Shown: positions 1-64,000 of the stretch, piece after piece
Position numbering within the stretch: the first letter of the stretch is position 1
How the letters are laid out: every line of letters begins with the position of its first letter
Source: Affinundibacterium fentianense
GTDB lineage: Bacteria; Pseudomonadota; Gammaproteobacteria; Burkholderiales; Burkholderiaceae_D
Assembly (NCBI RefSeq): GCF_018139545.1
Contig: NZ_JAGSPJ010000003.1
Coordinates: 248,001 to 312,000, forward strand
Direction: 5' to 3'
DNA length: 64,000 bases
Notes under the pieces: generated by a model
The model's database searches: none
What the model was told of the DNA's origin: nothing
Seen by the model: the letters and a program-made list of their open reading frames with translations, nothing else
Program-made: the position numbers and the translations under genes

Positions 1-1384
1 TCAAATTGGTGGCAGGGTTGCTACGATCTAAGGCTCCCATTGAAAATTGCGTGATTTTCGAGAGTCCGCTCGTTGGTATCCAAGACGTTAATGCCATCGA
101 ATTGATACAGATGACAGTCAAGAGATAAACCAACGCTAGGGAAATGAATGCGAACAGCCATGGAACGCCAAAGAAATGATGGCTTGCCCAAACACCCAAT
201 AGACTAAAAATCGGGATTCCCCAGTAAGAGATCCAAAGCGGAACCTCGATGTGAGCTAGCACGTCGCGGTGTTGATCACTCGCTTCGTTGCGTTTGAGTA
301 GACGCGTGAGTCCTTTAAATATGTCAGGTTTGGCAAATAGGCTGATCAGCGCTGCGACAACCATGATGACGATGCCCCACCATAATGACCATTGATTGAG
401 AATTTCTATTCGTGAAAGCGGCACAAGTTTGCCATCGAGTCCCATCCTTGGTGCAATTTCGCCACGTTGTATCATCCAAGGCCCTAAGATCGCAAAATTG
501 AGTAGTGCGCCAATCAAACAACTTGTTGCGACCCGAATACCCATTAGCGCACCAACCCCAAGCATGGCCGCATCGAGGGTGAATCGTAAACCTAAAGTGC
601 GAAAGTCCACACCCAGTATTTTGGGTATCCACCAATCGAATTTGACTGCCGCTAGATAGTAATACGTGTCGAGTCGTTCTTTTAAGTACCAAGGTTCTGA
701 CCAACTGGCCCATTGATCCAGTCGCAAAATTTTGAACTGCAGAAGTTTCATCCAACCGTCGCTGAGCACGATTTGTAAGGCTGCAGTCCAAAGCCCGACT
801 TTGGCTAAGAGTTTAGCTTTAAAAATGCCGCTGGCTGCGTCACCGTTATACAGCGTGTCGAGGACGACGCCGCAAGCATTTCCTTCTGGGAATGGTAATT
901 GATCTTCATTGATGAAGCGACGTTTGAGAGGGAAGGCGAGAAGTACGCCTAGAATCGCGATAATGACCATCCAGATCAGCATGTGCCACCATTCTGGAAT
1001 ACGCTTGGTGATCATCATGTAGGCGGGGAGACATGCGACCAAAGGCATGGTCATATAGCCAGCCGATGTGGCGATGGATTGGGTGCAGTTGTTTTCTAAA
1101 ATCGTAAAATTTTTGGCGAGACCAAGGTTTTCAAAAGCTTTGAATAAGCCGAACGCTAAAATTACCGAGATTAAATTGACACCAATCGAAATACCTGTTT
1201 TTGCGCCAATGTACATGGCTGTTGAGGACAGGATGCCTCCCAGCAAAAAACCTGTGATGCCAGAGCGCCAACTTAATTGCGCCATATTGCCTTGATAGAT
1301 ATGGTCGAGCCACCATTGGTCTTTTTGTTGTCGCGACCAATGCTTCACCTGCTCCTCGTTGAGCTGCACAATTGCCACGGTCAT
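1..1384 (-). CDS. OPT-family oligopeptide/metal-chelate transporter, C-terminus cut by window edge
   Basis: The minus-strand frame starts at the ATG at 1384-1382 and stays open to the window edge, so about 461 codons are visible and the C-terminus is missing. The product is a polytopic inner-membrane protein. After a short soluble N-terminus (MTVAIVQLNEEQ) it has a glycine/serine-rich first membrane segment, a loop with LPFPEGNACG near residues 158-170, and many later hydrophobic segments. The FPEG-A loop and overall pattern are those of the OPT/YSL transporter family, which imports oligopeptides or metal chelates with protons. The substrate cannot be read from the sequence. The next gene on the same strand lies upstream (stop at 1488) with a 103-bp gap, so co-transcription is possible. 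The short ORFs on both strands in this stretch are shadows. Confidence 0.8.
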   Translation of the reverse strand, partial: MTVAIVQLNEEQVKHWSRQQKDQWWLDHIYQGNMAQLSWRSGITGFLLGGILSSTAMYIGAKTGISIGVNLISVILAFGLFKAFENLGLAKNFTILENNCTQSIATSAGYMTMPLVACLPAYMMITKRIPEWWHMLIWMVIIAILGVLLAFPLKRRFINEDQLPFPEGNACGVVLDTLYNGDAASGIFKAKLLAKVGLWTAALQIVLSDGWMKLLQFKILRLDQWASWSEPWYLKERLDTYYYLAAVKFDWWIPKILGVDFRTLGLRFTLDAAMLGVGALMGIRVATSCLIGALLNFAILGPWMIQRGEIAPRMGLDGKLVPLSRIEILNQWSLWWGIVIMVVAALISLFAKPDIFKGLTRLLKRNEASDQHRDVLAHIEVPLWISYWGIPIFSLLGVWASHHFFGVPWLFAFISLALVYLLTVICINSMALTSWIPTSGLSKITQFSMGALDRSNPATNL

Positions 1385-1487
1385 CCCCTAGATTTTTATT
1401 GTCTAGGAAGTATCAGTGGCACTTAATCCCTTGTCAAGAAAATGTCTGAATTGGAAACGATTCTCAGATGCTGCCGTGTCCTTAATC

Positions 1488-4400
1488 TCATTGAAATTGT
1501 TGTTTCAGTGCCGCATTGACTTGTTCAAGCACATCTTCCCAATCGGCGACTCGCGTTTGTCGGAACAGACGCACGCTAGGATACCAAGGACTATCATCGC
1601 GCTCTAGCATCCAGCGCCAGTCTGGGGTGCTTGCCAATAAAATCCAAGTGGGTTTGCCGAGTGCCGCGGCGAGATGCGCGACGCTCGTATCGACCGTTAT
1701 GATGAGATCCATTTGCTCACACAGAGCCGCTGTCTCTTCAAAATCATGCATTTGTTCGGGAAACCAGTGCAGTCTTGGCGTGTTTTCTAAGGTGACAAGA
1801 TCTTCAGGACGGACTTCTTTCTGTAAGCAAAAGTAATCGACATCCTCAGACAAATGCGGTACCAGACTTGCGAGTGGGAGACTACGTTGGCGATCATTGC
1901 TGTGCTGTGGATTGCCACTCCAAACCAAGCCGATTCTGTGCCGTACTTTTGTTCCTAATTGCGTCGCTAACAGGGATTGCCAACGTGTGCGCACCGTCGG
2001 TTCTACGGTCAAATAGTGTGGATTCGCGGGGATGGTTTGCAACGAGGTGTTCAACGCCAAAGGCAAGGACAGCAATGCGCAGTGATAATCAAATTCGGGG
2101 ATGACATCGCCAGTACTAATGACGCGGTCAATGCCTGATAGACGGTGCAAAAATCGCTTGAGTGGAGCTTGCGCCAAGAGAACCACTTTGGCCCCCCGAT
2201 TTGCGAGTACTTGCACGTAACGGCTAAATTGTATCGTGTCACCTAAGCCTTGTTCAGCATAAAGTAGTATGGTTTTACCTTGTAAGCTTTGCTGACCACT
2301 CCAAGCAGGCTGATCAAACCGTAAGCTACGCATATCCTCACGTTGCCAACGCGCTTCGTAGAGTGGCCATGCAGCTTGCAAATCGCCATTTAATAGCAAA
2401 GCGTTTGCCTTATTAAAACGCGCTGTGGTCAAATTCGGTGCAATGCTCAAGGCGCGATCATAATGCATCATTGCTTGTTCGAATTCTCGCAAGTCGACTA
2501 ATATGTTGGCGACATTCACCCAATTCTCGGCACTACTATTGTGTAGTTCTAATGCGCGTTGATAATCTGCTAGTGCTAATTTGAATTCGCCTTGGTCTCT
2601 GAAAGCTTGTGCGCGCAAAGTATACGCTTGCGCGCAACTAGGATCTTGCTGCAGGATCGCGTTGAGTTCGTGGATGACATCGGATGATAGGCGCAATTCG
2701 CGCGCGAATACGACACGGAGAAGACGCGCTTCAAGATTGTGCGGGTCGTGAGATAAAACTTGCTCAATCTGTTGTTTCCCAAGTTCCCATTGTTTGCTAC
2801 TACGGTAGCATTTAGCGAGATAAATCAAAGCTGGAAGATACGCTGGCTTTGCCGCGATGGCGCTTTGCAGTGTTGCGATTGCTTCGGTAGGTCGATTGAG
2901 CGCGAGTAAGACTTGTCCACGTTCCGCGAGGGCTTCGATATAGTCAGGTTTGTGTTGCAAGGCTAAATTCAGGCTATCTAAGGCTTCCGCAAAACGCCCT
3001 AAGGTCGATAGACTCTGTGCCTGACGCAGTCGTGCACTGACTAAATTTGCTTGGGATCGAAGAACGATGTCAAGACTTTGCAGCGCGGCCTCATGCTGGT
3101 TCATTTCAGCCAAACACAGTGCCCGATTCATATGCGCCCCGGCATGGTCTGGCTTTTGTTGCAGTGCCTGTTCAATCAGCGATAAAGCGGCCGCAAAATC
3201 ACCGATCTGGGATAGCAAATTCGCCAGTAAATTAAGGCATTCAAAATGCTGCGGCTGTGCAAGCAAAATCTGTTCGTACGCTGTTCGTGCTTGATCGAGA
3301 TGTCCGGCCTGATGTAAAGCCACGGCTTTTTTAAGCGCCAAATTAGTCGCCGTCGTCACTGCTTGCGCTGAGGCTTTTGCTGGCGCTTTTTCTGCGTGTT
3401 GTTGCTTAGCTGCTGGAAGTGGTGCAGCGAGCCCTAGCGCGGATTGTTGTAGCGCGGATAGATCTTGAGCGACCTGCGTCAATAGGGGTTGCCATTGGTA
3501 GTCAGCAGATTGACGATAAAGTTTAACGGATTCATACCATGGGCTATCTGATCGATCTAATAGCCAGCGCCAATCCGGTGTATGTGCGAGCAAAATCCAG
3601 GTCGTTTTGCCCATTGCTGCGCTGAGGTGCGCAACACTGGTATCGACTGAGATGACTAAATCCATACAAGCAATCAATGCGGCTGTATCGATGAAATCGC
3701 GTAGCTGTTCGCCGAAATGACGCAGCTTAGACTGTTGCGACATAGTCGTTGAATCATCCCCGCGTAATTCTTTTTGTAAACTGATGTACTCAAAACCATC
3801 GGGCAAAGATGCGATTAAATCGCACAATGGAAGACTGCGATTGTGATCATTTTTGTGAATTGGATTGCCGCTCCAGACGACGCCTATCCTAGGCTTTTGT
3901 TGGGGGCCAAGGCGTGTTTTCCAAGCTTGAACCAAAGCCGGCTTTGCATGGAGATAAGCTTGACTTAATGGGATAGTTTGCAAAGTCGTTTTGAACGCCA
4001 GGGGCAAGCTCAATAGTGGGCAATGTAGGTCAAACGGAGGCAATGGATTGCCATTGGCAACGATGTGATCAATCCACGGCAAATCTTTCAGAAGCCTGAC
4101 GACGGCATGTTGAACATCAAGAATCACCTTTGCGCCAGCCTGTTTCGCCAACAGTGCATAGCGGCAGAATTGTATGGTATCCCCGAGTCCTTGTTCGCTA
4201 TGCAGTAAGATGGTTTTTCCATGCAAGTCCGTCTCGCCTAGCCAGAGCGCTTGCGTGAATTGTCGCGGGGGCGTAGCCTCACGATGCCAGCGCCATTCAT
4301 AATTCTTCCAGCCGTTTTCATAGTCACCTACGAGACGCTGCATCATCGATAAATTGTAGTGCGCAAGCGGGTAGTCCGGCAAAATCGAGATCGCGCGCTG

Positions 4401-7400
4401 AAAGCTGGCGTCTGCCTTGGCAAACTCATGCATATCCATGTAGGTGTTGCCTAGGTTCGAATAGATCTCTGGAACATTGGGTTTGATTTGTAAGGCCGTT
4501 TCAAAATCGCGTATCGCCTGTGGGAAATTTCGCAATACTTTGTGCACGTTTCCGCGATTTGAAAATGCATCTGAAAAGTCTGGTTTCAGTTCAATTGCTC
4601 GGCTGTAAAATGCTATCGCTTCCTCGTAGCGCTTGAGTCCATTCAGTGCAATACCGCGTTCAGACAGGGCTTCTGGGAAGTTGGGGCGAAGCTTTAAAGT
4701 CAGATCAACGCATTCAAGCGCTTCTTCAAATCTGCCCAATTCGCGCAATATTCCTGCTTTTCTGAGATACGCATTCGCATAATCTGGCTTGAGGCGAATC
4801 GCAATATTGATGCTGTCTAATGCCTCGGTTAATTGTTTGCCCTCATGCAGACAAATTGCACGATTCAATTGGGTGTGCGGATGCTGGGGATTAATTGCAA
4901 CCGCGCGGCTGACCAACTCAATCGCTCGTTCGTGATGTTCTAACTGTGTACATAATCCAGCCAGCAAATTTAAGGCTTCAAAATGCTTGGGGTCGCGCGC
5001 GATGATTTCTTCGTAAATGGCACCAGCTTCGGCAAATTGTTGTGCTTGATGGAAGCGAATTGCCTGTTTTAAACGCGCCGCAGTGGCAGCGGGTGCAATG
5101 GCATTTTTATCTCGACCAGGTTTATCTCGACCAACTTGCGCCTTTTTCACCTGCTTCTCGGCCTTTGCAGGCAATTGGGGATAGTCAGAACGCAAATCGC
5201 TGGCAACTTTTTGTAAAACTGAATCCCACGTGCGGTCGTTTTGCTGGCGATATAAATGCATGCTCGCATACCAAGGACTATCGTCGCGATCGAGTTGCCA
5301 GCGCCAATCAGGATTGAACGGCAGTAATACCTTCGTTGGTATACCGATTGCGCCAGACAAATGGGCAACGCTGGTGTCGACCGAGATAATTTGATCCATA
5401 CAGACGCACAAGGCTGCGGTCTCGCTCAAATCCTGCAATTCATCGCCGAAGTGACGAATCAATGATTGCCCTTGAAATGCGGCCAAGTCCTCTGGGCGTA
5501 TTTCTTTTTGCAGGCTAATGTAATCGTATTCGGTCGGAAGTTGTTTCAATAGTTCTGTGAGACGAAGACTGCGATTATGATCGTTTTTATGGGCAGGATT
5601 GCCGCTCCAAACAAGACCGATGCGAGGTCGTGTCTTGATGCCGAGTTTGTTTTGCCAGAATTTTGATCGCTTCGTTGGCGCCTTTAAATAGGCATTTGGA
5701 TAGGGTATCGAATCCAGCGTGGTCTTGAATGCCAATGGCAAAGACAAGAGTGGATAGTGCAAATCAAAATGGGGTAAGGCCGTCCCCTTCGATATGACCT
5801 GCTTGATTCCTGGCAAATCTTGAAATAGGCTCACAAGAGAACTCGGTACTTCGAGTAGTATTTGAGCGCCTTGCTTCGCGAGCAAATGGATGTAACGGCT
5901 AAACTGAATCATATCGCCAAGGCCTTGTTCGCCATACAGTAATAGGATTTTTCCTTGTAAGGATTCCGTACCTGTCCATGCAGGCTGTGTGAATACTCTC
6001 GCCTGTGCCCCGGTTTTTTTCCAGCGTGATTCATGTAATTGCCAACCTAATTCGTAGTCACCAAGGAGGCGCAAGATGAACGAGCGGTTGTAGAGCGCAT
6101 CGGCGTGATCAGGCTGGATCAAAAGTACCTCGTCGATACATTGTAGGGCTTCGTCAAAGCGACGTAGATCTTGCAAGATCGCGCTTTTCCTTAACATCGC
6201 CGAAATCCTTTGCGGCGCGATCGTTAGGGATTGCGTAATCGTTGAAAGCGCTTCCTCCCATCGTCCTGCCTCATGTAAGCAGATCGCCTTTAGCAATAAA
6301 GTTGGTGCATGGTGCGGCTTTAGCAGGCACGCGCGCTCCAGAAAACTCAGTGCGACATCGAACTCGCGTTCTTCAGTCAACAAGCTAGCGATTAAGTTGA
6401 GTGCGTCAAATTGATTTGGCTCACTCTGCAAAATATCTTGGTAGCATGTCTTTGCCGCATCACGCTTACCTTGTTTTTGAAGATGTATTGCTTGTTGCAG
6501 ACGTTCTTGAACTGTTGAATTTGCTGTGCCTGTCTGATTTTGCCTCAGATCGCGCTGATCGCCCGAAGGATTCGCTGTTCCTAATGTCGATGCAAGGCTT
6601 TTAAAAACTTGTTGAAAAACTGGGGGCCAGGTGTGATCAATACTTTGACGGAATAGACTGACAGAGTCATACCATGGGCTATCGGTGCGCTCGAGTAACC
6701 AACGCCAGTCGGGTGTATAGGCGAGCAAAATAGAAGTTGGCCTGCCGAGTGCCGCACTCAAATGCGCGACGCTTGTATCGACGGTCACAACCGCATCGAC
6801 TAAACAACATAAGGCTGCGGTGTCAGCAAAGTCCTTGATATCGTCGCCCAAGAAAAGAATCTCAGAACGGTCGAGCGCAGCGCGATCCGATTCGCGAATT
6901 TCTTTCTGCAAACAGATATAGTCAAATTGTGGTGGAAGGTGAGGAATTAAATCCGCAAGTTGCGCGCTACGTCGCCTATCATTCTTATGTACTGTTCCGC
7001 CACTCCATACCAAGCCGATACGTGGCTTTTGCTTGGTGCCCATGCGACCTGACCAAGATTCGATTTTAGAAGGATTTGCTTTTAAATAAGGCTGCTTGCT
7101 TGGGAACTGATCTGGCAGGCTTTGTAAAGCAAACGGAATCGATAGCAAAGGACATTGGAAATCAAACTCTGGAAGCGGTTCGCCAACGACGACGAGTTGA
7201 TCGACCCCCTCAACATCTTGCAAGATTGACGCAAGTGGCGGTTGGACCTCAAGTATGACAAAAGCACCCAATGCTTTGACCATTTTTGCATAAGCACAAA
7301 ATTGGATGGTATCCCCAAGGCCTTGTTCAAAATGTAGCAATACGCGTTGACCGCGGATGGATTCTTTCCCAGTCCAACGTGGGTGCTCATGATGGCGTTG

Positions 7401-10400
7401 TTTTTGGTCATTGGTTTTCCAGCGCCATTCATATAATTCCCATGCTTCGGCAAATCGTCCTGCTTGCAACAACGCGATAGACTTATTCCAATAGGCTTGT
7501 GCATTGCTGGGTTTTAAAGTGATCGCGCGATCAAAGCTGGCGATGGAGGCGTCGATTCGTTTGAGTTCGCGCAAAATATTGCCACGATTCGAATAGGCCT
7601 CTGAAAAATCTGGATCGAGCTCTAACGCCCGGTTTACACTGGCTAGTGCCGCATCAAGTTGATTGGATTCACGCAAGGCGGTTGCACGATTTGAAAAAGC
7701 GCCAGCGTAGCCTGGTCTTAATCGAATTGCTTGATCAAAGCTAGTGAGTGCTTCCGGCAAGCGACGCAGTTCGGTCAGTGCGACGCCACGATTTGAATAG
7801 GCTTCAGGATAGTTCGCTTGAATCTGCAAGGCTTGATCAAAACTCGCCAGTGCTGCGTCAAATTCTTTATTGTCGAGTTGGCTAATGCCTCGGTTTAATA
7901 GCACATCCGGTTTGTTGGGAACAAGACGCAATGCTTGATTGTAGCTAGCAATTGCCTCTGGAAATCTTCTTAAATTTCGCAAGGTGATACCGCGATTCGC
8001 ATAGGCATCCGCGAAATTGCTTTGCAAAGCAATCGCACGGTCAAAACTGGCGAGTGCAGCAGTGAATTGCTGGAGCTTATCGAGTGCGATGCCACGGTTC
8101 GAATACGCGACAGCGTGCTCAGGATGGATGCTAATTGCATGATCGAGTAACTTCACTGCAAGGGGATAATCTTGTTTTTGCGCTGCGATTGTTCCGAGTA
8201 AAGTGAGGGATTCGACATGGCGTGGATTTTCGCACAGGATCGCTTCATAGATCTGCTTCGCGCGCTCAAGCTGTCCAGCTTGATGAAGTTGAAGTGCCGT
8301 GTCGAATTGTTTTTTGAGTTGAGCTTGATGCATACTTAAATCATTAGGCGATGGGGGCTTCATAGGCGTCATATCGTGTGCAAGTTGCTGCTGCAGCTGT
8401 TGCAAGCAAGACGTCCATTGATTGAATTCTGTCTGTCGAAACAAGCGAAGACTCGGATACCAAGGGCTCGTTGCGCCATTCTGCAGCCAACGCCAGTCCG
8501 GCACAAAAGGAAGCAGAACATAGCAAGGCTTACCGATCGCGCCAGCGAGGTGGGCGACACTGGTATCAACGCTGACAATCAGATCCATATACGAACAGAG
8601 TGCCGCCGTGTCGGCAAAATCGTGGAGCTGCTCGGTGAAATGGAGAATCTCAGGATGATCGTCAAGGCAGCTGCGGTCCTCTGCACGTATGTCTTTTTGC
8701 AAGAGAACGATGCGAACATGATCGCTTTGTAGCGGCAAGTAAGGCAGCAAATCACGTAAGGCAATACTGCGATGCCCATCGTTTTGATGTTGCGCATTGC
8801 CACTGCAGACTAGTCCAATCCAGCGGGTGTTGGGCGCGCTATTTAACTTGCGCTGAAGTTGCTGGAGCCGATCACGCCAGATTTCGCGTAATGCAGGGTC
8901 TGGGCTTAAATAGTTGACCTCTGCTGGAATAGTCGATAAACGCGTACCGAATAATCGAGGTAAGGACAACAAGGCGCAATACAGAGCATAGTCGGGGCGT
9001 ACTTCGCCTGGTTTGAGCAAATGAATGGTGTCACCACACCCTTTGAGGGTTTGCAATAAGCGATGCAAATTGGCGGGCGCTTCAAAAATAACTTTTGCAC
9101 CGCGTTCGACCAATAGTGGCAAGTAACGACAAAATTGTAGACTGTCTCCCAAACCTTGCTCGGCATAGACAAGAAAGATTTGGCCGGTCAGTGATTCTTC
9201 GCCGTCCCAAGCTCGCGCATGCGGCAGCGCTTGAAATTGTGGCTGGCTCGGTGGCAATTGCTGGAGACGTGACTCATAGAGATCCCAAGCTGGCGCAAAA
9301 TCACCTTGAAGTAAATAGGCGATACCAAGATTGAGTTTTGCCAATTCAAAATGTGGGGCTATGGTGATGCACGCTTGATAATCGCGGATTGCCGCATCGA
9401 GCTGCCCAAGTTCCTTATAGGCTATGGCGCGATTGTAATGGGCTAGTGCATAAGCATTTTGGCGTGCAATAGCAGAGTCTAGGTCAAGGATCGCCTCATT
9501 GAACTGATTTAAACTCATACGAGCCGTCGCTCGGTTGAGATAAGCCTCGGCTTGTCCATCATCCAGACTAATGGATGTGGTCAAATGGTCGATTGCTCGT
9601 ACCAGATCGCCGGCTTGCTGCAATGCGGTCCCTAAATTAAACTGCGATTTAGCGTCCTTAGGCGCCAGTTCGCAGGCCTCGTAAAAGCAGTGAATCGCTG
9701 CCGCAAAATCGTGCTGTGCAAGCTTCACTGCACCTTGTCCATTGATCGCATTGAGTCGATCGAGGGGATCGGACGCCAGCGCGTAACAAATGTCAAAATC
9801 CTCAGACGATAGTGCGAATTGTCCCATGCTCAAGTAAGCATGTGCACGATTGTGGCGTGCTGCGAGATAGTGTGTATTGTGCTCAATCGCCTGCGAGTAA
9901 GATGCAATCGCTGCTTCGATCTGGCCAACTTTTTGCAGTACATTGCCCAGATTAAAGTGAGCTGGCTCGTCATCTGGATGGTGCGTCACCAATGTTTGGT
10001 AATGCATTAAAGCTTCATTCGTCTTTCCTAAGGCATTGTAGGCCACGGCGAGTTGAAACAAGGCATCGCGATGAGCGGGATCACGCGACAGTAATACTTG
10101 AAAATGTTCGATGGCTTGCAGGTAGTCTTGTTCTTGCATGCCTATCATGCCAAGTAGGTAGCGCGCGTTTGCCGCGACTTGATCGGTTTCGCTCTTAGTC
10201 GTAGGCGGCGCGTTGAGTAGCGTCTGATAGAGCAAGCGGGCTTCTGCTAATTGACCCGATTGATGTAACTGTTTTGCCTGCGCAAAGACTGTCGTCGCTG
10301 AGGACAGTTTAGCGCTGCTGAGATTGGCAGGCGGAGTTGGAAAAAACTCGCTGATGAGTGCAGATGCGACAGACTTGAATACCGTGCTCCAGTCGTTGGC

Positions 10401-12041
10401 GTTGGTTTGCCTGAACAGCCGCGCGGAAGCATACCAAGGGCTGTCGTCGCGTTCTAACATCCAACGCCAATCGGGGCGTTTTGCCAAGAGTATCCATGTG
10501 GGTTTGCCCAAAGCCGCACTGAGGTGGGCCACGCTCGTATCAACACTGATGACACAATCCAAGTTCGCGCAGAGTGCGGCAGTGTCGTTAAAGTCCACCA
10601 ATTCCTCGCCAAAGTGGAGGATGTCAGGGTGTGAATCCAAAACAGCCTGATCCTGCCGACGCACCTCTTTTTGTAAGCTCACATAAGTGAACTCCGGGGG
10701 TAAAAACGGTAAGAGTTGGCTGAGCATCAAACTGCGATGATGATCATTGGTGTGTTTGGGGTTGCCACACCAGACCAAACCTATCCTTGGCTTGGAGCGA
10801 GGACCTAGGCGAGATTCCCACTGCGCTTGTCGATCGGAATCCGCAAACAAATAGGGTTGTGCCGTCGGGATTGATTGTAAACTTGTAGCAAATGCATGCG
10901 GCAGCGACAACATCGCGCATTGCAAATCAAAGTCGGGGAGGGGGGAGCCCGCCGGAATAAACTGTATGGCATCCCCTGAATCTTGAAATTGCAGCGCTAA
11001 AAATGAGTGTAGTGGTGCTTGGACTTCACAGATGACGCGAGCGCCGCGAGCGGCCAAGAATGGGAGATAGCGACAAAATTGCAGGGTATCGCCCAAGCCC
11101 TGTTCCCAATAGACAAAAATTGTTTTTCCAGCGAGGTCGGCGTCTCCGTTCCACGCAGCTTGCGCAAAGTGGCGCCGTTGTTGGCGCAATTGACTGGTTT
11201 CCCAACGCGATTCATACAGCGGCCAAGCCTGTGCCAAATCACCACGTAGCAAGTAGACCAAGGATTGATTATGTCGTGCTGAATGCAATTGCGGATTGAG
11301 TTGGCGTGCTGTGTCAAAATCAGCTGATGCGAGATCAAATTGTTCTGCCTCAAAGTAGGCTGAACCGCGATTCAGATACGCCTCGGCATAGTCAGGACGC
11401 TGCTGTATTGCGACATGTAGACTCTCAATCGCTTCAGGGTAACGTTCTAATAACTTAAGGGTATTGCCGCGATTTGAGTAGGCGGCTGGATAGACCGCTT
11501 GTAAGCGTATTGCTTGTTCAAAATCTTCGAGTGCTTCGACATAACGCTTTCTATCTTTATGTAATACGCCGCGATTCAAATACAAGGGTGCGACATCCGG
11601 CCGTAATTCGATCGCATGATTCAAATCATCCAACGCCTCTTTCCAATGCCTTAATTCTCGTCGCGCATTGCCACGATTCGAGTAGGCTTCGACACGATGC
11701 GGTGTTAGTTTTAAGACCTGATCACAATCAGCAATCGCGAGCTCTAAAGCTTGGGTTTGTTTGTAAGCAATCGCACGACCTAAGAGATAAGCGCTGAATT
11801 GTTGGTCATCTTCCGACTGATCGCGCTGCGCAATGAGGTCGGAATACAAAGAAATTGCCAATGCATGATTCTTAAGTGCGACATGCACATTGGCGAGTTG
11901 ATACCGTGCTTCCCGATGATCAGGGTGTTCGCGCAATATGTCCTCGTAAAGGGTTCGCGCTTGTTGCCAATGTCGCCGCTGTTGTTCACGCTGACCTTGC
12001 GTCATTTTTTCAACGAGGTGGCGAGTGGAATTAGTCGGCAT
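1488..12041 (-). CDS. Giant six-unit TPR / GT9-like glycosyltransferase protein (about 3,517 aa)
   Basis: One uninterrupted frame holds six repeats of the same unit, a run of TPRs followed by a glycosyltransferase-like module. Each module opens with W-LYE-RW, then EQGLGD-(T/S/M)-(I/L)QF near residues 313, 959, 1571, 2038, 2617 and 3262. It continues through RIGLVWSGNP-H-ND-RS and (I/V)SVDTSVAHL, and ends with PDWRW near 521, 1179, 1776, 2243, 2822 and 3472, followed by SPWY-S--L-RQ. The order and motifs match stand-alone TPR proteins with a GT-B fold domain related to family 9 (heptosyltransferase-like), usually 500-800 aa long. TPR blocks between modules run from about 220 to 390 residues. 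The start at 12041 (MPTNSTRHLVEK) was chosen because TPR-type sequence begins soon after. An in-frame start at 12188 would add 49 residues with no clear role, and 12005 is another option. No signal peptide is evident, so it is probably cytoplasmic. By family analogy it may glycosylate proteins or surface glycans; the acceptor is unknown. Confidence 0.85.
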   Translation of the reverse strand: MPTNSTRHLVEKMTQGQREQQRRHWQQARTLYEDILREHPDHREARYQLANVHVALKNHALAISLYSDLIAQRDQSEDDQQFSAYLLGRAIAYKQTQALELAIADCDQVLKLTPHRVEAYSNRGNARRELRHWKEALDDLNHAIELRPDVAPLYLNRGVLHKDRKRYVEALEDFEQAIRLQAVYPAAYSNRGNTLKLLERYPEAIESLHVAIQQRPDYAEAYLNRGSAYFEAEQFDLASADFDTARQLNPQLHSARHNQSLVYLLRGDLAQAWPLYESRWETSQLRQQRRHFAQAAWNGDADLAGKTIFVYWEQGLGDTLQFCRYLPFLAARGARVICEVQAPLHSFLALQFQDSGDAIQFIPAGSPLPDFDLQCAMLSLPHAFATSLQSIPTAQPYLFADSDRQAQWESRLGPRSKPRIGLVWCGNPKHTNDHHRSLMLSQLLPFLPPEFTYVSLQKEVRRQDQAVLDSHPDILHFGEELVDFNDTAALCANLDCVISVDTSVAHLSAALGKPTWILLAKRPDWRWMLERDDSPWYASARLFRQTNANDWSTVFKSVASALISEFFPTPPANLSSAKLSSATTVFAQAKQLHQSGQLAEARLLYQTLLNAPPTTKSETDQVAANARYLLGMIGMQEQDYLQAIEHFQVLLSRDPAHRDALFQLAVAYNALGKTNEALMHYQTLVTHHPDDEPAHFNLGNVLQKVGQIEAAIASYSQAIEHNTHYLAARHNRAHAYLSMGQFALSSEDFDICYALASDPLDRLNAINGQGAVKLAQHDFAAAIHCFYEACELAPKDAKSQFNLGTALQQAGDLVRAIDHLTTSISLDDGQAEAYLNRATARMSLNQFNEAILDLDSAIARQNAYALAHYNRAIAYKELGQLDAAIRDYQACITIAPHFELAKLNLGIAYLLQGDFAPAWDLYESRLQQLPPSQPQFQALPHARAWDGEESLTGQIFLVYAEQGLGDSLQFCRYLPLLVERGAKVIFEAPANLHRLLQTLKGCGDTIHLLKPGEVRPDYALYCALLSLPRLFGTRLSTIPAEVNYLSPDPALREIWRDRLQQLQRKLNSAPNTRWIGLVCSGNAQHQNDGHRSIALRDLLPYLPLQSDHVRIVLLQKDIRAEDRSCLDDHPEILHFTEQLHDFADTAALCSYMDLIVSVDTSVAHLAGAIGKPCYVLLPFVPDWRWLQNGATSPWYPSLRLFRQTEFNQWTSCLQQLQQQLAHDMTPMKPPSPNDLSMHQAQLKKQFDTALQLHQAGQLERAKQIYEAILCENPRHVESLTLLGTIAAQKQDYPLAVKLLDHAISIHPEHAVAYSNRGIALDKLQQFTAALASFDRAIALQSNFADAYANRGITLRNLRRFPEAIASYNQALRLVPNKPDVLLNRGISQLDNKEFDAALASFDQALQIQANYPEAYSNRGVALTELRRLPEALTSFDQAIRLRPGYAGAFSNRATALRESNQLDAALASVNRALELDPDFSEAYSNRGNILRELKRIDASIASFDRAITLKPSNAQAYWNKSIALLQAGRFAEAWELYEWRWKTNDQKQRHHEHPRWTGKESIRGQRVLLHFEQGLGDTIQFCAYAKMVKALGAFVILEVQPPLASILQDVEGVDQLVVVGEPLPEFDFQCPLLSIPFALQSLPDQFPSKQPYLKANPSKIESWSGRMGTKQKPRIGLVWSGGTVHKNDRRRSAQLADLIPHLPPQFDYICLQKEIRESDRAALDRSEILFLGDDIKDFADTAALCCLVDAVVTVDTSVAHLSAALGRPTSILLAYTPDWRWLLERTDSPWYDSVSLFRQSIDHTWPPVFQQVFKSLASTLGTANPSGDQRDLRQNQTGTANSTVQERLQQAIHLQKQGKRDAAKTCYQDILQSEPNQFDALNLIASLLTEEREFDVALSFLERACLLKPHHAPTLLLKAICLHEAGRWEEALSTITQSLTIAPQRISAMLRKSAILQDLRRFDEALQCIDEVLLIQPDHADALYNRSFILRLLGDYELGWQLHESRWKKTGAQARVFTQPAWTGTESLQGKILLLYGEQGLGDMIQFSRYIHLLAKQGAQILLEVPSSLVSLFQDLPGIKQVISKGTALPHFDLHYPLLSLPLAFKTTLDSIPYPNAYLKAPTKRSKFWQNKLGIKTRPRIGLVWSGNPAHKNDHNRSLRLTELLKQLPTEYDYISLQKEIRPEDLAAFQGQSLIRHFGDELQDLSETAALCVCMDQIISVDTSVAHLSGAIGIPTKVLLPFNPDWRWQLDRDDSPWYASMHLYRQQNDRTWDSVLQKVASDLRSDYPQLPAKAEKQVKKAQVGRDKPGRDKNAIAPAATAARLKQAIRFHQAQQFAEAGAIYEEIIARDPKHFEALNLLAGLCTQLEHHERAIELVSRAVAINPQHPHTQLNRAICLHEGKQLTEALDSINIAIRLKPDYANAYLRKAGILRELGRFEEALECVDLTLKLRPNFPEALSERGIALNGLKRYEEAIAFYSRAIELKPDFSDAFSNRGNVHKVLRNFPQAIRDFETALQIKPNVPEIYSNLGNTYMDMHEFAKADASFQRAISILPDYPLAHYNLSMMQRLVGDYENGWKNYEWRWHREATPPRQFTQALWLGETDLHGKTILLHSEQGLGDTIQFCRYALLAKQAGAKVILDVQHAVVRLLKDLPWIDHIVANGNPLPPFDLHCPLLSLPLAFKTTLQTIPLSQAYLHAKPALVQAWKTRLGPQQKPRIGVVWSGNPIHKNDHNRSLPLCDLIASLPDGFEYISLQKELRGDDSTTMSQQSKLRHFGEQLRDFIDTAALIACMDLVISVDTSVAHLSAAMGKTTWILLAHTPDWRWLLDRSDSPWYESVKLYRQSADYQWQPLLTQVAQDLSALQQSALGLAAPLPAAKQQHAEKAPAKASAQAVTTATNLALKKAVALHQAGHLDQARTAYEQILLAQPQHFECLNLLANLLSQIGDFAAALSLIEQALQQKPDHAGAHMNRALCLAEMNQHEAALQSLDIVLRSQANLVSARLRQAQSLSTLGRFAEALDSLNLALQHKPDYIEALAERGQVLLALNRPTEAIATLQSAIAAKPAYLPALIYLAKCYRSSKQWELGKQQIEQVLSHDPHNLEARLLRVVFARELRLSSDVIHELNAILQQDPSCAQAYTLRAQAFRDQGEFKLALADYQRALELHNSSAENWVNVANILVDLREFEQAMMHYDRALSIAPNLTTARFNKANALLLNGDLQAAWPLYEARWQREDMRSLRFDQPAWSGQQSLQGKTILLYAEQGLGDTIQFSRYVQVLANRGAKVVLLAQAPLKRFLHRLSGIDRVISTGDVIPEFDYHCALLSLPLALNTSLQTIPANPHYLTVEPTVRTRWQSLLATQLGTKVRHRIGLVWSGNPQHSNDRQRSLPLASLVPHLSEDVDYFCLQKEVRPEDLVTLENTPRLHWFPEQMHDFEETAALCEQMDLIITVDTSVAHLAAALGKPTWILLASTPDWRWMLERDDSPWYPSVRLFRQTRVADWEDVLEQVNAALKQQFQ

Positions 12042-12277
12042 TGGTTCAATCGTGAAACTTGGAAAAAAACAGTGAAATAGATGCGTCACGCTACCAGTGC
12101 CCGGCACGCCAAATATATTCCTAACGCGCTGTAGACCAATAGGTAATGAAGCAAACCACATCATACTATTGATGCGAACCATGGGCAAAGCAGAATTGTC
12201 CGGTGCAGCCTTGAAATGCCATGGCGCAAATCAAAGTAGGAATGAATTCAGTGGGCGTTTGAGGATCAATATACAAA

Positions 12278-12310
12278 ATAAAAAAGCCTCGAGACCGAAG
12301 TCGCGAGGCA
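12278..12310 (-). terminator. Rho-independent terminator downstream of groEL
   Basis: Read on the minus strand, GCCTCG (12309-12304) and CGAGGC (12291-12286) form a 6-bp GC-rich stem around a 12-nt loop. A run of U (12285-12278) follows. It lies about 180 bp beyond the groEL stop codon and before the giant TPR gene. Confidence 0.75.
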
Positions 12311-12350
12311 TTTCTATTTTGTGTGTAGTGTGTTGCTTATTTTCTTAAGC

Positions 12351-12410
12351 AGTTTCGAACTTAGTTTCTAACTTAGTTTCTAACTTAGTTTCGAACCTAG
12401 TTGCGAACTA
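12351..12410. repeat. Five tandem copies of a 12-bp unit in the groEL 3' region
   Basis: Five contiguous 12-mers of the form AGTTTC(G/T)AACTT start at 12351, 12363, 12375, 12387 and 12399. The last two carry one or two substitutions. Each unit is an imperfect palindrome (AGTT....AACT), so neighbouring units can also pair with one another in RNA. It lies between the groEL stop and its terminator. The remainder of 12042-12489 holds the terminator, a hairpin and no credible gene. Confidence 0.85.
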
Positions 12411-12433
12411 AATTCAGTACTTCGTGTAGTGCA

Positions 12434-12481
12434 ATCGACGATGGACCTTTTTGGTTTAAGCCCAAGATCCATCATCGATCG
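12434..12481 (-). other. Stem-loop directly after the groEL stop codon
   Basis: GATGGA (12439-12444) pairs with TCCATC (12468-12473), and flanking CG/GA bases extend the stem. The hairpin sits within 20 bases of the groEL stop. There is no U-run directly behind it on the minus strand, so it is more likely a 3'-end stabiliser than a terminator. Confidence 0.45.
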
Positions 12482-12489
12482 ACAGCTTT

Positions 12490-14178
<1,689 letters not shown>

Positions 14179-14264
14179 TTAAATCCGCGCAAAAAAAGAA
14201 GCGCAAATTTGATAAATAAATACTGTGTAAAGAAGGTATGAATAAGCGTAGCGAGCAGTTGAAG

Positions 14265-14318
14265 CTTGAGTCGAGAAGCGCAATCGTACAAGGGTACGAT
14301 GAGCATCGCAGGCTCAAG
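14265..14318 (-). other. Stem-loop in the groES-groEL intergenic region
   Basis: Outer arms CTTGAG (14265-14270) and CTCAAG (14313-14318) enclose an inner perfect stem ATCGTAC/GTACGAT (14283-14289 and 14294-14300) with the loop AAGG. It sits in the 211-bp spacer between groES and groEL, which is long for this operon. It could act as an mRNA processing or stability element, or as a partial attenuator; this is inference. Confidence 0.5.
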
Positions 14319-14347
14319 ATTCGGCTGCGCAGTAGCTTAGTCGTACC

Positions 14348-14638
14348 TTATTTTTGGACGATTGCGAAAATATCTTCTTCGCGCATAACCAATACTTCAT
14401 TGCCATCAACTTTGACAGCTTGACCAGAATATTTACCGAACAATACGCGGTCGCCTACTTTCACTTCCAAAGCACGCACTGTACCGTTGTCCAATACCTT
14501 GCCGTTACCGACAGCCAGTACTTCACCTTGATCTGGTTTCTCTGCTGCTGCGTCAGGCAAAACGATACCGGATGCTGTTTTTGTTTCTTGATCCAAACGT
14601 TTAACGATAATGCGATCGTGCAGGGGACGAAGATTCAT
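14348..14638 (-). CDS. groES: Co-chaperonin GroES (Hsp10)
   Basis: This 96-aa protein is the heptameric lid of the GroEL chamber. It begins [14 protein letters not shown], carries the mobile-loop region [14 protein letters not shown] near residues 17-30, and ends [10 protein letters not shown], all characteristic. The start at 14638 is fixed by the Shine-Dalgarno sequence AGGAG five bases upstream; the frame is open further upstream, but that extension has no family support. It is the first gene of groES-groEL. The CIRCE operator and heat-shock promoter lie about 210-265 bp upstream, so the transcript has a long leader. Confidence 0.98.
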
Positions 14639-14847
14639 ACTAACTCCTAAAAAAATTACAAAAGTAAAATTACCAAAGTAAATAAAATTGCAAAATAAAT
14701 GACTTAAACCTATCCAGCTTTGCTCGACTAAGTACGTCCAGCGCACTAAATAAGAGCAGAGCAAGTCTTTTCAAGTCCTATTTCGCCAGAAAAATCTTGC
14801 TAGAGGAAATTGCAAACAAGTCGATCAGGGATACTGAATCTGCATTG

Positions 14848-14874
14848 TTAGCACTCTCTCTCGCTGAGTGCTAA
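14848..14874. promoter_or_regulatory. CIRCE operator (HrcA binding site)
   Basis: TTAGCACTC, nine bases, then GAGTGCTAA is an exact match to the CIRCE inverted repeat bound by the HrcA repressor. It lies directly downstream of the -10 box of the heat-shock promoter read on the minus strand, where bound HrcA would block groESL transcription. Confidence 0.97.
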
Positions 14875-14876
14875 TT

Positions 14877-14903
14877 ATATGGGCGGGGGTGGGCTTTTTC
14901 AAG
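14877..14903 (-). promoter_or_regulatory. Sigma32 (RpoH) heat-shock promoter of groESL
   Basis: On the minus strand CTTGAAA (14903-14897) is followed after 13 bases by CCCATAT (14883-14877). This fits the sigma32 consensus CTTGAAA-N11-16-CCCATNT. Its overlap with the CIRCE region indicates dual control, RpoH activation and HrcA repression, an arrangement known in some Betaproteobacteria. Confidence 0.85.
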
Positions 14904-15017
14904 GAAGAAAGTGGAAAAAAGCAGTTTTATTTTAAAAATCATGGGCTTAGCTTAATTTTTTTGGAGCTGTGCGGGACTAAGCTGTACGCTAAAGGAGGCG
15001 TTTTTTTCGGCTTTGTC

Positions 15018-15992
15018 CTAGATTGTTAGGTTATCCATTGGACTCTTGACGCCAGCACCTCCAATTTTTAAGACGTGCGTATAGATCATGGTCGTACTCA
15101 CGTCTGCGTGACCCATAAGCTCTTGGACTGTTCGAATATCGTAACCTGATTGAAGCAAATGTGTCGCAAATGAATGTCGTAGAGTATGGGGTGAGGCGGG
15201 TTTATGAATCTGCGCAGCCTCCTTGGCTAGCTTAAAAGCGCGCTGAAACGTGCGGTCATAAAGATGATGGCGACGAATGACTTTGCTGCGTGGATCAACA
15301 GAGACAGTCGCTTGAGGAAATACCCAGTGCCACGCCCAAGTTTGGCCAGCAGATGGATATTTTCTTTCGAGCGCATAAGGCATTTCAACCCCAGACTGAT
15401 TGTTTGCGCGGTCTTTTGTCCAGAGTGTCTTGGAATGAATTAGCTGTGCCTTTATGTGTTCGATTAAGCTTAGCGGCAACATTAAAGCGCGATCTTTGTT
15501 CCCTTTACCAGCTCTTACAATGATGGTTTTATGAAGGAAGTCGATGTCTTTCACTCGTAGTTGTAGCGCCTCATTGATACGCATGCCGGTGCCATATAGA
15601 AGTTGCGCTAATAAAAGGTGTTCGCCAGATAAACGAGAAAAGATCGCCCGAACTTCATCAACCGACAGCACGACAGGCAAGCGCCGTGCAGTCTTTGGTT
15701 GGCCGATCTCTTTTAGCCAAGGTAAATCGATACAAAGAACCACTTTATACATAAATAAAATGGCAGAGAGCGCTTGACGATGAGTGGAAGGGGACACTTG
15801 CTTATGGTTTGCTAAATAGCTCAGGAAGGCCTCGACTTCTGGTGCTCCCATCTCGGTTGGGTGGCGCAACTTGTGAAATCGGATGAAATAGCGGCACCAA
15901 TACACATAGACTTTCTCAGTGCGCAAGCTGTAATGCTTATAGCGAATTGCTTCCTTGACACGATCAAGAAGCTTGGTAGAATGCAGCTCCAT
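15018..15992 (-). CDS. intI: Integron integrase IntI (tyrosine recombinase)
   Basis: This 324-aa site-specific recombinase inserts and excises gene cassettes at attI and attC. The N-terminal SAM-like domain ([16 protein letters not shown], about residues 14-29) and the core with [10 protein letters not shown] hold the first catalytic Arg. [13 protein letters not shown] (His and second Arg), a conserved Gly-His pair in LMGHADVS, and IYTHV with the nucleophile Tyr follow. The integron-specific insert is present before the C-terminal box (ERKYPSAG, then [12 protein letters not shown]), separating it from XerC/D. The start at 15992 (MELHSTK) was chosen because the earlier in-frame ATG at 16031 lies inside the LexA box. 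It is divergent from the cassettes, the usual integron layout. The frame is intact, so the enzyme may be active. Confidence 0.95.
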
Positions 15993-16023
15993 TGCAATGA
16001 CGCTTTCTGTAGAAATTTTAATA

Positions 16024-16039
16024 CTGTACAAATATACAG
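16024..16039. promoter_or_regulatory. LexA (SOS) box upstream of intI
   Basis: CTGT-N8-ACAG with matching TA flanks, centred about 40 bp upstream of the intI start codon. The 20-bp palindrome differs from the E. coli ideal (TACTGTATATATATACAGTA) at only two central positions. Integrase genes of many integrons are repressed by LexA, so cassette shuffling is expected to rise with DNA damage. Confidence 0.9.
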
Positions 16040-16079
16040 TATAACTCTGGAAAGCTAATGTACAAAAGACTTTGTAGAG

Positions 16080-16149
16080 GATCTATGAAAAGTATTATGC
16101 GACAAGTTGCTTTTTCGCCCGTCATTTCGCCGTCTATATCTAGTTAAGC
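16080..16149 (+). other. Probable attI recombination site
   Basis: This is the region between intI and the first cassette gene. GTTAAGC at 16143-16149 fits the core GTTRRRY where cassettes are joined, and the first cassette ORF begins 17 bp later. A stretch TCGCCCGTCATTTC at about 16114-16127 resembles the 3' arm of the attC near 19050-19063, so part of this region may be an old attC remnant. The left boundary is a guess. Confidence 0.55.
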
Positions 16150-16165
16150 ATCAAATGGTAACTAA

Positions 16166-16612
16166 ATGGAATTCGTAGAATCTTGTAGATCAATTAGTCC
16201 AATAGACTTGATCGAAGTAGAAAATAAAATTGGTTATCAACTGCCGGAAGAGTATAAATTATTCCTGCTAAGCCATAATGGTGGCCGACCTGTTCTAGAT
16301 GGTGTGCGCCATGAAAATGAGCACTTTGATTATGTTGGTTATTTCTATGCAATACGTGGAGAAATGTACCACGATGATTTGGTTCGCCAAATTGGTGAGC
16401 ACAAAGATATGATTCCGGAAGGTTACTTACCAATAGGTGAAAGTCCTGGCGGAGACATTTATTGCATATCGTTAAAAGAGCCAACAAAGGGTTCTATATT
16501 TCACTGGGACCACGAAGAAGCTAACTACGATGGTGAGCCGTGGGAATATAACATGACCAAATTGGCTCCATCACTTACAGCTTTTTTAGAGGGGCTGTGT
16601 ATCGGCGAGTAA
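16166..16612 (+). CDS. Cassette 1: SMI1/KNR4 (SUKH) family protein, immunity-like
   Basis: A 148-aa cytoplasmic protein. The N-terminal half has the SUKH pattern: an I-x2-VE-x2-IG-x2-LP-x2-YK-x-FLL stretch at about residues 13-34, then an NGG-P turn, with a WD/HW region later. SUKH proteins are common antitoxin/immunity proteins against contact-dependent or polymorphic toxins. No toxin gene is adjacent, which suits an orphan immunity gene carried as a cassette. It lies directly after attI, the position closest to any Pc-type promoter, and ends five bases before attC1. Confidence 0.75.
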   Translation: MEFVESCRSISPIDLIEVENKIGYQLPEEYKLFLLSHNGGRPVLDGVRHENEHFDYVGYFYAIRGEMYHDDLVRQIGEHKDMIPEGYLPIGESPGGDIYCISLKEPTKGSIFHWDHEEANYDGEPWEYNMTKLAPSLTAFLEGLCIGE

Positions 16613-16615
16613 AAT

Positions 16616-16726
16616 GCTTAACAAATCAATCAAACTGATGGTTTTTAAGTCGCCATTTTGCGCATGGCTTCGCCATTATTGCGCAAACAGTCAACTTAAA
16701 AACCACAGTTTATCTCAGCGTTAGGC
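16616..16726 (+). other. attC site 1
   Basis: Left core GCTTAAC (16616-16622, RYYYAAC) and right core GTTAGGC (16720-16726, GTTRRRY). They enclose long complementary arms, for example TGGTTTTTAAGT near 16640 against ACTTAAAAACCA near 16694, and an inner GCGCA/TGCGC hairpin. It is the longest attC of the array (111 bp). Confidence 0.9.
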
Positions 16727-16731
16727 GAAAT

Positions 16732-17160
16732 ATGATCCAGCTATTACTTATTCCCGGTGCATCAGTTGGTTCAATTTCAATCGGAATGTCACGTGAGTCT
16801 GTTTACGAAACGACAGGCGAACCTGATTCAACTTTTTTGAAGTCACGTTCCTCAACGAACCCAGTTGAGGTTTACAATTTGTTTGGTTTGCATGTGTATT
16901 ACAGTTCAAATGGGTGCGTTGAATTCATTGAATGCTTTAAAACAAATGAAACTCAGCTCATGCTAGGAGGGACGACATCGGTTTTTGATACAGATGCAAA
17001 CTCCCTAATATCAACTTTCACGGAGGCTCTTACTCTGATAGAAGAAGAGCCTGGGAGTTGTTATATTTCCAAAGTACATGGAATTTCTTTATGGCGGCCT
17101 ACTGATGAAGAAAGATATTTTCAAGCCATTGGCATTGCAAATGGCGCCTACTTTGCGTAA
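16732..17160 (+). CDS. Cassette 2: uncharacterised 142-aa protein
   Basis: No family was recognised. The start at 16732 lies five bases after the attC1 core, typical of cassette genes. The first 30 residues (IPGASVGSISIGMSRESV, then GEP) resemble the short 'GMSxxEVxxxxGEP' module seen in several small bacterial proteins, including some immunity-like ones. No signal peptide or membrane segment is seen, so it is probably cytosolic. It ends five bases before attC2. Confidence 0.7.
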   Translation: MIQLLLIPGASVGSISIGMSRESVYETTGEPDSTFLKSRSSTNPVEVYNLFGLHVYYSSNGCVEFIECFKTNETQLMLGGTTSVFDTDANSLISTFTEALTLIEEEPGSCYISKVHGISLWRPTDEERYFQAIGIANGAYFA

Positions 17161-17165
17161 CTATC

Positions 17166-17243
17166 GCCTAACCAGTCATTCAAGTTCGCTACACTTCGTT
17201 CCGCCGGACGCGCTGACGCGCGCCGCTTAATTCCGCGTTAGAT
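17166..17243 (+). other. attC site 2
   Basis: Cores GCCTAAC (17166-17172) and GTTAGAT (17237-17243) match both consensus sequences exactly. Between them GCGCGTCAGCGCG-type arms form a hairpin. Confidence 0.92.
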
Positions 17244-17248
17244 TCTTC

Positions 17249-17836
17249 ATGCTCACACAAACAGACTTGGTGGCATCCATTGGTGCATACGAGAAAGAGA
17301 TTCAAGAGGCGCTTCGTATCGCCAAGACCCTCACTCTGCCCGAGCCAATAACGTTATCTTTTCGACTTTCCAATTTAACAGTAACGGAAATTGAAAGATT
17401 GGCTGCAGCCCTTCCTAGCGGGCATCGGAAGGAGGACAAGGATGCGGAATACATATATGTATTTACGTTGGCCGATTCCAGTGCAGATTTACTGGAAGAA
17501 ATGCTTTCTGCTTTCGATGAGGCTCGTGAATTTCAAGACACAGATGAATACGATGGAAAAAAGAATCTGTGCAAACCAAACGCAATCTCAGAGGCAACGC
17601 GTGCAATTTATGTAGGACGCTCATACAGACCACGCGATCGACTAAAGCAGCATCTGTCAGAAAGCAGCTCTGGGACATATGCAATTCACTTTGCCATGTG
17701 GGCATCTGAGCTGAAGGTTGATGTGAAATTTAGTCTTTACAGATTCGCCGGGCTTGGTAACCGTGTTATTCAAGTGTTGGAGGATGGTTTGTGGGACAAC
17801 CTGCAACCACTTTTAGGTAAACGAGGAGAAAAATGA
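17249..17836 (+). CDS. Cassette 3: GIY-YIG-like nuclease-fold protein
   Basis: A 195-aa protein. Its second half carries IYVGRS (residues 120-125), then R-R-KQHL, a TYAIHF-W segment, and near the end a Glu in LEDGLW followed by PLLGKRG. These are the YIG, Arg/His and metal-binding Glu positions of GIY-YIG domains. The GIY-like strand may be YIYVFTL near residue 68, about 50 residues before YVG, which implies an insertion compared with classical members. Residues 1-60 are helical and unassigned. It could be a DNA nuclease or an inactive relative. It is a cassette gene between attC2 and attC3. Confidence 0.6.
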   Translation: MLTQTDLVASIGAYEKEIQEALRIAKTLTLPEPITLSFRLSNLTVTEIERLAAALPSGHRKEDKDAEYIYVFTLADSSADLLEEMLSAFDEAREFQDTDEYDGKKNLCKPNAISEATRAIYVGRSYRPRDRLKQHLSESSSGTYAIHFAMWASELKVDVKFSLYRFAGLGNRVIQVLEDGLWDNLQPLLGKRGEK

Positions 17837-17903
17837 ATCTAACTATTCATTCCGCCGGACCTGCGCGAAAAGCCGCGCAGACCGGTGAATTCAAACGTTA
17901 TAT
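17837..17903 (+). other. attC site 3
   Basis: Left core ATCTAAC (17837-17843) directly follows the stop codon; right core GTTATAT (17897-17903). Inner arms CTGCGCG/CGCGCAG and TTCCGCCGG/CCGGTGAA form the fold. Confidence 0.88.
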
Positions 17904-17909
17904 GCCAAG

Positions 17910-18254
17910 ATGAAAACACACCCTATTCAAAACAGCGACGGCACTTTGAGAGGCTTTGAAATTTCAAGTACTTGGGTTTTATTTTGGCCACTGTTAAAAG
18001 TTCTGAAATCTGTTGAGGGTGTGTCTGAAGTCAAACGGCAATGGTTTAACGAAGATCGAGTAATATTTAAGTACTTTAACGTTCCCGCAGTTATTAACGA
18101 GCCTTGGGGGGACAACAGTAGATATTGGGTTGGCTTACAAGAACCTGATGTCCATCCCAGCATTGATATCTCGCCGTTAAGGCTGGCTTTTGAAAACTAC
18201 TCGGGCTTTACAATTTTTTATCTAACTAAAAAGGTGCCAAGTAATGGCATATAA
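17910..18254 (+). CDS. Cassette 4: uncharacterised 114-aa protein
   Basis: No named family was recognised. A compact alpha/beta-looking protein without signal peptide; FEISSTWVLFWPLLKVL near residue 16 looks like a buried helix. The best landmark is the stretch NEPWGDNSRYWVG (about residues 63-75) followed by SIDISPLRLAF. The start follows attC3 by six bases, and the stop codon overlaps the left core of attC4, the usual tight cassette packing. Confidence 0.7.
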   Translation: MKTHPIQNSDGTLRGFEISSTWVLFWPLLKVLKSVEGVSEVKRQWFNEDRVIFKYFNVPAVINEPWGDNSRYWVGLQEPDVHPSIDISPLRLAFENYSGFTIFYLTKKVPSNGI

Positions 18255-18335
18255 CAAGCCGCTCAAATCGCTTCCTTCGGTCGCTCGGACTTTGCTACGC
18301 TACGCTTCGCAAAGCCTTTTAGCTCGGCGTTACGA
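18249..18335 (+). other. attC site 4
   Basis: Left core ATATAAC (18249-18255) overlaps the stop codon; right core GTTACGA (18329-18335), one base off consensus. Inner arms GCTTCC..GGTCGC and GCTACGCTACGC allow a stem. Confidence 0.8.
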
Positions 18336-18347
18336 GTCAGTACGCGT

Positions 18348-18623
18348 ATGAGAAAAGAATTAGTCGAAATACTGTCTGATGCGTCGAATAATGCGGTGCT
18401 CAGACACCCGAATAGGAGTTTTCCAGGATCGCTGATTCAGGGCGACTCTTTACATGCGCTAATTTGTGACGTGGACGAAGCCAAGCGTGAACTGAATTTG
18501 AAAAATTTTGAAGAAGTGTCAGAAATTTTGGGCGGCATTTCGGAAGCTTTACATGAGCGCATGAGGGTCTATAAAGCGGCATTGAAGGAGAACAGCATTG
18601 CTCTACCATTTAACGACTCATAA
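18348..18623 (+). CDS. Cassette 5: uncharacterised 91-aa protein (DUF6959-like)
   Basis: A small acidic helical protein. The N-terminal half (NNAVLRHPNRSFPG-LIQGD-L) resembles a family of short bacterial proteins I recall as DUF6959, of unknown function. The C-terminal half is a predicted helix bundle. No signal peptide or membrane segment. Cassette gene between attC4 and attC5; the family name is tentative. Confidence 0.65.
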   Translation: MRKELVEILSDASNNAVLRHPNRSFPGSLIQGDSLHALICDVDEAKRELNLKNFEEVSEILGGISEALHERMRVYKAALKENSIALPFNDS

Positions 18624-18671
18624 CACGGCGCTCGACGCCCACGCGCTGCGTGGGTCAGCTTGGCGTTGTGC
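18618..18671 (+). other. attC site 5
   Basis: Short site (54 bp) with left core TCATAAC overlapping the stop codon and right core GTTGTGC (18665-18671). The centre ACGCGCTGCGTG is a tight hairpin, with CGGCGCT..AGCTTGGCG arms. Confidence 0.75.
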
Positions 18672-18711
18672 ACCAAACCAATAACTAACACTTAATTATT
18701 TGGAGGGTAAA

Positions 18712-19017
18712 ATGAGTTTTTTAAAAAAAATTTTCGGTTTTGCTTTTTATGTACTCATGGGGTATATCTGGATTAATTGGTCCTGGTCTAATCAAGATAA
18801 GTGGTGGGGTACTCCAGTAATATGGTTTTTCATTTTTATGTGGTTCATCGGATTCCCATGGCTTTGGTGGGAAGAGGGTAAGGAAAAGAGGGCATTTAAT
18901 CGAGAACAACGAGAATATAAAAAATGTAATTGGTGCAATAAGCAATTTCAATGGATTGATTCGGGGTCTCGTTACCACTGCTGTCAACGCTGCGAAATAG
19001 AGAGTTCCAAGCGTTAG
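18712..19017 (+). CDS. Cassette 6: membrane protein with C-terminal zinc-ribbon
   Basis: A 101-aa protein of unknown function. Two hydrophobic segments (about residues 8-24 and 33-51) are rich in Trp and Phe. A charged linker and a C-terminal CxxC...CxxC pair (KCNWCNKQF and CCQRC) follow and would bind one zinc ion. The start at 18712 has GGAGG seven bases upstream; an in-frame TTG at 18700 lies inside that ribosome site and was rejected. Inner membrane location is inferred. Confidence 0.75.
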   Translation: MSFLKKIFGFAFYVLMGYIWINWSWSNQDKWWGTPVIWFFIFMWFIGFPWLWWEEGKEKRAFNREQREYKKCNWCNKQFQWIDSGSRYHCCQRCEIESSKR

Positions 19018-19024
19018 AGGACAT

Positions 19025-19078
19025 GCACAACTCAACAATCGACTCGGACGTTTTGCGCCCGTCATTTCTACGTTAGAT
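19025..19078 (+). other. attC site 6 (left core uncertain)
   Basis: The right core GTTAGAT (19072-19078) is exact. The left core is less clear; GCACAAC (19025-19031) and ACTCAAC (19030-19036) both fit RYYYAAC loosely. The arms CGGACG and CGCCCGTC give a partial stem. Confidence 0.65.
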
Positions 19079-19083
19079 TGCTC

Positions 19084-19473
19084 ATGAGAATCTCGTACGA
19101 TCAGACTTTTCAAACACCACTAGCTGATATTGGCGCGGAACTCGTACGAATGATCAAGGACCGCGACTACATTCTGATTGCAGAACGCTTTGGTTACGCG
19201 AAAGCGTTTGATAGGCCGCTCGCTGAAGCAATTGCTACCGATATTGATTTTTGCCATATTGAAGAAGGACGAACCGCGGTTATCAGCCTAGCTAATGAAG
19301 CACGCATACTTGTGAAGTATTTTAAACAGCCAAATAGTTCTAATCTCTTCGGGCTGGTGGAGTGTTTCTTGCCGCTCGAGCAAGACGCTGGTGAGTTGTT
19401 GGCAGAACTCATTATTACTATCAAAGACCAAGAATTTTACGTGTGTCTCGAAGATGTCTCGTATATAGCCTAA
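19084..19473 (+). CDS. Cassette 7: uncharacterised 129-aa protein
   Basis: No family was recognised. An acidic cytosolic protein with an N-terminal helical region (QTPLADIGAELVRMIKDRDY) and a strand-rich C-terminal half. The ATG at 19084 lies six bases after the attC6 core; a TTG six bases earlier overlaps the core and was not used. Its stop codon lies inside the left core of attC7. Confidence 0.7.
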   Translation: MRISYDQTFQTPLADIGAELVRMIKDRDYILIAERFGYAKAFDRPLAEAIATDIDFCHIEEGRTAVISLANEARILVKYFKQPNSSNLFGLVECFLPLEQDAGELLAELIITIKDQEFYVCLEDVSYIA

Positions 19474-19557
19474 CAGGATAGTCGACCAGACTGGCCATAG
19501 TCTGGTTCAGTATGTTGTTAATTTGTGTGTGGCCATCCGCTCACTGTTGCGTTATAT
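19468..19557 (+). other. attC site 7
   Basis: Left core GCCTAAC (19468-19474), exact, overlaps the stop codon; right core GTTATAT (19551-19557). The inner arms CCAGACT and AGTCTGG near 19486-19503 form a strong hairpin. Confidence 0.88.
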
Positions 19558-19575
19558 CTAAAGGAGTAAACCAAA

Positions 19576-19986
19576 ATGCCAATGATTCCGAGTTTTTTTG
19601 CAGCGGCAACATACACCGCTCTTAAGTTGGGGGGATATTACTGCTTTGGAACGGTGGCAAATAAAAAACTAGAACAGAATTTTCCACCGTTAAAATTTGC
19701 GTTTATTAAAGTGGCGAGCGGATTCGTTGGAGGGTTCCTTTTTTTGCTGGCATTTTCCGCACTTGTTGGAAAGCGTGATCCTTCTGACTTTGAAATGCTT
19801 TTAATTCTATTTCCAGTCAGATATATTATTTGGCTCATTGTCTTAGGGCGTTGTTATAAGCTATTTGAACGTAGGTTGATTTTGGTTTTCGCCAGTTTAT
19901 TGGGAACTTTTGTCTCTTATTTCCTCGACTTTATTATGTGGGTGTTATTCGGCATATTACCTGGAATGGAGATGGGGATTTGTTGA
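19576..19986 (+). CDS. Cassette 8: small integral membrane protein
   Basis: A 136-aa protein of unknown function with about four membrane segments: an N-terminal one, one near residues 46-63, one near 72-90 and a C-terminal pair. Its start is set by AAGGAG nine bases upstream, an unusually good ribosome site for a cassette gene. It is followed within 67 bp by another small membrane protein, with only a degenerate attC between them. Confidence 0.75.
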   Translation: MPMIPSFFAAATYTALKLGGYYCFGTVANKKLEQNFPPLKFAFIKVASGFVGGFLFLLAFSALVGKRDPSDFEMLLILFPVRYIIWLIVLGRCYKLFERRLILVFASLLGTFVSYFLDFIMWVLFGILPGMEMGIC

Positions 19987-20039
19987 GGTACTTTTCGAAT
20001 CACTTAAAATCATTACGGGTGCACAATTCAACATTAAGT
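19984..20039 (+). other. Possible degenerate attC site 8
   Basis: ATTAAGT (20033-20039) may be a decayed right core, with G of GTT changed to A as in attC13. No consensus left core is present near the stop codon. If this is not an attC, the two membrane proteins on either side form one two-gene cassette. Confidence 0.3.
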
Positions 20040-20053
20040 TTCAATGAATCCAA

Positions 20054-20323
20054 ATGAGTGATCTCAAAAAAAACAAAATTACTTGGACTTGGCAACGAGT
20101 TTTTTCCGCAGTGCTTGCCTTATTGGGAATTGTGCCAACATTGATCTTTCTTAGTCATGTAATCGTCACCGGAACTTGGCCTTCCTTAACAACTATTTGG
20201 GTCAGTTTCGTTGCGAGCCCGGTGGGATCGTATTTTTTTGGATGTTACGCATTAACTGGAATCCTTCCGAAATTTATGCAACATAAAAACATAACAGGTC
20301 AATCCAGAGAGAATCGCACATGA
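20054..20323 (+). CDS. Cassette 8b/9: small two-helix membrane protein
   Basis: An 89-aa protein with two hydrophobic segments (about residues 17-37 and 47-70) and charged ends. No family was recognised. No strong ribosome site is seen before ATG 20054, which fits translation coupled to, or dependent on, the preceding cassette gene. Confidence 0.6.
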   Translation: MSDLKKNKITWTWQRVFSAVLALLGIVPTLIFLSHVIVTGTWPSLTTIWVSFVASPVGSYFFGCYALTGILPKFMQHKNITGQSRENRT

Positions 20324-20378
20324 CTAATTTACATAGATTTTTGACCGTCGTGGCGATCTCGTCCTTTAAGCGTTAGAT
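20322..20378 (+). other. attC site 9
   Basis: Right core GTTAGAT (20372-20378) is exact. The left core GACTAAT (20322-20328) overlaps the stop codon and is one base off the AAC end. The GACCGTCG..CGATCTCGTC arms form a short stem. Confidence 0.7.
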
Positions 20379-21081
20379 GGCAATGCCAACGCTAGTACTA
20401 CTTCCAGGGATGGATGGAACAGGCGATCTGTTCGCACCTTTCTTGGAAGCTCTTGGAGACCAATTCAAGACTCAAGTCGTCCGCTATCCGACTGACCAGG
20501 AGCTTGGCTACGACGAGCTGTTGGCGCTCACGCGGCGTTTTCTTCCTATCGACGAACCCTACATCGTTCTTGGTGAGTCCTTCTCTGGTCATATTGCCAT
20601 CTCACTCGCTGCGGAGGCCCCTCCACTTTTGCGCGGGCTCATCCTGTGCTGCACTTTCGTCCGTAATCCTCGCCCCGCGTTAGAGCCACTCAAGAGTCTT
20701 CTTCCGTTTGTTCCGCTCCACTGGTCGCCATCCGCCGCACTCGGTTGGGCTTTGCTCGGCTCCTTTGGGTCAATCGCTCTCCGTGCTGCAATTGCGGGCG
20801 CCGTGCGGCGAGTCGCGCCGAAGGTTCTTCGAGCGAGGCTGCGTTCAGTTGCTTCAGTCGATGTGTCGGCCATGTTGGCTACTGTAAAGGTACCGTGTCT
20901 GTATTTGCGGGCGTCCCGTGATCGTATGGTGCCGGCTAGCGCCTCAGTGCATATCCAGGATGTATTGCCATTGGTCTCGGTGGTACAAATTAATGCGCCG
21001 CACTGCCTATTGCAGGCAGAGCCAGCACAGGCCGCTAGGGTCGTTTCATCGTTTGTCAGCGAGGTTCAAGGCGCCCTCTGA
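20377..21081 (+). CDS. Cassette 10: alpha/beta hydrolase
   Basis: A 234-aa protein of the alpha/beta hydrolase fold. LLPGMDGTGDLF (about residues 8-19) forms the oxyanion region and GESFSG (about 67-72) is the nucleophile elbow with the catalytic Ser. SRDRMVPA near 186 supplies the Asp and APHCLLQ near 210 the His, so the triad is complete. No signal peptide. The coding sequence is visibly more GC-rich than the surrounding cassettes, which suggests a different donor. Substrate unknown; an esterase or thioesterase-like role is plausible. The ATG overlaps the right core of attC9. Confidence 0.8.
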   Translation: MAMPTLVLLPGMDGTGDLFAPFLEALGDQFKTQVVRYPTDQELGYDELLALTRRFLPIDEPYIVLGESFSGHIAISLAAEAPPLLRGLILCCTFVRNPRPALEPLKSLLPFVPLHWSPSAALGWALLGSFGSIALRAAIAGAVRRVAPKVLRARLRSVASVDVSAMLATVKVPCLYLRASRDRMVPASASVHIQDVLPLVSVVQINAPHCLLQAEPAQAARVVSSFVSEVQGAL

Positions 21082-21087
21082 CCAGTC

Positions 21088-21929
21088 GTATATGGACTCT
21101 CCCGAAAGTACAAGAAATTGATCAATAGATTTTTCGCTTCGAATAAGCCTGCTTCGACTATCCGGCATCTAATGTGGAATCTATTGTGTTCCGTGCCGAC
21201 ATGGAATCTGCGTGATCATTGCGCCACTCGCTAGTTTAAGAAACATCGGGGAGGAGAGAAGCTGCGGGAAGCGCAGTTTAAGCATGATTGGCGCTCAATG
21301 ATCTGGTTGCGTTCCGTTGTGCCATGATGGGTACAATCTCTACGCAAAGCTAGTGGGAAATCATTCCCTCAATTCTCAATGGGTGATTTAAGCTGGCATT
21401 GCAAACGAAGTCCTTTCTAATTTTTTATTCATACGTTGTATGGTTCCGTGGTCCTCGCCGTCACGTAGTGTTGTATAAGAAATGCTGACCAATTTATTGG
21501 CTAGTAGAGACGCCAATAGCGATCTTCCACAAAATTCAAACACTCCCGATGCGCTATACCAAAGCATTGAAGCGGCGAATCGATAGCGTCGACGGTCGCA
21601 AACAATACAGTCGAAGACTCGCAACCGTAGAACCTGTATTTGGCAATTTTCGCTACAACAAAAAGCTCGATCGTTTTACGCTACGTGGACAAAAGAAAAT
21701 GAATACGCAATGGCACCTTTACTGCCTCGTTCATAACATTGAAAAATTAGCGCATCATCGATACGCGATGTGAACAGAGAGGTTGAGAAGAAAGCTCAAA
21801 TTGCCCGCAGACTTGCCTCAGATAGCTGCTTTGTGGCACATTGCCACTTATGAAATTAAATTTTTACTAATCCTATGAAAACTTCAGAGACGCCAGTGCA
21901 TGCTTTGCTTGGTTTCTGGGTTTTTATAC
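21088..21929 (+). mobile_element. Non-autonomous IS1182-type element, copy 1 (inside an attC)
   Basis: This is the first of three similar blocks. The left end GTATATGGACTC and the complement of the right end, GTATAAAAACCC, give short imperfect terminal inverted repeats. The interior has no long gene, only the last 74 codons of an IS1182-family transposase (21549-21773). The block lies between the left and right halves of an attC. No target duplication is evident. Boundaries come from comparing the three copies and may be off by several bases. Confidence 0.65.
21549..21773 (+). pseudogene. IS1182-family transposase, C-terminal fragment
   Basis: The 74-residue frame contains RIDSVDGRKQYSRRLATVEP, then VFGN, followed by RFTLRGQKK and QWHLYCLVHNIEKLAH. 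This is the conserved C-terminal end of IS1182-type DDE transposases, which are usually 450-550 aa. The N-terminal catalytic part is absent, so it cannot act as a transposase. It is the only one of the three copies without the internal stop codon. Confidence 0.8.
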
Positions 21930-21966
21930 AGCTTCGTTGGGCGTAAAAACAGAAAAAAGGAAATAT

Positions 21967-22338
21967 ATGGAAAGTCGGAAAGTAAATAATTTAACTGTTT
22001 TTATCCCATCAAAAGACTTCTCAATAAGTTGTAAATTCTATGAAGATTTGGGTTTTCAAAAGACAGTTAGCAATGGCAACGCTTTTCGTTATGAAATAGA
22101 TGGTTTTGGTTTCTGGCTACAAGATTATTACGTAAAAGAATGGGCTGAAAATTGCATGCTTTGTTTGTATGTTGAAAATATTCAATCTTGGTATGAAAGA
22201 ATTAAGCAATTGAACCTACCCGAAAACTACGCTGGGCTTGCAAAGGTATATTCGGAACCGCATCAAGAACATGGGAGTTTAATCATGAATCTTGGTGATC
22301 CCTCGGGAGTTTTGTGGCATATATACCAAGGTGCCTAA
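21967..22338 (+). CDS. Cassette 11: glyoxalase/bleomycin-resistance fold (VOC) protein
   Basis: A 123-aa single-domain protein of the vicinal oxygen chelate superfamily. FIPSKDFSISCKFYEDLGF near residues 11-29 is the usual start of a beta-alpha-beta-beta-beta unit, and the end (GSLIMNLGDPSGVLWHIYQ) gives the last strands. The ATG at 21967 has AAAAAAGG six bases upstream; a TTG at 21937 lies in the attC core and was rejected. Function may be antibiotic sequestration or a small-molecule reaction; the sequence does not decide. Cassette gene between two element copies. Confidence 0.75.
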   Translation: MESRKVNNLTVFIPSKDFSISCKFYEDLGFQKTVSNGNAFRYEIDGFGFWLQDYYVKEWAENCMLCLYVENIQSWYERIKQLNLPENYAGLAKVYSEPHQEHGSLIMNLGDPSGVLWHIYQGA

Positions 22339-22344
22339 CAATTT

Positions 22345-23184
22345 GTATATGGACTCCTACCAAAGTACAAGAAATTAATCAGTAGTTTCGGCGCGTGAAA
22401 TAAGCCTGCTTCGACTATCCGGCATCTAATGTGGAATCTATTTTGTTCCGTGCCGACATGGAATCTGCGTGATCATTGCGCCACTCGCTAGTTTGAGAAA
22501 CATCGGGCAGGGGGAACTGGCTGAGGCGCAGTTTGAACATGATCGGCGTTCAATGACTTGCTTGCGTTCCGTTGTGCCATGATGGCTACAATCTCTACAG
22601 CAAAAGCTGTTGGGAAATTATTCTTTCAATTTGTTAGTGGTGATTCAAACAAGCATTGCATACGAAGTCCTCTCTAATTTTTTATTCATGCGTTGCACGG
22701 TTTCGTAGCCTTCGCAGTCACGCAGTGTTGTATAGCAAATGCTGACTAATTTGTGGGCTAGTAGAGACGCAAATAGCGATCTTCCACGAAATTCAAACAC
22801 TCCCGATGCGGTATACCAAAGCAAAGAAGCGGCGAATCGATAGCGTCGATGGTCGCAAACAATACGGTGGAAGATTCACAGTCGTCGAACTTGTATTTGG
22901 CAATTTTAGTTATTACTAAACGCTCGATCCCTTTACGCTGCGTGGGCAAAAGAAAGTGAATACGCAATGGCACCTTTACTGCCTCGTTCATAACATCGAA
23001 AAATTAGCGCATCATCGATACGCGATGTGAACAAAGAGGTTGAGAAGAAAGCACAAATCGCTCCCATACTTGCCTTAGATAGCAGCTTTGTGGCACATTG
23101 CTTTTTATGAAATAAAATTTTGTTCATCCCGTGAAATCTTCAGAATCGTCAGGATTTTGTTTGAATAGCTTTTGGGTTTTTTAC
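22345..23184 (+). mobile_element. Non-autonomous IS1182-type element, copy 2 (inside an attC)
   Basis: Similar to copy 1 over its whole length and nearly equal in size (840 bp). It has the same left end (GTATATGGACTC) and a right end TTTTTTAC followed by the attC end AGCTTCGTTAG. Its last ~80 bases differ more from copies 1 and 3 than those do from each other. It starts five bases after an intact attC left core. Confidence 0.65.
22806..23030 (+). pseudogene. IS1182-family transposase C-terminal fragment with stop codon (copy 2)
   Basis: Aligned codon for codon with the copy 1 fragment and of equal length, but codon 38 is TAA (22917-22919). The GNF--Y and QWHLYCLVHNIEKL stretches remain readable around the stop. 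Confidence 0.8.
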
Positions 23185-23246
23185 AGCTTCGTTAGTCCTC
23201 GTTGGGTAAGTCTCTCGCAATCCACATGTTAAAAGGGAACATCATT

Positions 23247-24461
23247 ATGCCAAAGCGCAACATCCCCATCGAAGCGTCTGAATTAAGGCCAGCAGCGCAG
23301 ATAAAAATTGCAACAGAGTCGTTTGAGCGAAGCGCTGAAAATGTGGACACTTATGCCACAAAGTACGGCTACGAGCCATGGCGCGTGAGGGTAATGGACG
23401 CCCAACGTTCGTCAGTTCACTTCGTGAATTTGATCAACAAAGATCCGTCGGAGTTGGCCTCTGCAACCTTACTTTTTCAGGCGAATGGTTACTCGTTTTC
23501 TACTGCCCACAACGCTTCGTGGAAGGATACGAAAGCCAAGATAGTTACACCTTACTCTGTGTTGATTGATGGAGAAGATATTCGTCCGTTAAGGAGGCGT
23601 TCAGCACAGCTCCTCTATGGGGAGATGCCGATTCATGCCTTCGATAGCTTTAGGTTGTTCGACATTATGTCCGCAGTCTCGCTCTGGTACTTTGAGAGGC
23701 GTGATTACGATGGAACACCTCTCCCAGAGAAAATATTCGTCAATCCCGTTCTGGGTTGCACTCTCCGTTGCAAGTCGTGTTCGAGGCTTCAGTTCCTAAA
23801 TAGAACCACCGAGTACTCTGAAAACCTTGAGAAAATTACCGCCGAAATCTCAGCACAGATTGAGAATAAAGACGATCTGAAAGTAGTGAATATTTCCACT
23901 GGAGCATTGCCAACTGCTGAAGAAGACCTCGAAATGTTTACAGCGATAATTGAAGCATTCCGTCGAAAGGAGTTTCACGCTGCTCGCTTCAGCATTCAAA
24001 CCGCAGCACTTTTTACACAGACTCAATTAAATAAGCTTAGGTCAATTGGCGTAGATAGATTTTCAGTAACCATGGACGGGACATCAGACAACGTATTGAA
24101 GCGGTTGTACAAGGCAAAAGGGCCTCAGACGATAGATGGCTATTCCAAGATGATTGAAGTTCTAGAAGATACATTTCCGAAGGTCGGTATACATATGATC
24201 CTAGGGCATGATTCAATGGACACGATAAAGCGAACGTCTGAGCGATTGGCGAGCCAAGGGAATGCGGCAGTTCACCACTACATCCCTAGAATCTTTCTTC
24301 CTAGTCAGTTCGCAATATTACATCCTGAAGCCATCAACATGGGGCTCGAATACTACGTTGCGATGAAGCGTTTTATCGACGACCTAAACGACGCTAGGAT
24401 GCCCAAGATGGATCTGTTGAATCCCTTCTACGGCCTCCAGCCAAACGAGTTTAGTGAATAG
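23247..24461 (+). CDS. Cassette 12: radical SAM protein of unknown function
   Basis: A 404-aa protein. The CxxxCxxC cluster motif is at residues 171, 175 and 178 (GCTLRCKSCSRLQF), followed by the expected betas and a VNISTGALP glycine region near 214-222. A late strand (MILGH) completes a partial TIM barrel. About 165 residues precede the cluster motif and match no domain I know. There is no extra Cys-rich SPASM end, so it is not an obvious peptide-maturing enzyme of that class. The ATG at 23247 has AAAGGGA about nine bases upstream and follows the attC core. At 1.2 kb it is the largest gene of the array. Substrate unknown. Confidence 0.75.
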   Translation: MPKRNIPIEASELRPAAQIKIATESFERSAENVDTYATKYGYEPWRVRVMDAQRSSVHFVNLINKDPSELASATLLFQANGYSFSTAHNASWKDTKAKIVTPYSVLIDGEDIRPLRRRSAQLLYGEMPIHAFDSFRLFDIMSAVSLWYFERRDYDGTPLPEKIFVNPVLGCTLRCKSCSRLQFLNRTTEYSENLEKITAEISAQIENKDDLKVVNISTGALPTAEEDLEMFTAIIEAFRRKEFHAARFSIQTAALFTQTQLNKLRSIGVDRFSVTMDGTSDNVLKRLYKAKGPQTIDGYSKMIEVLEDTFPKVGIHMILGHDSMDTIKRTSERLASQGNAAVHHYIPRIFLPSQFAILHPEAINMGLEYYVAMKRFIDDLNDARMPKMDLLNPFYGLQPNEFSE

Positions 24462-24527
24462 CCTAGTTGCCTTAACAGAAGAATGTACCGTTCTGGTGTT
24501 GGCAAGCGAAACGAGTCCTACCCTACA

Positions 24528-25352
24528 ATACATGGTCCCTCCAAAAAAAAGTACAAAAAATTAATCAATAGATTTAGCGCTTCGAATAAGCATGCTTCGA
24601 CTATCCTGCATCTAAAGTGGAATCTATTGTGTTCCGTGCCGACATGGAATCTGCGTGATCATTGCGCCACTCGCTACAAGCGACAGGCTTAAAGCTGCCG
24701 GAAGGGTTATCGGCGTTCAATGATCTGGTTGCGCTCCGTTGTGTCATGATGAGTACAATCTCTACGCAAAAGCTGGCGGGAAATCATGCTCTCGATTCTC
24801 AATGGGTGATTTAAGCTGGCATTGCAAACGAAGTCCTTTCTAATTTTTTATTCATACGTTGTATGGTTCCGTGGCCCTCGCCGTCACGTAGTGTTGTATA
24901 AAAAATGCTGACCAATTTATTGGCTAGTAGAGACGCCAATAGCGATCTTCCACAAAATTCAAATACTCCCGATGCGCTATACCAAAGCAATGAAGCGGCG
25001 AATCGATAGCGTCGATGGTCGCAAACAATACGGTGGAAGATTCACAATCGTCGAACTTGTATTTGGCAATTTTAGTTATTACTAAACGCTCGATCCCTTT
25101 ACGCTGCTTGGGCAAAAGAAAGTGAATACGCAATGGCACCTTTACTGCCTCGTTCATAACATCGAAAAATTAGCGCATCATCGATCTGCGATGTGAATAA
25201 AGAGTTCGAGAAGAAAGCTCAATTCGGCTCCCCACTTGCCTTAGATAGCAGCTTTGTGGCACATTGACACTTATGAAATTAAATTTTTACTAATCCTATG
25301 AAAACTTCAGAGACGCCAGTGCATGCTTTGCTTGGTTTTTGGGTCTTTATAC
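24528..25352 (+). mobile_element. Non-autonomous IS1182-type element, copy 3 (inside an attC)
   Basis: About 825 bp. The first ~400 bp and last ~150 bp are almost identical to copy 1. The transposase fragment in the middle follows copy 2, including its stop codon. The left end is more decayed (ATACATGGTCCC). The right end TTTATAC is followed by AGCTTCGTTAGAT, as in the other copies. Confidence 0.65.
24972..25196 (+). pseudogene. IS1182-family transposase C-terminal fragment with stop codon (copy 3)
   Basis: Same length as the other two copies, with TAA at codon 38 (25083-25085), exactly the position of the stop in copy 2. Confidence 0.8.
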
Positions 25353-25381
25353 AGCTTCGTTAGATTTCACGGAGGTTTCCC

Positions 25382-25927
25382 ATGCTCAGAATTATCGCCG
25401 CAATACTCATGCTCGGCCTAACGTCAAATGTTTGCTTCGCCGGCGAAGGGGACGATCAGGCCAACTCGTTCGCCAACATTTACGCATCGCTTTGCCTGAA
25501 GAACCTGTCGAATCTTGAGGCTCTCCGAGAAAAACTGAAGCCTATGCCAAAGCTTCCTCCGGAAAAGGCCGCGATGTTCCTCGCTGGTAACCCCGGCGAC
25601 GCTTGGCCCGTTCCGGACAAACACGGAACGTTTGTGCTTGCTCTTCCGAGTGGCAAAAATCTGTGCGTGGTGCATGTGAGAAGGGCAAACACAGAGGCCG
25701 TAAAGAAGCTATTCGCTGGACTGGTTTTAAACGCGCCATCCCCGCTTGTCGCTAAGCAAGTACGGAATGAGCAAGCGCAAACCATCGCAAATGGTCAGAC
25801 ACAAACCGTCGCCTATGAATGGTCAGTTCCAAACGCTCCCCGAAAGATGTTGTTCACTCTCACCACTGCTGCTTCGAATACCGCACAACTACAGGTGCTT
25901 GCTTCAGCCGCAATCATCGGCCAGTGA
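25382..25927 (+). CDS. Cassette 13: exported NMCC_0638-like protein
   Basis: A 181-aa protein with a Sec signal peptide (MLRIIAAILMLGLTSNVCFA, cleavage after CFA at about residue 20). The mature part has FANIYASLCLKNL, KLPPEKAAMFLAGNPGDAW, a second conserved Cys in KNLCVVHVRR, and an end (YEWSVPNAPRK) that I recall from the periplasmic NMCC_0638 family of unknown function. Its two Cys may form a disulfide. The start is fixed by GGAGG eight bases upstream. Cassette gene between element copy 3 and attC13. Confidence 0.7.
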   Translation: MLRIIAAILMLGLTSNVCFAGEGDDQANSFANIYASLCLKNLSNLEALREKLKPMPKLPPEKAAMFLAGNPGDAWPVPDKHGTFVLALPSGKNLCVVHVRRANTEAVKKLFAGLVLNAPSPLVAKQVRNEQAQTIANGQTQTVAYEWSVPNAPRKMLFTLTTAASNTAQLQVLASAAIIGQ

Positions 25928-25928
25928 A

Positions 25929-26015
25929 ATCTAACATGGCGTTCAACCTCGCTCCATTCGGTCGCTGGACGCTGCGCGATAAAGCCGCGCAGCGCCGGTT
26001 AGCTCTACATTAAAT
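25929..26015 (+). other. attC site 13 (right core decayed)
   Basis: Left core ATCTAAC (25929-25935), exact. The expected right core reads ATTAAAT (26009-26015), so the G next to the recombination point is A. Arms GCTGCGCG/CGCGCAGC and TCGCTCCATTCGG are intact. Recombination here is probably impaired. Confidence 0.75.
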
Positions 26016-26020
26016 ATCAT

Positions 26021-26449
26021 ATGAACGTTATCCACTTCGGCTCGCAGTCCGAGTTTATTGCGATTGAACTTCCTAAGTCATTTTCGGATGAAGGATGGGC
26101 ACAGATTGATGTTGAAATTGCTGTGAACTGCTTTCGCGGCAAAGTAAGGCCGTGGGTTGATGATGGTGATTTTGAGCGATTCACGAAAGCTCTACGCATT
26201 CTGTATGACACTTTAAAAGGTGAAGCCGAATTTACACCGCGTGAAGGGCAGTTTACGTTAAAGATGGTCGGAAAGAGTGGCGGTCGTATTGAAGTTTCGG
26301 GTGAAGCATGGTCACAAGCGACCTATGAAAATAAATTGGAGTTTACGCTAGATCTCGATCAAACGTATTTGCTTTCGCCTTTAATTGAATTAGAAAGTAT
26401 CATGGCTCGGAACATGAGAAAAGATATTCAACATGATTCCTTAAAATGA
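26021..26449 (+). CDS. Last cassette gene: WapI-like immunity protein
   Basis: A 142-aa cytosolic protein, strand-rich. Its layout is an N-terminal strand, a DVEIAVNCFRGKVRPWV stretch, DFERFTKALRILYDTLKGEA, then a glycine-rich GGRIEVSGE hairpin. This resembles small immunity proteins of the WapI/DUF6228 type; the match is by eye only. No attC follows it, so it either marks the distal end of the array or has lost its attC. No toxin is encoded next to it. Confidence 0.5.
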   Translation: MNVIHFGSQSEFIAIELPKSFSDEGWAQIDVEIAVNCFRGKVRPWVDDGDFERFTKALRILYDTLKGEAEFTPREGQFTLKMVGKSGGRIEVSGEAWSQATYENKLEFTLDLDQTYLLSPLIELESIMARNMRKDIQHDSLK

Positions 26450-26527
26450 CGGAACTATGCTCTTTTGAGTTTCTTTTTTTTGACAGTCGTTGATCGCTGT
26501 CGGGATCGAATTATTGTGAGAGTTTAA

Positions 26528-27142
26528 ATGGATTTAAGTCGTGCTGAAGAGCTACAAGAGGTTCTAACTTCGATTGTTGATTTTCCAATCAGAGACTGTT
26601 CTCCAAAAAGCCAACTCAGTAAGACACTGGCTGTCAGTTCTCTGCAATTTGCGGCTGCAATACGTGTTTTATGTGGTTCTGGTTTGGTATTGGGGGCAGG
26701 TGTTACGTTGCGCGCTCAGTATGAGGCAATTGTTCGCAGTGTTTGGGCTTTATATCGAGCCACCGAGAGTCAAGTTCAGCGTTTATCTGCGGATCTTACG
26801 CTTGAGTCTCAACAGGCGAGTAAGAATATTCCAACGGTTAATGCGATGATTCGTGAACTTGAGAATGTTCCACAACTGGAAAATCTATTAATTTCGTTGA
26901 ACGAATTTAAATCTAGCTCTTGGGGGCCGCTAAATTCATTCGTACATTCGGGAATACACGTGGTGCATTGGACAAAAAATGGAGCGCCGCCACAGCTACT
27001 GGAAACTATTTTTCGTTCAAGTAATGGCCTTACTCTTATTTCGTTCCAGCTACTAGGTATTTTAACGGGGCGACAGTACATACAATCTGAAATTTTCTCA
27101 GCTGCGACCAGTTATGGCAATATTCTTCCTAATGCAAAGTAA
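26528..27142 (+). CDS. Uncharacterised protein, DUF6988-like
   Basis: A 204-aa helical protein. The pattern LAVSSLQFAAAIRVLCGSGL, then LRAQYEAIVRSVWALYRA and SFVHSGIHVV fits an uncharacterised family I recall as DUF6988, possibly related to HEPN/AbiV-like helical proteins because of the conserved Arg/His positions. That relation is speculative. GTGAGAGTTTAA precedes the ATG with a weak ribosome site. It is the first gene outside the recognisable attC array. Confidence 0.55.
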   Translation: MDLSRAEELQEVLTSIVDFPIRDCSPKSQLSKTLAVSSLQFAAAIRVLCGSGLVLGAGVTLRAQYEAIVRSVWALYRATESQVQRLSADLTLESQQASKNIPTVNAMIRELENVPQLENLLISLNEFKSSSWGPLNSFVHSGIHVVHWTKNGAPPQLLETIFRSSNGLTLISFQLLGILTGRQYIQSEIFSAATSYGNILPNAK

Positions 27143-27226
27143 TACTTCTAATCAGTAAATTACCTTCGTATCTTAAGTGCGGGATAGTATTTTGCTGTGC
27201 TGATTGATCGAGGAACAAAGGATCAC

Positions 27227-27991
27227 ATGAAGAATCTAATTTTCATCCTATTCGCGCTATCTGCTGGCATGGTCGAGGCTGCGAGTTTTAATTGTTTGCT
27301 CGCAAAAACCGTAGTCGAAAAAATGATTTGTGCTAATCCCACAATTTCGAAGGCGGATGAGTCTCTTTTTTCTTTGTATGGGAGTATAAAAAGGGAAGCC
27401 AGATATCCGAATGATTTGATCAAAGACCAAATCGCTTGGCTAAAAAAGCGAGATGCTTGTGCGACAGATGTTTGTTTGATCGAAAAATATCAGTCTCGAG
27501 AATCCGAGCTAAATGATTGGCCGCAAAAAGAGGCAGAAAAAACTAAAGCCATAGAAAATTGTACCGATCGTCCTGAGTGTTGGCCCGAGGGAAGTGCCAT
27601 GCATACCGGTCTTACTTTAGTGGCGACACTGCAGAAAACGTCGGCGCAATTGAGATCTAAGCATCTCGAACTCATTGATTTGCTGACGCAGTCGCCTGAT
27701 TATAACGGCGAGAAATATCCGGATTCTCGTGTGATTGCTGCTTTAGAAGCACAGCAAATCTCATGGGAAAAGTATCGCTCTGACGAGTGTGAGTTGATAG
27801 GCTCGCTGACCGGGGCAGGGGGATCATGGCCATCGACCTACGCAAATCGTTGTGAAGTGAATTTGACTGAAACACGTCTCCGTCGCATCACGTCAGCGAT
27901 CCGATGTATTCAAAAAATCCCTTTAGAAAATCGTTGGATGGAGCAAGCAGCTTGCTTACAGCAACTCGCACCCTTGGCCAATAAACTCTAA
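27227..27991 (+). CDS. Exported LprI/DUF1311-type protein with two copies of the domain
   Basis: A 254-aa protein with a signal peptide (MKNLIFILFALSAGMVEA, about residues 1-18). The first domain (SFNCLLAKTVVEKMICANP, about 20-100) has the spaced Cys residues and the L-x-Y--- helix of the LprI N-terminal/DUF1311 family. The second part, about 150-240 (EAQQISWEKYRSDEC, then RLRRI), repeats the same pattern. Some members inhibit lysozyme, so a periplasmic protective role is possible. The ATG at 27227 has AAAGGA six bases upstream. Confidence 0.75.
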   Translation: MKNLIFILFALSAGMVEAASFNCLLAKTVVEKMICANPTISKADESLFSLYGSIKREARYPNDLIKDQIAWLKKRDACATDVCLIEKYQSRESELNDWPQKEAEKTKAIENCTDRPECWPEGSAMHTGLTLVATLQKTSAQLRSKHLELIDLLTQSPDYNGEKYPDSRVIAALEAQQISWEKYRSDECELIGSLTGAGGSWPSTYANRCEVNLTETRLRRITSAIRCIQKIPLENRWMEQAACLQQLAPLANKL

Positions 27992-28107
27992 GTATGCAAT
28001 GGGTCGCTACGGCTTTACCATTATCACACATGGTCACGCATAGTCACCCATTCCTATGTTAAGCAATTTACATTAGACCATTTTTACCAAGATTTTCAGA
28101 TTCGACA

Positions 28108-28659
28108 ATGCCGATGCTAGCAATTCACACCACCCTGACAAAGAACGACATCACTAGAGCGGTTTTCGTGCGGCTTACTCGTCCGCGTGTCCTCTTTAAG
28201 GTATGGCTTGGTTGGACTTTGTTTGTTGTGGTCTTGCTTGCCGTTGTTCGTGGCATGCCAGCTACTTTGATCGACTTGTTTGTCCTCAGTGTATCAGCAG
28301 TGGGTGGGGCTTTTTTTTCTGTGTTGATATCCGTAATCTTCACGCTGGTGCGTATTCGTAGTGCGATTCAGCTTGGCGACGGTATCCTCGGTGATCATTA
28401 TTACGCTGTGACGGAACAAGGTCTGATGGAACGTACTTCAGTCAATGAAACTCTGATTAATTGGAGCGGGGTAAAGCGTGTTGAGAGGGATAAACAGAGT
28501 GTGCTGATTGAGTTGGTCAGTGGTGCATTTCATCTTATTCCGAAAAATGCATTCACTTCAATCGCAGAAGAAAATGCATTTGTCTCTGCGATTCAATATT
28601 ATTTGCAAGGCGATCTTCAACACCGTGTTCAAGATAATGCAGCAGGACGTTCAAAATAA
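28108..28659 (+). CDS. YcxB-like membrane protein
   Basis: A 183-aa protein with two membrane segments (about residues 31-49 and 55-83) and a soluble C-terminal domain. That domain holds HYYAVTEQGL, then a W-V-RVERD region and FHLIPKNAF, which is the YcxB-like C-terminal pattern. Function unknown. Single gene between unrelated neighbours; no clear ribosome site before ATG 28108. Confidence 0.7.
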   Translation: MPMLAIHTTLTKNDITRAVFVRLTRPRVLFKVWLGWTLFVVVLLAVVRGMPATLIDLFVLSVSAVGGAFFSVLISVIFTLVRIRSAIQLGDGILGDHYYAVTEQGLMERTSVNETLINWSGVKRVERDKQSVLIELVSGAFHLIPKNAFTSIAEENAFVSAIQYYLQGDLQHRVQDNAAGRSK

Positions 28660-28717
28660 TACGATAGAATCAGTATGGAATAATTACAGACGTTGAAGTT
28701 AATCGTGAGGATGATGT

Positions 28718-29047
28718 ATGAGTCTCGCCCATTTCATTTCGCTTCAAAATAAAGACCCTGGTTTTGACACTTTTGTGAACGGCAAGGCGATCGCTCATGC
28801 TTCCGATGCGTTGGAGAGGATCGCAGAACAAGAGCAAGTCACATCGATCATGTCGTTTTATGGAAAAAAATGGTATGAAGCCGATCAAGGCTTACAAACT
28901 GTGCGCGCATTGATGGAATATTTGAAGACCAATCCGACCGCTGTCGAGGATGCTGATGAGGTGATTGAGGATTTGAAAGAGTGGGAAGATGTCTTACTCA
29001 AAGCGAAAACCGCTGGTATCAAATGGAAAATGAAAATTGATTATTAA
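28718..29047 (+). CDS. Uncharacterised 109-aa protein
   Basis: No family was recognised. An acidic helical protein without a signal peptide; the middle (YGKKWYEADQGLQTVRALMEYL) looks like an amphipathic helix pair. GAGGATG lies just upstream of the ATG. Independent small gene in a stretch of hypothetical genes. Confidence 0.65.
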   Translation: MSLAHFISLQNKDPGFDTFVNGKAIAHASDALERIAEQEQVTSIMSFYGKKWYEADQGLQTVRALMEYLKTNPTAVEDADEVIEDLKEWEDVLLKAKTAGIKWKMKIDY

Positions 29048-29212
29048 GCGTGCGCGATACCGCATGAAATTAGTTTTTTGATGATAAGAGGTAGCTCGTC
29101 TCGATCCTTGTCGTGTTGATCTGTGTGGTGCGTGTTTCCCAATTTTGTGGATGGTTGTGTGCGATTGGTCGATGGGAAATCGATTGTCTGAAGTTTGAGA
29201 AAGGAGTGTTCT

Positions 29213-29428
29213 ATGGGTGCGAATGAAGTTGTCAAAGGTCCTGCTTCGTATTTTCCATCAATCGAGAAGAAATATGGAATGCCGATTAGCCATTGGCTAG
29301 ATTTATTGCAATCAAAGAAAACCTTGAAGCATATGGAAATGCTTGCTTGGCTCAAGGCCGAGTATCAACTTGGGCATGGTCACGCAAATGCGATCGTTGC
29401 CTATTTTCGTCAACAAGAAGGACTATGA
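29213..29428 (+). CDS. DUF4287 domain protein
   Basis: A 71-aa protein that is almost entirely one DUF4287 domain: KGPASYFPSIEKKYG, then WLDLL, KHMEMLAWLK and a GHGHANAIVAY end. The family is widespread and uncharacterised. AAAGGAG lies six bases before the ATG at 29213; a longer in-frame start at 29195 has no ribosome site. Confidence 0.8.
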   Translation: MGANEVVKGPASYFPSIEKKYGMPISHWLDLLQSKKTLKHMEMLAWLKAEYQLGHGHANAIVAYFRQQEGL

Positions 29429-29651
29429 TTTTATTGCTATGGGTGGGCTCATAGCATTCTCTGTAAGTTGGGAACAGGTGTTGATTTGTTTGTCAGCTTG
29501 CTGGTTCTACCGCATAAAAATGCTTCCTAGCTATATGGATGATTGATTCGAGCGTAGAATAGGGCACATCGGTGAGGCATTGCGATAGATTAAATGGGAA
29601 TCGCGCATCGAGTGCTAAGCTGTTTTGACGAACAGGGTATTTTAGGATTGT

Positions 29652-30629
29652 ATGTCTCAAGGAATTTCTCAGATTGCTCAATTTTACGGCGAACTACAAA
29701 CTACTGTTTGTCTGTATTTGATCAAAAACGCCGCGAATGCGGTCTTGCTGTTGCAAGGCGAAGATGGGCTTGTGATGCCTATTTGGTCCTCGGAAGCGCG
29801 CTGCCTGCAATTTCTTCAACATCACCCGCAGCATGCTGAATTGCGAACTGTGCGGGTCGACTGGCATGATTTTCAACAAACTTGGTTGAAAGAGTTAAAA
29901 GCTAAGCATTGCAAATTGGGAATCAATTGGCAAAATCAGCCCGATCTCGTCGGTCAGCAGGTCGCGGCTCAGCAGACCTTGTTGAATCAGGAAGAATTTT
30001 TGCTAGCAATGGGATATCTTGATCAACGATCTTTGCATCCAACTTTGTATGCATTCATTATGTCGAAAGAGGAGCGGGCTCTGTTTGAAGGTCTCGCTGC
30101 GACGTCGCGATACTATTTAGAGTTTGGCATGGGCGGTAGTACATTACATATGATTCGCCATTCTAATGCGCAAATTTATTCGGTCGAATCGAGCGAGGAG
30201 TGGATCGAGCAAATGCGTCGGTACCAAGTCTTGCGCGAAGCAGAATCATCGCGGCTGCGGATCGTCGGGGTGGACATTGGTCCTGTTGGAAAGTGGGGCT
30301 ATCCCGTCTCCACTGAATATCAGAACAACTATCCAGCGTACTCAGAGCAGGTGTATCGTATCCTTGATTGTACGCAGCTCGATCTCGCCCTGATCGATGG
30401 ACGGTTCCGCGTCGCTTGCGTTTTAAAATTGGTGATGCAATGTGGTGCCGGGCATCCAGTCAAAATTGTTATTCATGACTTTTGGAATCGACCGCAATAC
30501 CATGATGTTTTACGTTATCTCGATGTGATTGCCAAAGCAGATACGCTCGGTGTGTTTAGTATTAAGAAAGAAATCGATTCGCAAGCGCTGGCGAGGGACT
30601 ATGTGCAGTTTGCCGCGAACCCAGAATGA
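29652..30629 (+). CDS. DUF2750 domain fused to a SAM-methyltransferase-like domain
   Basis: A 325-aa two-domain protein. Residues 1-98 fit DUF2750 (LLLQGEDGLVMPIWSS, then VDWHDFQQTWL and LGINW). Residues 140-325 look like a Rossmann methyltransferase-type domain: YLEFGMGGSTLHM (glycine-rich first loop), IYSVESSEEW, then a LIDGRFRVAC acidic strand and VIHDFW. This second part resembles proteins found near sugar-biosynthesis genes. I do not know this fusion from elsewhere. The next gene starts within its stop region, so the two are probably co-expressed. Confidence 0.65.
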   Translation: MSQGISQIAQFYGELQTTVCLYLIKNAANAVLLLQGEDGLVMPIWSSEARCLQFLQHHPQHAELRTVRVDWHDFQQTWLKELKAKHCKLGINWQNQPDLVGQQVAAQQTLLNQEEFLLAMGYLDQRSLHPTLYAFIMSKEERALFEGLAATSRYYLEFGMGGSTLHMIRHSNAQIYSVESSEEWIEQMRRYQVLREAESSRLRIVGVDIGPVGKWGYPVSTEYQNNYPAYSEQVYRILDCTQLDLALIDGRFRVACVLKLVMQCGAGHPVKIVIHDFWNRPQYHDVLRYLDVIAKADTLGVFSIKKEIDSQALARDYVQFAANPE

Positions 30630-30640
30630 GATGGAATAGG

Positions 30641-31147
30641 ATGGCTGAACTTATTTTACGTGACGCAGTCGAGGCAGATTTTCCTAGCATTCTTGCGATT
30701 AATCATATTGAAGAACAAAAGACAAGCGCAATGGATGGGGCGCGATTAGCCGAATTACGCGGTATGGCGCACTATTGCTTGGTGGCGGAAATCGATGGTG
30801 AGGTCGCAGCATTTGTACTTGCTTTTCGTGAGGGTGCTGCATATCAGAACGTCAATTACGAGTGGTTTGCCGCCCGCTATCCACGTTTTATTTATGTGGA
30901 TCGAATCGTTGTCAGTCGTGATTTCGCCGGACGAAAAATTGGGGCTCAGTTGTATTCCGCATTGTTTGCCGATGCCCAAGCGAAAGAGATCCCCTACATC
31001 ACATGTGAATACAATATTCAACCTCCCAACCCCGCCTCACAAGCTTTCCATGACAAATTTGGTTTTCAGGAAGTCGGGAGCCAATGGGTGGCGAATGGCA
31101 GCAAGCAAGTATCGCTACAAGTTGCCTCGGTACCCGACCAAGCCTAG
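30641..31147 (+). CDS. GNAT-family N-acetyltransferase
   Basis: A 168-aa acyltransferase. It has LRDAVEADFPSI (beta1-alpha1), a central FIYVDRIVVSRDFAGRKIG with the acetyl-CoA loop (R-x-x-G-K/R-x-G), and the C-terminal AFHDKFGFQEVG. Substrate unknown. The ATG at 30641 has GATGGA just upstream; an alternative start at 30626 overlaps the stop of the preceding gene (ATGA). Confidence 0.85.
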   Translation: MAELILRDAVEADFPSILAINHIEEQKTSAMDGARLAELRGMAHYCLVAEIDGEVAAFVLAFREGAAYQNVNYEWFAARYPRFIYVDRIVVSRDFAGRKIGAQLYSALFADAQAKEIPYITCEYNIQPPNPASQAFHDKFGFQEVGSQWVANGSKQVSLQVASVPDQA

Positions 31148-31253
31148 ATCAGATTGGGATCAGGCTTCGGTTTGTCCCGTTCCTTGCACCTATCTAATAT
31201 TTAATCGGAATCGATACGAATTATTCGACAACACCGCGAGGTTGCCGAATTAA

Positions 31254-31517
31254 TTAGGGATGCACTAAGAAATCAATCACGATCTCGCCTGGTTCACGTG
31301 AAATGTAGGCCATCTTAATTTTGTCACCAAACAGATCGCCGATTTGATGGAGCAAAGGAATAGGATCATGATCATTGCAAAAACGCATGGTTTCCCCTGG
31401 CATTAATGCAGACAGCGCACCAAAAATCGCCGCGTGTCGAAAACGTTTCGCGACGCCGCGTGCATCGAATGCATAGATACCTGCTTCGGTTTGTGGACGT
31501 GAACAATCGTGTGACAT
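31254..31517 (-). CDS. DUF2249 protein
   Basis: An 87-aa protein made of one DUF2249 domain (FDARGVAKRFRHAAIF, then LMPGETMRFCNDHDPIPLL and REPGEIVIDF), a TusA-like fold. Members are often found with denitrification and nitric-oxide genes and under FNR/ANR control. A candidate FNR-type site lies about 170 bp upstream. The role, possibly sulfur or cofactor handling under low oxygen, is inference. Confidence 0.85.
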   Translation of the reverse strand: MSHDCSRPQTEAGIYAFDARGVAKRFRHAAIFGALSALMPGETMRFCNDHDPIPLLHQIGDLFGDKIKMAYISREPGEIVIDFLVHP

Positions 31518-31687
31518 ATGAACTCCTTTAGAATTGGTGTAGACAACGTGAACCTTGAGATAGCTTTCTCGTATTGGGTGATTGAGTGAGTCGCTAAGTG
31601 CTGTTAAGTCGACTTTTTGCTCGCCAATTGAGGATAGACTTTGACCGATTTGTGGGCGAGAAAAAGATCATTTGTCGATCGAAATTC

Positions 31688-31701
31688 TTGATGCACATCA
31701 G
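31688..31701. promoter_or_regulatory. Candidate FNR/ANR-type site
   Basis: TTGAT-GCAC-ATCAG matches nine of ten conserved positions of TTGAT-N4-ATCAA. It lies in the 307-bp spacer (31518-31824) between the divergent DUF2249 gene and dgkA. No other feature was seen in that spacer. Which gene it would serve is not clear. Confidence 0.45.
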
Positions 31702-31824
31702 CAATTAATTCTACGTTCAAGCTCGGTCAAATGATCAATTTGTGCTATTCCGCTGCTAGAATTCGCTTTGGTCAGTGTAGTCAGTGACGATGTTGAATAA
31801 TCGCGTAATGAAAGAAATAAAGCT

Positions 31825-32235
31825 ATGAGCAATCCTTCAGAGCAGCAGGGCGAAGCAGTCAGTGAATTCAAAAGCAAAAGTGGCTTAAAGCGCATTTTTT
31901 CGGCGTTTTTCTATTCCCTCGATGGCTTAAAAGCAGCATGGCGTCAGGAACACGCTTTTCGGCAAGAATTGATTTTGGTTGTGATAGGCGCGGTGATTGC
32001 CTTGAGCTTACCGGTTTCCGGTTTTGAAAAATTAATGATGATTGCGGTTTTGGTATTGATGTTGATTGTTGAATTGCTCAATTCTGCAATCGAAGCGGTG
32101 GTTGATCGCGTTTCTTTAGAGCGTCATGCTTTGTCAAAAAATGCAAAAGATTTTGGTAGTGCCGCAGTATTGCTGACTTTTTTGTTAGCCCTTGCGACTT
32201 GGACCGTTATTTTGTTTGATCGTTTCTATTATTGA
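31825..32235 (+). CDS. dgkA: Diacylglycerol kinase DgkA
   Basis: A 136-aa inner-membrane enzyme that phosphorylates diacylglycerol to phosphatidic acid for lipid recycling. Three membrane helices are visible. The first helix region has the conserved FRQELIL. The catalytic ELLNSAIEAVVDR (about residues 84-96) carries the Glu and Asn residues of the family. The N-terminal ~25 residues are polar and slightly longer than in E. coli. Confidence 0.95.
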   Translation: MSNPSEQQGEAVSEFKSKSGLKRIFSAFFYSLDGLKAAWRQEHAFRQELILVVIGAVIALSLPVSGFEKLMMIAVLVLMLIVELLNSAIEAVVDRVSLERHALSKNAKDFGSAAVLLTFLLALATWTVILFDRFYY

Positions 32236-32477
32236 TGCCGACTGTTGATGTCGACTGTTGGTGGTTTCCCCCACGATATGAAGGTTTAAAGTGGCTAGGC
32301 GTGATTGCTTAGCCCTTGTTCGGCATGATTGGATAGTCGCTGTAGCATGATTGGCCACTAGCCACAGATCGCGAGTGGATAGGAGGCGCGACCTCACAGC
32401 GATTAAATTTGGAATCGGTACACCAAATCATTTTTCAATGCGTTATGGAAGTACATTCACTTCCTAGCGAGTTGATC

Positions 32478-33314
32478 ATGCTACTGCAAAAAATCTTTAT
32501 TCGAATTGGCCTTGTGCTGGGTCTGATGTTGACCTGTTTGCATCCAGCGTGGGCGCAACGCGACGATGGCGATTATCAGATCTTACAGGCGCGTTATGGT
32601 ACTGAAGAACGGAATGTCGATGTCACGGATGTCTTGAAACAATTGGCTCGCCGTGATCGCCTATTTCGTATGGAAAACGAAGTGTTTGGCGTCGACCCGC
32701 ATCCAAGACGTGTCAAAACCTTGCATATCTATGCCCGTAGTGATCGAGGTGATGTGCGAACATTCGAATATCGCGAAGGCAGTATCGTGGATGGCGCGAT
32801 CTTTCAAGGCTGGGGTGGCGGGCGATGGGGGCGTGCGAACGACTATCATGGACGTTGGGATGACCGTAAGGAATTCGCTGAACGTGATGATCGCGGCCGG
32901 GCACAGTGGCAAGATGATGGATTATTTTTAATCATGAATGCACGCTATGGCACGCATGAGCGCAACATTGATGTCACAGACCGTTTGAAAGACTTGGCGC
33001 GTCGTGATCATCAGTTTCGAATGAACAACCGTAGTTTTGGTTTTGATCCACATCCTAATCGTTTAAAGACCTTGACGATTTATGCTCGTGGGCCACGCGG
33101 TGAAATGCGGACCTTTGAGTATATCGAAGGTAGCGTTGTCGATGGTAATCTGTTTAAGAGTTGGAGTCGTGGTGAATGGGGGCGCAATGACGAATTCCGT
33201 GAGCATTCTCGCTACGACGAAGGGCGCTACGGTGCGAATGATCATTACCGCGATAGCGAAGAGGAACGTGAGCGTGATCGACGTGTAGACTGGGGCCGTC
33301 GCTCAGAAATTTAA
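32478..33314 (+). CDS. Exported protein with two copies of a DnaJ-C11-like (DUF3395-like) domain
   Basis: A 278-aa protein. The signal peptide (MLLQKIFIRIGLVLGLMLTC, cleavage after AWA near residue 26) is followed by two near-identical ~75-residue units at about 32-110 and 155-235. Each holds ARYGT-ERN(V/I)DVTD, then LARRD, a F(G)-DPHP--(V/L)KTL-IYAR, and RTFEY-EGS-VDG. The linker and tail are very rich in Asp, Arg and Glu. The pattern resembles DUF3395; periplasmic or surface location inferred. A strong terminator follows at once. The start follows the signal peptide; the TTG 23 codons upstream is unlikely. Confidence 0.7.
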   Translation: MLLQKIFIRIGLVLGLMLTCLHPAWAQRDDGDYQILQARYGTEERNVDVTDVLKQLARRDRLFRMENEVFGVDPHPRRVKTLHIYARSDRGDVRTFEYREGSIVDGAIFQGWGGGRWGRANDYHGRWDDRKEFAERDDRGRAQWQDDGLFLIMNARYGTHERNIDVTDRLKDLARRDHQFRMNNRSFGFDPHPNRLKTLTIYARGPRGEMRTFEYIEGSVVDGNLFKSWSRGEWGRNDEFREHSRYDEGRYGANDHYRDSEEERERDRRVDWGRRSEI

Positions 33315-33320
33315 ATTGTA

Positions 33321-33353
33321 AAAAACGGATTCATGGCGCATGAATCCGTTTTT
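33321..33353. terminator. Bidirectional Rho-independent terminator
   Basis: A perfect 15-bp stem (AAAAACGGATTCATG and its complement) with the loop GCG. It lies between the convergent exported-repeat gene and the aldehyde dehydrogenase, so A/T runs flank the stem in both directions. Confidence 0.92.
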
Positions 33354-33399
33354 TATTCAGCAAAGTTGTGATGACTTTGGATTAATGGACGAGCTCGGT

Positions 33400-34938
33400 T
33401 CAACTTTGAATGTCAAAACTAATTCCTTGTGCGAGTGGCAAGGCGTGACTGTAATTCACTGTGTTGGTCGAACGGCGCATATAGGCTTTCCACGCATCGG
33501 AGCCAGATTCACGGCCACCACCGGTATCTTTTTCTCCCCCAAAGGCACCGCCAATTTCCGCTCCTGATGGACCAATATTGACGTTTGCGATGCCACAATC
33601 ACTGCCAACATCGGATAAGAAAAGTTCGGCTTCGCGTAGATCGGTCGTGAAAATACTCGAAGATAAACCTTGTGGCACTGCATTATTCCAAGCGATGGCT
33701 TGGGCTAAATCGGAATAACGCACAATGTACATAATCGGGGCAAACACTTCATGATGCATTTGCTCGGTTTGCGTTGGCATTTCGATCAGGCACGGGCGAA
33801 CGTAGTAAGCAGCGGCAGTGTTCGTTGGAGTCACTCGCTCGCCACCAGTGACCACACCTTGCTCTTTTTGCGCGGCGACGATCGCTGCTTGCATTCCATC
33901 GAAGGCCGCTCGATCAATTAAGGGCCCCACTAAGGTCGTTTTGTCGAGTGGATTGCCGATGGGCAGTGAGCTGTAGACTTTTTTCAAGCGGGGAACTAGC
34001 GTGTCATAGATAGAATCATGCACAAACAGGCGACGTAAGGTCGTGCAACGTTGACCCGCTGTTCCCACTGCCGAGAACGTGATTGCCCGTATGGCCATCT
34101 CTTGATCAGCACTCGGCGCAACGATCATTGCATTGTTTCCTCCTAACTCCAGTATGGTGCGCGTGAGACGACGGGCACAAACTTCCGCAACTTGGCGACC
34201 CATGCGGGTACTGCCTGTCGCTGAAACCAAGGCGACGCGATGATCTGCCACCATTTGCGCGCCGGCTTCCCGTTCTCCAATGATGAGTTCGGCCAATCCA
34301 ACGGGTGCGTCGATTCCTTGTGTTGCATTGTTTTGCGCGTTGAAATGCATCATTGCTTTCAAAAACAGCGCTTGGGTCGCGAGTGCGGTAAGTGGGGTTT
34401 TTTCTGAAGGTTTCCAGACAACGGCATTCCCACACACGAAGGCGAGTGCCGCATTCCATGCCCACACAGCAACGGGAAAGTTGAACGCGGAAATGACGCC
34501 TACAACGCCGAGTGGATGCCAGACCTCCATCATTCGATGACCAGGTCGCTCGGATGCGATGGTTAGACCGTAGAGTTGACGAGATAGGCCGACTGCGAAA
34601 TCGCAAATATCGATCATCTCTTGCACTTCACCGAGTCCTTCTTGCAGAATTTTGCCTGCTTCCAAGGTGACTAATTCACCGAGCTGCGTTTTGTGCTGAC
34701 GTAACTCTTCACCAAATAAGCGAATCAATTCACCTCGACGTGGCGCGGGAACTTGACGCCATTGGCGTGCTGCTAACTCTGCGCGTTCGAGTTTTTGTTC
34801 GATTTGTTTGCCGCTATCAATGCGTAGACTGGCGAGCAATGCACCGTCGATCGGAGAGTAACTATGGAAATCTTGTCCTTCAAATTCTTGAAGGTTGACA
34901 CCGAGTTGACGTAATAAGGTTTGAATATCTGGTGGCAT
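33400..34938 (-). CDS. amaB: Aldehyde dehydrogenase, ALDH7 type (aminoadipate-semialdehyde/piperideine-6-carboxylate dehydrogenase-like)
   Basis: A 512-aa NAD(P)-dependent enzyme. Visible features are the cofactor-binding ISAFNFPVAVWAWN (about residues 151-164), KPSEKTPL, the Glu motif LELGGNNA, and the catalytic Cys in GTAGQRCTT near residue 300. The length and N-terminal style fit ALDH7, which oxidises alpha-aminoadipate semialdehyde in lysine or pipecolate breakdown. The exact substrate and the symbol are inferred. Start at 34938 (MPPDIQTLL). Convergent with the gene before it. Confidence 0.85.
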   Translation of the reverse strand: MPPDIQTLLRQLGVNLQEFEGQDFHSYSPIDGALLASLRIDSGKQIEQKLERAELAARQWRQVPAPRRGELIRLFGEELRQHKTQLGELVTLEAGKILQEGLGEVQEMIDICDFAVGLSRQLYGLTIASERPGHRMMEVWHPLGVVGVISAFNFPVAVWAWNAALAFVCGNAVVWKPSEKTPLTALATQALFLKAMMHFNAQNNATQGIDAPVGLAELIIGEREAGAQMVADHRVALVSATGSTRMGRQVAEVCARRLTRTILELGGNNAMIVAPSADQEMAIRAITFSAVGTAGQRCTTLRRLFVHDSIYDTLVPRLKKVYSSLPIGNPLDKTTLVGPLIDRAAFDGMQAAIVAAQKEQGVVTGGERVTPTNTAAAYYVRPCLIEMPTQTEQMHHEVFAPIMYIVRYSDLAQAIAWNNAVPQGLSSSIFTTDLREAELFLSDVGSDCGIANVNIGPSGAEIGGAFGGEKDTGGGRESGSDAWKAYMRRSTNTVNYSHALPLAQGISFDIQS

Positions 34939-35013
34939 GATTTGAGTTTAGTGAAGTTAAATTGACACGATAGGATAGTGCGCAGTACGAGAAGCAGACC
35001 TGTCGCGTTGCGT

Positions 35014-35481
35014 TTATAAAGTGATCGTCATGAAAGTACTCAGCGGATCGGGTATATAGTCTGCAAATGGGCCGCACTCAGTGAAACCGAATTTGTCATA
35101 GAGTCGGCGCGCCGCAACGAATTCGATGGTGGATCCGGTTTCTAAACTAAGTCTTTGGTATGAGCGTTCTTTGGCGACTTGCAGAATATGTTGGAGCAAT
35201 TGCGCGGCAACCCCTTGGCCGACATAGGCAGGTGCAGTGCGCATGGATTTGATTTCCCCATGTTGCGCATCGAGCTCCATTAGCGCACCACAACCAGCGA
35301 GTTGTTCGCCATCCCATACACTCCAAACCGAAATATTGTCTTGCTTGAGGGTGTCAACGCTAAGCGCATGACAACTCTCAGGCGGTGACACTGATGCCAT
35401 ATCGTTCAGGTGAAAAGTAATGAGATCGCAAATTGCTTGCCCACTCAAGTCGTCGAGTTGAATACGAAAATTGCTTGTCAT
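35014..35481 (-). CDS. GNAT-family N-acetyltransferase
   Basis: A 155-aa protein with the acetyl-CoA loop in MRTAPAYVGQGVAAQLLQHI (about residues 80-99) and LYDKFGFTECGPF at the end, as in the PA4866/YsnE-like subgroup. Substrate unknown. Same direction as the dehydrogenase downstream and the nucleotidase upstream, with 50-75 bp spacers. Confidence 0.85.
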   Translation of the reverse strand: MTSNFRIQLDDLSGQAICDLITFHLNDMASVSPPESCHALSVDTLKQDNISVWSVWDGEQLAGCGALMELDAQHGEIKSMRTAPAYVGQGVAAQLLQHILQVAKERSYQRLSLETGSTIEFVAARRLYDKFGFTECGPFADYIPDPLSTFMTITL

Positions 35482-35534
35482 AGTGATGTCTTTGAATAAA
35501 ATGCAGAAAGCGATTGATCTGAAAAGATGTTCTT

Positions 35535-36440
35535 TTAGGTCGATTGTCGATAAGGCACACGTCCCGTTGGCACGACATTGGCGGCACGTTCGCAGTGCCC
35601 ATGTTGATCATCAAAAAACATGTGTGGCTTGAAGGCGGCTAGGACTGCCGATTTATTGACACCTCCCATAAAGAAGGTTTCGTCGATAGCGATGTTCCAC
35701 GCGCGTAGTGTGCGGATGACGCGTTCATGCGCTGGCGACGAACGGGCGGTGACCAATGCGGTGCGAATAGGCAGTGCGTGTCCATCGGGTGCTTTGAAGT
35801 TGTGTTGGATGTACGACAGCGCAATTAAGAGCCGTGCAAAGGGTCCTTCTGGTAATGGTTTGCAGGCATTCTCGCGTTCATGACGTTCAAATGCCTCGAT
35901 GCCTTGCGTTTGATAAATGCGTTCTGCGTCATCCGAGAAAATGACCGCATCGCCGTCGAAAGCAATTCGAATTTGTTCAAGATCATCGACTCGCTCTGGC
36001 ATCTTATACAGCAGGGCAGCAGCGACGCCTGCGTTGATTGCGGCTTGGACATCGTCTTCGTGAAGTGACAGAAATAGGCTGACATTAAACGCTTGCAAAT
36101 ACGGCGCAAGTTGCGCTCCACCAGCCAGAACCGCTCGGCTGATATCCAGTCCATAGTGCTGGATTGAATTGAATATCCGTAGTGAGGTCTCCGAAGAATT
36201 ACGCGACATGATGACGACCTCAACCAGACGCTTACCTGGTGGTAGTTGGTTCAGTTTGAGTAGTGCTTTTACCAAGGCGAATCCGGCACCAGGCTTGAGA
36301 ATTTGAGCTTCGTGGTCTAGCTGGTGCTGGCGATACGCATCAAGGCCTTGGTCTTGAAAAATGGCTTCTTCGACTTCAAGATCGAATAAAGCTCGCGAGG
36401 AAATCCCAATGACCAACAAATTATCGAGAGAGTAAGGCAT
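35535..36440 (-). CDS. 5'-nucleotidase, cytosolic type (cN-I-like)
   Basis: A 301-aa protein matching the cytosolic 5'-nucleotidase I family throughout. SSRALFDLEVEEAIF (about residues 14-28) is the phosphatase motif region, followed by IMSRNSSETSLRIFNSI, an AFDGDAVIFSDD acidic motif near 160, and TARSSPAHERVIRTLR. It would hydrolyse nucleoside monophosphates in the cytoplasm. No signal peptide, which separates it from the periplasmic UshA type. Confidence 0.85.
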   Translation of the reverse strand: MPYSLDNLLVIGISSRALFDLEVEEAIFQDQGLDAYRQHQLDHEAQILKPGAGFALVKALLKLNQLPPGKRLVEVVIMSRNSSETSLRIFNSIQHYGLDISRAVLAGGAQLAPYLQAFNVSLFLSLHEDDVQAAINAGVAAALLYKMPERVDDLEQIRIAFDGDAVIFSDDAERIYQTQGIEAFERHERENACKPLPEGPFARLLIALSYIQHNFKAPDGHALPIRTALVTARSSPAHERVIRTLRAWNIAIDETFFMGGVNKSAVLAAFKPHMFFDDQHGHCERAANVVPTGRVPYRQST

Positions 36441-36531
36441 CGTTGTTGTTCCGAATTTGAATGTATGGTTGGTTAGGCGTGCAGGTGTCGAACGATCGAT
36501 TGAATTCGAGCGCCGGTCTACAGCGCCTAGT

Positions 36532-37803
36532 CTATTTTAATAGCTCATCGAAATGCTGGATCAACTGGTCAATTTCATCGAGGGTATTGTAGTGCGCGAT
36601 GGAGACACGCACGACGCCTCCGTGTTTTTCTAGATCAAGCGCTTGAATTAAATGGCGCGCATAAAAATCACCAAAGCGTATGCCAATTTGATATTGATCG
36701 ATGTGGCGAACAATCGTTTCGGATTGAACATCTGCAACCACAAAGCTAATCGTAGGGACGCGTTGATAGATTCCTTCGCTCAAGGACTCCATGCCAATGA
36801 TCTTTACCCTATCTTTGCAGCGCAAATAGGACAACAGACGTTCCGCTAAGGCATTCTCATGGGCTTCAAACCGATCAAAAGCACATTGCATCAATGCGCG
36901 TCTTGTGTGGGAAGTCTTGTCATCAGGGCTAAAATGCTTGCCCATCTCGACCAAATAGTCGGCAATGCCGGCACAACCATAGGACAATTCGAAATTCACA
37001 TTTCCCGGTTGTAGCTTGTAGGGCAGGTTGTCATCGGGAATAAAAAAATGATTGAGGTTGGCAAATTCTAAAAGTAAGGGAAAGCGGCCCCACATCACCG
37101 CATAGTGAGGACCAAAAACTTTATAAAAACTAAAGACCACGATATCCGCGCCAGACGCTTGCACATCGACCAGGCGATGTGGTGCATAAGCGACGGCATC
37201 AACACATAGACGGGTACCGTTCGCATGTACTATTTGTGCGATCTGTGGGATGGGGTTGATGGTGCCGAGGACGTTTGAAGCATAAGTCATCGCGAGCCAT
37301 TTGGTGCGAGGTGTTAATAAGCTTCGTAAGTCATCCAATTCCAACTGGAAAGTTGCGGGATTCACTTCCCAAATTTTGATGATTGCGCCAGCTTGTCGCA
37401 AGCGTTGCCAAGCGCCGATATTCGCCTCGTGATCGGTGTTGGTGAGGATGATCTCGTCCCCTGCTTGTATCGATGGATAAAGTGCTTGAATCAATAAAAA
37501 CAGTAATCCTGTAGTGGAACCTCCCATCACCACTTCACGGTCGTCTGCGGCGTTGATGAGTTCGGCAATATCGCGTCGTGCTTGCAGAACCCGTTGACCG
37601 GCTAGTTGTGAGGTCGCGTAGCTGGCACCAAGTTGTACGCTCGTATGCAAGAGGTAGTCATAAATACGATCGGCAACACGACGTAGAACCTGTGAGCCGC
37701 CAGCGTTATCGAGGAAAGTAATTTGGGAGTTGATTTGTAAAGCGGGGAACTCAGCGCGCACGAGGCAGAGTTCCGCATCCGACATGGTAGAGACGACAGA
37801 CAT
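36532..37803 (-). CDS. Class-V aminotransferase (cysteine desulfurase-like)
   Basis: A 423-aa PLP enzyme of the SufS/CsdA-like branch. FLDNAGGSQVL near the N-terminus, GSTTGLLFL near residue 95, TDHEANIGAW, and the PLP lysine in FSFYKVFGPHYAV near 224 are visible, followed by RFGDFYARHL near the end. No obvious catalytic cysteine loop was identified by eye, so the desulfurase activity is not proven. The start at 37803 (MSVVSTM) is one of three possibilities; a TTG at 37830 and an ATG at 37785 are the others. Confidence 0.75.
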   Translation of the reverse strand: MSVVSTMSDAELCLVRAEFPALQINSQITFLDNAGGSQVLRRVADRIYDYLLHTSVQLGASYATSQLAGQRVLQARRDIAELINAADDREVVMGGSTTGLLFLLIQALYPSIQAGDEIILTNTDHEANIGAWQRLRQAGAIIKIWEVNPATFQLELDDLRSLLTPRTKWLAMTYASNVLGTINPIPQIAQIVHANGTRLCVDAVAYAPHRLVDVQASGADIVVFSFYKVFGPHYAVMWGRFPLLLEFANLNHFFIPDDNLPYKLQPGNVNFELSYGCAGIADYLVEMGKHFSPDDKTSHTRRALMQCAFDRFEAHENALAERLLSYLRCKDRVKIIGMESLSEGIYQRVPTISFVVADVQSETIVRHIDQYQIGIRFGDFYARHLIQALDLEKHGGVVRVSIAHYNTLDEIDQLIQHFDELLK

Positions 37804-37935
37804 GGTTGAATAGATAGGCAAATTGAGCAAGCCATAAACATACCATGAATTACAGCGCAGATTCAGGTCGACGTGAGCTTGATGAGGTCGGTCTTCCTAT
37901 CTATCGCATTTTGGGGTGCAGATACTGCGATGAAT

Positions 37936-37978
37936 GAGACCGATTTGAGGGAAGGTATCTCCTTCCCTCATCGGTCTC
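37936..37978 (-). terminator. Terminator-like inverted repeat downstream of nnrS
   Basis: Arms GAGACCGAT-TTGAGGGAAGG and CCTTCCCTCATCGGTCTC form an 18-bp stem with a small bulge and the loop TATCT. There is no U-run, so it may be Rho-linked or a 3'-end stabiliser. Confidence 0.6.
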
Positions 37979-38005
37979 CATAGGCGATTTCAATATTTGG
38001 CGCTA

Positions 38006-39151
38006 CTAGCCAGCCTGTCCATCCGCGCGAGGCGTCAAGTAGATTGGCAACATTAATCCAATCCATGCCAAGATCAGCAGAAGCCAAATGGATGCCGACC
38101 ACTGCAACATCTGAGGCGTTGCGGTGACACTGGCGACAACGCGCAGTAGCGCAGCGATATGCAGCGCGAGGTAAATGCACCACAAGGCGTTGCTTGCTTG
38201 TAAAGGACGACCACTATGACCAAAACTCACACGACTAACAAAACCCACTAACATGGTGCCCATAAAACCAAGTGCAAGCGCGTGTATCATGGCAGAGCCG
38301 ATCGGCACGCCGAACGCACTGACTGCTTGCAAGGCAAAGACCACGGATAGCCAAGCAAAGGATAAATGCAACATGGCTAGCAGACGGTTTTCTAAACTAC
38401 GAAACAATCCCCAGCGCCACGAGGTATTGGCAAAACTAAGGCTGAGCATGCTGGCTAAAACGGCTTCGACGACATGCCATTCCAATATTCCCGTGAATGC
38501 CAAGGCCCAACTGCTGCCTATCCAGAGGTTTAATAGCCAGTAGGGACGCCACACAGTGTAGGAACGAATGACGTTACTACTGAAAAAAGGCAACATGCGA
38601 TGACATACGGTCAAAAACACTGGCAGCAAGAAAGCAAAAAACGCCATTTGTCGCGCCGCAACCCAAGCTTCACGCACGCCAGCACTCCAAAAGAAAGCAC
38701 AAGCGAGCGATAAAATTCCACCCGTCATGGCGAAAAGGAGTGCTTGTGCATGATTTTTATCTTTAACAGGGCTAAGTAGGATTAAGCGTGCCCAACGGAA
38801 TGTCACGGCACACCAAGCTGCCAACATGAGTGCAAAGCCCGACATGCGTAAGGGATTGAGTCCCCAAGTTGAAGCAAACAAGGCAAGGAGTAAACCCGAA
38901 AAATAGGTTCCGCCATGGAGCAGAAAATTGTGCGGTGGCTCGTTCAACGACAACCATTTAGGCCCTGCCGTAAAGGTAAAGCCGAGAATGAATAGAGGGA
39001 ATACGCCCAATGGCATTAAGACTGCATGCAAAGGCATTTCAATTGGACGTGGACTTTGCAATTGCCACCACCACCAAGAAAATAAAATTGAGACGGCGAG
39101 AGCACCCAGAAAGAAGTAGAGGCGGTGGGGGGCATGGGCGAGGCGTTTCAT
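38006..39151 (-). CDS. nnrS: NnrS family membrane protein
   Basis: A 381-aa protein with about 11-12 membrane helices. The family signs are PLGVFPLFILGFTFTAGPKWL near residues 47-67, HALALGFMGTMLVGFVSR near 290-307 and several His residues in helices. NnrS is a haem- and copper-containing protein that protects against nitric-oxide stress and is usually found with denitrification genes. It is the last gene of a minus-strand run after ubiU-ubiV-ubiT, with a 204-bp spacer to ubiT. Confidence 0.9.
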   Translation of the reverse strand: MKRLAHAPHRLYFFLGALAVSILFSWWWWQLQSPRPIEMPLHAVLMPLGVFPLFILGFTFTAGPKWLSLNEPPHNFLLHGGTYFSGLLLALFASTWGLNPLRMSGFALMLAAWCAVTFRWARLILLSPVKDKNHAQALLFAMTGGILSLACAFFWSAGVREAWVAARQMAFFAFLLPVFLTVCHRMLPFFSSNVIRSYTVWRPYWLLNLWIGSSWALAFTGILEWHVVEAVLASMLSLSFANTSWRWGLFRSLENRLLAMLHLSFAWLSVVFALQAVSAFGVPIGSAMIHALALGFMGTMLVGFVSRVSFGHSGRPLQASNALWCIYLALHIAALLRVVASVTATPQMLQWSASIWLLLILAWIGLMLPIYLTPRADGQAG

Positions 39152-39355
39152 AGCAAGAATAGAGATAGGTCAAACAAAAAGTGAACAGGCGTCAGCTTAG
39201 CTTTGAACCTTGTTTCGATTTTTGATCGAAAGCAAGGGATGGCTTCAAAGTGTACGCGCCTCGCTATTCTTTGCTAGAGAAGCGCATGCGCAGTTGAAAA
39301 AAACTATTTCTATATCAATTTTTTTAAAAGTTCGAATGGAATCGGATGCGATGCC

Positions 39356-39799
39356 TTACGCCAGCTCAGCATTGAATTTTGCCGTGAGTTGTTGCAACCA
39401 CGCAGGGCGTTCGCTCGCATCAATCCAGTATTTCACGGCGATGCCCAGCTCGGTATCTCCCTCGATTTTTAGACGACGCCGAAAGAATAGCGTATCGGCA
39501 TCTTCGACTCCGGTAGCGAGGCGCAGGTAGTCAATTGCATGTGCGGTGAGTTTGACCTCGCAGTTTTGCGCATGGATCGATTTGAATTTCCCTTCTTCAC
39601 AGCGGAAATAGAGGTGGAGCCCAAGATCCTCAACGACGATATTAAAACTGTGGCCATATAAGTGATCAGGCGCGACCAGCCAGTTTTTTTTGCGTGCGAG
39701 TGCGAGCAACAGTATAAATGGCGTATTCGCAATCGGAGCTGGCAATTTTTGCCCCAATTGTCGAATAAAAAGGGGGAGTTGAATGTCTTGTAAATTCAT
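39356..39799 (-). CDS. ubiT: UbiT, SCP2-domain ubiquinone biosynthesis accessory protein
   Basis: A 147-aa SCP2 lipid-binding domain protein needed for oxygen-independent ubiquinone synthesis. Conserved parts are LGQKLPAPIANTPFILLL near the N-terminus and FRRRLKIEGDTELGIAVKY near residues 106-124. The start at 39799 (MNLQDIQ) is fixed by GGAG eight bases upstream; the longer frame from 39889 lacks support. It follows ubiV in the same direction. Confidence 0.88.
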   Translation of the reverse strand: MNLQDIQLPLFIRQLGQKLPAPIANTPFILLLALARKKNWLVAPDHLYGHSFNIVVEDLGLHLYFRCEEGKFKSIHAQNCEVKLTAHAIDYLRLATGVEDADTLFFRRRLKIEGDTELGIAVKYWIDASERPAWLQQLTAKFNAELA

Positions 39800-39902
39800 C
39801 GTTGTGCTCCGAAATCCGAACGCGATTTGTTCGTGAGTGTGTATTTGGGTGATGGTGCGCATGTGCGAGTCAATGCACTTGTACTGCATCGTTTGCTAGG
39901 CT

Positions 39903-40811
39903 TCATGAGATCGCGTGGATTGGTATGCTATGCCACTGCATGCCCGATTTTCCCGACCAATAGCCATTGCAGGCTTGCGCGTTAGGCGGCAATAAATGTG
40001 CGTCCAACTGTGCGGCTTGTTGACGACGGATTGCTGTATCGAAAGCATGGACGATTTGTTCCATGCCTTTTGATTGCACTTGCAGGCGCAAGTAGTCAAC
40101 ACCGAGTTGTTGGAGAGCGGGGACTTGGGGGCCAAGATCGAGACAATGAGCACTTTGTGTTTGAATCCCATTCACCGTGAGGAAATCGGCTTGTTCGCGG
40201 GTTCGCATCGCGAGGCCATCTGGATAATGCTCGCAACTGAATTCACAATTGTCTTTGCGTAGGCGATGATGTCGGGCTGTAAAGCATCGCGAGGAAAATG
40301 CAAGATGCATGCGACCCCAGACTTGCACTTCAGTTTCTAGCCCCGCTGGACGGTGGGCTTGTAAAGCGCTGAGATCGTCTGCGCTCAATTCGATCGGCGG
40401 AATGAAACGTCGCGCGCCAAGGTCATACAGCCAATTCAAGGTGCCATCGTGGTACACATTTAAGTGGGAACCTGCGACAAAGTCGTGGCCACGGCAAGCG
40501 CGTACGGCACTAAAATCATTGGCTTCGACCATGATATTTTCTGCTGCAGCAGCATCGACCAGCTTGTGCATGGCGCGGCGGTCGCTGTCGCTATCGATTA
40601 AGGTCAATGTAGATAAGATCACCTCTTTTCCAGCGTCGCGACAGGCTTTGGCGAGACTAACCCAGTCAGCCAAACGCATCTCATGGCGACGTGAACATAC
40701 GGTTTCCCCAAGATAGATGGTGTCGACTGGCCAATGCATCGCTTCAACATAAAAACGCATCGTGTCTTCTTTGCTCCAATAATAGGAAAGTGGTGCAAGT
40801 GATAGTTTCAT
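39903..40811 (-). CDS. ubiV: UbiV, U32-family iron-sulfur protein of anaerobic ubiquinone synthesis
   Basis: A 302-aa member of the U32 family that pairs with UbiU to hydroxylate ubiquinone precursors without oxygen. The cluster cysteines are visible: one in LGETVCSRR near residue 40, and three in the segment SSRCFTARHHRLRKDNCEFSCEH, split as SSRCF and DNCEFSC (about 175-195). The start at 40811 (MKLSLAPLSYYW) matches the family; an ATG six codons earlier is also in frame. Confidence 0.92.
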   Translation of the reverse strand: MKLSLAPLSYYWSKEDTMRFYVEAMHWPVDTIYLGETVCSRRHEMRLADWVSLAKACRDAGKEVILSTLTLIDSDSDRRAMHKLVDAAAAENIMVEANDFSAVRACRGHDFVAGSHLNVYHDGTLNWLYDLGARRFIPPIELSADDLSALQAHRPAGLETEVQVWGRMHLAFSSRCFTARHHRLRKDNCEFSCEHYPDGLAMRTREQADFLTVNGIQTQSAHCLDLGPQVPALQQLGVDYLRLQVQSKGMEQIVHAFDTAIRRQQAAQLDAHLLPPNAQACNGYWSGKSGMQWHSIPIHAIS

Positions 40812-40885
40812 CTTTGTTGACTCCATCAAATTGTTATGGTCTTCGCCTCACTACAATCTGTTGCGAAATATTTTTGTGATATTGA

Positions 40886-41890
40886 TTATTTCCATGGGCG
40901 TTCAAAAGCCCCTTGCGTGACTTGAGCCCCTTCCGCATGACGGGCAAGTTTGGCTAGCCAGTCAGGACGTGCGGTATAGCGGTCTGGTTCGCGGCTCGCA
41001 GAGTCGAGTGCGGCACGTAAGGTGGAGACCACCTGGGCAACATAGTTAGGGCTACGCTGTCGACCTTCAATTTTGATGGCTTTGACGCCCATTTGGATTA
41101 ATTGTGGCAGCAGGCCGATTGCATTTAAGCTTGTTGGTTCTTCCAGTGCGTAGTCGGTTTCACCGTTAATTTCAAAACGGCCTTTGCAAAGCGTGGGGTA
41201 GCCAGTCGCTTCATTTGGTGCATAACGATCGATTAACGTTCCGTTTAAGCGTGCCGAGAGGACATGATCTGTCTCTTCCCAACTTACTGCATGACCAGGT
41301 GAACAGACACCTTTGTTATTGGGTGAATCCCCGGTCACGTAACTTGAGAGCAAACAGCGACCTTCAGCCATCACGCATAGACTACCAAATCCGAATACTT
41401 CAATTTCGACGCTGGTTTGGCGGATGATTTTTTCAATTTCCGTTAAGGTGAGAACGCGGGGTAAGACGGCACGGCGAATTCCAAAATTCTCTTTCATCAA
41501 TTCAATCGCATCGACGGTCGTTGCCGAGCCTTGTACTGATAAATGTAAGCGTAGGTCGGGATAGCGTTGACGCGCATAGGCCATTAATCCCGGATCGGCG
41601 AGGATCACGGCGTCTGCACCAAGCTTGACAGCAGTGTCCACTGCGGTACGCCATTCCTGTGCCCTTTGTGCTTGCGGATAGGTATTGATCGCGAATAAGA
41701 CTTGGCGATGCCGTTGGTGTGCATACTCAACCCCAGCGCGTATATCTGATTCATTGAAGTTTAATCCACCGAAGTTCCGTGCATTGGTGGCATTGCGAAG
41801 GCCGAGATAGACGGCATCGGCACCTTGATCGATTGCTGCTTTCAGTGCGACCAGACTGCCAGCAGGTGCTACTAAGTCGAGTGTTTTCAT
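40886..41890 (-). CDS. ubiU: UbiU, U32-family iron-sulfur protein of anaerobic ubiquinone synthesis
   Basis: A 334-aa partner of UbiV. It starts MKTLDLVAPAGSLVALKAA and carries four cluster cysteines: FGSLCVMAEGRC near residues 168-175, GVCSPGH near 192, and TLCKGRFEI near 230. KIEGRQRSPNYV near 285 is also characteristic. The ATG at 41890 was preferred to an in-frame TTG at 41896. First gene of the run ubiU-ubiV-ubiT-nnrS. A weak FNR-like sequence lies at 41926-41939. Confidence 0.93.
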   Translation of the reverse strand: MKTLDLVAPAGSLVALKAAIDQGADAVYLGLRNATNARNFGGLNFNESDIRAGVEYAHQRHRQVLFAINTYPQAQRAQEWRTAVDTAVKLGADAVILADPGLMAYARQRYPDLRLHLSVQGSATTVDAIELMKENFGIRRAVLPRVLTLTEIEKIIRQTSVEIEVFGFGSLCVMAEGRCLLSSYVTGDSPNNKGVCSPGHAVSWEETDHVLSARLNGTLIDRYAPNEATGYPTLCKGRFEINGETDYALEEPTSLNAIGLLPQLIQMGVKAIKIEGRQRSPNYVAQVVSTLRAALDSASREPDRYTARPDWLAKLARHAEGAQVTQGAFERPWK

Positions 41891-42120
41891 GCGCAAGATG
41901 TTAGCGATTCCATTTCTGAGCGTCTTTGTCTTAGGTCAATGAAATGGTGACTCTTGTTGCATTGCGGAATTAAATTAAAATTTATTCAAGGGGGACGGAT
42001 ATCGCAGATTGCCTTGCCTAATTTTTGGGCTATTATGAAAAATGTTCCTGCCTTGTATCTCTTTATTCTGGTCATTTCGTTTGACTTGTTTCTGTGTGTC
42101 TCACTTAGAAGGAGCATCAC

Positions 42121-43515
42121 ATGTCTTTACCTCATGCGCGTCGTTTTAACACCTCTAGCGTTTCTTTTCATTGTTTTTTTTGCGTTGGTCTATTGGGGGC
42201 GCCGCTTGTACCCACCGCGCAGGCTCAGGCACAAACCTCAAATCCGCCAAAGTCGAAGTCGAGCGCGCTAGCAAAGCCAACCACGATCAAAGATGTCACG
42301 CAAATCGTCAAACCTCCTGTTGCTTTAGCCTTTATTGATGTCGCGACGAGTGCGAGTGATATACCTGGTGGGAACCTGATGGCTGGTGCTACGCAAGGAA
42401 CGCAGTCGGGTGGAGGATTATTTGGCGCACTGACAGGCATGGCGAAAGGAGCAATGGGGGCGACAAATGATCGCGGTAATGTATTTGGCAATACACATCA
42501 TTTGGGATTTGTCAGTGGCAAATACTTGGATGTATCTGTCCATACAAATCGTAACCCTAGTCTCAGTGATGCGAAGCAAATTGTGCCGGTTAGCATGAAT
42601 TTGGGTGAAAGCTTGCAATTGAATGCGCCTATCCCTGAGAAACCGGTGCCTGCCTTGATCGACGAGGAGCCGATGGAGCCGAGCTATGAAAAGCCGAAGG
42701 GGAAAATCTCTCTGTATTGGGGGTGCGGCGACACGATTCGTCCTGGTCAACCGCGCACCTTAGATGTGGCGAGTGCGTCCATTGATGACTATGCTAAATT
42801 TTTTGTGATGCGTGGTAAAACAAGTAAAGGTGCACGTTGGCAAGCTGGCCACCCTGCATGGCCGAATAAGATCGATGACCGCAAGCTTCCCGATAATGCA
42901 TCTATCGTTGGACAACATCAATTTTTAGGAAATGGCATTCCTGATAGCTTTAAAGTCAATCTTGGTGCGGCGCAGGATCTCATGCCTCCAATCGAATTAA
43001 CGCAGACAAAAAAAGACGGTACCGTTCTGATGGAGTGGAAATCGATTCCCCATGTTCGAGGCTATTTTCTTTCGGCCATGGGGGGCAAGCGAGAGAATGA
43101 CGATAGTGGTGAAATGATCGTCTGGACATCCAGTGAATTAGCCGATTTCGGCTTTGGTTTAGTTGATTATCAATCGAACGCGGACATTGATCGATGGATT
43201 AAAGAGCAGGTTGTTTTACCAGCGAGCGCGACGCATTGTGCTGTACCAAAAGGCATATTTGCCGAAGGTGCTGGGATGCTAAGAATGATTGCCTATGGAT
43301 CAGACGCCTTTTTCTCCTATCCACCACGTCCGGAAGATCCCAAAATCGCTTGGGAGCCTGAATGGCAAGCGAAGCTACGCGTGAAATCGGTATTCAGTTC
43401 CATACTCGGCGGATTTGGGGAGATGACTGGCAAAGGCTCGGATCGACAATCTCCGAAGAAGGATGAAAAGAAAAGCAAAGCGACGGAGCTTTTGAAAAGC
43501 TTATGGGGCAATTGA
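42121..43515 (+). CDS. Uncharacterised exported protein (464 aa)
   Basis: No family was recognised. The N-terminus MSLPHARRFNTSSVSFHCFFCVGLLGAPLVPTAQA, divided as a basic start, a hydrophobic core and an AQA end, reads as a signal peptide of about 35 residues. The mature part is Gly/Ala-rich near residues 80-115 (GGNLMAGAT, GGGLFGALTG) and later contains WGCGDTIRPGQPRT and a long strand-rich region (about 290-440). Lys-rich tail. AGAAGGAGC lies eight bases before the ATG. Likely periplasmic or outer-membrane associated. Confidence 0.7.
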   Translation: MSLPHARRFNTSSVSFHCFFCVGLLGAPLVPTAQAQAQTSNPPKSKSSALAKPTTIKDVTQIVKPPVALAFIDVATSASDIPGGNLMAGATQGTQSGGGLFGALTGMAKGAMGATNDRGNVFGNTHHLGFVSGKYLDVSVHTNRNPSLSDAKQIVPVSMNLGESLQLNAPIPEKPVPALIDEEPMEPSYEKPKGKISLYWGCGDTIRPGQPRTLDVASASIDDYAKFFVMRGKTSKGARWQAGHPAWPNKIDDRKLPDNASIVGQHQFLGNGIPDSFKVNLGAAQDLMPPIELTQTKKDGTVLMEWKSIPHVRGYFLSAMGGKRENDDSGEMIVWTSSELADFGFGLVDYQSNADIDRWIKEQVVLPASATHCAVPKGIFAEGAGMLRMIAYGSDAFFSYPPRPEDPKIAWEPEWQAKLRVKSVFSSILGGFGEMTGKGSDRQSPKKDEKKSKATELLKSLWGN

Positions 43516-43685
43516 TTGAAATAGATCGAAGAGAGGTCGGATTTTTTTTCGGGCAGGGTATCAGCAAGAATTGTTGAACTCTTGCATAATTGCGGCATGT
43601 TTGCAGGAGGCGAATGTCCAGGTCGCTTGCGAACACATCGATGTCAAACCCAAAAACAGTTTTTATCTCATCAGGAGAAATGCTT

Positions 43686-44663
43686 ATGAAAGTTCGATTC
43701 AATCGTGTTGCCGCCGCTTTGGTGTCGGCAAGTTTAGGCGTGGCGAGTTTGAGCTTGGTTTCTGCCACTGCTGTCGCTGGTGCACCGATCAGTCAAGCTG
43801 TCGCACCTGGCTATTACCGCGTGATGTTAGGTGACTTTGAAGTGACCGCATTATCGGATGGCACAGTCGCACTGCCTATCGATAAATTATTAACAAATAT
43901 TAAACCTGAACAAACGCTCAAAGCCTTAAAAAAACATCACCTAGGGACCCCGACCGAAACTTCTGTGAATGGCTATTTGATCAATACAGGCAGTAAATTA
44001 GTCTTGATCGACACCGGCGCAGCGAGTTTATTTGGGCCGACTTTAGGGCGTTTGGCGAATAGCTTGAAGGCTGCCGGTTATACGCCAGATCAAGTGGATG
44101 AGATTTATATCACGCATATGCATGGCGATCACGTCGGTGGTTTGATGAATGGTGAGCAAATGGCATTTCCCAACGCTGTGGTTCGAGCTGATCAACATGA
44201 TGCAGAGTTTTGGCTGAGTCAAAGCAATTTGGAAAAGGCGAAACCCGAAGATAAAGGTGGTTTTCAAGGAGCAATGGCCTCCTTAAATGCGTATGTGAAG
44301 GCGGGGAAATTTAAGCCATTTAATGGTGATACTGAGCTAGTGCCGGGCGTTAAGGCGGTCGCAGCACGCGGACATACACCAGGACATAGCATTTATTTGG
44401 TGGAAAGTAAGGGGCAAAAATTGATGCTTTGGGGGGACTTAATGCACGTCGCCGCAGTACAGTTTGAAAATCCTTCCGTGACTATTGCGTTTGATAGTGA
44501 TAGTCAGTCTGCGATGGCTCAACGCAAAAAAGCCTATGCGGATGCCGCTAAGCAAGGCTACATGGTAGGCGCGACCCACCTGTCTTTCCCTGGTCTAGGA
44601 TATATTCGTAGCGAGGGCAAAGGCTATGCTTGGACTCCAGTCAACTATTCTCCTGTGAAATGA
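43686..44663 (+). CDS. Exported MBL-fold metallo-hydrolase
   Basis: A 325-aa metallo-beta-lactamase-fold enzyme with a signal peptide of about 33 residues (MKVRFNRVAAALVSASLGVA and onward, to a VAGA end). The zinc motif THMHGDHVGG lies near residues 145-154, the later metal His is in RGHTPGHS near 220, and the Asp in LWGDLMHV near 245. The family includes quorum-signal lactonases and other periplasmic hydrolases; the substrate is not readable. The start at 43686 has AGGAG nine bases upstream; the frame opens at 43590 without a ribosome site. Confidence 0.85.
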   Translation: MKVRFNRVAAALVSASLGVASLSLVSATAVAGAPISQAVAPGYYRVMLGDFEVTALSDGTVALPIDKLLTNIKPEQTLKALKKHHLGTPTETSVNGYLINTGSKLVLIDTGAASLFGPTLGRLANSLKAAGYTPDQVDEIYITHMHGDHVGGLMNGEQMAFPNAVVRADQHDAEFWLSQSNLEKAKPEDKGGFQGAMASLNAYVKAGKFKPFNGDTELVPGVKAVAARGHTPGHSIYLVESKGQKLMLWGDLMHVAAVQFENPSVTIAFDSDSQSAMAQRKKAYADAAKQGYMVGATHLSFPGLGYIRSEGKGYAWTPVNYSPVK

Positions 44664-44705
44664 TTTTCGGTTTTGCATATTCACTAAGCTGCTAACACAT
44701 GGGAT

Positions 44706-44729
44706 TGGAGAGGGGCGACGCCTCTCTCC
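44706..44729. terminator. Terminator-like hairpin after the MBL-fold hydrolase
   Basis: GGAGAGGGGC and GCCTCTCTCC pair over ten positions (one G-T) around GAC. No U-run follows. It lies 43 bp after the stop codon, in a 240-bp spacer that otherwise shows nothing. Confidence 0.4.
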
Positions 44730-44903
44730 CTGTCGGACTGGATAGGATCTTCGTTTTGGTGGCACTCCACAATCTCATTCTTCTCATTGTAAATTGCTTT
44801 CTCGATTCTTATAGACTTTTCGAATATGACTACTTTTCACCAAACGGATTCCATAGTAAATGCTAGGCCTACCGCCCGAGCATCAAATGCGACCTTGAAT
44901 TAG

Positions 44904-45464
44904 ATGATGAGTGAGACTATGAGTGAGACTATGATTGAGACCTTGAATGTCGCAGAAATACCCTCCAATTCTCGTTTGTCGGATGTTGTCATCCGACCGA
45001 TTGCTGAGGGCGATAATTTGTGCATAGCGAGTTTAATTCGTGCCGTGTTGGAGGAAATGAATGTTCCAAAGGTTGGCTCGGCCGCCGCTGATCCTTCGCT
45101 CGACTTTATGTACCAACATTATACGCGTGATCGCGGCGCATATTTCGTGGTCGAATATCGAGGTGACATCGTCGCAGGCGGAGGGATTGGTAGCTTGCCA
45201 GGCGCACCGGAAGATTTCTGTGAATTGCAAAAAATGTATATGCTGCCATCAACGCGTGGCATGGGGATTGGCAATGCCTTGATACAACGTTGTCTCGATG
45301 AAGCCAAGCAGCGAGGTTATCGCCAGTGCTATCTAGAGACACTACCAACTATGCTAGCCGCACAAAAGCTCTACCAGAAAATGGGTTTTACGTATATCGA
45401 TTACGCAATCGGAGACACAGGACACAGCGCATGCCAAGTTCGTATGTTATTGCGATTTGACTGA
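44904..45464 (+). CDS. GNAT-family N-acetyltransferase
   Basis: A 186-aa protein. After a short repeated start (MSETMSETMIET) the GNAT domain runs from about residue 28: VIRPIAEGDN, LQKMYMLPSTRGMGIGNALI with the acetyl-CoA loop near 112-131, and LYQKMGFTYIDY. Substrate unknown. The repeated start leaves several in-frame ATG codons; the one at 44904 is used here, but a start 4 or 8 codons later is equally possible. Confidence 0.82.
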   Translation: MMSETMSETMIETLNVAEIPSNSRLSDVVIRPIAEGDNLCIASLIRAVLEEMNVPKVGSAAADPSLDFMYQHYTRDRGAYFVVEYRGDIVAGGGIGSLPGAPEDFCELQKMYMLPSTRGMGIGNALIQRCLDEAKQRGYRQCYLETLPTMLAAQKLYQKMGFTYIDYAIGDTGHSACQVRMLLRFD

Positions 45465-45539
45465 AACTTTTTTACGCAAGACGCGAGCACGGATCGGTAT
45501 TTTTCAATGTCATTGTGAAATTGATCCAAGCGCTTTTGC

Positions 45540-46211
45540 TTAAGGAATCGTGATTTGAAAAACAGCGCCGCCGTTTGAGGTACGATTAAACAAGTCCAGT
45601 TGGCCGCAGTCGTTTCCATTGTGATGTTTCTTCAGAATTTCTCGTGCTAGATTCAATCCTAAGCCTGTTCCGTCTCGCGTGATGGGAGAGTTGGTCGGTA
45701 AGGTTTCTTGATTTTGCCCGAGCATCGTTGCAGGAAACCCTGCACCATCATCTTCAATTTGTATTTGTAATCCTTCCTTTGTTGGATCGTCTTTTTGCGC
45801 CACAGTTGCGACGCGTATGGTTATCTTGTTTTTGGCGAATCTTAGTGCATTTTGGAGAGCATTGGCGAGTAGCATTTGGAGCAAGATCTTGTCGTAAAAC
45901 CATACTGATGGTGCTAAAGCAAGCTCGGTTTCGATTCGAATATGTGGCCGTGATCGTAAGTGGCTGGCATGCTGTGCGAGCAGATCGGCGACCAGCTCTT
46001 GGGGAGCTTGATCGACTAATTCCAAATGCAGTTGTCCAGTCTGAGATTTATAAAAACACAGTAATCGCGTTAAAGTCTCAGAGGAACGCATCGCCATTTC
46101 TTGTGCAATTGCGTCTTGGCGACGTTCAGCATCTGCCGCTAATTGTGCCAGATCGTTTTTGACATCATGGATGCACAAGGCGGCGATAACAGAAAAGTCC
46201 TGTGCACTCAT
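45540..46211 (-). CDS. Small sensor histidine kinase without sensor domain
   Basis: A 223-aa protein. The first helices contain IHDVKNDLAQLAADAERR with a possible phospho-accepting His near residue 14, and the ATP-binding part has NALQNALRFA (N box), EDDGAGFP (G1) and GTGLGLNLAREI (G2). There is no transmembrane or PAS region, so it must take its signal from a partner, probably the response regulator upstream. Its start overlaps the stop of that gene by four bases (ATGA), which couples their translation. Confidence 0.82.
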   Translation of the reverse strand: MSAQDFSVIAALCIHDVKNDLAQLAADAERRQDAIAQEMAMRSSETLTRLLCFYKSQTGQLHLELVDQAPQELVADLLAQHASHLRSRPHIRIETELALAPSVWFYDKILLQMLLANALQNALRFAKNKITIRVATVAQKDDPTKEGLQIQIEDDGAGFPATMLGQNQETLPTNSPITRDGTGLGLNLAREILKKHHNGNDCGQLDLFNRTSNGGAVFQITIP

Positions 46212-47854
46212 GCTTTGATTTCCAATTTGTATTTCGCCTGGATTTTGATTTGGAACGCATTGATTTCGGCTAGCTTCGGATACAAATTGTTTTGTTTAAA
46301 TACGGCGTCCTGAAACTGCTTTGCGCGGATGGATTTTTCACTGTCATAACCATTCGTAAAGATATCCATCAAAATGGAGAGCGCGGCATTAGAAACGATC
46401 TGTAAATTATTTGGCAATCTCAATGCAGCCTCGGTCAACATGGATGACGCTTCTGCATAGTGGCCAGCACGTGCTTTCTGTACTGCTTCGTTATTGAGAT
46501 TGATGACTTCCTTGACCGATGATTCGATCAAATGTTGCGCAATTTCGTCGCCGCCGTGGTCTTTGTAGATGCTCGCAATTTCTGCTTGTACTTTATTCGA
46601 GTCCGGGTTGTTTTGGACCACTGATTTTAAAATTTCGCGCGCTTCTTCAGCACGATTTTGCGCCAAGCAGGCTTTAGCTAATGCAAGCTTGCTGGCTTCA
46701 GAAAGATTATCGCCATCGTCAGCAAGCGCGAGATCTAAGGCTTTCTTTGCGAGTTCCTTGTTTCCCAAGTGACTTTGTGCAACCGCCTCATACGCTGCTA
46801 ACATTTTGACTTCTGCATTTTCTTTAAAATGTTCTTTGGCTTCTTTAAGGACGTCAACAGCGCGTTCTAGCTCACCTGTCTCGGTCAGAGCGTTGGTAAG
46901 TTTTGCAAAATCGATTGGATCACGTAGAGGGGAATTTCGGGTTTGTTTGACGACCACGCTGAGTGCTTTGTCGACGCGTTCATAATCGCCCGTTGATTCG
47001 GCAAGGCTGGCGATAGAACGCTGCCGTGCCAGTGAATGAGGGGCAATTTTGCAGGCGTTATCGAGCACGTGTAGCGCCTTTTCGGCGTCGCCGGCATCAG
47101 AATGAATTTTTCCTAAGAGATCATAAGCTGCGAGTAGGCGCGGGTTATCATCGATGATGTTTTCGAGTAAATGACTTGCTTGTTCATCCTCACCTTTAAA
47201 TTTTAAGGCTCGCGCTAATCCCAATTTTGCCCATGGCATGTCGCGCATTTTTAGGGCGTTCTGATAGAAATTGATGGCCTGTTCGGTCTGTTGTAGCATC
47301 AGTAGGGCATTGCCTTTGATACGCATTGCGTCTACCACGTACTTATCCTTGCTCGCGATTATGTCATCACATGCCTTGATAATTTCAGGCCAGGCACCTT
47401 GATCTTGTAAACGATCAATAGCCGCGAGACGCGCTTTGCGTTCGAGTAGTCGTTCTAAGCGTATTTTTAAGGTTTCGCCTGTAAATGGCTTCAGCAGATA
47501 ATCGTCCGGCATGCATTCAGCCGCCGTGATGACACTATTAAATCCTGTCTCGGCGGTGATCATAATAAACAAGGTGGCGCGGCTAATCGCGTTGCTTGTC
47601 CTTAAATATTCGAGAAATTGTTGACCATCGGTAGAGCCGCCAAGGTAGTAGTCACACAAAATCACATCGTAAGTTCGTTGGCTGATATAAGACAAGGCTT
47701 CCCGTACATTTGAGGCTAGGCTCACGTTCATGATACCTAGAGCCTGCATTTGATTGCGCATGGTTGTACGCATATCGGGCATGTCGTCAATGACCAAAAT
47801 TTTGCGGTCAGTGAAGGAAATAGGCGCAGCAACTTTGGTACTTGGTATAGCCAT
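46208..47854 (-). CDS. Response regulator with long TPR C-terminal region
   Basis: A 548-aa protein. The N-terminal receiver domain (about residues 17-140) has the acidic pair in ILVIDDMPDMR, the phospho-Asp in VILCDYYLGG and the Lys in YLLKPFTGE. The rest (about 150-540) is a chain of TPR-like helix pairs in place of a DNA-binding domain, so output is likely through protein contacts. The start at 47854 (MAIPSTK) has GGTGA upstream; a longer frame to 47947 lacks support. First gene of the two-gene operon with the kinase. Confidence 0.85.
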   Translation of the reverse strand: MAIPSTKVAAPISFTDRKILVIDDMPDMRTTMRNQMQALGIMNVSLASNVREALSYISQRTYDVILCDYYLGGSTDGQQFLEYLRTSNAISRATLFIMITAETGFNSVITAAECMPDDYLLKPFTGETLKIRLERLLERKARLAAIDRLQDQGAWPEIIKACDDIIASKDKYVVDAMRIKGNALLMLQQTEQAINFYQNALKMRDMPWAKLGLARALKFKGEDEQASHLLENIIDDNPRLLAAYDLLGKIHSDAGDAEKALHVLDNACKIAPHSLARQRSIASLAESTGDYERVDKALSVVVKQTRNSPLRDPIDFAKLTNALTETGELERAVDVLKEAKEHFKENAEVKMLAAYEAVAQSHLGNKELAKKALDLALADDGDNLSEASKLALAKACLAQNRAEEAREILKSVVQNNPDSNKVQAEIASIYKDHGGDEIAQHLIESSVKEVINLNNEAVQKARAGHYAEASSMLTEAALRLPNNLQIVSNAALSILMDIFTNGYDSEKSIRAKQFQDAVFKQNNLYPKLAEINAFQIKIQAKYKLEIKA

Positions 47855-48243
47855 AGATTTCACCGATCCTCTAGTAAGCAACGACAAACGGCTTTCGATA
47901 AAGTAATAGTATCCATTTGCTTTTCGAATGACAAATAAAAAATGCAATTGGGAAAAACTTAGTCTGATTGGATTAGTAAACTTGCGTTGGTCATGTCAAA
48001 AGGCTAGATACGCGAATGACGTGCTCGGCAAATGTTGTGTTGATTCGATACCGCACAAGGTGGGCCACTGGGACTTTGCCATAGTGAGGGACTGCGCCAG
48101 AATTTGTTGACGGGATAAGCCAGAAATGGGTCGAAATAGAAACAAATTTGTAGCAATTTGTCTCCGAGATGTGATTCTTCCGTGACTTTATAGAACCCTT
48201 GCAGGCAAAATCATAGTACTGAACACATAGAGCAAAATTTGAC

Positions 48244-50184
48244 ATGTCAAATCAAATGGTCATTGCACAAGATTGGCGAACTATCCTTGGAAACGCGTTT
48301 GGCTTCAATCAATCAGTACTCACGGGAACGTTGGTATTGCCGCAGGAAACGTTGGCACATGCGCGATTACTTCATGAGGTTCTGGTCGCGATCTTTGCGA
48401 CGCCCCAATTTAATCCCGTGATGCCGACCTCGAATCTTGAACTCAGTCATTTCATTTTATTGTCTTGTCGCGAGATACAGAAAAGAGCACGATTGTCAGT
48501 GTTTGAGACGGGGCGAGTCATTCAAATAAAACACGATGTAGCGGGCATTCATGCGCAGTTGGCGCTACCTTTTTCGCACGCTAGTTCGGCATTCAATGCT
48601 CTGCGATGGGTTGTTGAAGTCATGAATATGCTGGGACGTAAACCAAAACGCAGTCCTACTTTGATTGGAAAACTTCAAAATTCGCTAAAGAAGCTCGTTG
48701 AGGACTTGAAGCCGTTTTCGAATAGCGGCGTGAATATTGGCCGCATGATCCCGGTAGCGATGGAGCTTGGGATACCAGTTCGTCATATAGAAAATCAAAT
48801 TTTTCTTTTGGGTGTTGGTAAGAATGGTCGAATTTTTAATTCCACGATTACCGAATCGACTACCTCGCATGGAGTGCAATTCGCGAAGTCAAAAGTCAGC
48901 ACCGCACACTTGTTGCGTTTGGCTGGTTTGCCAGCTGTTATGCATGAGCTTGTCAACAGTGCAGATCAGGCGGTGATGGTGGCCAACAAATTTGGCTATC
49001 CGGTTGTCATTAAGCCCGCCGATAAAGATGGTGGCGAGGGGGTCTATGCGGGATTGAAGAATGAGCAGGAAGTACTACAATCCTTTGAATTGAGTCATCA
49101 AATTTCGAACCGAATCTTATTAGAAAAATTTGTCGATGGACAAGACTATCGTATTACCGTGGCGAACGGTAAAGTCATTAAAGCAATCGTTAGGAAGCCA
49201 GGTGGTGTTGTGGGAGATGGTCAACATACCATCGCGGAATTGATTCAACTTGCAAGCCAACAAGAGCAAGCTGTGATACGAGCGCGCGAACGTGGTAAAC
49301 AGTTGTTGTCACTGGATGACGAGGCGTTGGGCATTTTGACGGAGCATCGCTTGACTCCTGCCACAGTTTTGGCGCCAGACCAACAGCTGGCTTTACGTAA
49401 GCGGGCGAATATTTCGACTGGGGGCACGACGGAAAATGTGATTAATATGATGCATCCCGACAACGTGGAATTAGCGATTCGAGCAGCACAAGTGCTACGG
49501 CTCGATTTGGCTGGGATTGATCTATTGATGCCAGATATTCGCGTTTCTTGGATGGAGAGTAGTGGTGCTATTTGCGAGGTGAATGCGCAGCCGCAAATCA
49601 GTACAGAATATGTGCCAACCATCTACCATGAACTGTTACTAGACTCGGTTCCTTGCCAAGGCAGAATTCCCTTGGTTTTATTGGTATACAGAGAAACCCC
49701 ACTGGTGACCGTCGAGAGATTATCAGGTCTGATTGCTGACTATTTTGCCCAGATTGGATTAAAGACATTTCATACAGATCAAACAGGAAGTTTTCTCAAT
49801 GCGCGTCGCTTGAGTCAAGCATTGCCTCATCATATGCAATATGCTAAAGCACTACAGGTGAATCAATCAGTTGATGCTGCAGTGTTGATGGTGAGCGAAC
49901 AAGATTTGTTAGTTCACGGCTTGCCATTTGTTTATTGCGATTTACTCTATTGGGTCGATAGCCTTGATATAACGCAAAGCTCCGCGCTTAGCGATTTGCT
50001 TACAATGACAATTCCGCATATTCGCGGCGCATTGTGCGTCGATCAGCCTGATCTGATTCCAAGCCTGAGCACGGTTCCGATTGACGGACTTAGGGTCTGT
50101 GCATTGCCAAAGACCGACCTAGCACAAGACACCTACCAGCAGGCTCTAGTCGGTGTACTGCAATGTCACGTCAAAATTAATTAA
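48244..50184 (+). CDS. Cyanophycin-synthetase-like ATP-grasp protein with decayed Mur-ligase region
   Basis: A 646-aa protein. Residues 160-465 are a clear CphA-type ATP-grasp: NIGRMIPVAMELGIPVRHIE, the ATP-lysine K257 in VVIKPADKDGGEGVYAG, LLEKFVDGQDYRITV, LRKRANISTGGT and AGIDLLMPD. Residues 474-646 follow the start of the Mur-ligase domain of cyanophycin synthetases (RIPLVLLV, then VDAAVLMVSEQDLLVHGL). The P-loop (usually TGTNGKTTT) is replaced by VYRETPLVT near 481-489, and the domain stops about 200 residues early. Residues 1-160 form an extra N-terminal region. It may join amino acids or peptides using ATP, but normal cyanophycin synthesis is unlikely. A methyltransferase gene follows 13 bp later. 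Confidence 0.8.
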   Translation: MSNQMVIAQDWRTILGNAFGFNQSVLTGTLVLPQETLAHARLLHEVLVAIFATPQFNPVMPTSNLELSHFILLSCREIQKRARLSVFETGRVIQIKHDVAGIHAQLALPFSHASSAFNALRWVVEVMNMLGRKPKRSPTLIGKLQNSLKKLVEDLKPFSNSGVNIGRMIPVAMELGIPVRHIENQIFLLGVGKNGRIFNSTITESTTSHGVQFAKSKVSTAHLLRLAGLPAVMHELVNSADQAVMVANKFGYPVVIKPADKDGGEGVYAGLKNEQEVLQSFELSHQISNRILLEKFVDGQDYRITVANGKVIKAIVRKPGGVVGDGQHTIAELIQLASQQEQAVIRARERGKQLLSLDDEALGILTEHRLTPATVLAPDQQLALRKRANISTGGTTENVINMMHPDNVELAIRAAQVLRLDLAGIDLLMPDIRVSWMESSGAICEVNAQPQISTEYVPTIYHELLLDSVPCQGRIPLVLLVYRETPLVTVERLSGLIADYFAQIGLKTFHTDQTGSFLNARRLSQALPHHMQYAKALQVNQSVDAAVLMVSEQDLLVHGLPFVYCDLLYWVDSLDITQSSALSDLLTMTIPHIRGALCVDQPDLIPSLSTVPIDGLRVCALPKTDLAQDTYQQALVGVLQCHVKIN

Positions 50185-50197
50185 ATACAGGAAGATA

Positions 50198-50944
50198 ATG
50201 ATGGTCAATGTCACGCGACGTACAGCAAACACGTATCAGGCTGCCATGCAGGCTTGTCCATTTGCGAGAGTGCACGAATTTATGTTGCCCTTGCAGTTGG
50301 CGAATCTCCAGCCAAAAGAGACCTTGGTTGATTTTCCGAGTGGTGGTGGTTATCTGCGACCTTTTATCGCGAAGATTAATGCCGAGATTGGTTATGTTCC
50401 GGTTGAAAATGTCGCTGGTTATGCTGAATACAATCCCGAGATCATTGGCGGGACATGGACCAATTTACCTTTTACCGATGGTCAAGTTGACGTCGTGTTT
50501 ACCTTGGCAGCGATTCATCATATGCTGGATTGTCGTGCGGAGTTTTATCAAGAATGTTTTCGGGTGTTAAGCAATCAAGGGCGCTTTATTATTGCCGATG
50601 TGCTGGCAGGGAGTGCACCAGCGCGCTTCTTGGATGAGTTTGTCGGAAGTTATAGCTCGCAAGGACATCGAGCTCGTTTTATTGACTTAAAGACGGATAG
50701 CGCGGAAATTGAAGTGGCGGGTTTATTCAAAGTCAGCGATGCGTATAGTCAGCGGTTTGCTTGGGAATTTAAAGATGTAGACTCGCTCGTGACTTATTGT
50801 AGAAATTTATTTCGCATTGATCTCGCGAGCGATCGGCAGATCGAAGAGGGTTTGCGACATTATTTAGGGATCCATCAGGTTGACCATGGTTTTGATTTGC
50901 AGTGGGAGTTGGCATTTATTCGCGCGAACAAACTTCCTGCGTAA
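50198..50944 (+). CDS. Class I SAM-dependent methyltransferase
   Basis: A 248-aa protein. The SAM site is LVDFPSGGGYLRPFI near residues 44-58, followed by LPFTDGQVDVVFTLAAIHHM near 87-106 and the RVLSNQGRFIIADV strand. The substrate is unknown. The ribosome site AGGA ends five bases before ATG 50198, with a second ATG directly after. Only 13 bp separate it from the CphA-like gene, so one transcript is likely and the two may act on the same product. Confidence 0.85.
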   Translation: MMVNVTRRTANTYQAAMQACPFARVHEFMLPLQLANLQPKETLVDFPSGGGYLRPFIAKINAEIGYVPVENVAGYAEYNPEIIGGTWTNLPFTDGQVDVVFTLAAIHHMLDCRAEFYQECFRVLSNQGRFIIADVLAGSAPARFLDEFVGSYSSQGHRARFIDLKTDSAEIEVAGLFKVSDAYSQRFAWEFKDVDSLVTYCRNLFRIDLASDRQIEEGLRHYLGIHQVDHGFDLQWELAFIRANKLPA

Positions 50945-50983
50945 TTGTAAAAATCTTGAAAACAATCAAACATCCTCATACTA

Positions 50984-51553
50984 ATGAAAAATCTCACGAT
51001 AGCAATACTTTTTTGTTACTCCTTGGTGAGTCCGACTAGCGGTGTCGCGTATGCGGCACAGACGGAGGTTGGATCGAGTTCAGCGCTACCGCAAATTGGA
51101 ACACGAGCTGTAGTTGGAGAGCGACTTTTTGATGAAGATCTGCTGAAAATTTCAGGAAAGCTTTGGCGTGGGCAATTAAGCTATCTAGACTACAGCGCAA
51201 ATGTGCTGCGCAGTATTCCATCCAATTTGTTGGTGACTCGATCGAGTGAGAAATCATCGGTTTGGCTATGGAGTTATGGCTACGACAAAGAGCCTCATGC
51301 AAACGCAAGCAATGGCATTGAGTTGAGTGAGGATGGTCGTCGATTTGGCAATGAGAATGTGCTACAGAGACAGGTCGCTGAAGATGGAACTTTAACGGTG
51401 ATAACTAGTATGGTTGGTGAAGACGATAATCGGCCTGCGGAATTTCGATTCACTTATACAGTGACAGAAAATACATTCACTCGCCAAAAAGAAGTTAAGT
51501 TGAAAAGTGGTGGTGACTTCTTCACTCGCCATACCTACAGATGGACTCGATGA
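50984..51553 (+). CDS. Uncharacterised exported protein (189 aa)
   Basis: A signal peptide is visible (MKNLTIAILFCYSLVSPTSG, then VAYAA near residue 25). The mature domain is strand-rich, with LWRGQLSYLDYSAN near 59 and EFRFTYTVTEN near 158; no family was recognised. Its start lies 40 bp after the methyltransferase stop, so it may belong to the same operon. Region 51554-51905 downstream shows no convincing gene. Confidence 0.65.
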   Translation: MKNLTIAILFCYSLVSPTSGVAYAAQTEVGSSSALPQIGTRAVVGERLFDEDLLKISGKLWRGQLSYLDYSANVLRSIPSNLLVTRSSEKSSVWLWSYGYDKEPHANASNGIELSEDGRRFGNENVLQRQVAEDGTLTVITSMVGEDDNRPAEFRFTYTVTENTFTRQKEVKLKSGGDFFTRHTYRWTR

Positions 51554-51905
51554 ATCGTTTGTCGAATTAGTCCTTGCCGCAAAAAGGCATTTTGGTCATA
51601 AATTGAACTGATGTCTTTCTCAATGACGCCAGAGTACGCACGGCGCAAGAGCCTATCCAACATCGGTAGTCAAGCTATCGATTTCCTATTTCAAAGCACC
51701 CAATTCGTTTCTGTATATGCAGGTAAGGGCCTTTGCTTTTTCTGTATGCTAATTACATATGGATGCCGCAAATGTAGTCGACTCGTTTTTGTCTTACGCT
51801 ACAGTACGATTAGGGCGCTGATTGGAAGGGGAGTTTGATCGCCATTCTTGAGCTGAGTTGTGACACTCATTTGTGCCACCTCACAAAAAACAAGCTTAGA
51901 AAAGC

Positions 51906-51934
51906 AAAAAGCCTCTTGATTTCTCAAGAGGCTT
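51906..51934 (-). terminator. Rho-independent terminator of tRNA-Leu
   Basis: On the minus strand AAGCCTCTTGA pairs with TCAAGAGGCTT and a U-run follows. It starts ten bases after the tRNA CCA end. Confidence 0.9.
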
Positions 51935-51943
51935 AAATACTGT

Positions 51944-52028
51944 TGGTGCCGAGAGCCGGAATCGAACCGGCACGCCTTGCGGCGCCAGATTTTGAGTCTG
52001 GTGCGTCTACCAATTCCGCCATCTCGGC
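51944..52028 (-). tRNA. tRNA-Leu (anticodon CAA)
   Basis: An 85-nt class II tRNA with the CCA end encoded (51946-51944). Acceptor arm GCCGAGA/TCTCGGC, the D-loop signature TTGGTAGACGC, the anticodon arm CCAGACTCAAAATCTGG with CAA in the loop, a long variable arm (CGCCGCAAGGCG) and the T-arm GGTTCGATTCC are all present. It reads UUG leucine codons. Confidence 0.97.
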
Positions 52029-52098
52029 AACGCATGAACAGAATTATGACAGGGTGCTCCGATTTTTGCAAGCACTTGGCTTAATTTGCTGTTATATT

Positions 52099-53874
52099 TT
52101 ATGGTTCTGCAGTTTGATTGAATTGTTTCGCTTCATTTTTCAGCAGCGTATTTTTTTCGATTTTTCGGTAAAGTGTGAAATATTCATCTTTATCCGCTGC
52201 ACGTTGTCCTTCCCAAATCATCTCCCAAGTTCCAGGAAAGTCTTTGTCGACTGGGCCTTTGATTTTTCCTTGAAAGCGACGATTGGCTTGGGTTAAGAGT
52301 AAATCACAATTTTGCTCACTCAATCCAGCGAAGTGCACTTTACTAAAATACGCGAAAGAAGCCCGTTGTGATGCGCCTAGCTTACTGTCAATGCAACGAT
52401 AGGTAGTCGGAAGCTTGGCGGCCATTTCTTGCGCAACTTCGGAATAACTGACGCGGTGATTAATTAAGGGCATCCATAGACTCATAATTAAAAACCAGCA
52501 CAAGATGACGCCACCGCTTGAAAGTACGACCGCCCGCCAAAGGACGGATGGCTGCCTGGAAATTCGCCAATAAACAATCCGAAACCAGATGACACTGATC
52601 GCAATAGCAAGAATAAAGACGAGAAAATGAAATTCGGGTGTGTAGCCTGGTGCCCAGCTCAGGATTTTCTTACTAGTACGTTGTGGCCATCCTGATTGGA
52701 ATGCAATCCAACCAAACCAGAAAAGGCCCGCTGCGCCTGTCATGACCATCACAGCGAACCAATCAACTGCATTGATTGCACTGCGCTTCATTGTCGGCAA
52801 ACCAAATGCCGCGAGGATGGCAAGTGGTGGCAGAAGTGGAAGTAAGTAACCTTCCTCGTGGGTACGATTCAATAAAGCTAAACTCGAAAAACAAATTAAA
52901 AAAGCGAGTGGTAGTGAAATGTGCAGCGACCTCTCTTGTTTGCGCCAAGCATAGATCGCCCAAGCTGCAAATGGCCATGCTGGCCATGCAAACCAGATTC
53001 CATAGCGTAAGAAGTGGATGGCATTGTCGAATATTGGTGCACCTAATTGACGATAGTTCCATTCCATCCAAGCTTGGTACGGTGAGCTGGTGAATGGTTG
53101 AACTTGTTGTAGTGTGAATAGCCACGCACCGACGACTAGCAGGGCGATTGGAGTGCTGACAAAAAGTAACCAAGTCTCTAAGTTTTGTTTTCGGTAACGG
53201 CAAAGAATCAATAGAGATATGAGGATGCCGAGCGGAATTACCCAACCTCTGGTTAAGACTAGCAATCCAAGCACTAGCCCAATTTTTAATGCGCCGACTT
53301 TATTTGGGGCATCGAAAAAGCGTATGCTGAGATACAACAGGAATCCAATTAATGCGATGAAAAGTGGGCCGCTGCTGGTCGTATGGCTTGGGAGAAGCAA
53401 ACCGAGACAGCCTAAATAAATTAATAGTGCACCATCAGCAAGAGTGCGCCCAAAGTCGCGCGGTTCTGGTTGTCCGCCGAATGCAAGCTTCAGGGGTTGT
53501 GCTTCAGTACGTCGACCAAGTAAATAAGTACTATACCAAACAGAAATCGATCCCAATAGGAATGCAAGTCCAGTTGCAATGCGTGCGGCCATAGGGTCGC
53601 CAATAAGACTGCCAAATAATTTGATGCAGAGCGCGCCAAGCCAAAACGCGAGGGGACCTTCTTCTGGCACTGGCAGGCCAACGACATGTGGCCACAACCA
53701 ATCTTGCAAGTTGCCATGCGCCATTGTCCACATTACACCGAAGCCCGCTGCATCAGCTCCTTTCCATGGATCCCGTCCAATTAGACCGGGAAGAATATAG
53801 AGTAAACAAAGGGCAAAAATGCTCCAACGTGGTAAGGCAATTGTGGCAGAGGCGGGAAGGCGGACTGGCTTCAT
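52099..53874 (-). CDS. ArnT-like GT-C glycosyltransferase (PMT family)
   Basis: A 591-aa integral membrane protein with about 12 helices, a GT-C fold. The first periplasmic loop holds the acidic GRDPWKGADAAGFG near residues 33-46, as in ArnT/PMT enzymes. HEEGYLLPLLPPLAILAAFG near 340 and a C-terminal soluble part with TYRCIDSKLG follow. It would transfer a sugar from an undecaprenyl carrier to lipid A or another periplasmic target; the acceptor is not known. The start at 53874 (MKPVRLPAS) excludes an 11-codon upstream stretch. Confidence 0.85.
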   Translation of the reverse strand: MKPVRLPASATIALPRWSIFALCLLYILPGLIGRDPWKGADAAGFGVMWTMAHGNLQDWLWPHVVGLPVPEEGPLAFWLGALCIKLFGSLIGDPMAARIATGLAFLLGSISVWYSTYLLGRRTEAQPLKLAFGGQPEPRDFGRTLADGALLIYLGCLGLLLPSHTTSSGPLFIALIGFLLYLSIRFFDAPNKVGALKIGLVLGLLVLTRGWVIPLGILISLLILCRYRKQNLETWLLFVSTPIALLVVGAWLFTLQQVQPFTSSPYQAWMEWNYRQLGAPIFDNAIHFLRYGIWFAWPAWPFAAWAIYAWRKQERSLHISLPLAFLICFSSLALLNRTHEEGYLLPLLPPLAILAAFGLPTMKRSAINAVDWFAVMVMTGAAGLFWFGWIAFQSGWPQRTSKKILSWAPGYTPEFHFLVFILAIAISVIWFRIVYWRISRQPSVLWRAVVLSSGGVILCWFLIMSLWMPLINHRVSYSEVAQEMAAKLPTTYRCIDSKLGASQRASFAYFSKVHFAGLSEQNCDLLLTQANRRFQGKIKGPVDKDFPGTWEMIWEGQRAADKDEYFTLYRKIEKNTLLKNEAKQFNQTAEP

Positions 53875-53905
53875 GGTTTTTTTATTTGATAAAACTCGAT
53901 GATAC

Positions 53906-53933
53906 AAAAAAGGCAGCCGTAGCTGCCTTTTTT
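53906..53933 (-). terminator. Rho-independent terminator downstream of rpmE2
   Basis: Perfect stem AGGCAGC/GCTGCCT with the loop CGTA and A/T runs on both sides. It follows the L31 gene on the minus strand and precedes the ArnT-like gene. Confidence 0.92.
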
Positions 53934-53969
53934 CTTAATACTGATGTACTAAACGTACCAGTTCGTTGC

Positions 53970-54242
53970 TTATTCGCCAGTAGATACAGACGTTTTAGAA
54001 CCAACGGAACCGAATTTCTTACGGAATTTGTCAACGCGACCAGCGGTATCAACGATTTTGTGCTTACCTGTGTAGAAAGGATGAGATTCAGCAGAAACCT
54101 CGATCTTTACCAATGGCATAGTTTTACCGTCAACTTCGATAGAGTCTTTAGTTTGGATTGTGGAACGTGTGATGAATTTGAAATCGTTAGAAACGTCGTG
54201 GAACATCACTTCGCGATAATTTGGGTGGATACCGTCTTTCAT
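53970..54242 (-). CDS. rpmE2: Ribosomal protein L31 type B
   Basis: A 90-aa large-subunit ribosomal protein: [20 protein letters not shown] at the start, [13 protein letters not shown] near residues 50-62 and VDKFRKKFG near the end. It lacks the CxxC pairs of zinc-binding L31, so it is the zinc-independent (C-) type that can replace the other form when zinc is short. The start at 54242 matches the family; the 12 codons further upstream in frame do not. No Zur site was recognised upstream. Confidence 0.95.
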
Positions 54243-54504
54243 ACTTGCCTCAAAAATAGTTTGGTAGCCAATATGCACTTCGTCGGTCGCCCAGCTTCTT
54301 GACCCGATTGCTTATCACTTGCCAGAGTTTAAATCACTTAAAAAGTTTCTTAGCGTCAAGCTAAGCCCGTGATTATACAATAAAATCATGGACTGACGTC
54401 GTCGTGTCTTTGATTATGCAGTAATTTTATCGTCGACTTGCGAAGTCTCAATTCCAACATTCAGTCAATCGGCAAGAAATTAAGGCCTGTTGAAAAGGAA
54501 ATTT

Positions 54505-55137
54505 ATGTCGAGCAATATTCATGCGGGTATGAGCAGTCTTTTACACGTTGTGGAAGTCGTTGGTGTTTTTGTTTTTGCTAGCTCCGGCTTGGTTGAGGCG
54601 AGACGTAAAAAAATGGATTTGGTGGGCGTTTTCACAGTTGCTTTTATCACAGCGTTTGGTGGCGGCACCGTCCGTGATATTTTGTTGGATAGGCGACCTC
54701 TGTTTTGGATAGAAAATTACGAATATCCCACCTTGATTTTTGTTTTTTGTGCACTGGTGTCACCATTTTTTCGACAGTTACGGCAAGTTGTCACAGAACG
54801 CGTGATTTTATATGCGGATGCACTTGGTCTAGGATTATTTAGCGTCGGCGGTGCTTCGCTAGCATTTGGGATGAAAATGCCCTTGTTTGTTTGCGTCATG
54901 ATGGGTGTAATCACGGGAATTTTTGGTGGAGTATTGCGCGATATTATTTGCAATGAAATTCCGATGGTGTTTCGAAGGGGGCAGTTATACGCTACTTGTG
55001 CATTTCTTGGATGTTGGATTTACTTGGTTTTAGCCTTGTATGGTGCGAGTGAAATCATTGCTGTCGTATCGGGAATTGCCGTCACTCTGATCCTTCGTCT
55101 TTTCGCCGTAAGATATGATTGGAAGCTGCCTGGTTAA
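54505..55137 (+). CDS. Trimeric intracellular cation channel family protein (YicG/UPF0126)
   Basis: A 210-aa inner-membrane protein with seven helices built from two repeated three-helix halves. The first half carries GVFVFASSGLVEARRK and TAFGGGTVRDILL near residues 51-63; the second carries TGIFGGVLRDIIC. The GG(G)-RD motifs are the family signature of TRIC channels. AAGGAAA lies five bases before ATG 54505. Confidence 0.9.
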   Translation: MSSNIHAGMSSLLHVVEVVGVFVFASSGLVEARRKKMDLVGVFTVAFITAFGGGTVRDILLDRRPLFWIENYEYPTLIFVFCALVSPFFRQLRQVVTERVILYADALGLGLFSVGGASLAFGMKMPLFVCVMMGVITGIFGGVLRDIICNEIPMVFRRGQLYATCAFLGCWIYLVLALYGASEIIAVVSGIAVTLILRLFAVRYDWKLPG

Positions 55138-55178
55138 TCGCGCTTGGATTTCTTGCGGTGATCGATCATGACTGCGAT

Positions 55179-55805
55179 TTACTTACGAGGTGGTCTATTG
55201 ATCAGTCCAAATAACACAGCATCGATCATGGTTTCTGCATGGGCGGCCAAGTCGTAAGCGGTCGGATCAATTAGCCATTCATGGACCAAACCGATGAGGA
55301 AAGCATGATTAATTTGTACGGCAATGGGAATATTTGTATCCAAGGGCAATTCGCCCTTTGCTACGGCTGCCCGAAAAATATCACCAATTTTATCCATGCA
55401 TTCATTGCGGCTCTCGCGTTCTTGAATAAATGACTGCATTTCCGCGGTCTTTTCACAGCGATGAAAAATGATATCAAATACCTTGGTTTGTCTTGTATTT
55501 GCTGTGACTTGCGCTATAAAGTGTAAATTGAGTTGCCGCAGTGCCGCGATTGGATCGTCAATTGTATTGCTGGTGATTTCATTGAGTAGGATTTCGATAG
55601 GCAAAAATGCGCGATCACACAAAGCGTGGAATAATTCCTTCTTATCTTTAAAGTGCCAGTAAATCGCTCCCCGTGTCATACCTGCTGCACAAGCAACATC
55701 GTTTAAAGTCGTATTGGCAACACCTTTTTCACAAAATACTAATTCCGCTGCATTCAGCAGGGCTTCATAAGTTTGTTGCGTATCTTCTTTGGTTTTTCTG
55801 GCCAT
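55179..55805 (-). CDS. TetR-family repressor of the adjacent RND efflux operon
   Basis: A 208-aa TetR/AcrR regulator. The helix-turn-helix (about residues 27-50) includes TTLNDVACAAGMTRGAIYWH, followed by FKDKKELF. The ligand domain ends with FLIGLVHEWLIDPTAYDLA. The start at 55805 has GAGGAG ten bases upstream. It is divergent from the efflux operon with a palindromic operator between, the acrR/ttgR arrangement, so it probably represses the pump and itself. Confidence 0.9.
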   Translation of the reverse strand: MARKTKEDTQQTYEALLNAAELVFCEKGVANTTLNDVACAAGMTRGAIYWHFKDKKELFHALCDRAFLPIEILLNEITSNTIDDPIAALRQLNLHFIAQVTANTRQTKVFDIIFHRCEKTAEMQSFIQERESRNECMDKIGDIFRAAVAKGELPLDTNIPIAVQINHAFLIGLVHEWLIDPTAYDLAAHAETMIDAVLFGLINRPPRK

Positions 55806-55891
55806 CGCAGAACTCCTCATCTTCGCCGTGAAAGCGCGACCTGCTGAAAATTAAATTTTTTTTATATTTCACGAATTTTACAATTTTAAAC

Positions 55892-55915
55892 TATACAAAC
55901 ATTCGTGTATGTATA
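55892..55915. promoter_or_regulatory. Probable TetR/AcrR operator
   Basis: A 24-bp imperfect palindrome with left arm TATACAAACATT and right arm CGTGTATGTATA; ten of twelve base pairs agree. It resembles AcrR/TtgR operators (TACAT...ATGTA). It overlaps the -10-like TATAAT at 55914-55919, so a bound repressor would block the pump promoter. Confidence 0.7.
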
Positions 55916-55919
55916 TAAT
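55914..55919 (+). promoter_or_regulatory. Probable -10 box of the RND efflux operon
   Basis: TATAAT lies 35 bp upstream of the adaptor start codon and overlaps the operator. No good -35 box is present at the usual spacing, which suggests a weak or activator-aided promoter. Confidence 0.4.
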
Positions 55920-55953
55920 AGCATACTGCGAACTTCAATTAAAGAGGAAATTT

Positions 55954-57270
55954 ATGAGCAAGATATATGATCAAGAACTTAAGGATAGCCATTTGAAATC
56001 CGCTTTTCCATTTAAATTCAATCGCTTAGCTTTAGTTCTTGCGTTGGCATTGCCAGTTTTTGCGTTGTCAGCATGCAATAAGAACGCGGGTGGAAATGCT
56101 GCACAAGGTGGCGCGATGCCACCGCCAGAAGTGAATGTCATCACTTTGCAAGGCCGCGACTTACCCATTGATTTCGAATTTGTCGGACAAACAGCAGGTA
56201 TACGTGAAACTGAAGTGCGCGCTCGCATTAGCGGTATTTTGGAGCAGCGTGTCTATGAAGAAGGCGCCAAAGTCAAAGCAGGTCAGGTGTTATTTCAAAT
56301 TGATCCAGGCTCCTATCAAACACAATTAGCGTCGGCGGAAGCGGCGCTTGGCGTGAGTGAAGCAAAGTTAAATCAAGCAAAACGCGAATTTGCTCGATTG
56401 ACGCCATTGGCAGCCGAGAAAGCAATCAGTCAACGTGAATACGATGATGCGAAATCGGCGTTGGAAATGGCTGAAGCAAGCCACAAGCAAGTGCGTGCGC
56501 AAGTGAATGAGGCGAAATTGAATTTGAGCTATACCAAAGTGGTAGCACCGATTTCCGGTGTGACTGGTGTAGCGAGCAAACCAAACGGTAGCTTAGTGAC
56601 ACCGGCCGATAGTTTGTTGACCACCATCGTGCAAACTGACCCTATCTATGTCAATTTCAGCGTGAGTGAGGCAGATTATTTGAAGTTGAATGCTGATTTG
56701 GCTAACGGTAAATTGCATTTGCCAGGTAAGCGTGCAAGCAATGGTGGCTTAGATTTTGAGGTTAAGTTAAAAATGGCTAACGGTGACATCTTCCCAACCG
56801 CAGGCAAGATGAATTTCTTAAGTGAAAAAGTCAACACGACAACAGGTGGGTTCGATGCGCGTGCGCAAATCGCGAATCCCGATGGTGCCTTGCGTCCAGG
56901 TCAATTTGTACGTGTGATGTTGCAAGGTGCAACACGTCAAGCAGCGATTGCTGTGCCACAACGTGCTGTGATTGATAGCCCGATGGGGAAACTGGTATTT
57001 GGTGTGTCGCCAGATAACAAATTGGTGCCACGTCCAGTTCAGTTGGATGGATGGTCACGTGGTGAATGGATCGTGACAAAAGGCTTGCAAGCTGGCGAGC
57101 GTGTTTTGGTGGATGGTTTTATCAAGGCACATGATCCAGGCATGACCGTTAAACCAGTAGCGATTGACGCCAAAGCTGCGGCCAACCCTAATTCTGCTGC
57201 GCCGACGGCCGCACCAACGGCTGCGCCAGCGGCAGCTTCGGCTTCTGCAAGTGCGAAAGCTGCGCACTAA
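55954..57270 (+). CDS. RND efflux periplasmic adaptor (AcrA/MexA type)
   Basis: A 438-aa lipoprotein. The lipobox LSAC lies near residue 40 after a longer than usual N-terminus. The lipoyl/hairpin domain has VRARISGILEQRVYEEGAKV, QLASAEAALGVSEAKLNQAK (coiled coil) and LSYTKVVAPISGVTG. The beta-barrel follows, and the C-terminal tail is Ala/Pro-rich (from about residue 405). It bridges the inner-membrane pump and the outer-membrane channel. AGAGGAAA lies five bases before ATG 55954; the frame upstream includes the promoter and is not coding. Confidence 0.93.
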   Translation: MSKIYDQELKDSHLKSAFPFKFNRLALVLALALPVFALSACNKNAGGNAAQGGAMPPPEVNVITLQGRDLPIDFEFVGQTAGIRETEVRARISGILEQRVYEEGAKVKAGQVLFQIDPGSYQTQLASAEAALGVSEAKLNQAKREFARLTPLAAEKAISQREYDDAKSALEMAEASHKQVRAQVNEAKLNLSYTKVVAPISGVTGVASKPNGSLVTPADSLLTTIVQTDPIYVNFSVSEADYLKLNADLANGKLHLPGKRASNGGLDFEVKLKMANGDIFPTAGKMNFLSEKVNTTTGGFDARAQIANPDGALRPGQFVRVMLQGATRQAAIAVPQRAVIDSPMGKLVFGVSPDNKLVPRPVQLDGWSRGEWIVTKGLQAGERVLVDGFIKAHDPGMTVKPVAIDAKAAANPNSAAPTAAPTAAPAAASASASAKAAH

Positions 57271-57317
57271 GTCCGTTTAGGATGGGTGTTCATTTCAGTC
57301 GAATTTAAGGACTCACT

Positions 57318-60300
57318 ATGTTTTCCAAATTTTTTATTAATCGACCGATTTTCGCGACGGTAGTGTCGTTGATTATCGTGATCGCTGGTTTGGCCGCTTT
57401 GCGTGTCTTACCAGTTGAGCGTTACCCAGAAATTTCACCACCAGTTGTCAATGTGGTTGCTTTCTACCCAGGAGCTTCAGCAGAGGTTTTGGAGCGAACT
57501 GTGGCGGCACCGATTGAGGAACAAATCAATGGTGTTGAAAATATGTTGTACATGGATTCGGTATCGGCGGCGGATGGTCGCGTATCGATTAACGTGACTT
57601 TTGAGGTCGGTACCGATCTCGATATCGCCGCGGTCAACGTCAATAACCGTGTTCGTCAGGCAGAAGCAAAGTTACCGCAAGAAGTGCGTCGACAAGGCGT
57701 AACGGTATCAAAGAGTTCGTCGAACTTCTTGGTTGTTGCGGCGTTTTATTCTGAAGACAATCGTTACGACAGTTTGTACTTATCCAATTATGTAACGCAA
57801 AACGTATTGGATGCGATTAAACGTATTCCAGGTACTACCAACGTACAAGTGTTTGGTGCAAAAGACTATGCAATGCGTATTTGGATGCGACCTGATCGTA
57901 TGGCGCAATTAGGCGTGACGGTGAGTGATATCGCCAGTGCTGTCGGCGAACAGAATGCACAATATGCGGCAGGTAAGATTGGTGCACCACCGAACAACAC
58001 TGAAGAATTGACGATGACGGTGACCGCCAAAGGTCGTCTATTAGAACCCTCTGAGTTCGCCAATATCATTATCAAAGCAGGTAAGGGCGGTAGCACCATA
58101 CGTTTGAGTGATGTCGCACGCGTTGAGTTGGGCTCAAAAGATTACAACTTGTATGGTCGTATCAATGGACATCCCTCAGCAAACGTTGGTATTTTCTTGC
58201 AGACCGGCGCGAATGCTTTGGACACTCGTGAAGCAGTAGAAAAAACTCTGCGGGAGTTGAAAGCGAAATTCCCAGAGGGAATGACTTATAAAACACCGTA
58301 CGATACGACGCCGTTCGTTACGGAATCAATCCATGAAGTGTTAAAGACACTGGCCGAAGCGATGGTCTTAGTCTTTATCGTCGTGTATTTATTCCTGCAA
58401 AGTTGGCGCGCGACGATTATTCCTACATTGGCTGTACCTGTTTCATTGGTCGGTACGATGGCTGGATTGCACATGCTTGGCTACAGCATTAACACATTAA
58501 CGCTTTTCGGTATGGTGCTAGCGATTGGTATTGTGGTGGATGATGCGATCGTTGTGTTAGAGAACGTCGAGCGATTGATGAATGAAGAGGGCATGTCACC
58601 AAAAGAAGCAGCGATTGAAGCGATGCAAGAAGTGACAGGGCCGGTCATTGCGATTGTATTGGTATTGGTTGCTGCGTTTGGACCGATCGCATTCTTGGGT
58701 GGCTTGGCTGGTGAGTTATATCGTCAATTCTCTGTCACGATTTCGATTGCGGTGATTTTGTCAGGTATCGTTGCACTGACTTTAACGCCTGCTTTGTGTG
58801 CAATTTTATTGAAACCCGGTGCGGAAAACCATAATCGTTTCTTCGATTGGTTTAACCATGCGTTCGCACATTTAACCAAGCGTTATACCTCTGGCGTGAC
58901 TTTCTTCTTGAAGCGTGCCGTGCTCGGTGTGAGCTTATTCGTTGGCATGATTTTGATGGCTGGCTTGTTGTGGAAAACTGTTCCCGGTGGTTTGGTTCCA
59001 GATGAAGATCAAGGTTACTTCATTGGCGCCGCGATCTTGCCGGAAGGTGCATCTCTAGAGCGCACCAATATGATGGTTAAGCAAATGGAAACAGCGCTTG
59101 AATCGAATAAAGATATCGACACACGTTTCGCGTTGATCGGTTTGGATTTCTTAGGTGGTGGCGGTTTGAAATCTTCTGCTGCGACGATGTTCTTCCCATT
59201 ACGTTCTTGGGATGAACGCAATAAGTCTGCGAAAGAATTGGTGGGTGAATCGTTCATGCGCACTGGCAATATCAAAGAAGGCTTGCCATTATTCTTCAGC
59301 CCACCTGCAATTCAAGGCTTAGGTCAAACTGGTGGCTTTGAGTTTTATTTGCAAAACAAAGGTGAAGGCGGCGTGAAACGCTTGGCAGAGTTGTTGCCTG
59401 TTTTGATTGCCGAAGCAAATAAACAGCCTGAACTAGCTGGAGTAAAAACCTTATGGCAAGCTAACTCACCGCAATTGTTTGTTGATGTCGATAATGAAAA
59501 AGCACGCGCGATGGGCGTAGTTTTATCAGATGTCTACAATACTTTAGCCGCAACTTTAGGTAGTTACTATGTGAACGACTTTAATAAAAATGGTCGCGTC
59601 TACACTGTGCAATTGCAAGCGGAAGGACAGTATCGCGCTAAGCCTGAAGATATTGGTAATTTGTATGTACGTTCGATTAGCGGTCAAATGATCCCTATCC
59701 GAGCCTTCGCAACGACCAAGTTCATTACGGGCCCAGATTCCGTGCAACGATTTAATGCCTTGCCGTCGATAAAGTTATTGGGTGATGCAAAACCTGGCTT
59801 TAGTTCAGGCCAAGCGATTGCAGCGATGGAACGCGCAGCAAAAAATGTATTGCCATCGGATGTGACTTATGACTGGGGCGGCGCATCCTTCCAAGAAAAA
59901 CGTAGCAGCAGTGCGGGCGGTTTGGCACTTGCCGCAGGTGTATTAATGATCTTTTTGATCTTGGCTGCACAGTATGAAAAATGGTCACTGCCATTCTCTG
60001 TTTTGTTGGCTATGCCGTTTGGTATTTTCGGTGCGTTGCTTGCCGTGTATTTACGTCACTTTAATAATGATGTGTACTTCCAAATTGGTTTGGTGACCTT
60101 GCTTGGCTTGTCAGCAAAAAATGCGATCTTGATTGTGGAATTTGCGGTGATGAAAGTGCATGAAGGCTATGCACCTGTTGCTGCTGCAGTTGAGGCTGCA
60201 CGTCTGCGTTTCCGTCCTATTTTGATGACATCGTTGGCATTTATTTTAGGCGTGGTGCCATTGGCATTCTCAAGTGGTGCGGGTGCGGCGGCACGTCAAT

Positions 60301-60521
60301 CTTTAGGAACGGGTGTATTGGGAGGCATGATCGCAGCAACCTTCTTGGCGATCTTCTTGGTACCACTATTCTTTAAATTAATTTATGACCGTCGTTTCAA
60401 AACTTTAGATAGTGACTTTGATCATCCAGAGCATCACTACGCGAATGATCCGTTCGAGAATCCATTTAGAAAAGTTGAGAGTACGGATGCAGTTAAAGAA
60501 AATAATGAGGTGAAATCATGA
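57318..60521 (+). CDS. RND efflux pump, HAE1 type (AcrB/MexB-like)
   Basis: A 1,067-aa inner-membrane proton-driven pump. It starts MFSKFFINRPIFATVVSLII and has two large periplasmic loops and 12 helices. Proton-relay residues are the double Asp in GIVVDDAIVVLENVER near residue 405 and the Lys in GLSAKNAILIVEFA near 937. FQEKRSSSAGG marks the second half. Tail slightly longer than AcrB. It should export hydrophobic drugs, dyes or bile-like compounds. It lies 47 bp after the adaptor and overlaps the next gene by four bases. Confidence 0.95.
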   Translation: MFSKFFINRPIFATVVSLIIVIAGLAALRVLPVERYPEISPPVVNVVAFYPGASAEVLERTVAAPIEEQINGVENMLYMDSVSAADGRVSINVTFEVGTDLDIAAVNVNNRVRQAEAKLPQEVRRQGVTVSKSSSNFLVVAAFYSEDNRYDSLYLSNYVTQNVLDAIKRIPGTTNVQVFGAKDYAMRIWMRPDRMAQLGVTVSDIASAVGEQNAQYAAGKIGAPPNNTEELTMTVTAKGRLLEPSEFANIIIKAGKGGSTIRLSDVARVELGSKDYNLYGRINGHPSANVGIFLQTGANALDTREAVEKTLRELKAKFPEGMTYKTPYDTTPFVTESIHEVLKTLAEAMVLVFIVVYLFLQSWRATIIPTLAVPVSLVGTMAGLHMLGYSINTLTLFGMVLAIGIVVDDAIVVLENVERLMNEEGMSPKEAAIEAMQEVTGPVIAIVLVLVAAFGPIAFLGGLAGELYRQFSVTISIAVILSGIVALTLTPALCAILLKPGAENHNRFFDWFNHAFAHLTKRYTSGVTFFLKRAVLGVSLFVGMILMAGLLWKTVPGGLVPDEDQGYFIGAAILPEGASLERTNMMVKQMETALESNKDIDTRFALIGLDFLGGGGLKSSAATMFFPLRSWDERNKSAKELVGESFMRTGNIKEGLPLFFSPPAIQGLGQTGGFEFYLQNKGEGGVKRLAELLPVLIAEANKQPELAGVKTLWQANSPQLFVDVDNEKARAMGVVLSDVYNTLAATLGSYYVNDFNKNGRVYTVQLQAEGQYRAKPEDIGNLYVRSISGQMIPIRAFATTKFITGPDSVQRFNALPSIKLLGDAKPGFSSGQAIAAMERAAKNVLPSDVTYDWGGASFQEKRSSSAGGLALAAGVLMIFLILAAQYEKWSLPFSVLLAMPFGIFGALLAVYLRHFNNDVYFQIGLVTLLGLSAKNAILIVEFAVMKVHEGYAPVAAAVEAARLRFRPILMTSLAFILGVVPLAFSSGAGAAARQSLGTGVLGGMIAATFLAIFLVPLFFKLIYDRRFKTLDSDFDHPEHHYANDPFENPFRKVESTDAVKENNEVKS

Positions 60522-61966
60522 AATTAGGGAAGATTTTTCCTCAAGCTACAGGCGTGAAATTGTTACCTTTAGTGTTCAGTCTCAGTCTTGCTGGATGTAT
60601 TTCAGTTGGACCTGATTACCAACGGCCACAGTTAGATTTGCCACAAGCAAGTCAATCGAGTCAAGCTAGTGGTGCACAGCAGGCGCAACATGCTGCGTTA
60701 AAGACGTGGTGGAAGGGTTTGCAAGATCCTGTGCTCGATCAATTGATTGAAGATGCGCTCAAGCAAAATCAAGATTTGTTGATTGCGACTGCCCGTATGG
60801 AGGAAGCTAAAGCCACAGCGGGAATCGCATTAGCAAATCGCTTTCCAACTGTGGACGCGAACTTGGCAGTGAGTCGCTCACGTACCAGTGAAAATTCTGG
60901 CAAGTTGCCAGCGAATGCAAATTTGATTGGCGAAAATTATCAATTTGGTTTGAGTGCGGCATACGAGCTAGATTTGTTTGGTAAATTGAGTCGCGCTGAT
61001 GAAGCTGCAAAAGCACGTTTATTGTCGCAACAGGCGAACCGTGACGCGGTGCAAATTAGTTTGATTGCGAACGTTGCACAAAGCTATTTTTCTTTGCGCG
61101 CTTTTGATGCACAGTTGGCTTTTGCTGAAACCACATTAAAGAGCCGTCAAGAATATCTGGCATTGCAGCGTAAGCGTCATGCAGCGGGCGCGATTGGTGA
61201 CATCGATTTGCATTATGCAGAATCCGAACTCGCAGCAGGTGAAGTCGCTTTTACGCAAGCGAAGCAGGCATTGCGAAATGTAGAATCTAGCCTCGCGGTA
61301 TTGATAGGACGCTCACCAAAGCAGGTGATGAATCCTGACATTCCACGTGGTTTGACGATACAGCAATTGGTAAAAAATTTACCAACGCCTGCTGAGCTAC
61401 CGTCTGACTTGTTAGCACGACGTCCTGATCTGGTTGCTGCTGAACAGGTACTGGTTGCTGCCAATGCAGATGTGGGACAAGCAAAATCAGCATACTTCCC
61501 AAGCGTGCGATTAACGACGTCTTTAGGTCGCGAGTCACGTGCATTGGAAGATCTATTTAACCCAGCTTCTTTGTTGTGGAATGTCGCTTCGAGCATCGTA
61601 CAACCGGTGTTCCGTGCGGGTGCAGTCGGCGCCGTAGTTGATGGTGCCGAAGCGCGCAAGCGTCAAGCATTGGGGCAATATGTGCAGACTGTTCAAAATG
61701 CTTTCCGCGATGTTCACGATAGTTTGAACAATGCGATCAGCAATGCAGCGATTGATGCCTCAACACAATCACGTTTAACTGCCGTTCGTGAAACCTATCG
61801 CTTGTCGAACCTGCGCTACCAAAGTGGCTACAGTGCGTATGTTGAAGTCTTGAATGCGCAACGAGACTTGATGCAAGCAGAGATCGCCGCGATTGATAGT
61901 CAACGTGCGAAGCTGAGTTCTGGTGTGGCTTTGTATAAGGCTGTTGGGGGCGGTTGGGGACAGTAG
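60518..61966 (+). CDS. Outer-membrane efflux lipoprotein (OprM/NodT type)
   Basis: A 482-aa channel protein. The lipobox LAGC (near residue 27) is followed by ISVGPDYQRP, typical of NodT/OprM. Two TolC-like coiled-coil halves contain YELDLFGKLSRADEAAKARL near 147 and RETYRLSNLRYQSGYSAYVE near 422. It forms a trimeric outer-membrane tunnel for the pump. Its ATG overlaps the pump stop codon (ATGA). It is the last gene of the operon. Confidence 0.94.
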   Translation: MKLGKIFPQATGVKLLPLVFSLSLAGCISVGPDYQRPQLDLPQASQSSQASGAQQAQHAALKTWWKGLQDPVLDQLIEDALKQNQDLLIATARMEEAKATAGIALANRFPTVDANLAVSRSRTSENSGKLPANANLIGENYQFGLSAAYELDLFGKLSRADEAAKARLLSQQANRDAVQISLIANVAQSYFSLRAFDAQLAFAETTLKSRQEYLALQRKRHAAGAIGDIDLHYAESELAAGEVAFTQAKQALRNVESSLAVLIGRSPKQVMNPDIPRGLTIQQLVKNLPTPAELPSDLLARRPDLVAAEQVLVAANADVGQAKSAYFPSVRLTTSLGRESRALEDLFNPASLLWNVASSIVQPVFRAGAVGAVVDGAEARKRQALGQYVQTVQNAFRDVHDSLNNAISNAAIDASTQSRLTAVRETYRLSNLRYQSGYSAYVEVLNAQRDLMQAEIAAIDSQRAKLSSGVALYKAVGGGWGQ

Positions 61967-61997
61967 TTTTTTTTTTGATTGCTCGTGAGTTTTATGG

Positions 61998-62027
61998 AAG
62001 CCGGACTGTAAAAGGTTCGGCTTTTTT
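61998..62027 (+). terminator. Rho-independent terminator of the efflux operon
   Basis: AAGCCGGAC pairs with GTTCGGCTT (one G-T) around an 8-nt loop and is followed by T6. It lies 32 bp after the OprM-like stop. The rest of 61967-62269 holds only this and the rho terminator. Confidence 0.8.
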
Positions 62028-62206
62028 CTTTTGCTAATTTGATTTCTGATGTACGCATCGTCTGTAGGTCGGTCCACTCCCGATCTGTGCACGATATGCT
62101 CGCGTAGAAATAAATTTAGTCAATCACCGCAAGTCGTGCACCCGTTTATTGCAATCCAGCGATTGGTGAATCTGAAAATACACTTCAAAAGCTACATTCC
62201 AAAAAA

Positions 62207-62240
62207 CAAAAAAGCCGAACAATATGTTCGGCCTTCTTTT
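62207..62240 (-). terminator. Rho-independent terminator of rho
   Basis: On the minus strand GCCGAAC (62232-62226) and GTTCGGC (62220-62214) pair around ATATT and are followed by a U-run with one interruption (62213-62205). Confidence 0.85.
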
Positions 62241-62269
62241 GTGAAGCAAACTAAGCGTAGATAATTGAT

Positions 62270-63532
62270 TTATCCACCACGACGCATCATTTCAAAAAAC
62301 TCCGCGTTGTTCTTCGTTGCTTTCATCTTATCCAGGATGAATTCCATTGCCTCGATTTCATCCATACCGTATAAGAGTTTGCGCAGAATCCAGATTTTTT
62401 GTAGTTGATCAGGTTTGATCAACAACTCTTCACGTCGTGTGCCTGATTTGTTCAAGTTGATCGCTGGGTAAGTACGTTTTTCAGCCAAGCGACGTTCCAA
62501 ATGCACTTCCATGTTACCCGTGCCTTTGAATTCCTCGTAAATGACGTCATCCATACGACTACCAGTTTCGATCAAGGCAGTCGCGATAATCGTTAAGGAG
62601 CCGCCTTCTTCTACATTACGTGCTGCACCGAAGAAGCGTTTAGGACGTTGCAACGCGTTGGCATCGACACCACCAGTCAAGACTTTGCCTGATGCAGGAA
62701 TTACCGTGTTATACGCACGAGCCAAACGGGTGATAGAGTCTAACAAAATCACCACATCTTTTTTCATCTCTACTAGGCGCTTGGCTTTTTCCAAGACCAT
62801 TTCAGCGACTTGAACGTGACGGGTTGCAGGTTCATCGAACGTTGATGCGACCACTTCACCACGCACCGAGCGTTGCATCTCGGTGACTTCTTCTGGGCGT
62901 TCATCAATCAATAAAACGATCATCGTGACGTCTGGGTGATTCGTAGTGATTGCATGAGCGATGTGCTGCAGCATCACGGATTTACCCGATTTTGGCGAAG
63001 CAACTAGTAAGCCGCGTTGACCTTTACCGATAGGCGCAATCAAATCGATGATCCGGCCAGTGGTATTTTCTTCACCGCGCATATCACGCTCAAGATGTAA
63101 GAGCTTGCTCGGATGCAGGGGTGTTAAGTTTTCAAACAGAATGCGGTGTTTCGACATTTCTGGTGGTTCACCATTGACCTTGTCGACTTTGACTAAAGCG
63201 AAGTAACGTTCACCATCTTTTGGTGTACGCACTTCACCTTCGATCGAATCACCTGTGTGCAAATTGAACCGACGGATCTGTGAAGGCGAAATATAGATAT
63301 CGTCAGTCGATGCCATGTAGCTGGCATCTGGTGAGCGCAAAAAGCCAAAACCGTCCGGTAAGACTTCTAAAGCACCATCACCAAAAATTTGTTCGCCGCC
63401 TTTAGCGCGCTTTTTTAGGATCGCGAACATCAATTCTTGCTTACGCATACGCGCAGCATTATCGATATCGAGTCCGATGGCCATTTCTAACAACGCTGAG
63501 ACGTGTAAGGCCTTTAATTCAGATAAATGCAT
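62270..63532 (-). CDS. rho: Transcription termination factor Rho
   Basis: A 420-aa hexameric RNA helicase that ends transcription. The RNA-binding domain has [19 protein letters not shown] (about residues 50-68). The ATPase has the Walker [21 protein letters not shown] near 175-194, the Walker [17 protein letters not shown] and the Q/R loops near 280-290 ([19 protein letters not shown]). Length and start ([14 protein letters not shown]) are typical. It lies downstream of trxA in the common order. Confidence 0.98.
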
Positions 63533-63700
63533 AGTTGTGAGTGTCCCGAGATGGGAAATGAGGTGGGGGAGTGAACAGAGGTGAAAAAACGTTTAACTGG
63601 AACTTAATAAGGGTAAGGCAGGAAGGCTTTGGGGCTTGCTGCGATTGGCCAGTTGTAACGAGTAAGTTATAGCTAATTTTGCGTATTGTAAATCTTAATT

Positions 63701-63735
63701 CAGGCAATGTACAAATTTTCTTGTAACATTGCCTG
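63701..63735. other. Hairpin in the trxA-rho spacer
   Basis: CAGGCAATGT and ACATTGCCTG enclose a further ACAA/TTGT pairing, giving a 14-bp interrupted stem. It lies 27 bp beyond the trxA stop. No U-run on the minus strand, so it may be an RNA processing or pausing element. The region 63533-63700 is otherwise plain rho leader. Confidence 0.5.
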
Positions 63736-63761
63736 CAATTAGATTGCCGTGCCTGTTTGGT

Positions 63762-64000
63762 TCAGATGTTACTATCGATGAAGGCAGTCAGCTGTCCTTT
63801 TGCTAAAGCGCCAACTTTTTGCGCTGCTGCTTCGCCATTTTTGAACAGGATCAGAGTCGGGATGCCACGAATGCCAAACTTTCCAGGCACTGCTTGATTG
63901 GCATCGACATCCATTTTAGCGATCGTAATCTTACCGCTGTATTCTTTCGCAACTTCTTCCAAAATAGGTGCAATCATTTTGCATGGACCACACCATTCGG
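63762..64000 (-). CDS. trxA: Thioredoxin (N-terminus beyond window)
   Basis: The 3' part of a thioredoxin gene; the frame continues past 64000 on the minus strand. The active site EWCGPCKM is read at 63998-63975 just inside the edge, followed by [20 protein letters not shown] with the cis-Pro, and a C-terminus FIDSNI. Cytoplasmic disulfide reductase. Confidence 0.95.

Follow-up and report, generated by a model that had tools for sequence, protein, structure and literature searches.

Is the chain of six TPR-glycosyltransferase (TPR-GT) units predicted from the 64,000-nucleotide stretch of Affinundibacterium fentianense DNA analysed here (the window) a genuine protein, and if so, what could a bacterium do with it? 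The answers given below proceed from the gene itself to its relatives, its predicted fold and its candidate substrates.

Six units in one minus-strand frame

The gene runs on the minus strand from an ATG at 12041 to a stop at 1488 and encodes 3517 amino acids (Table 1); a plus-strand gene was ruled out, the plus reading of the same coordinates being full of stops. The open frame extends upstream to a TTG at 12188 with in-frame ATGs between, and the start codon is uncertain, ATG 12041 being preferred. The motif EQGLGD starts at residues 313, 961, 1572, 2038, 2616 and 3263, and further blocks ([ST]VDTSVAHL, DWRW, SPWY and H.ND..RS) are present in six copies each in the same frame, a sixfold repetition that is far beyond chance. 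Each of the six units passes the six-motif check, the shared blocks align across the GT domains, and 12 positions are invariant across 42 aligned units (the six of the window among them), all of which are also in the list of positions invariant among the six GT domains. The pairwise identity of these domains is 41-52% (that is, they are 48-59% different), with unit 2 being the most diverged. Every GT domain is preceded by a TPR array of its own, for which 7, 7, 9, 5, 7 and 10 profile hits were obtained in units 1-6; units 3, 4 and 6 supplied the repeats for the profile, and the counts for units 1, 2 and 5 are probably lower bounds. In the structure models, unit 6 has 10 TPRs, unit 3 has 9, and unit 4, with the shortest TPR arm, has 5.

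The longest exact DNA repeat within the gene is 17 bp and the best inexact repeat family, of 209 nt, reaches 64-71% identity. Because the longest exact repeat is so short, collapse of the assembly is unlikely, and with modules so well diverged an assembly artefact appears improbable from the sequence. The preliminary description had listed six EQGLGD...VDTSVAHL...DWRW/SPWY units in one frame (its strand unstated), each behind its own TPR array, clearly different from one another and not produced by misassembly; these claims stood up to the analysis, and the units look intact, with the checked motifs kept in all six and a high-scoring model of unit 6 (see below). The protein is real and intact-looking, and is the extreme of a tandem series inside a known architecture.

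Table 1. Coordinates of the six-unit gene, its units, the flanking genes and giant RTX frames of the same genome (window positions unless a contig is named)
Feature	Positions	Strand	Remarks
OPT transporter, N-terminal part	2..1384	-	Conserved downstream flank; whole gene L020:13390-15384
Whole six-unit TPR-GT gene	1488..12041	-	3517 aa
Unit 1	10296..12041	-	TPR array, 7 profile hits; GT domain 10296-11195
Unit 2	8322..10295	-	TPR array, 7 profile hits; GT domain 8322-9251
Unit 3	6534..8321	-	9 TPRs; GT domain 6534-7418
Unit 4	5133..6533	-	5 TPRs; GT domain 5133-6020
Unit 5	3399..5132	-	TPR array, 7 profile hits; GT domain 3399-4286
Unit 6	1491..3398	-	10 TPRs; GT domain 1491-2345
groEL	12490..14136	-	Conserved upstream flank
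groES	14348..14764	-	
RTX frame	G000:C45 551884-558246		2988 codons
RTX frame	G000:C45 612831-621809		3817 codons
RTX frame	G000:C62 23768-28063		1847 codons

Relatives, genomic site and history of the units

The GT profile matched 94 of 200 genomes of the order at 1e-20 and 72 of 398 genomes of the phylum at 1e-60 (window genome included in both), which bears out the view that single-unit relatives are common. At 1e-50, a combined TPR+GT profile matched 47 of 48 genomes belonging to the order of one rich genome (window genome excluded), and a single-protein query that included the TPRs matched 45 of 60 relatives at E up to 0.001, some of these matches being TPR-only. Unit counts refer to the fetched loci among the matches listed, and genomes overlap between searches; the genus listing is complete. 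On the fetched loci there are 23 distinct two-unit complete frames, three three-unit frames (L009 and L010, both from Verrucomicrobia MAGs, and L139) and one four-unit frame (L137), so that the search for other proteins with three or more units suggested by the preliminary description was successful. The tandem TPR-GT architecture is not unique to the window gene; six is the largest number of units among the fetched loci, where the other proteins, single frames with tandem units of the same kind, have at most four. Adjacent but separate TPR-GT genes were found at four loci (L015, L073, L074 and L141).

At 1e-15, matches occur in 30 of the 43 genomes of the genus. With 12 units the window genome is the richest, the next having 5; the 42 other genomes hold 0 to 5, none of them with a frame of more than two units. 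Six separate genes in a close relative, the arrangement by which the preliminary description would have been refuted, were not seen. Seven of the 43 genomes, namely the window genome and six congeners, retain a two-unit gene. In a 94-row tree its first units and its second units each form a separate starred clade, so this two-unit fusion is old and has been kept. None of the open-licence PMC papers listed deals with multi-unit TPR-glycosyltransferases, which is a weak negative.

Two observations were made alongside these counts. In two genomes from the order of G393 (G281 and G340), every one of the 27 candidates scored reached 1e-50 with the TPR-GT profile, and the true number of TPR-GT genes may be higher, the first-look candidates numbering 185 and 172. 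A locus from a Polaromonas MAG (L012 10001-12899) contains at least two units; the frame of its first GT appears to be broken, and the contig ends within the gene.

The host is a betaproteobacterium: its 16S has Cupriavidus metallidurans (91.5%) as nearest match among the records of a plasmid collection, and its GroEL shares about 80% identity with those of Neisseria and Burkholderia. The six-unit gene is located between groESL and an OPT transporter gene. Seven congeners were fetched at the OPT gene, of which one (L106) was left out, groEL lying beyond its stretch; in all six with both flanks on the fetched stretch there is no TPR-GT match between groEL and OPT. The spacing between the groEL and OPT matches in these six is 345 to 1250 bases, and the longer gaps contain other sequence. 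The G+C content of the gene (49.4%) is near that of the window (46.7%) and of the downstream flank (48.8%); composition therefore gives no sign of a foreign source. A phage origin was considered and set aside: two phage records match the unit 6 GT domain, neither of them reaching 60% identity; 90 plasmid records match unit 6 at 1e-30, all of them under 60% identity as well. Among the 20 neighbours scanned there is no flagellin, RTX, glycosyltransferase or recognised LPS gene, the sole nucleotide-sugar-like neighbour being an epimerase-family gene past the OPT gene. Rfam gave no match on window positions 1-40000 at gathering scores.

Several other features of this region were recorded. Between groEL and the six-unit gene there is an imperfect 12-bp tandem repeat of about five copies (12336-12409), followed by what by eye is a terminator-like stem. 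A tyrosine recombinase gene (Phage_integrase with SAM_4; 15018-16031) adjoins groESL and is followed by many small plus-strand genes (about 16100-32100); this combination suggests a chromosomal integron carrying an array of cassettes. Of the GTTRRRY sites at 15000-33500, 8 of 21 lie at most 25 bases ahead of a listed ORF start, a count that has no chance control. A stretch of about 570 nt occurs three times, in diverged copies, at 21078-25068 in the putative cassette region, as blocks of 177, 76 and 300 nt with 75-94% identity to the first copy. An integrase lies near groESL in five of the seven fetched congeners, in one of these only partly.

Two histories of the array are possible: (i) tandem duplication of one unit, as the preliminary description had suggested, or (ii) fusion of units that had already diverged. 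Both have to be considered because a 38-row tree joins unit 3 to L039 (96/84), a single-unit protein from a different family; units 1, 2 and 6 group together in the same tree (89/80). A single clade of the six units was neither rejected nor shown by AU tests: with 94 rows the constraint gave p 0.761, and the constrained tree beat the quick free tree by 28.6 log units; with 38 rows p was 0.20 and the constrained tree was 19.6 worse. The preliminary description had called the array old, which holds for the modules; the presence of the array at this site is recent or sporadic, being missing in the six congeners checked.

Predicted fold and known glycosyltransferases

Pfam models on the window protein comprise TPR families and Glyco_transf_9 (heptosyltransferase), the latter with 117.8 bits against a cut-off of 22 over four stretches, the best of which covers positions 173-226 of 247 in the C-terminal part of the profile; at 1e-5 this model is found in only two of five paralogues. 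Glyco_transf_41 is not in the complete 1e-5 Pfam lists of these five paralogues, nor among 25 of the 28 Pfam families listed for the window protein. The NCBIfam equivalog of heptosyltransferase I was not reached (unit 6, 30.0 bits versus 185.3), and the sole NCBIfam model over its cut-off in seven proteins was TPR_END_plus, in two of them (units 6 and 2). No solved chain was matched in a PDB sequence search with E up to 1. Because the Glyco_transf_9 match is partial and extends to two of the five paralogues, and no PDB chain matched by sequence, catalysis is treated here as a prediction.

Unit 6, modelled with 42 alignment rows from the window and the other fetched loci, gave a mean pLDDT of 95.5 and a pTM of 0.88. 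The model consists of 20 helices forming 10 TPR hairpins, followed by alternating strands and helices, a C-terminal fold that we read as a probable GT-B fold from this secondary structure together with the Foldseek matches. For a query comprising the TPR+GT chain, the best PDB matches were SPINDLY (7y4i, E 4.6e-17) and O-GlcNAc transferase (1w3b, 7yea), both of them enzymes that glycosylate proteins and contain TPRs; the TPR part carries much of the match, and the whole-chain TM is low, about 0.2-0.5. A joint model of units 3 and 4 (pLDDT 88.1) has a low pTM of 0.54 and a disordered linker (residues 582-601 of the two-unit model, pLDDT under 50); the relative placement of the two units is therefore not confidently predicted. 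In this model, a disordered linker fits an arrangement like beads on a string.

Three known systems resemble the window protein in part. O-GlcNAc transferase and SPINDLY (GT41) have a single catalytic domain per chain, and share with unit 6 a TPR superhelix followed by GT-B, but the Glyco_transf_41 model was not seen for the five paralogues and the whole-chain superposition is poor. TPR arrays are not part of the classic GT9 heptosyltransferases, with which the window protein shares the Glyco_transf_9 match over cut-off; its strongest stretch, however, falls in the C-terminal part of the profile, and the heptosyltransferase I equivalog lies out of reach. TibC, of the TibC/BAHT autotransporter heptosyltransferases, glycosylates proteins (PMC4358343). 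FlmG of Caulobacter crescentus is described as a cytoplasmic protein with one TPR domain, which binds flagellins, and one GT-B domain, using pseudaminic acid made by NeuB (PMC7591256). The unit 6 model has the same order of an N-terminal TPR domain and a C-terminal GT-B-like domain, and some relatives of the window gene adjoin flagellin genes; in contrast, FlmG has one unit and the window protein six, and FlmG needs NeuB-made pseudaminic acid, whereas NeuB (PF03102, 1e-20) was not found in the 99.4% complete window genome. In its anatomy the window protein appears FlmG-like, but it is not filed as FlmG because the donor pathway is missing. PF03102 is present in 7 of the 43 genus genomes.

Candidate substrates and proposed function

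We explored the genomic company of 41 TPR-GT genes that are flanked by 2 kb or more in both directions, on loci chosen partly for long frames. Flagellin is encoded within 5 kb of five of these genes (at four loci, three of which also have FliD), and three of the five are two-unit genes; the other 36 have no flagellin within 5 kb, in flanks that are often shorter than this distance. A further TPR-GT gene lies beside flagellin at L056, where the flank is shorter. Among 89 neighbour proteins, Pfam identified 3 flagellins and 2 GT41 proteins, the rest being mixed (25 commonest of 167 families); the best Glyco_transf_41 match of these two had E 3.2e-84. Some relatives adjoin flagellin or RTX/type I secretion genes, and most do not.

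The flagellin of the window genome (L109 8288-10711) is 807 aa long, and its residues 282-710 hold five tandem repeats, each of roughly 77-90 aa. It is the longest among the 40 genus genomes with a FliC-class frame (3 of the 43 have none), the others being of 342-626 aa, some perhaps cut by contig ends, and its repeat profile matched none of the 25 other congener flagellins examined. The longest flagellin and the most GT units of the genus occur in the same genome, the window's, which makes this link a single case. Across the genus, flagellin length and unit number show a weak rank correlation (0.40, p 0.011, n=40, relatedness not corrected), which is 0.38 (p 0.019, n=37) once the window genome is left out together with two frames shorter than 400 aa. 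The middle of the 807-aa flagellin has the highest Ser+Thr count of 26 (153); because its Ser+Thr fraction (0.27) is not above that of the congeners (0.24-0.37), the claim of flagellin as a substrate is tempered.

We consider it fairly probable that the protein is a cytoplasmic protein O-glycosyltransferase array, FlmG-like with another donor; this donor would not be the pseudaminic acid of FlmG because NeuB was not found. Each TPR arm would bind an exported surface protein before it leaves the cytoplasm, and the GT-B-like domain that follows the arm would glycosylate Ser/Thr with a soluble nucleotide-sugar as donor, in the manner of FlmG on flagellin. With six such arm and putative catalytic units on flexible linkers, one chain could modify many sites, on one repetitive substrate or on several. 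The likeliest substrate would be the 807-aa flagellin, with the giant RTX proteins as second choice; a cytoplasmic enzyme could presumably reach either of them first because both exit the cytoplasm in one step. The preliminary description had proposed a processive or multi-substrate machine, of which the processive part found no support; parallel modification of many sites or of several substrates is as likely. On sequence grounds, the role as a whole is plausible.

The substrates might instead be the giant RTX type I-secreted proteins, with the six units working along the repeats of one adhesin, a reading that we hold to be somewhat unlikely. In its favor, the window genome has RTX open frames of 3817, 2988, 1847 and 1797 codons, a paralogue on contig C62 lies directly behind a Calx-beta/RTX/DUF4214 gene, the two-unit gene of L147 lies behind an RTX frame, and on plasmids of Azospirillum B510 and TSA2s the TPR-GT gene is found between a gene for a giant calcium-binding protein and the HlyD/ABC genes of a T1SS. 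However, under a strict rule (four or more GGxGxD), an RTX frame lies within 5 kb of just 1 of the 41 TPR-GT genes, and the giant frames are on contigs other than that of the six-unit gene; the gene's own contig carries a 1292-codon RTX frame some 246 kb away. That the units act on lipopolysaccharide or another glycan as GT9-type enzymes, with the TPRs as mere scaffold, would agree with the Pfam score of Glyco_transf_9 but sits poorly with the low NCBIfam heptosyltransferase I score and with the scanned neighbourhood, in which no LPS gene was recognised; we consider it very unlikely.

Two other alternatives concern the division of labor among the units. If these differed in donor or acceptor, they could build one oligosaccharide stepwise on a protein, and the divergence of the GT domains, the varying lengths of the TPR arms and the possibly separate origin of unit 3 are consistent with such an assembly line; given that the same conserved motif set is present in all six, suggesting like chemistry, and that no data point to different donors, this seems unlikely. 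We give similarly little credence to a largely neutral fusion, through unequal crossing-over or read-through, in which one or two units do the work: separate TPR-GT genes that lie side by side could fuse, and the six-unit gene is absent from all other genus genomes searched, but the motifs are kept in all six units at 41-52% identity in an open frame of 3517 codons, and the two-unit gene is retained in the window genome and six congeners.

Under the preferred reading, a cytoplasmic O-glycosyltransferase array, the six-headed glycosyltransferase and the five-repeat flagellin, both of which occur in one genome of the genus only, might have expanded together, such that repeated units serve a repeated substrate; we regard this co-expansion as a speculative idea of low probability. 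Soluble TPR-type bacterial O-glycosyltransferases are little characterised, and the chains of one, two, three, four and six units are a natural series for the study of substrate choice by TPR arms and of the number of heads in relation to the number of modified sites. They may also provide a biotechnology scaffold for multi-site glycosylation. If the co-expansion is true, with glycosylation working repeat to repeat, the number of modified sites would be set by a new principle.
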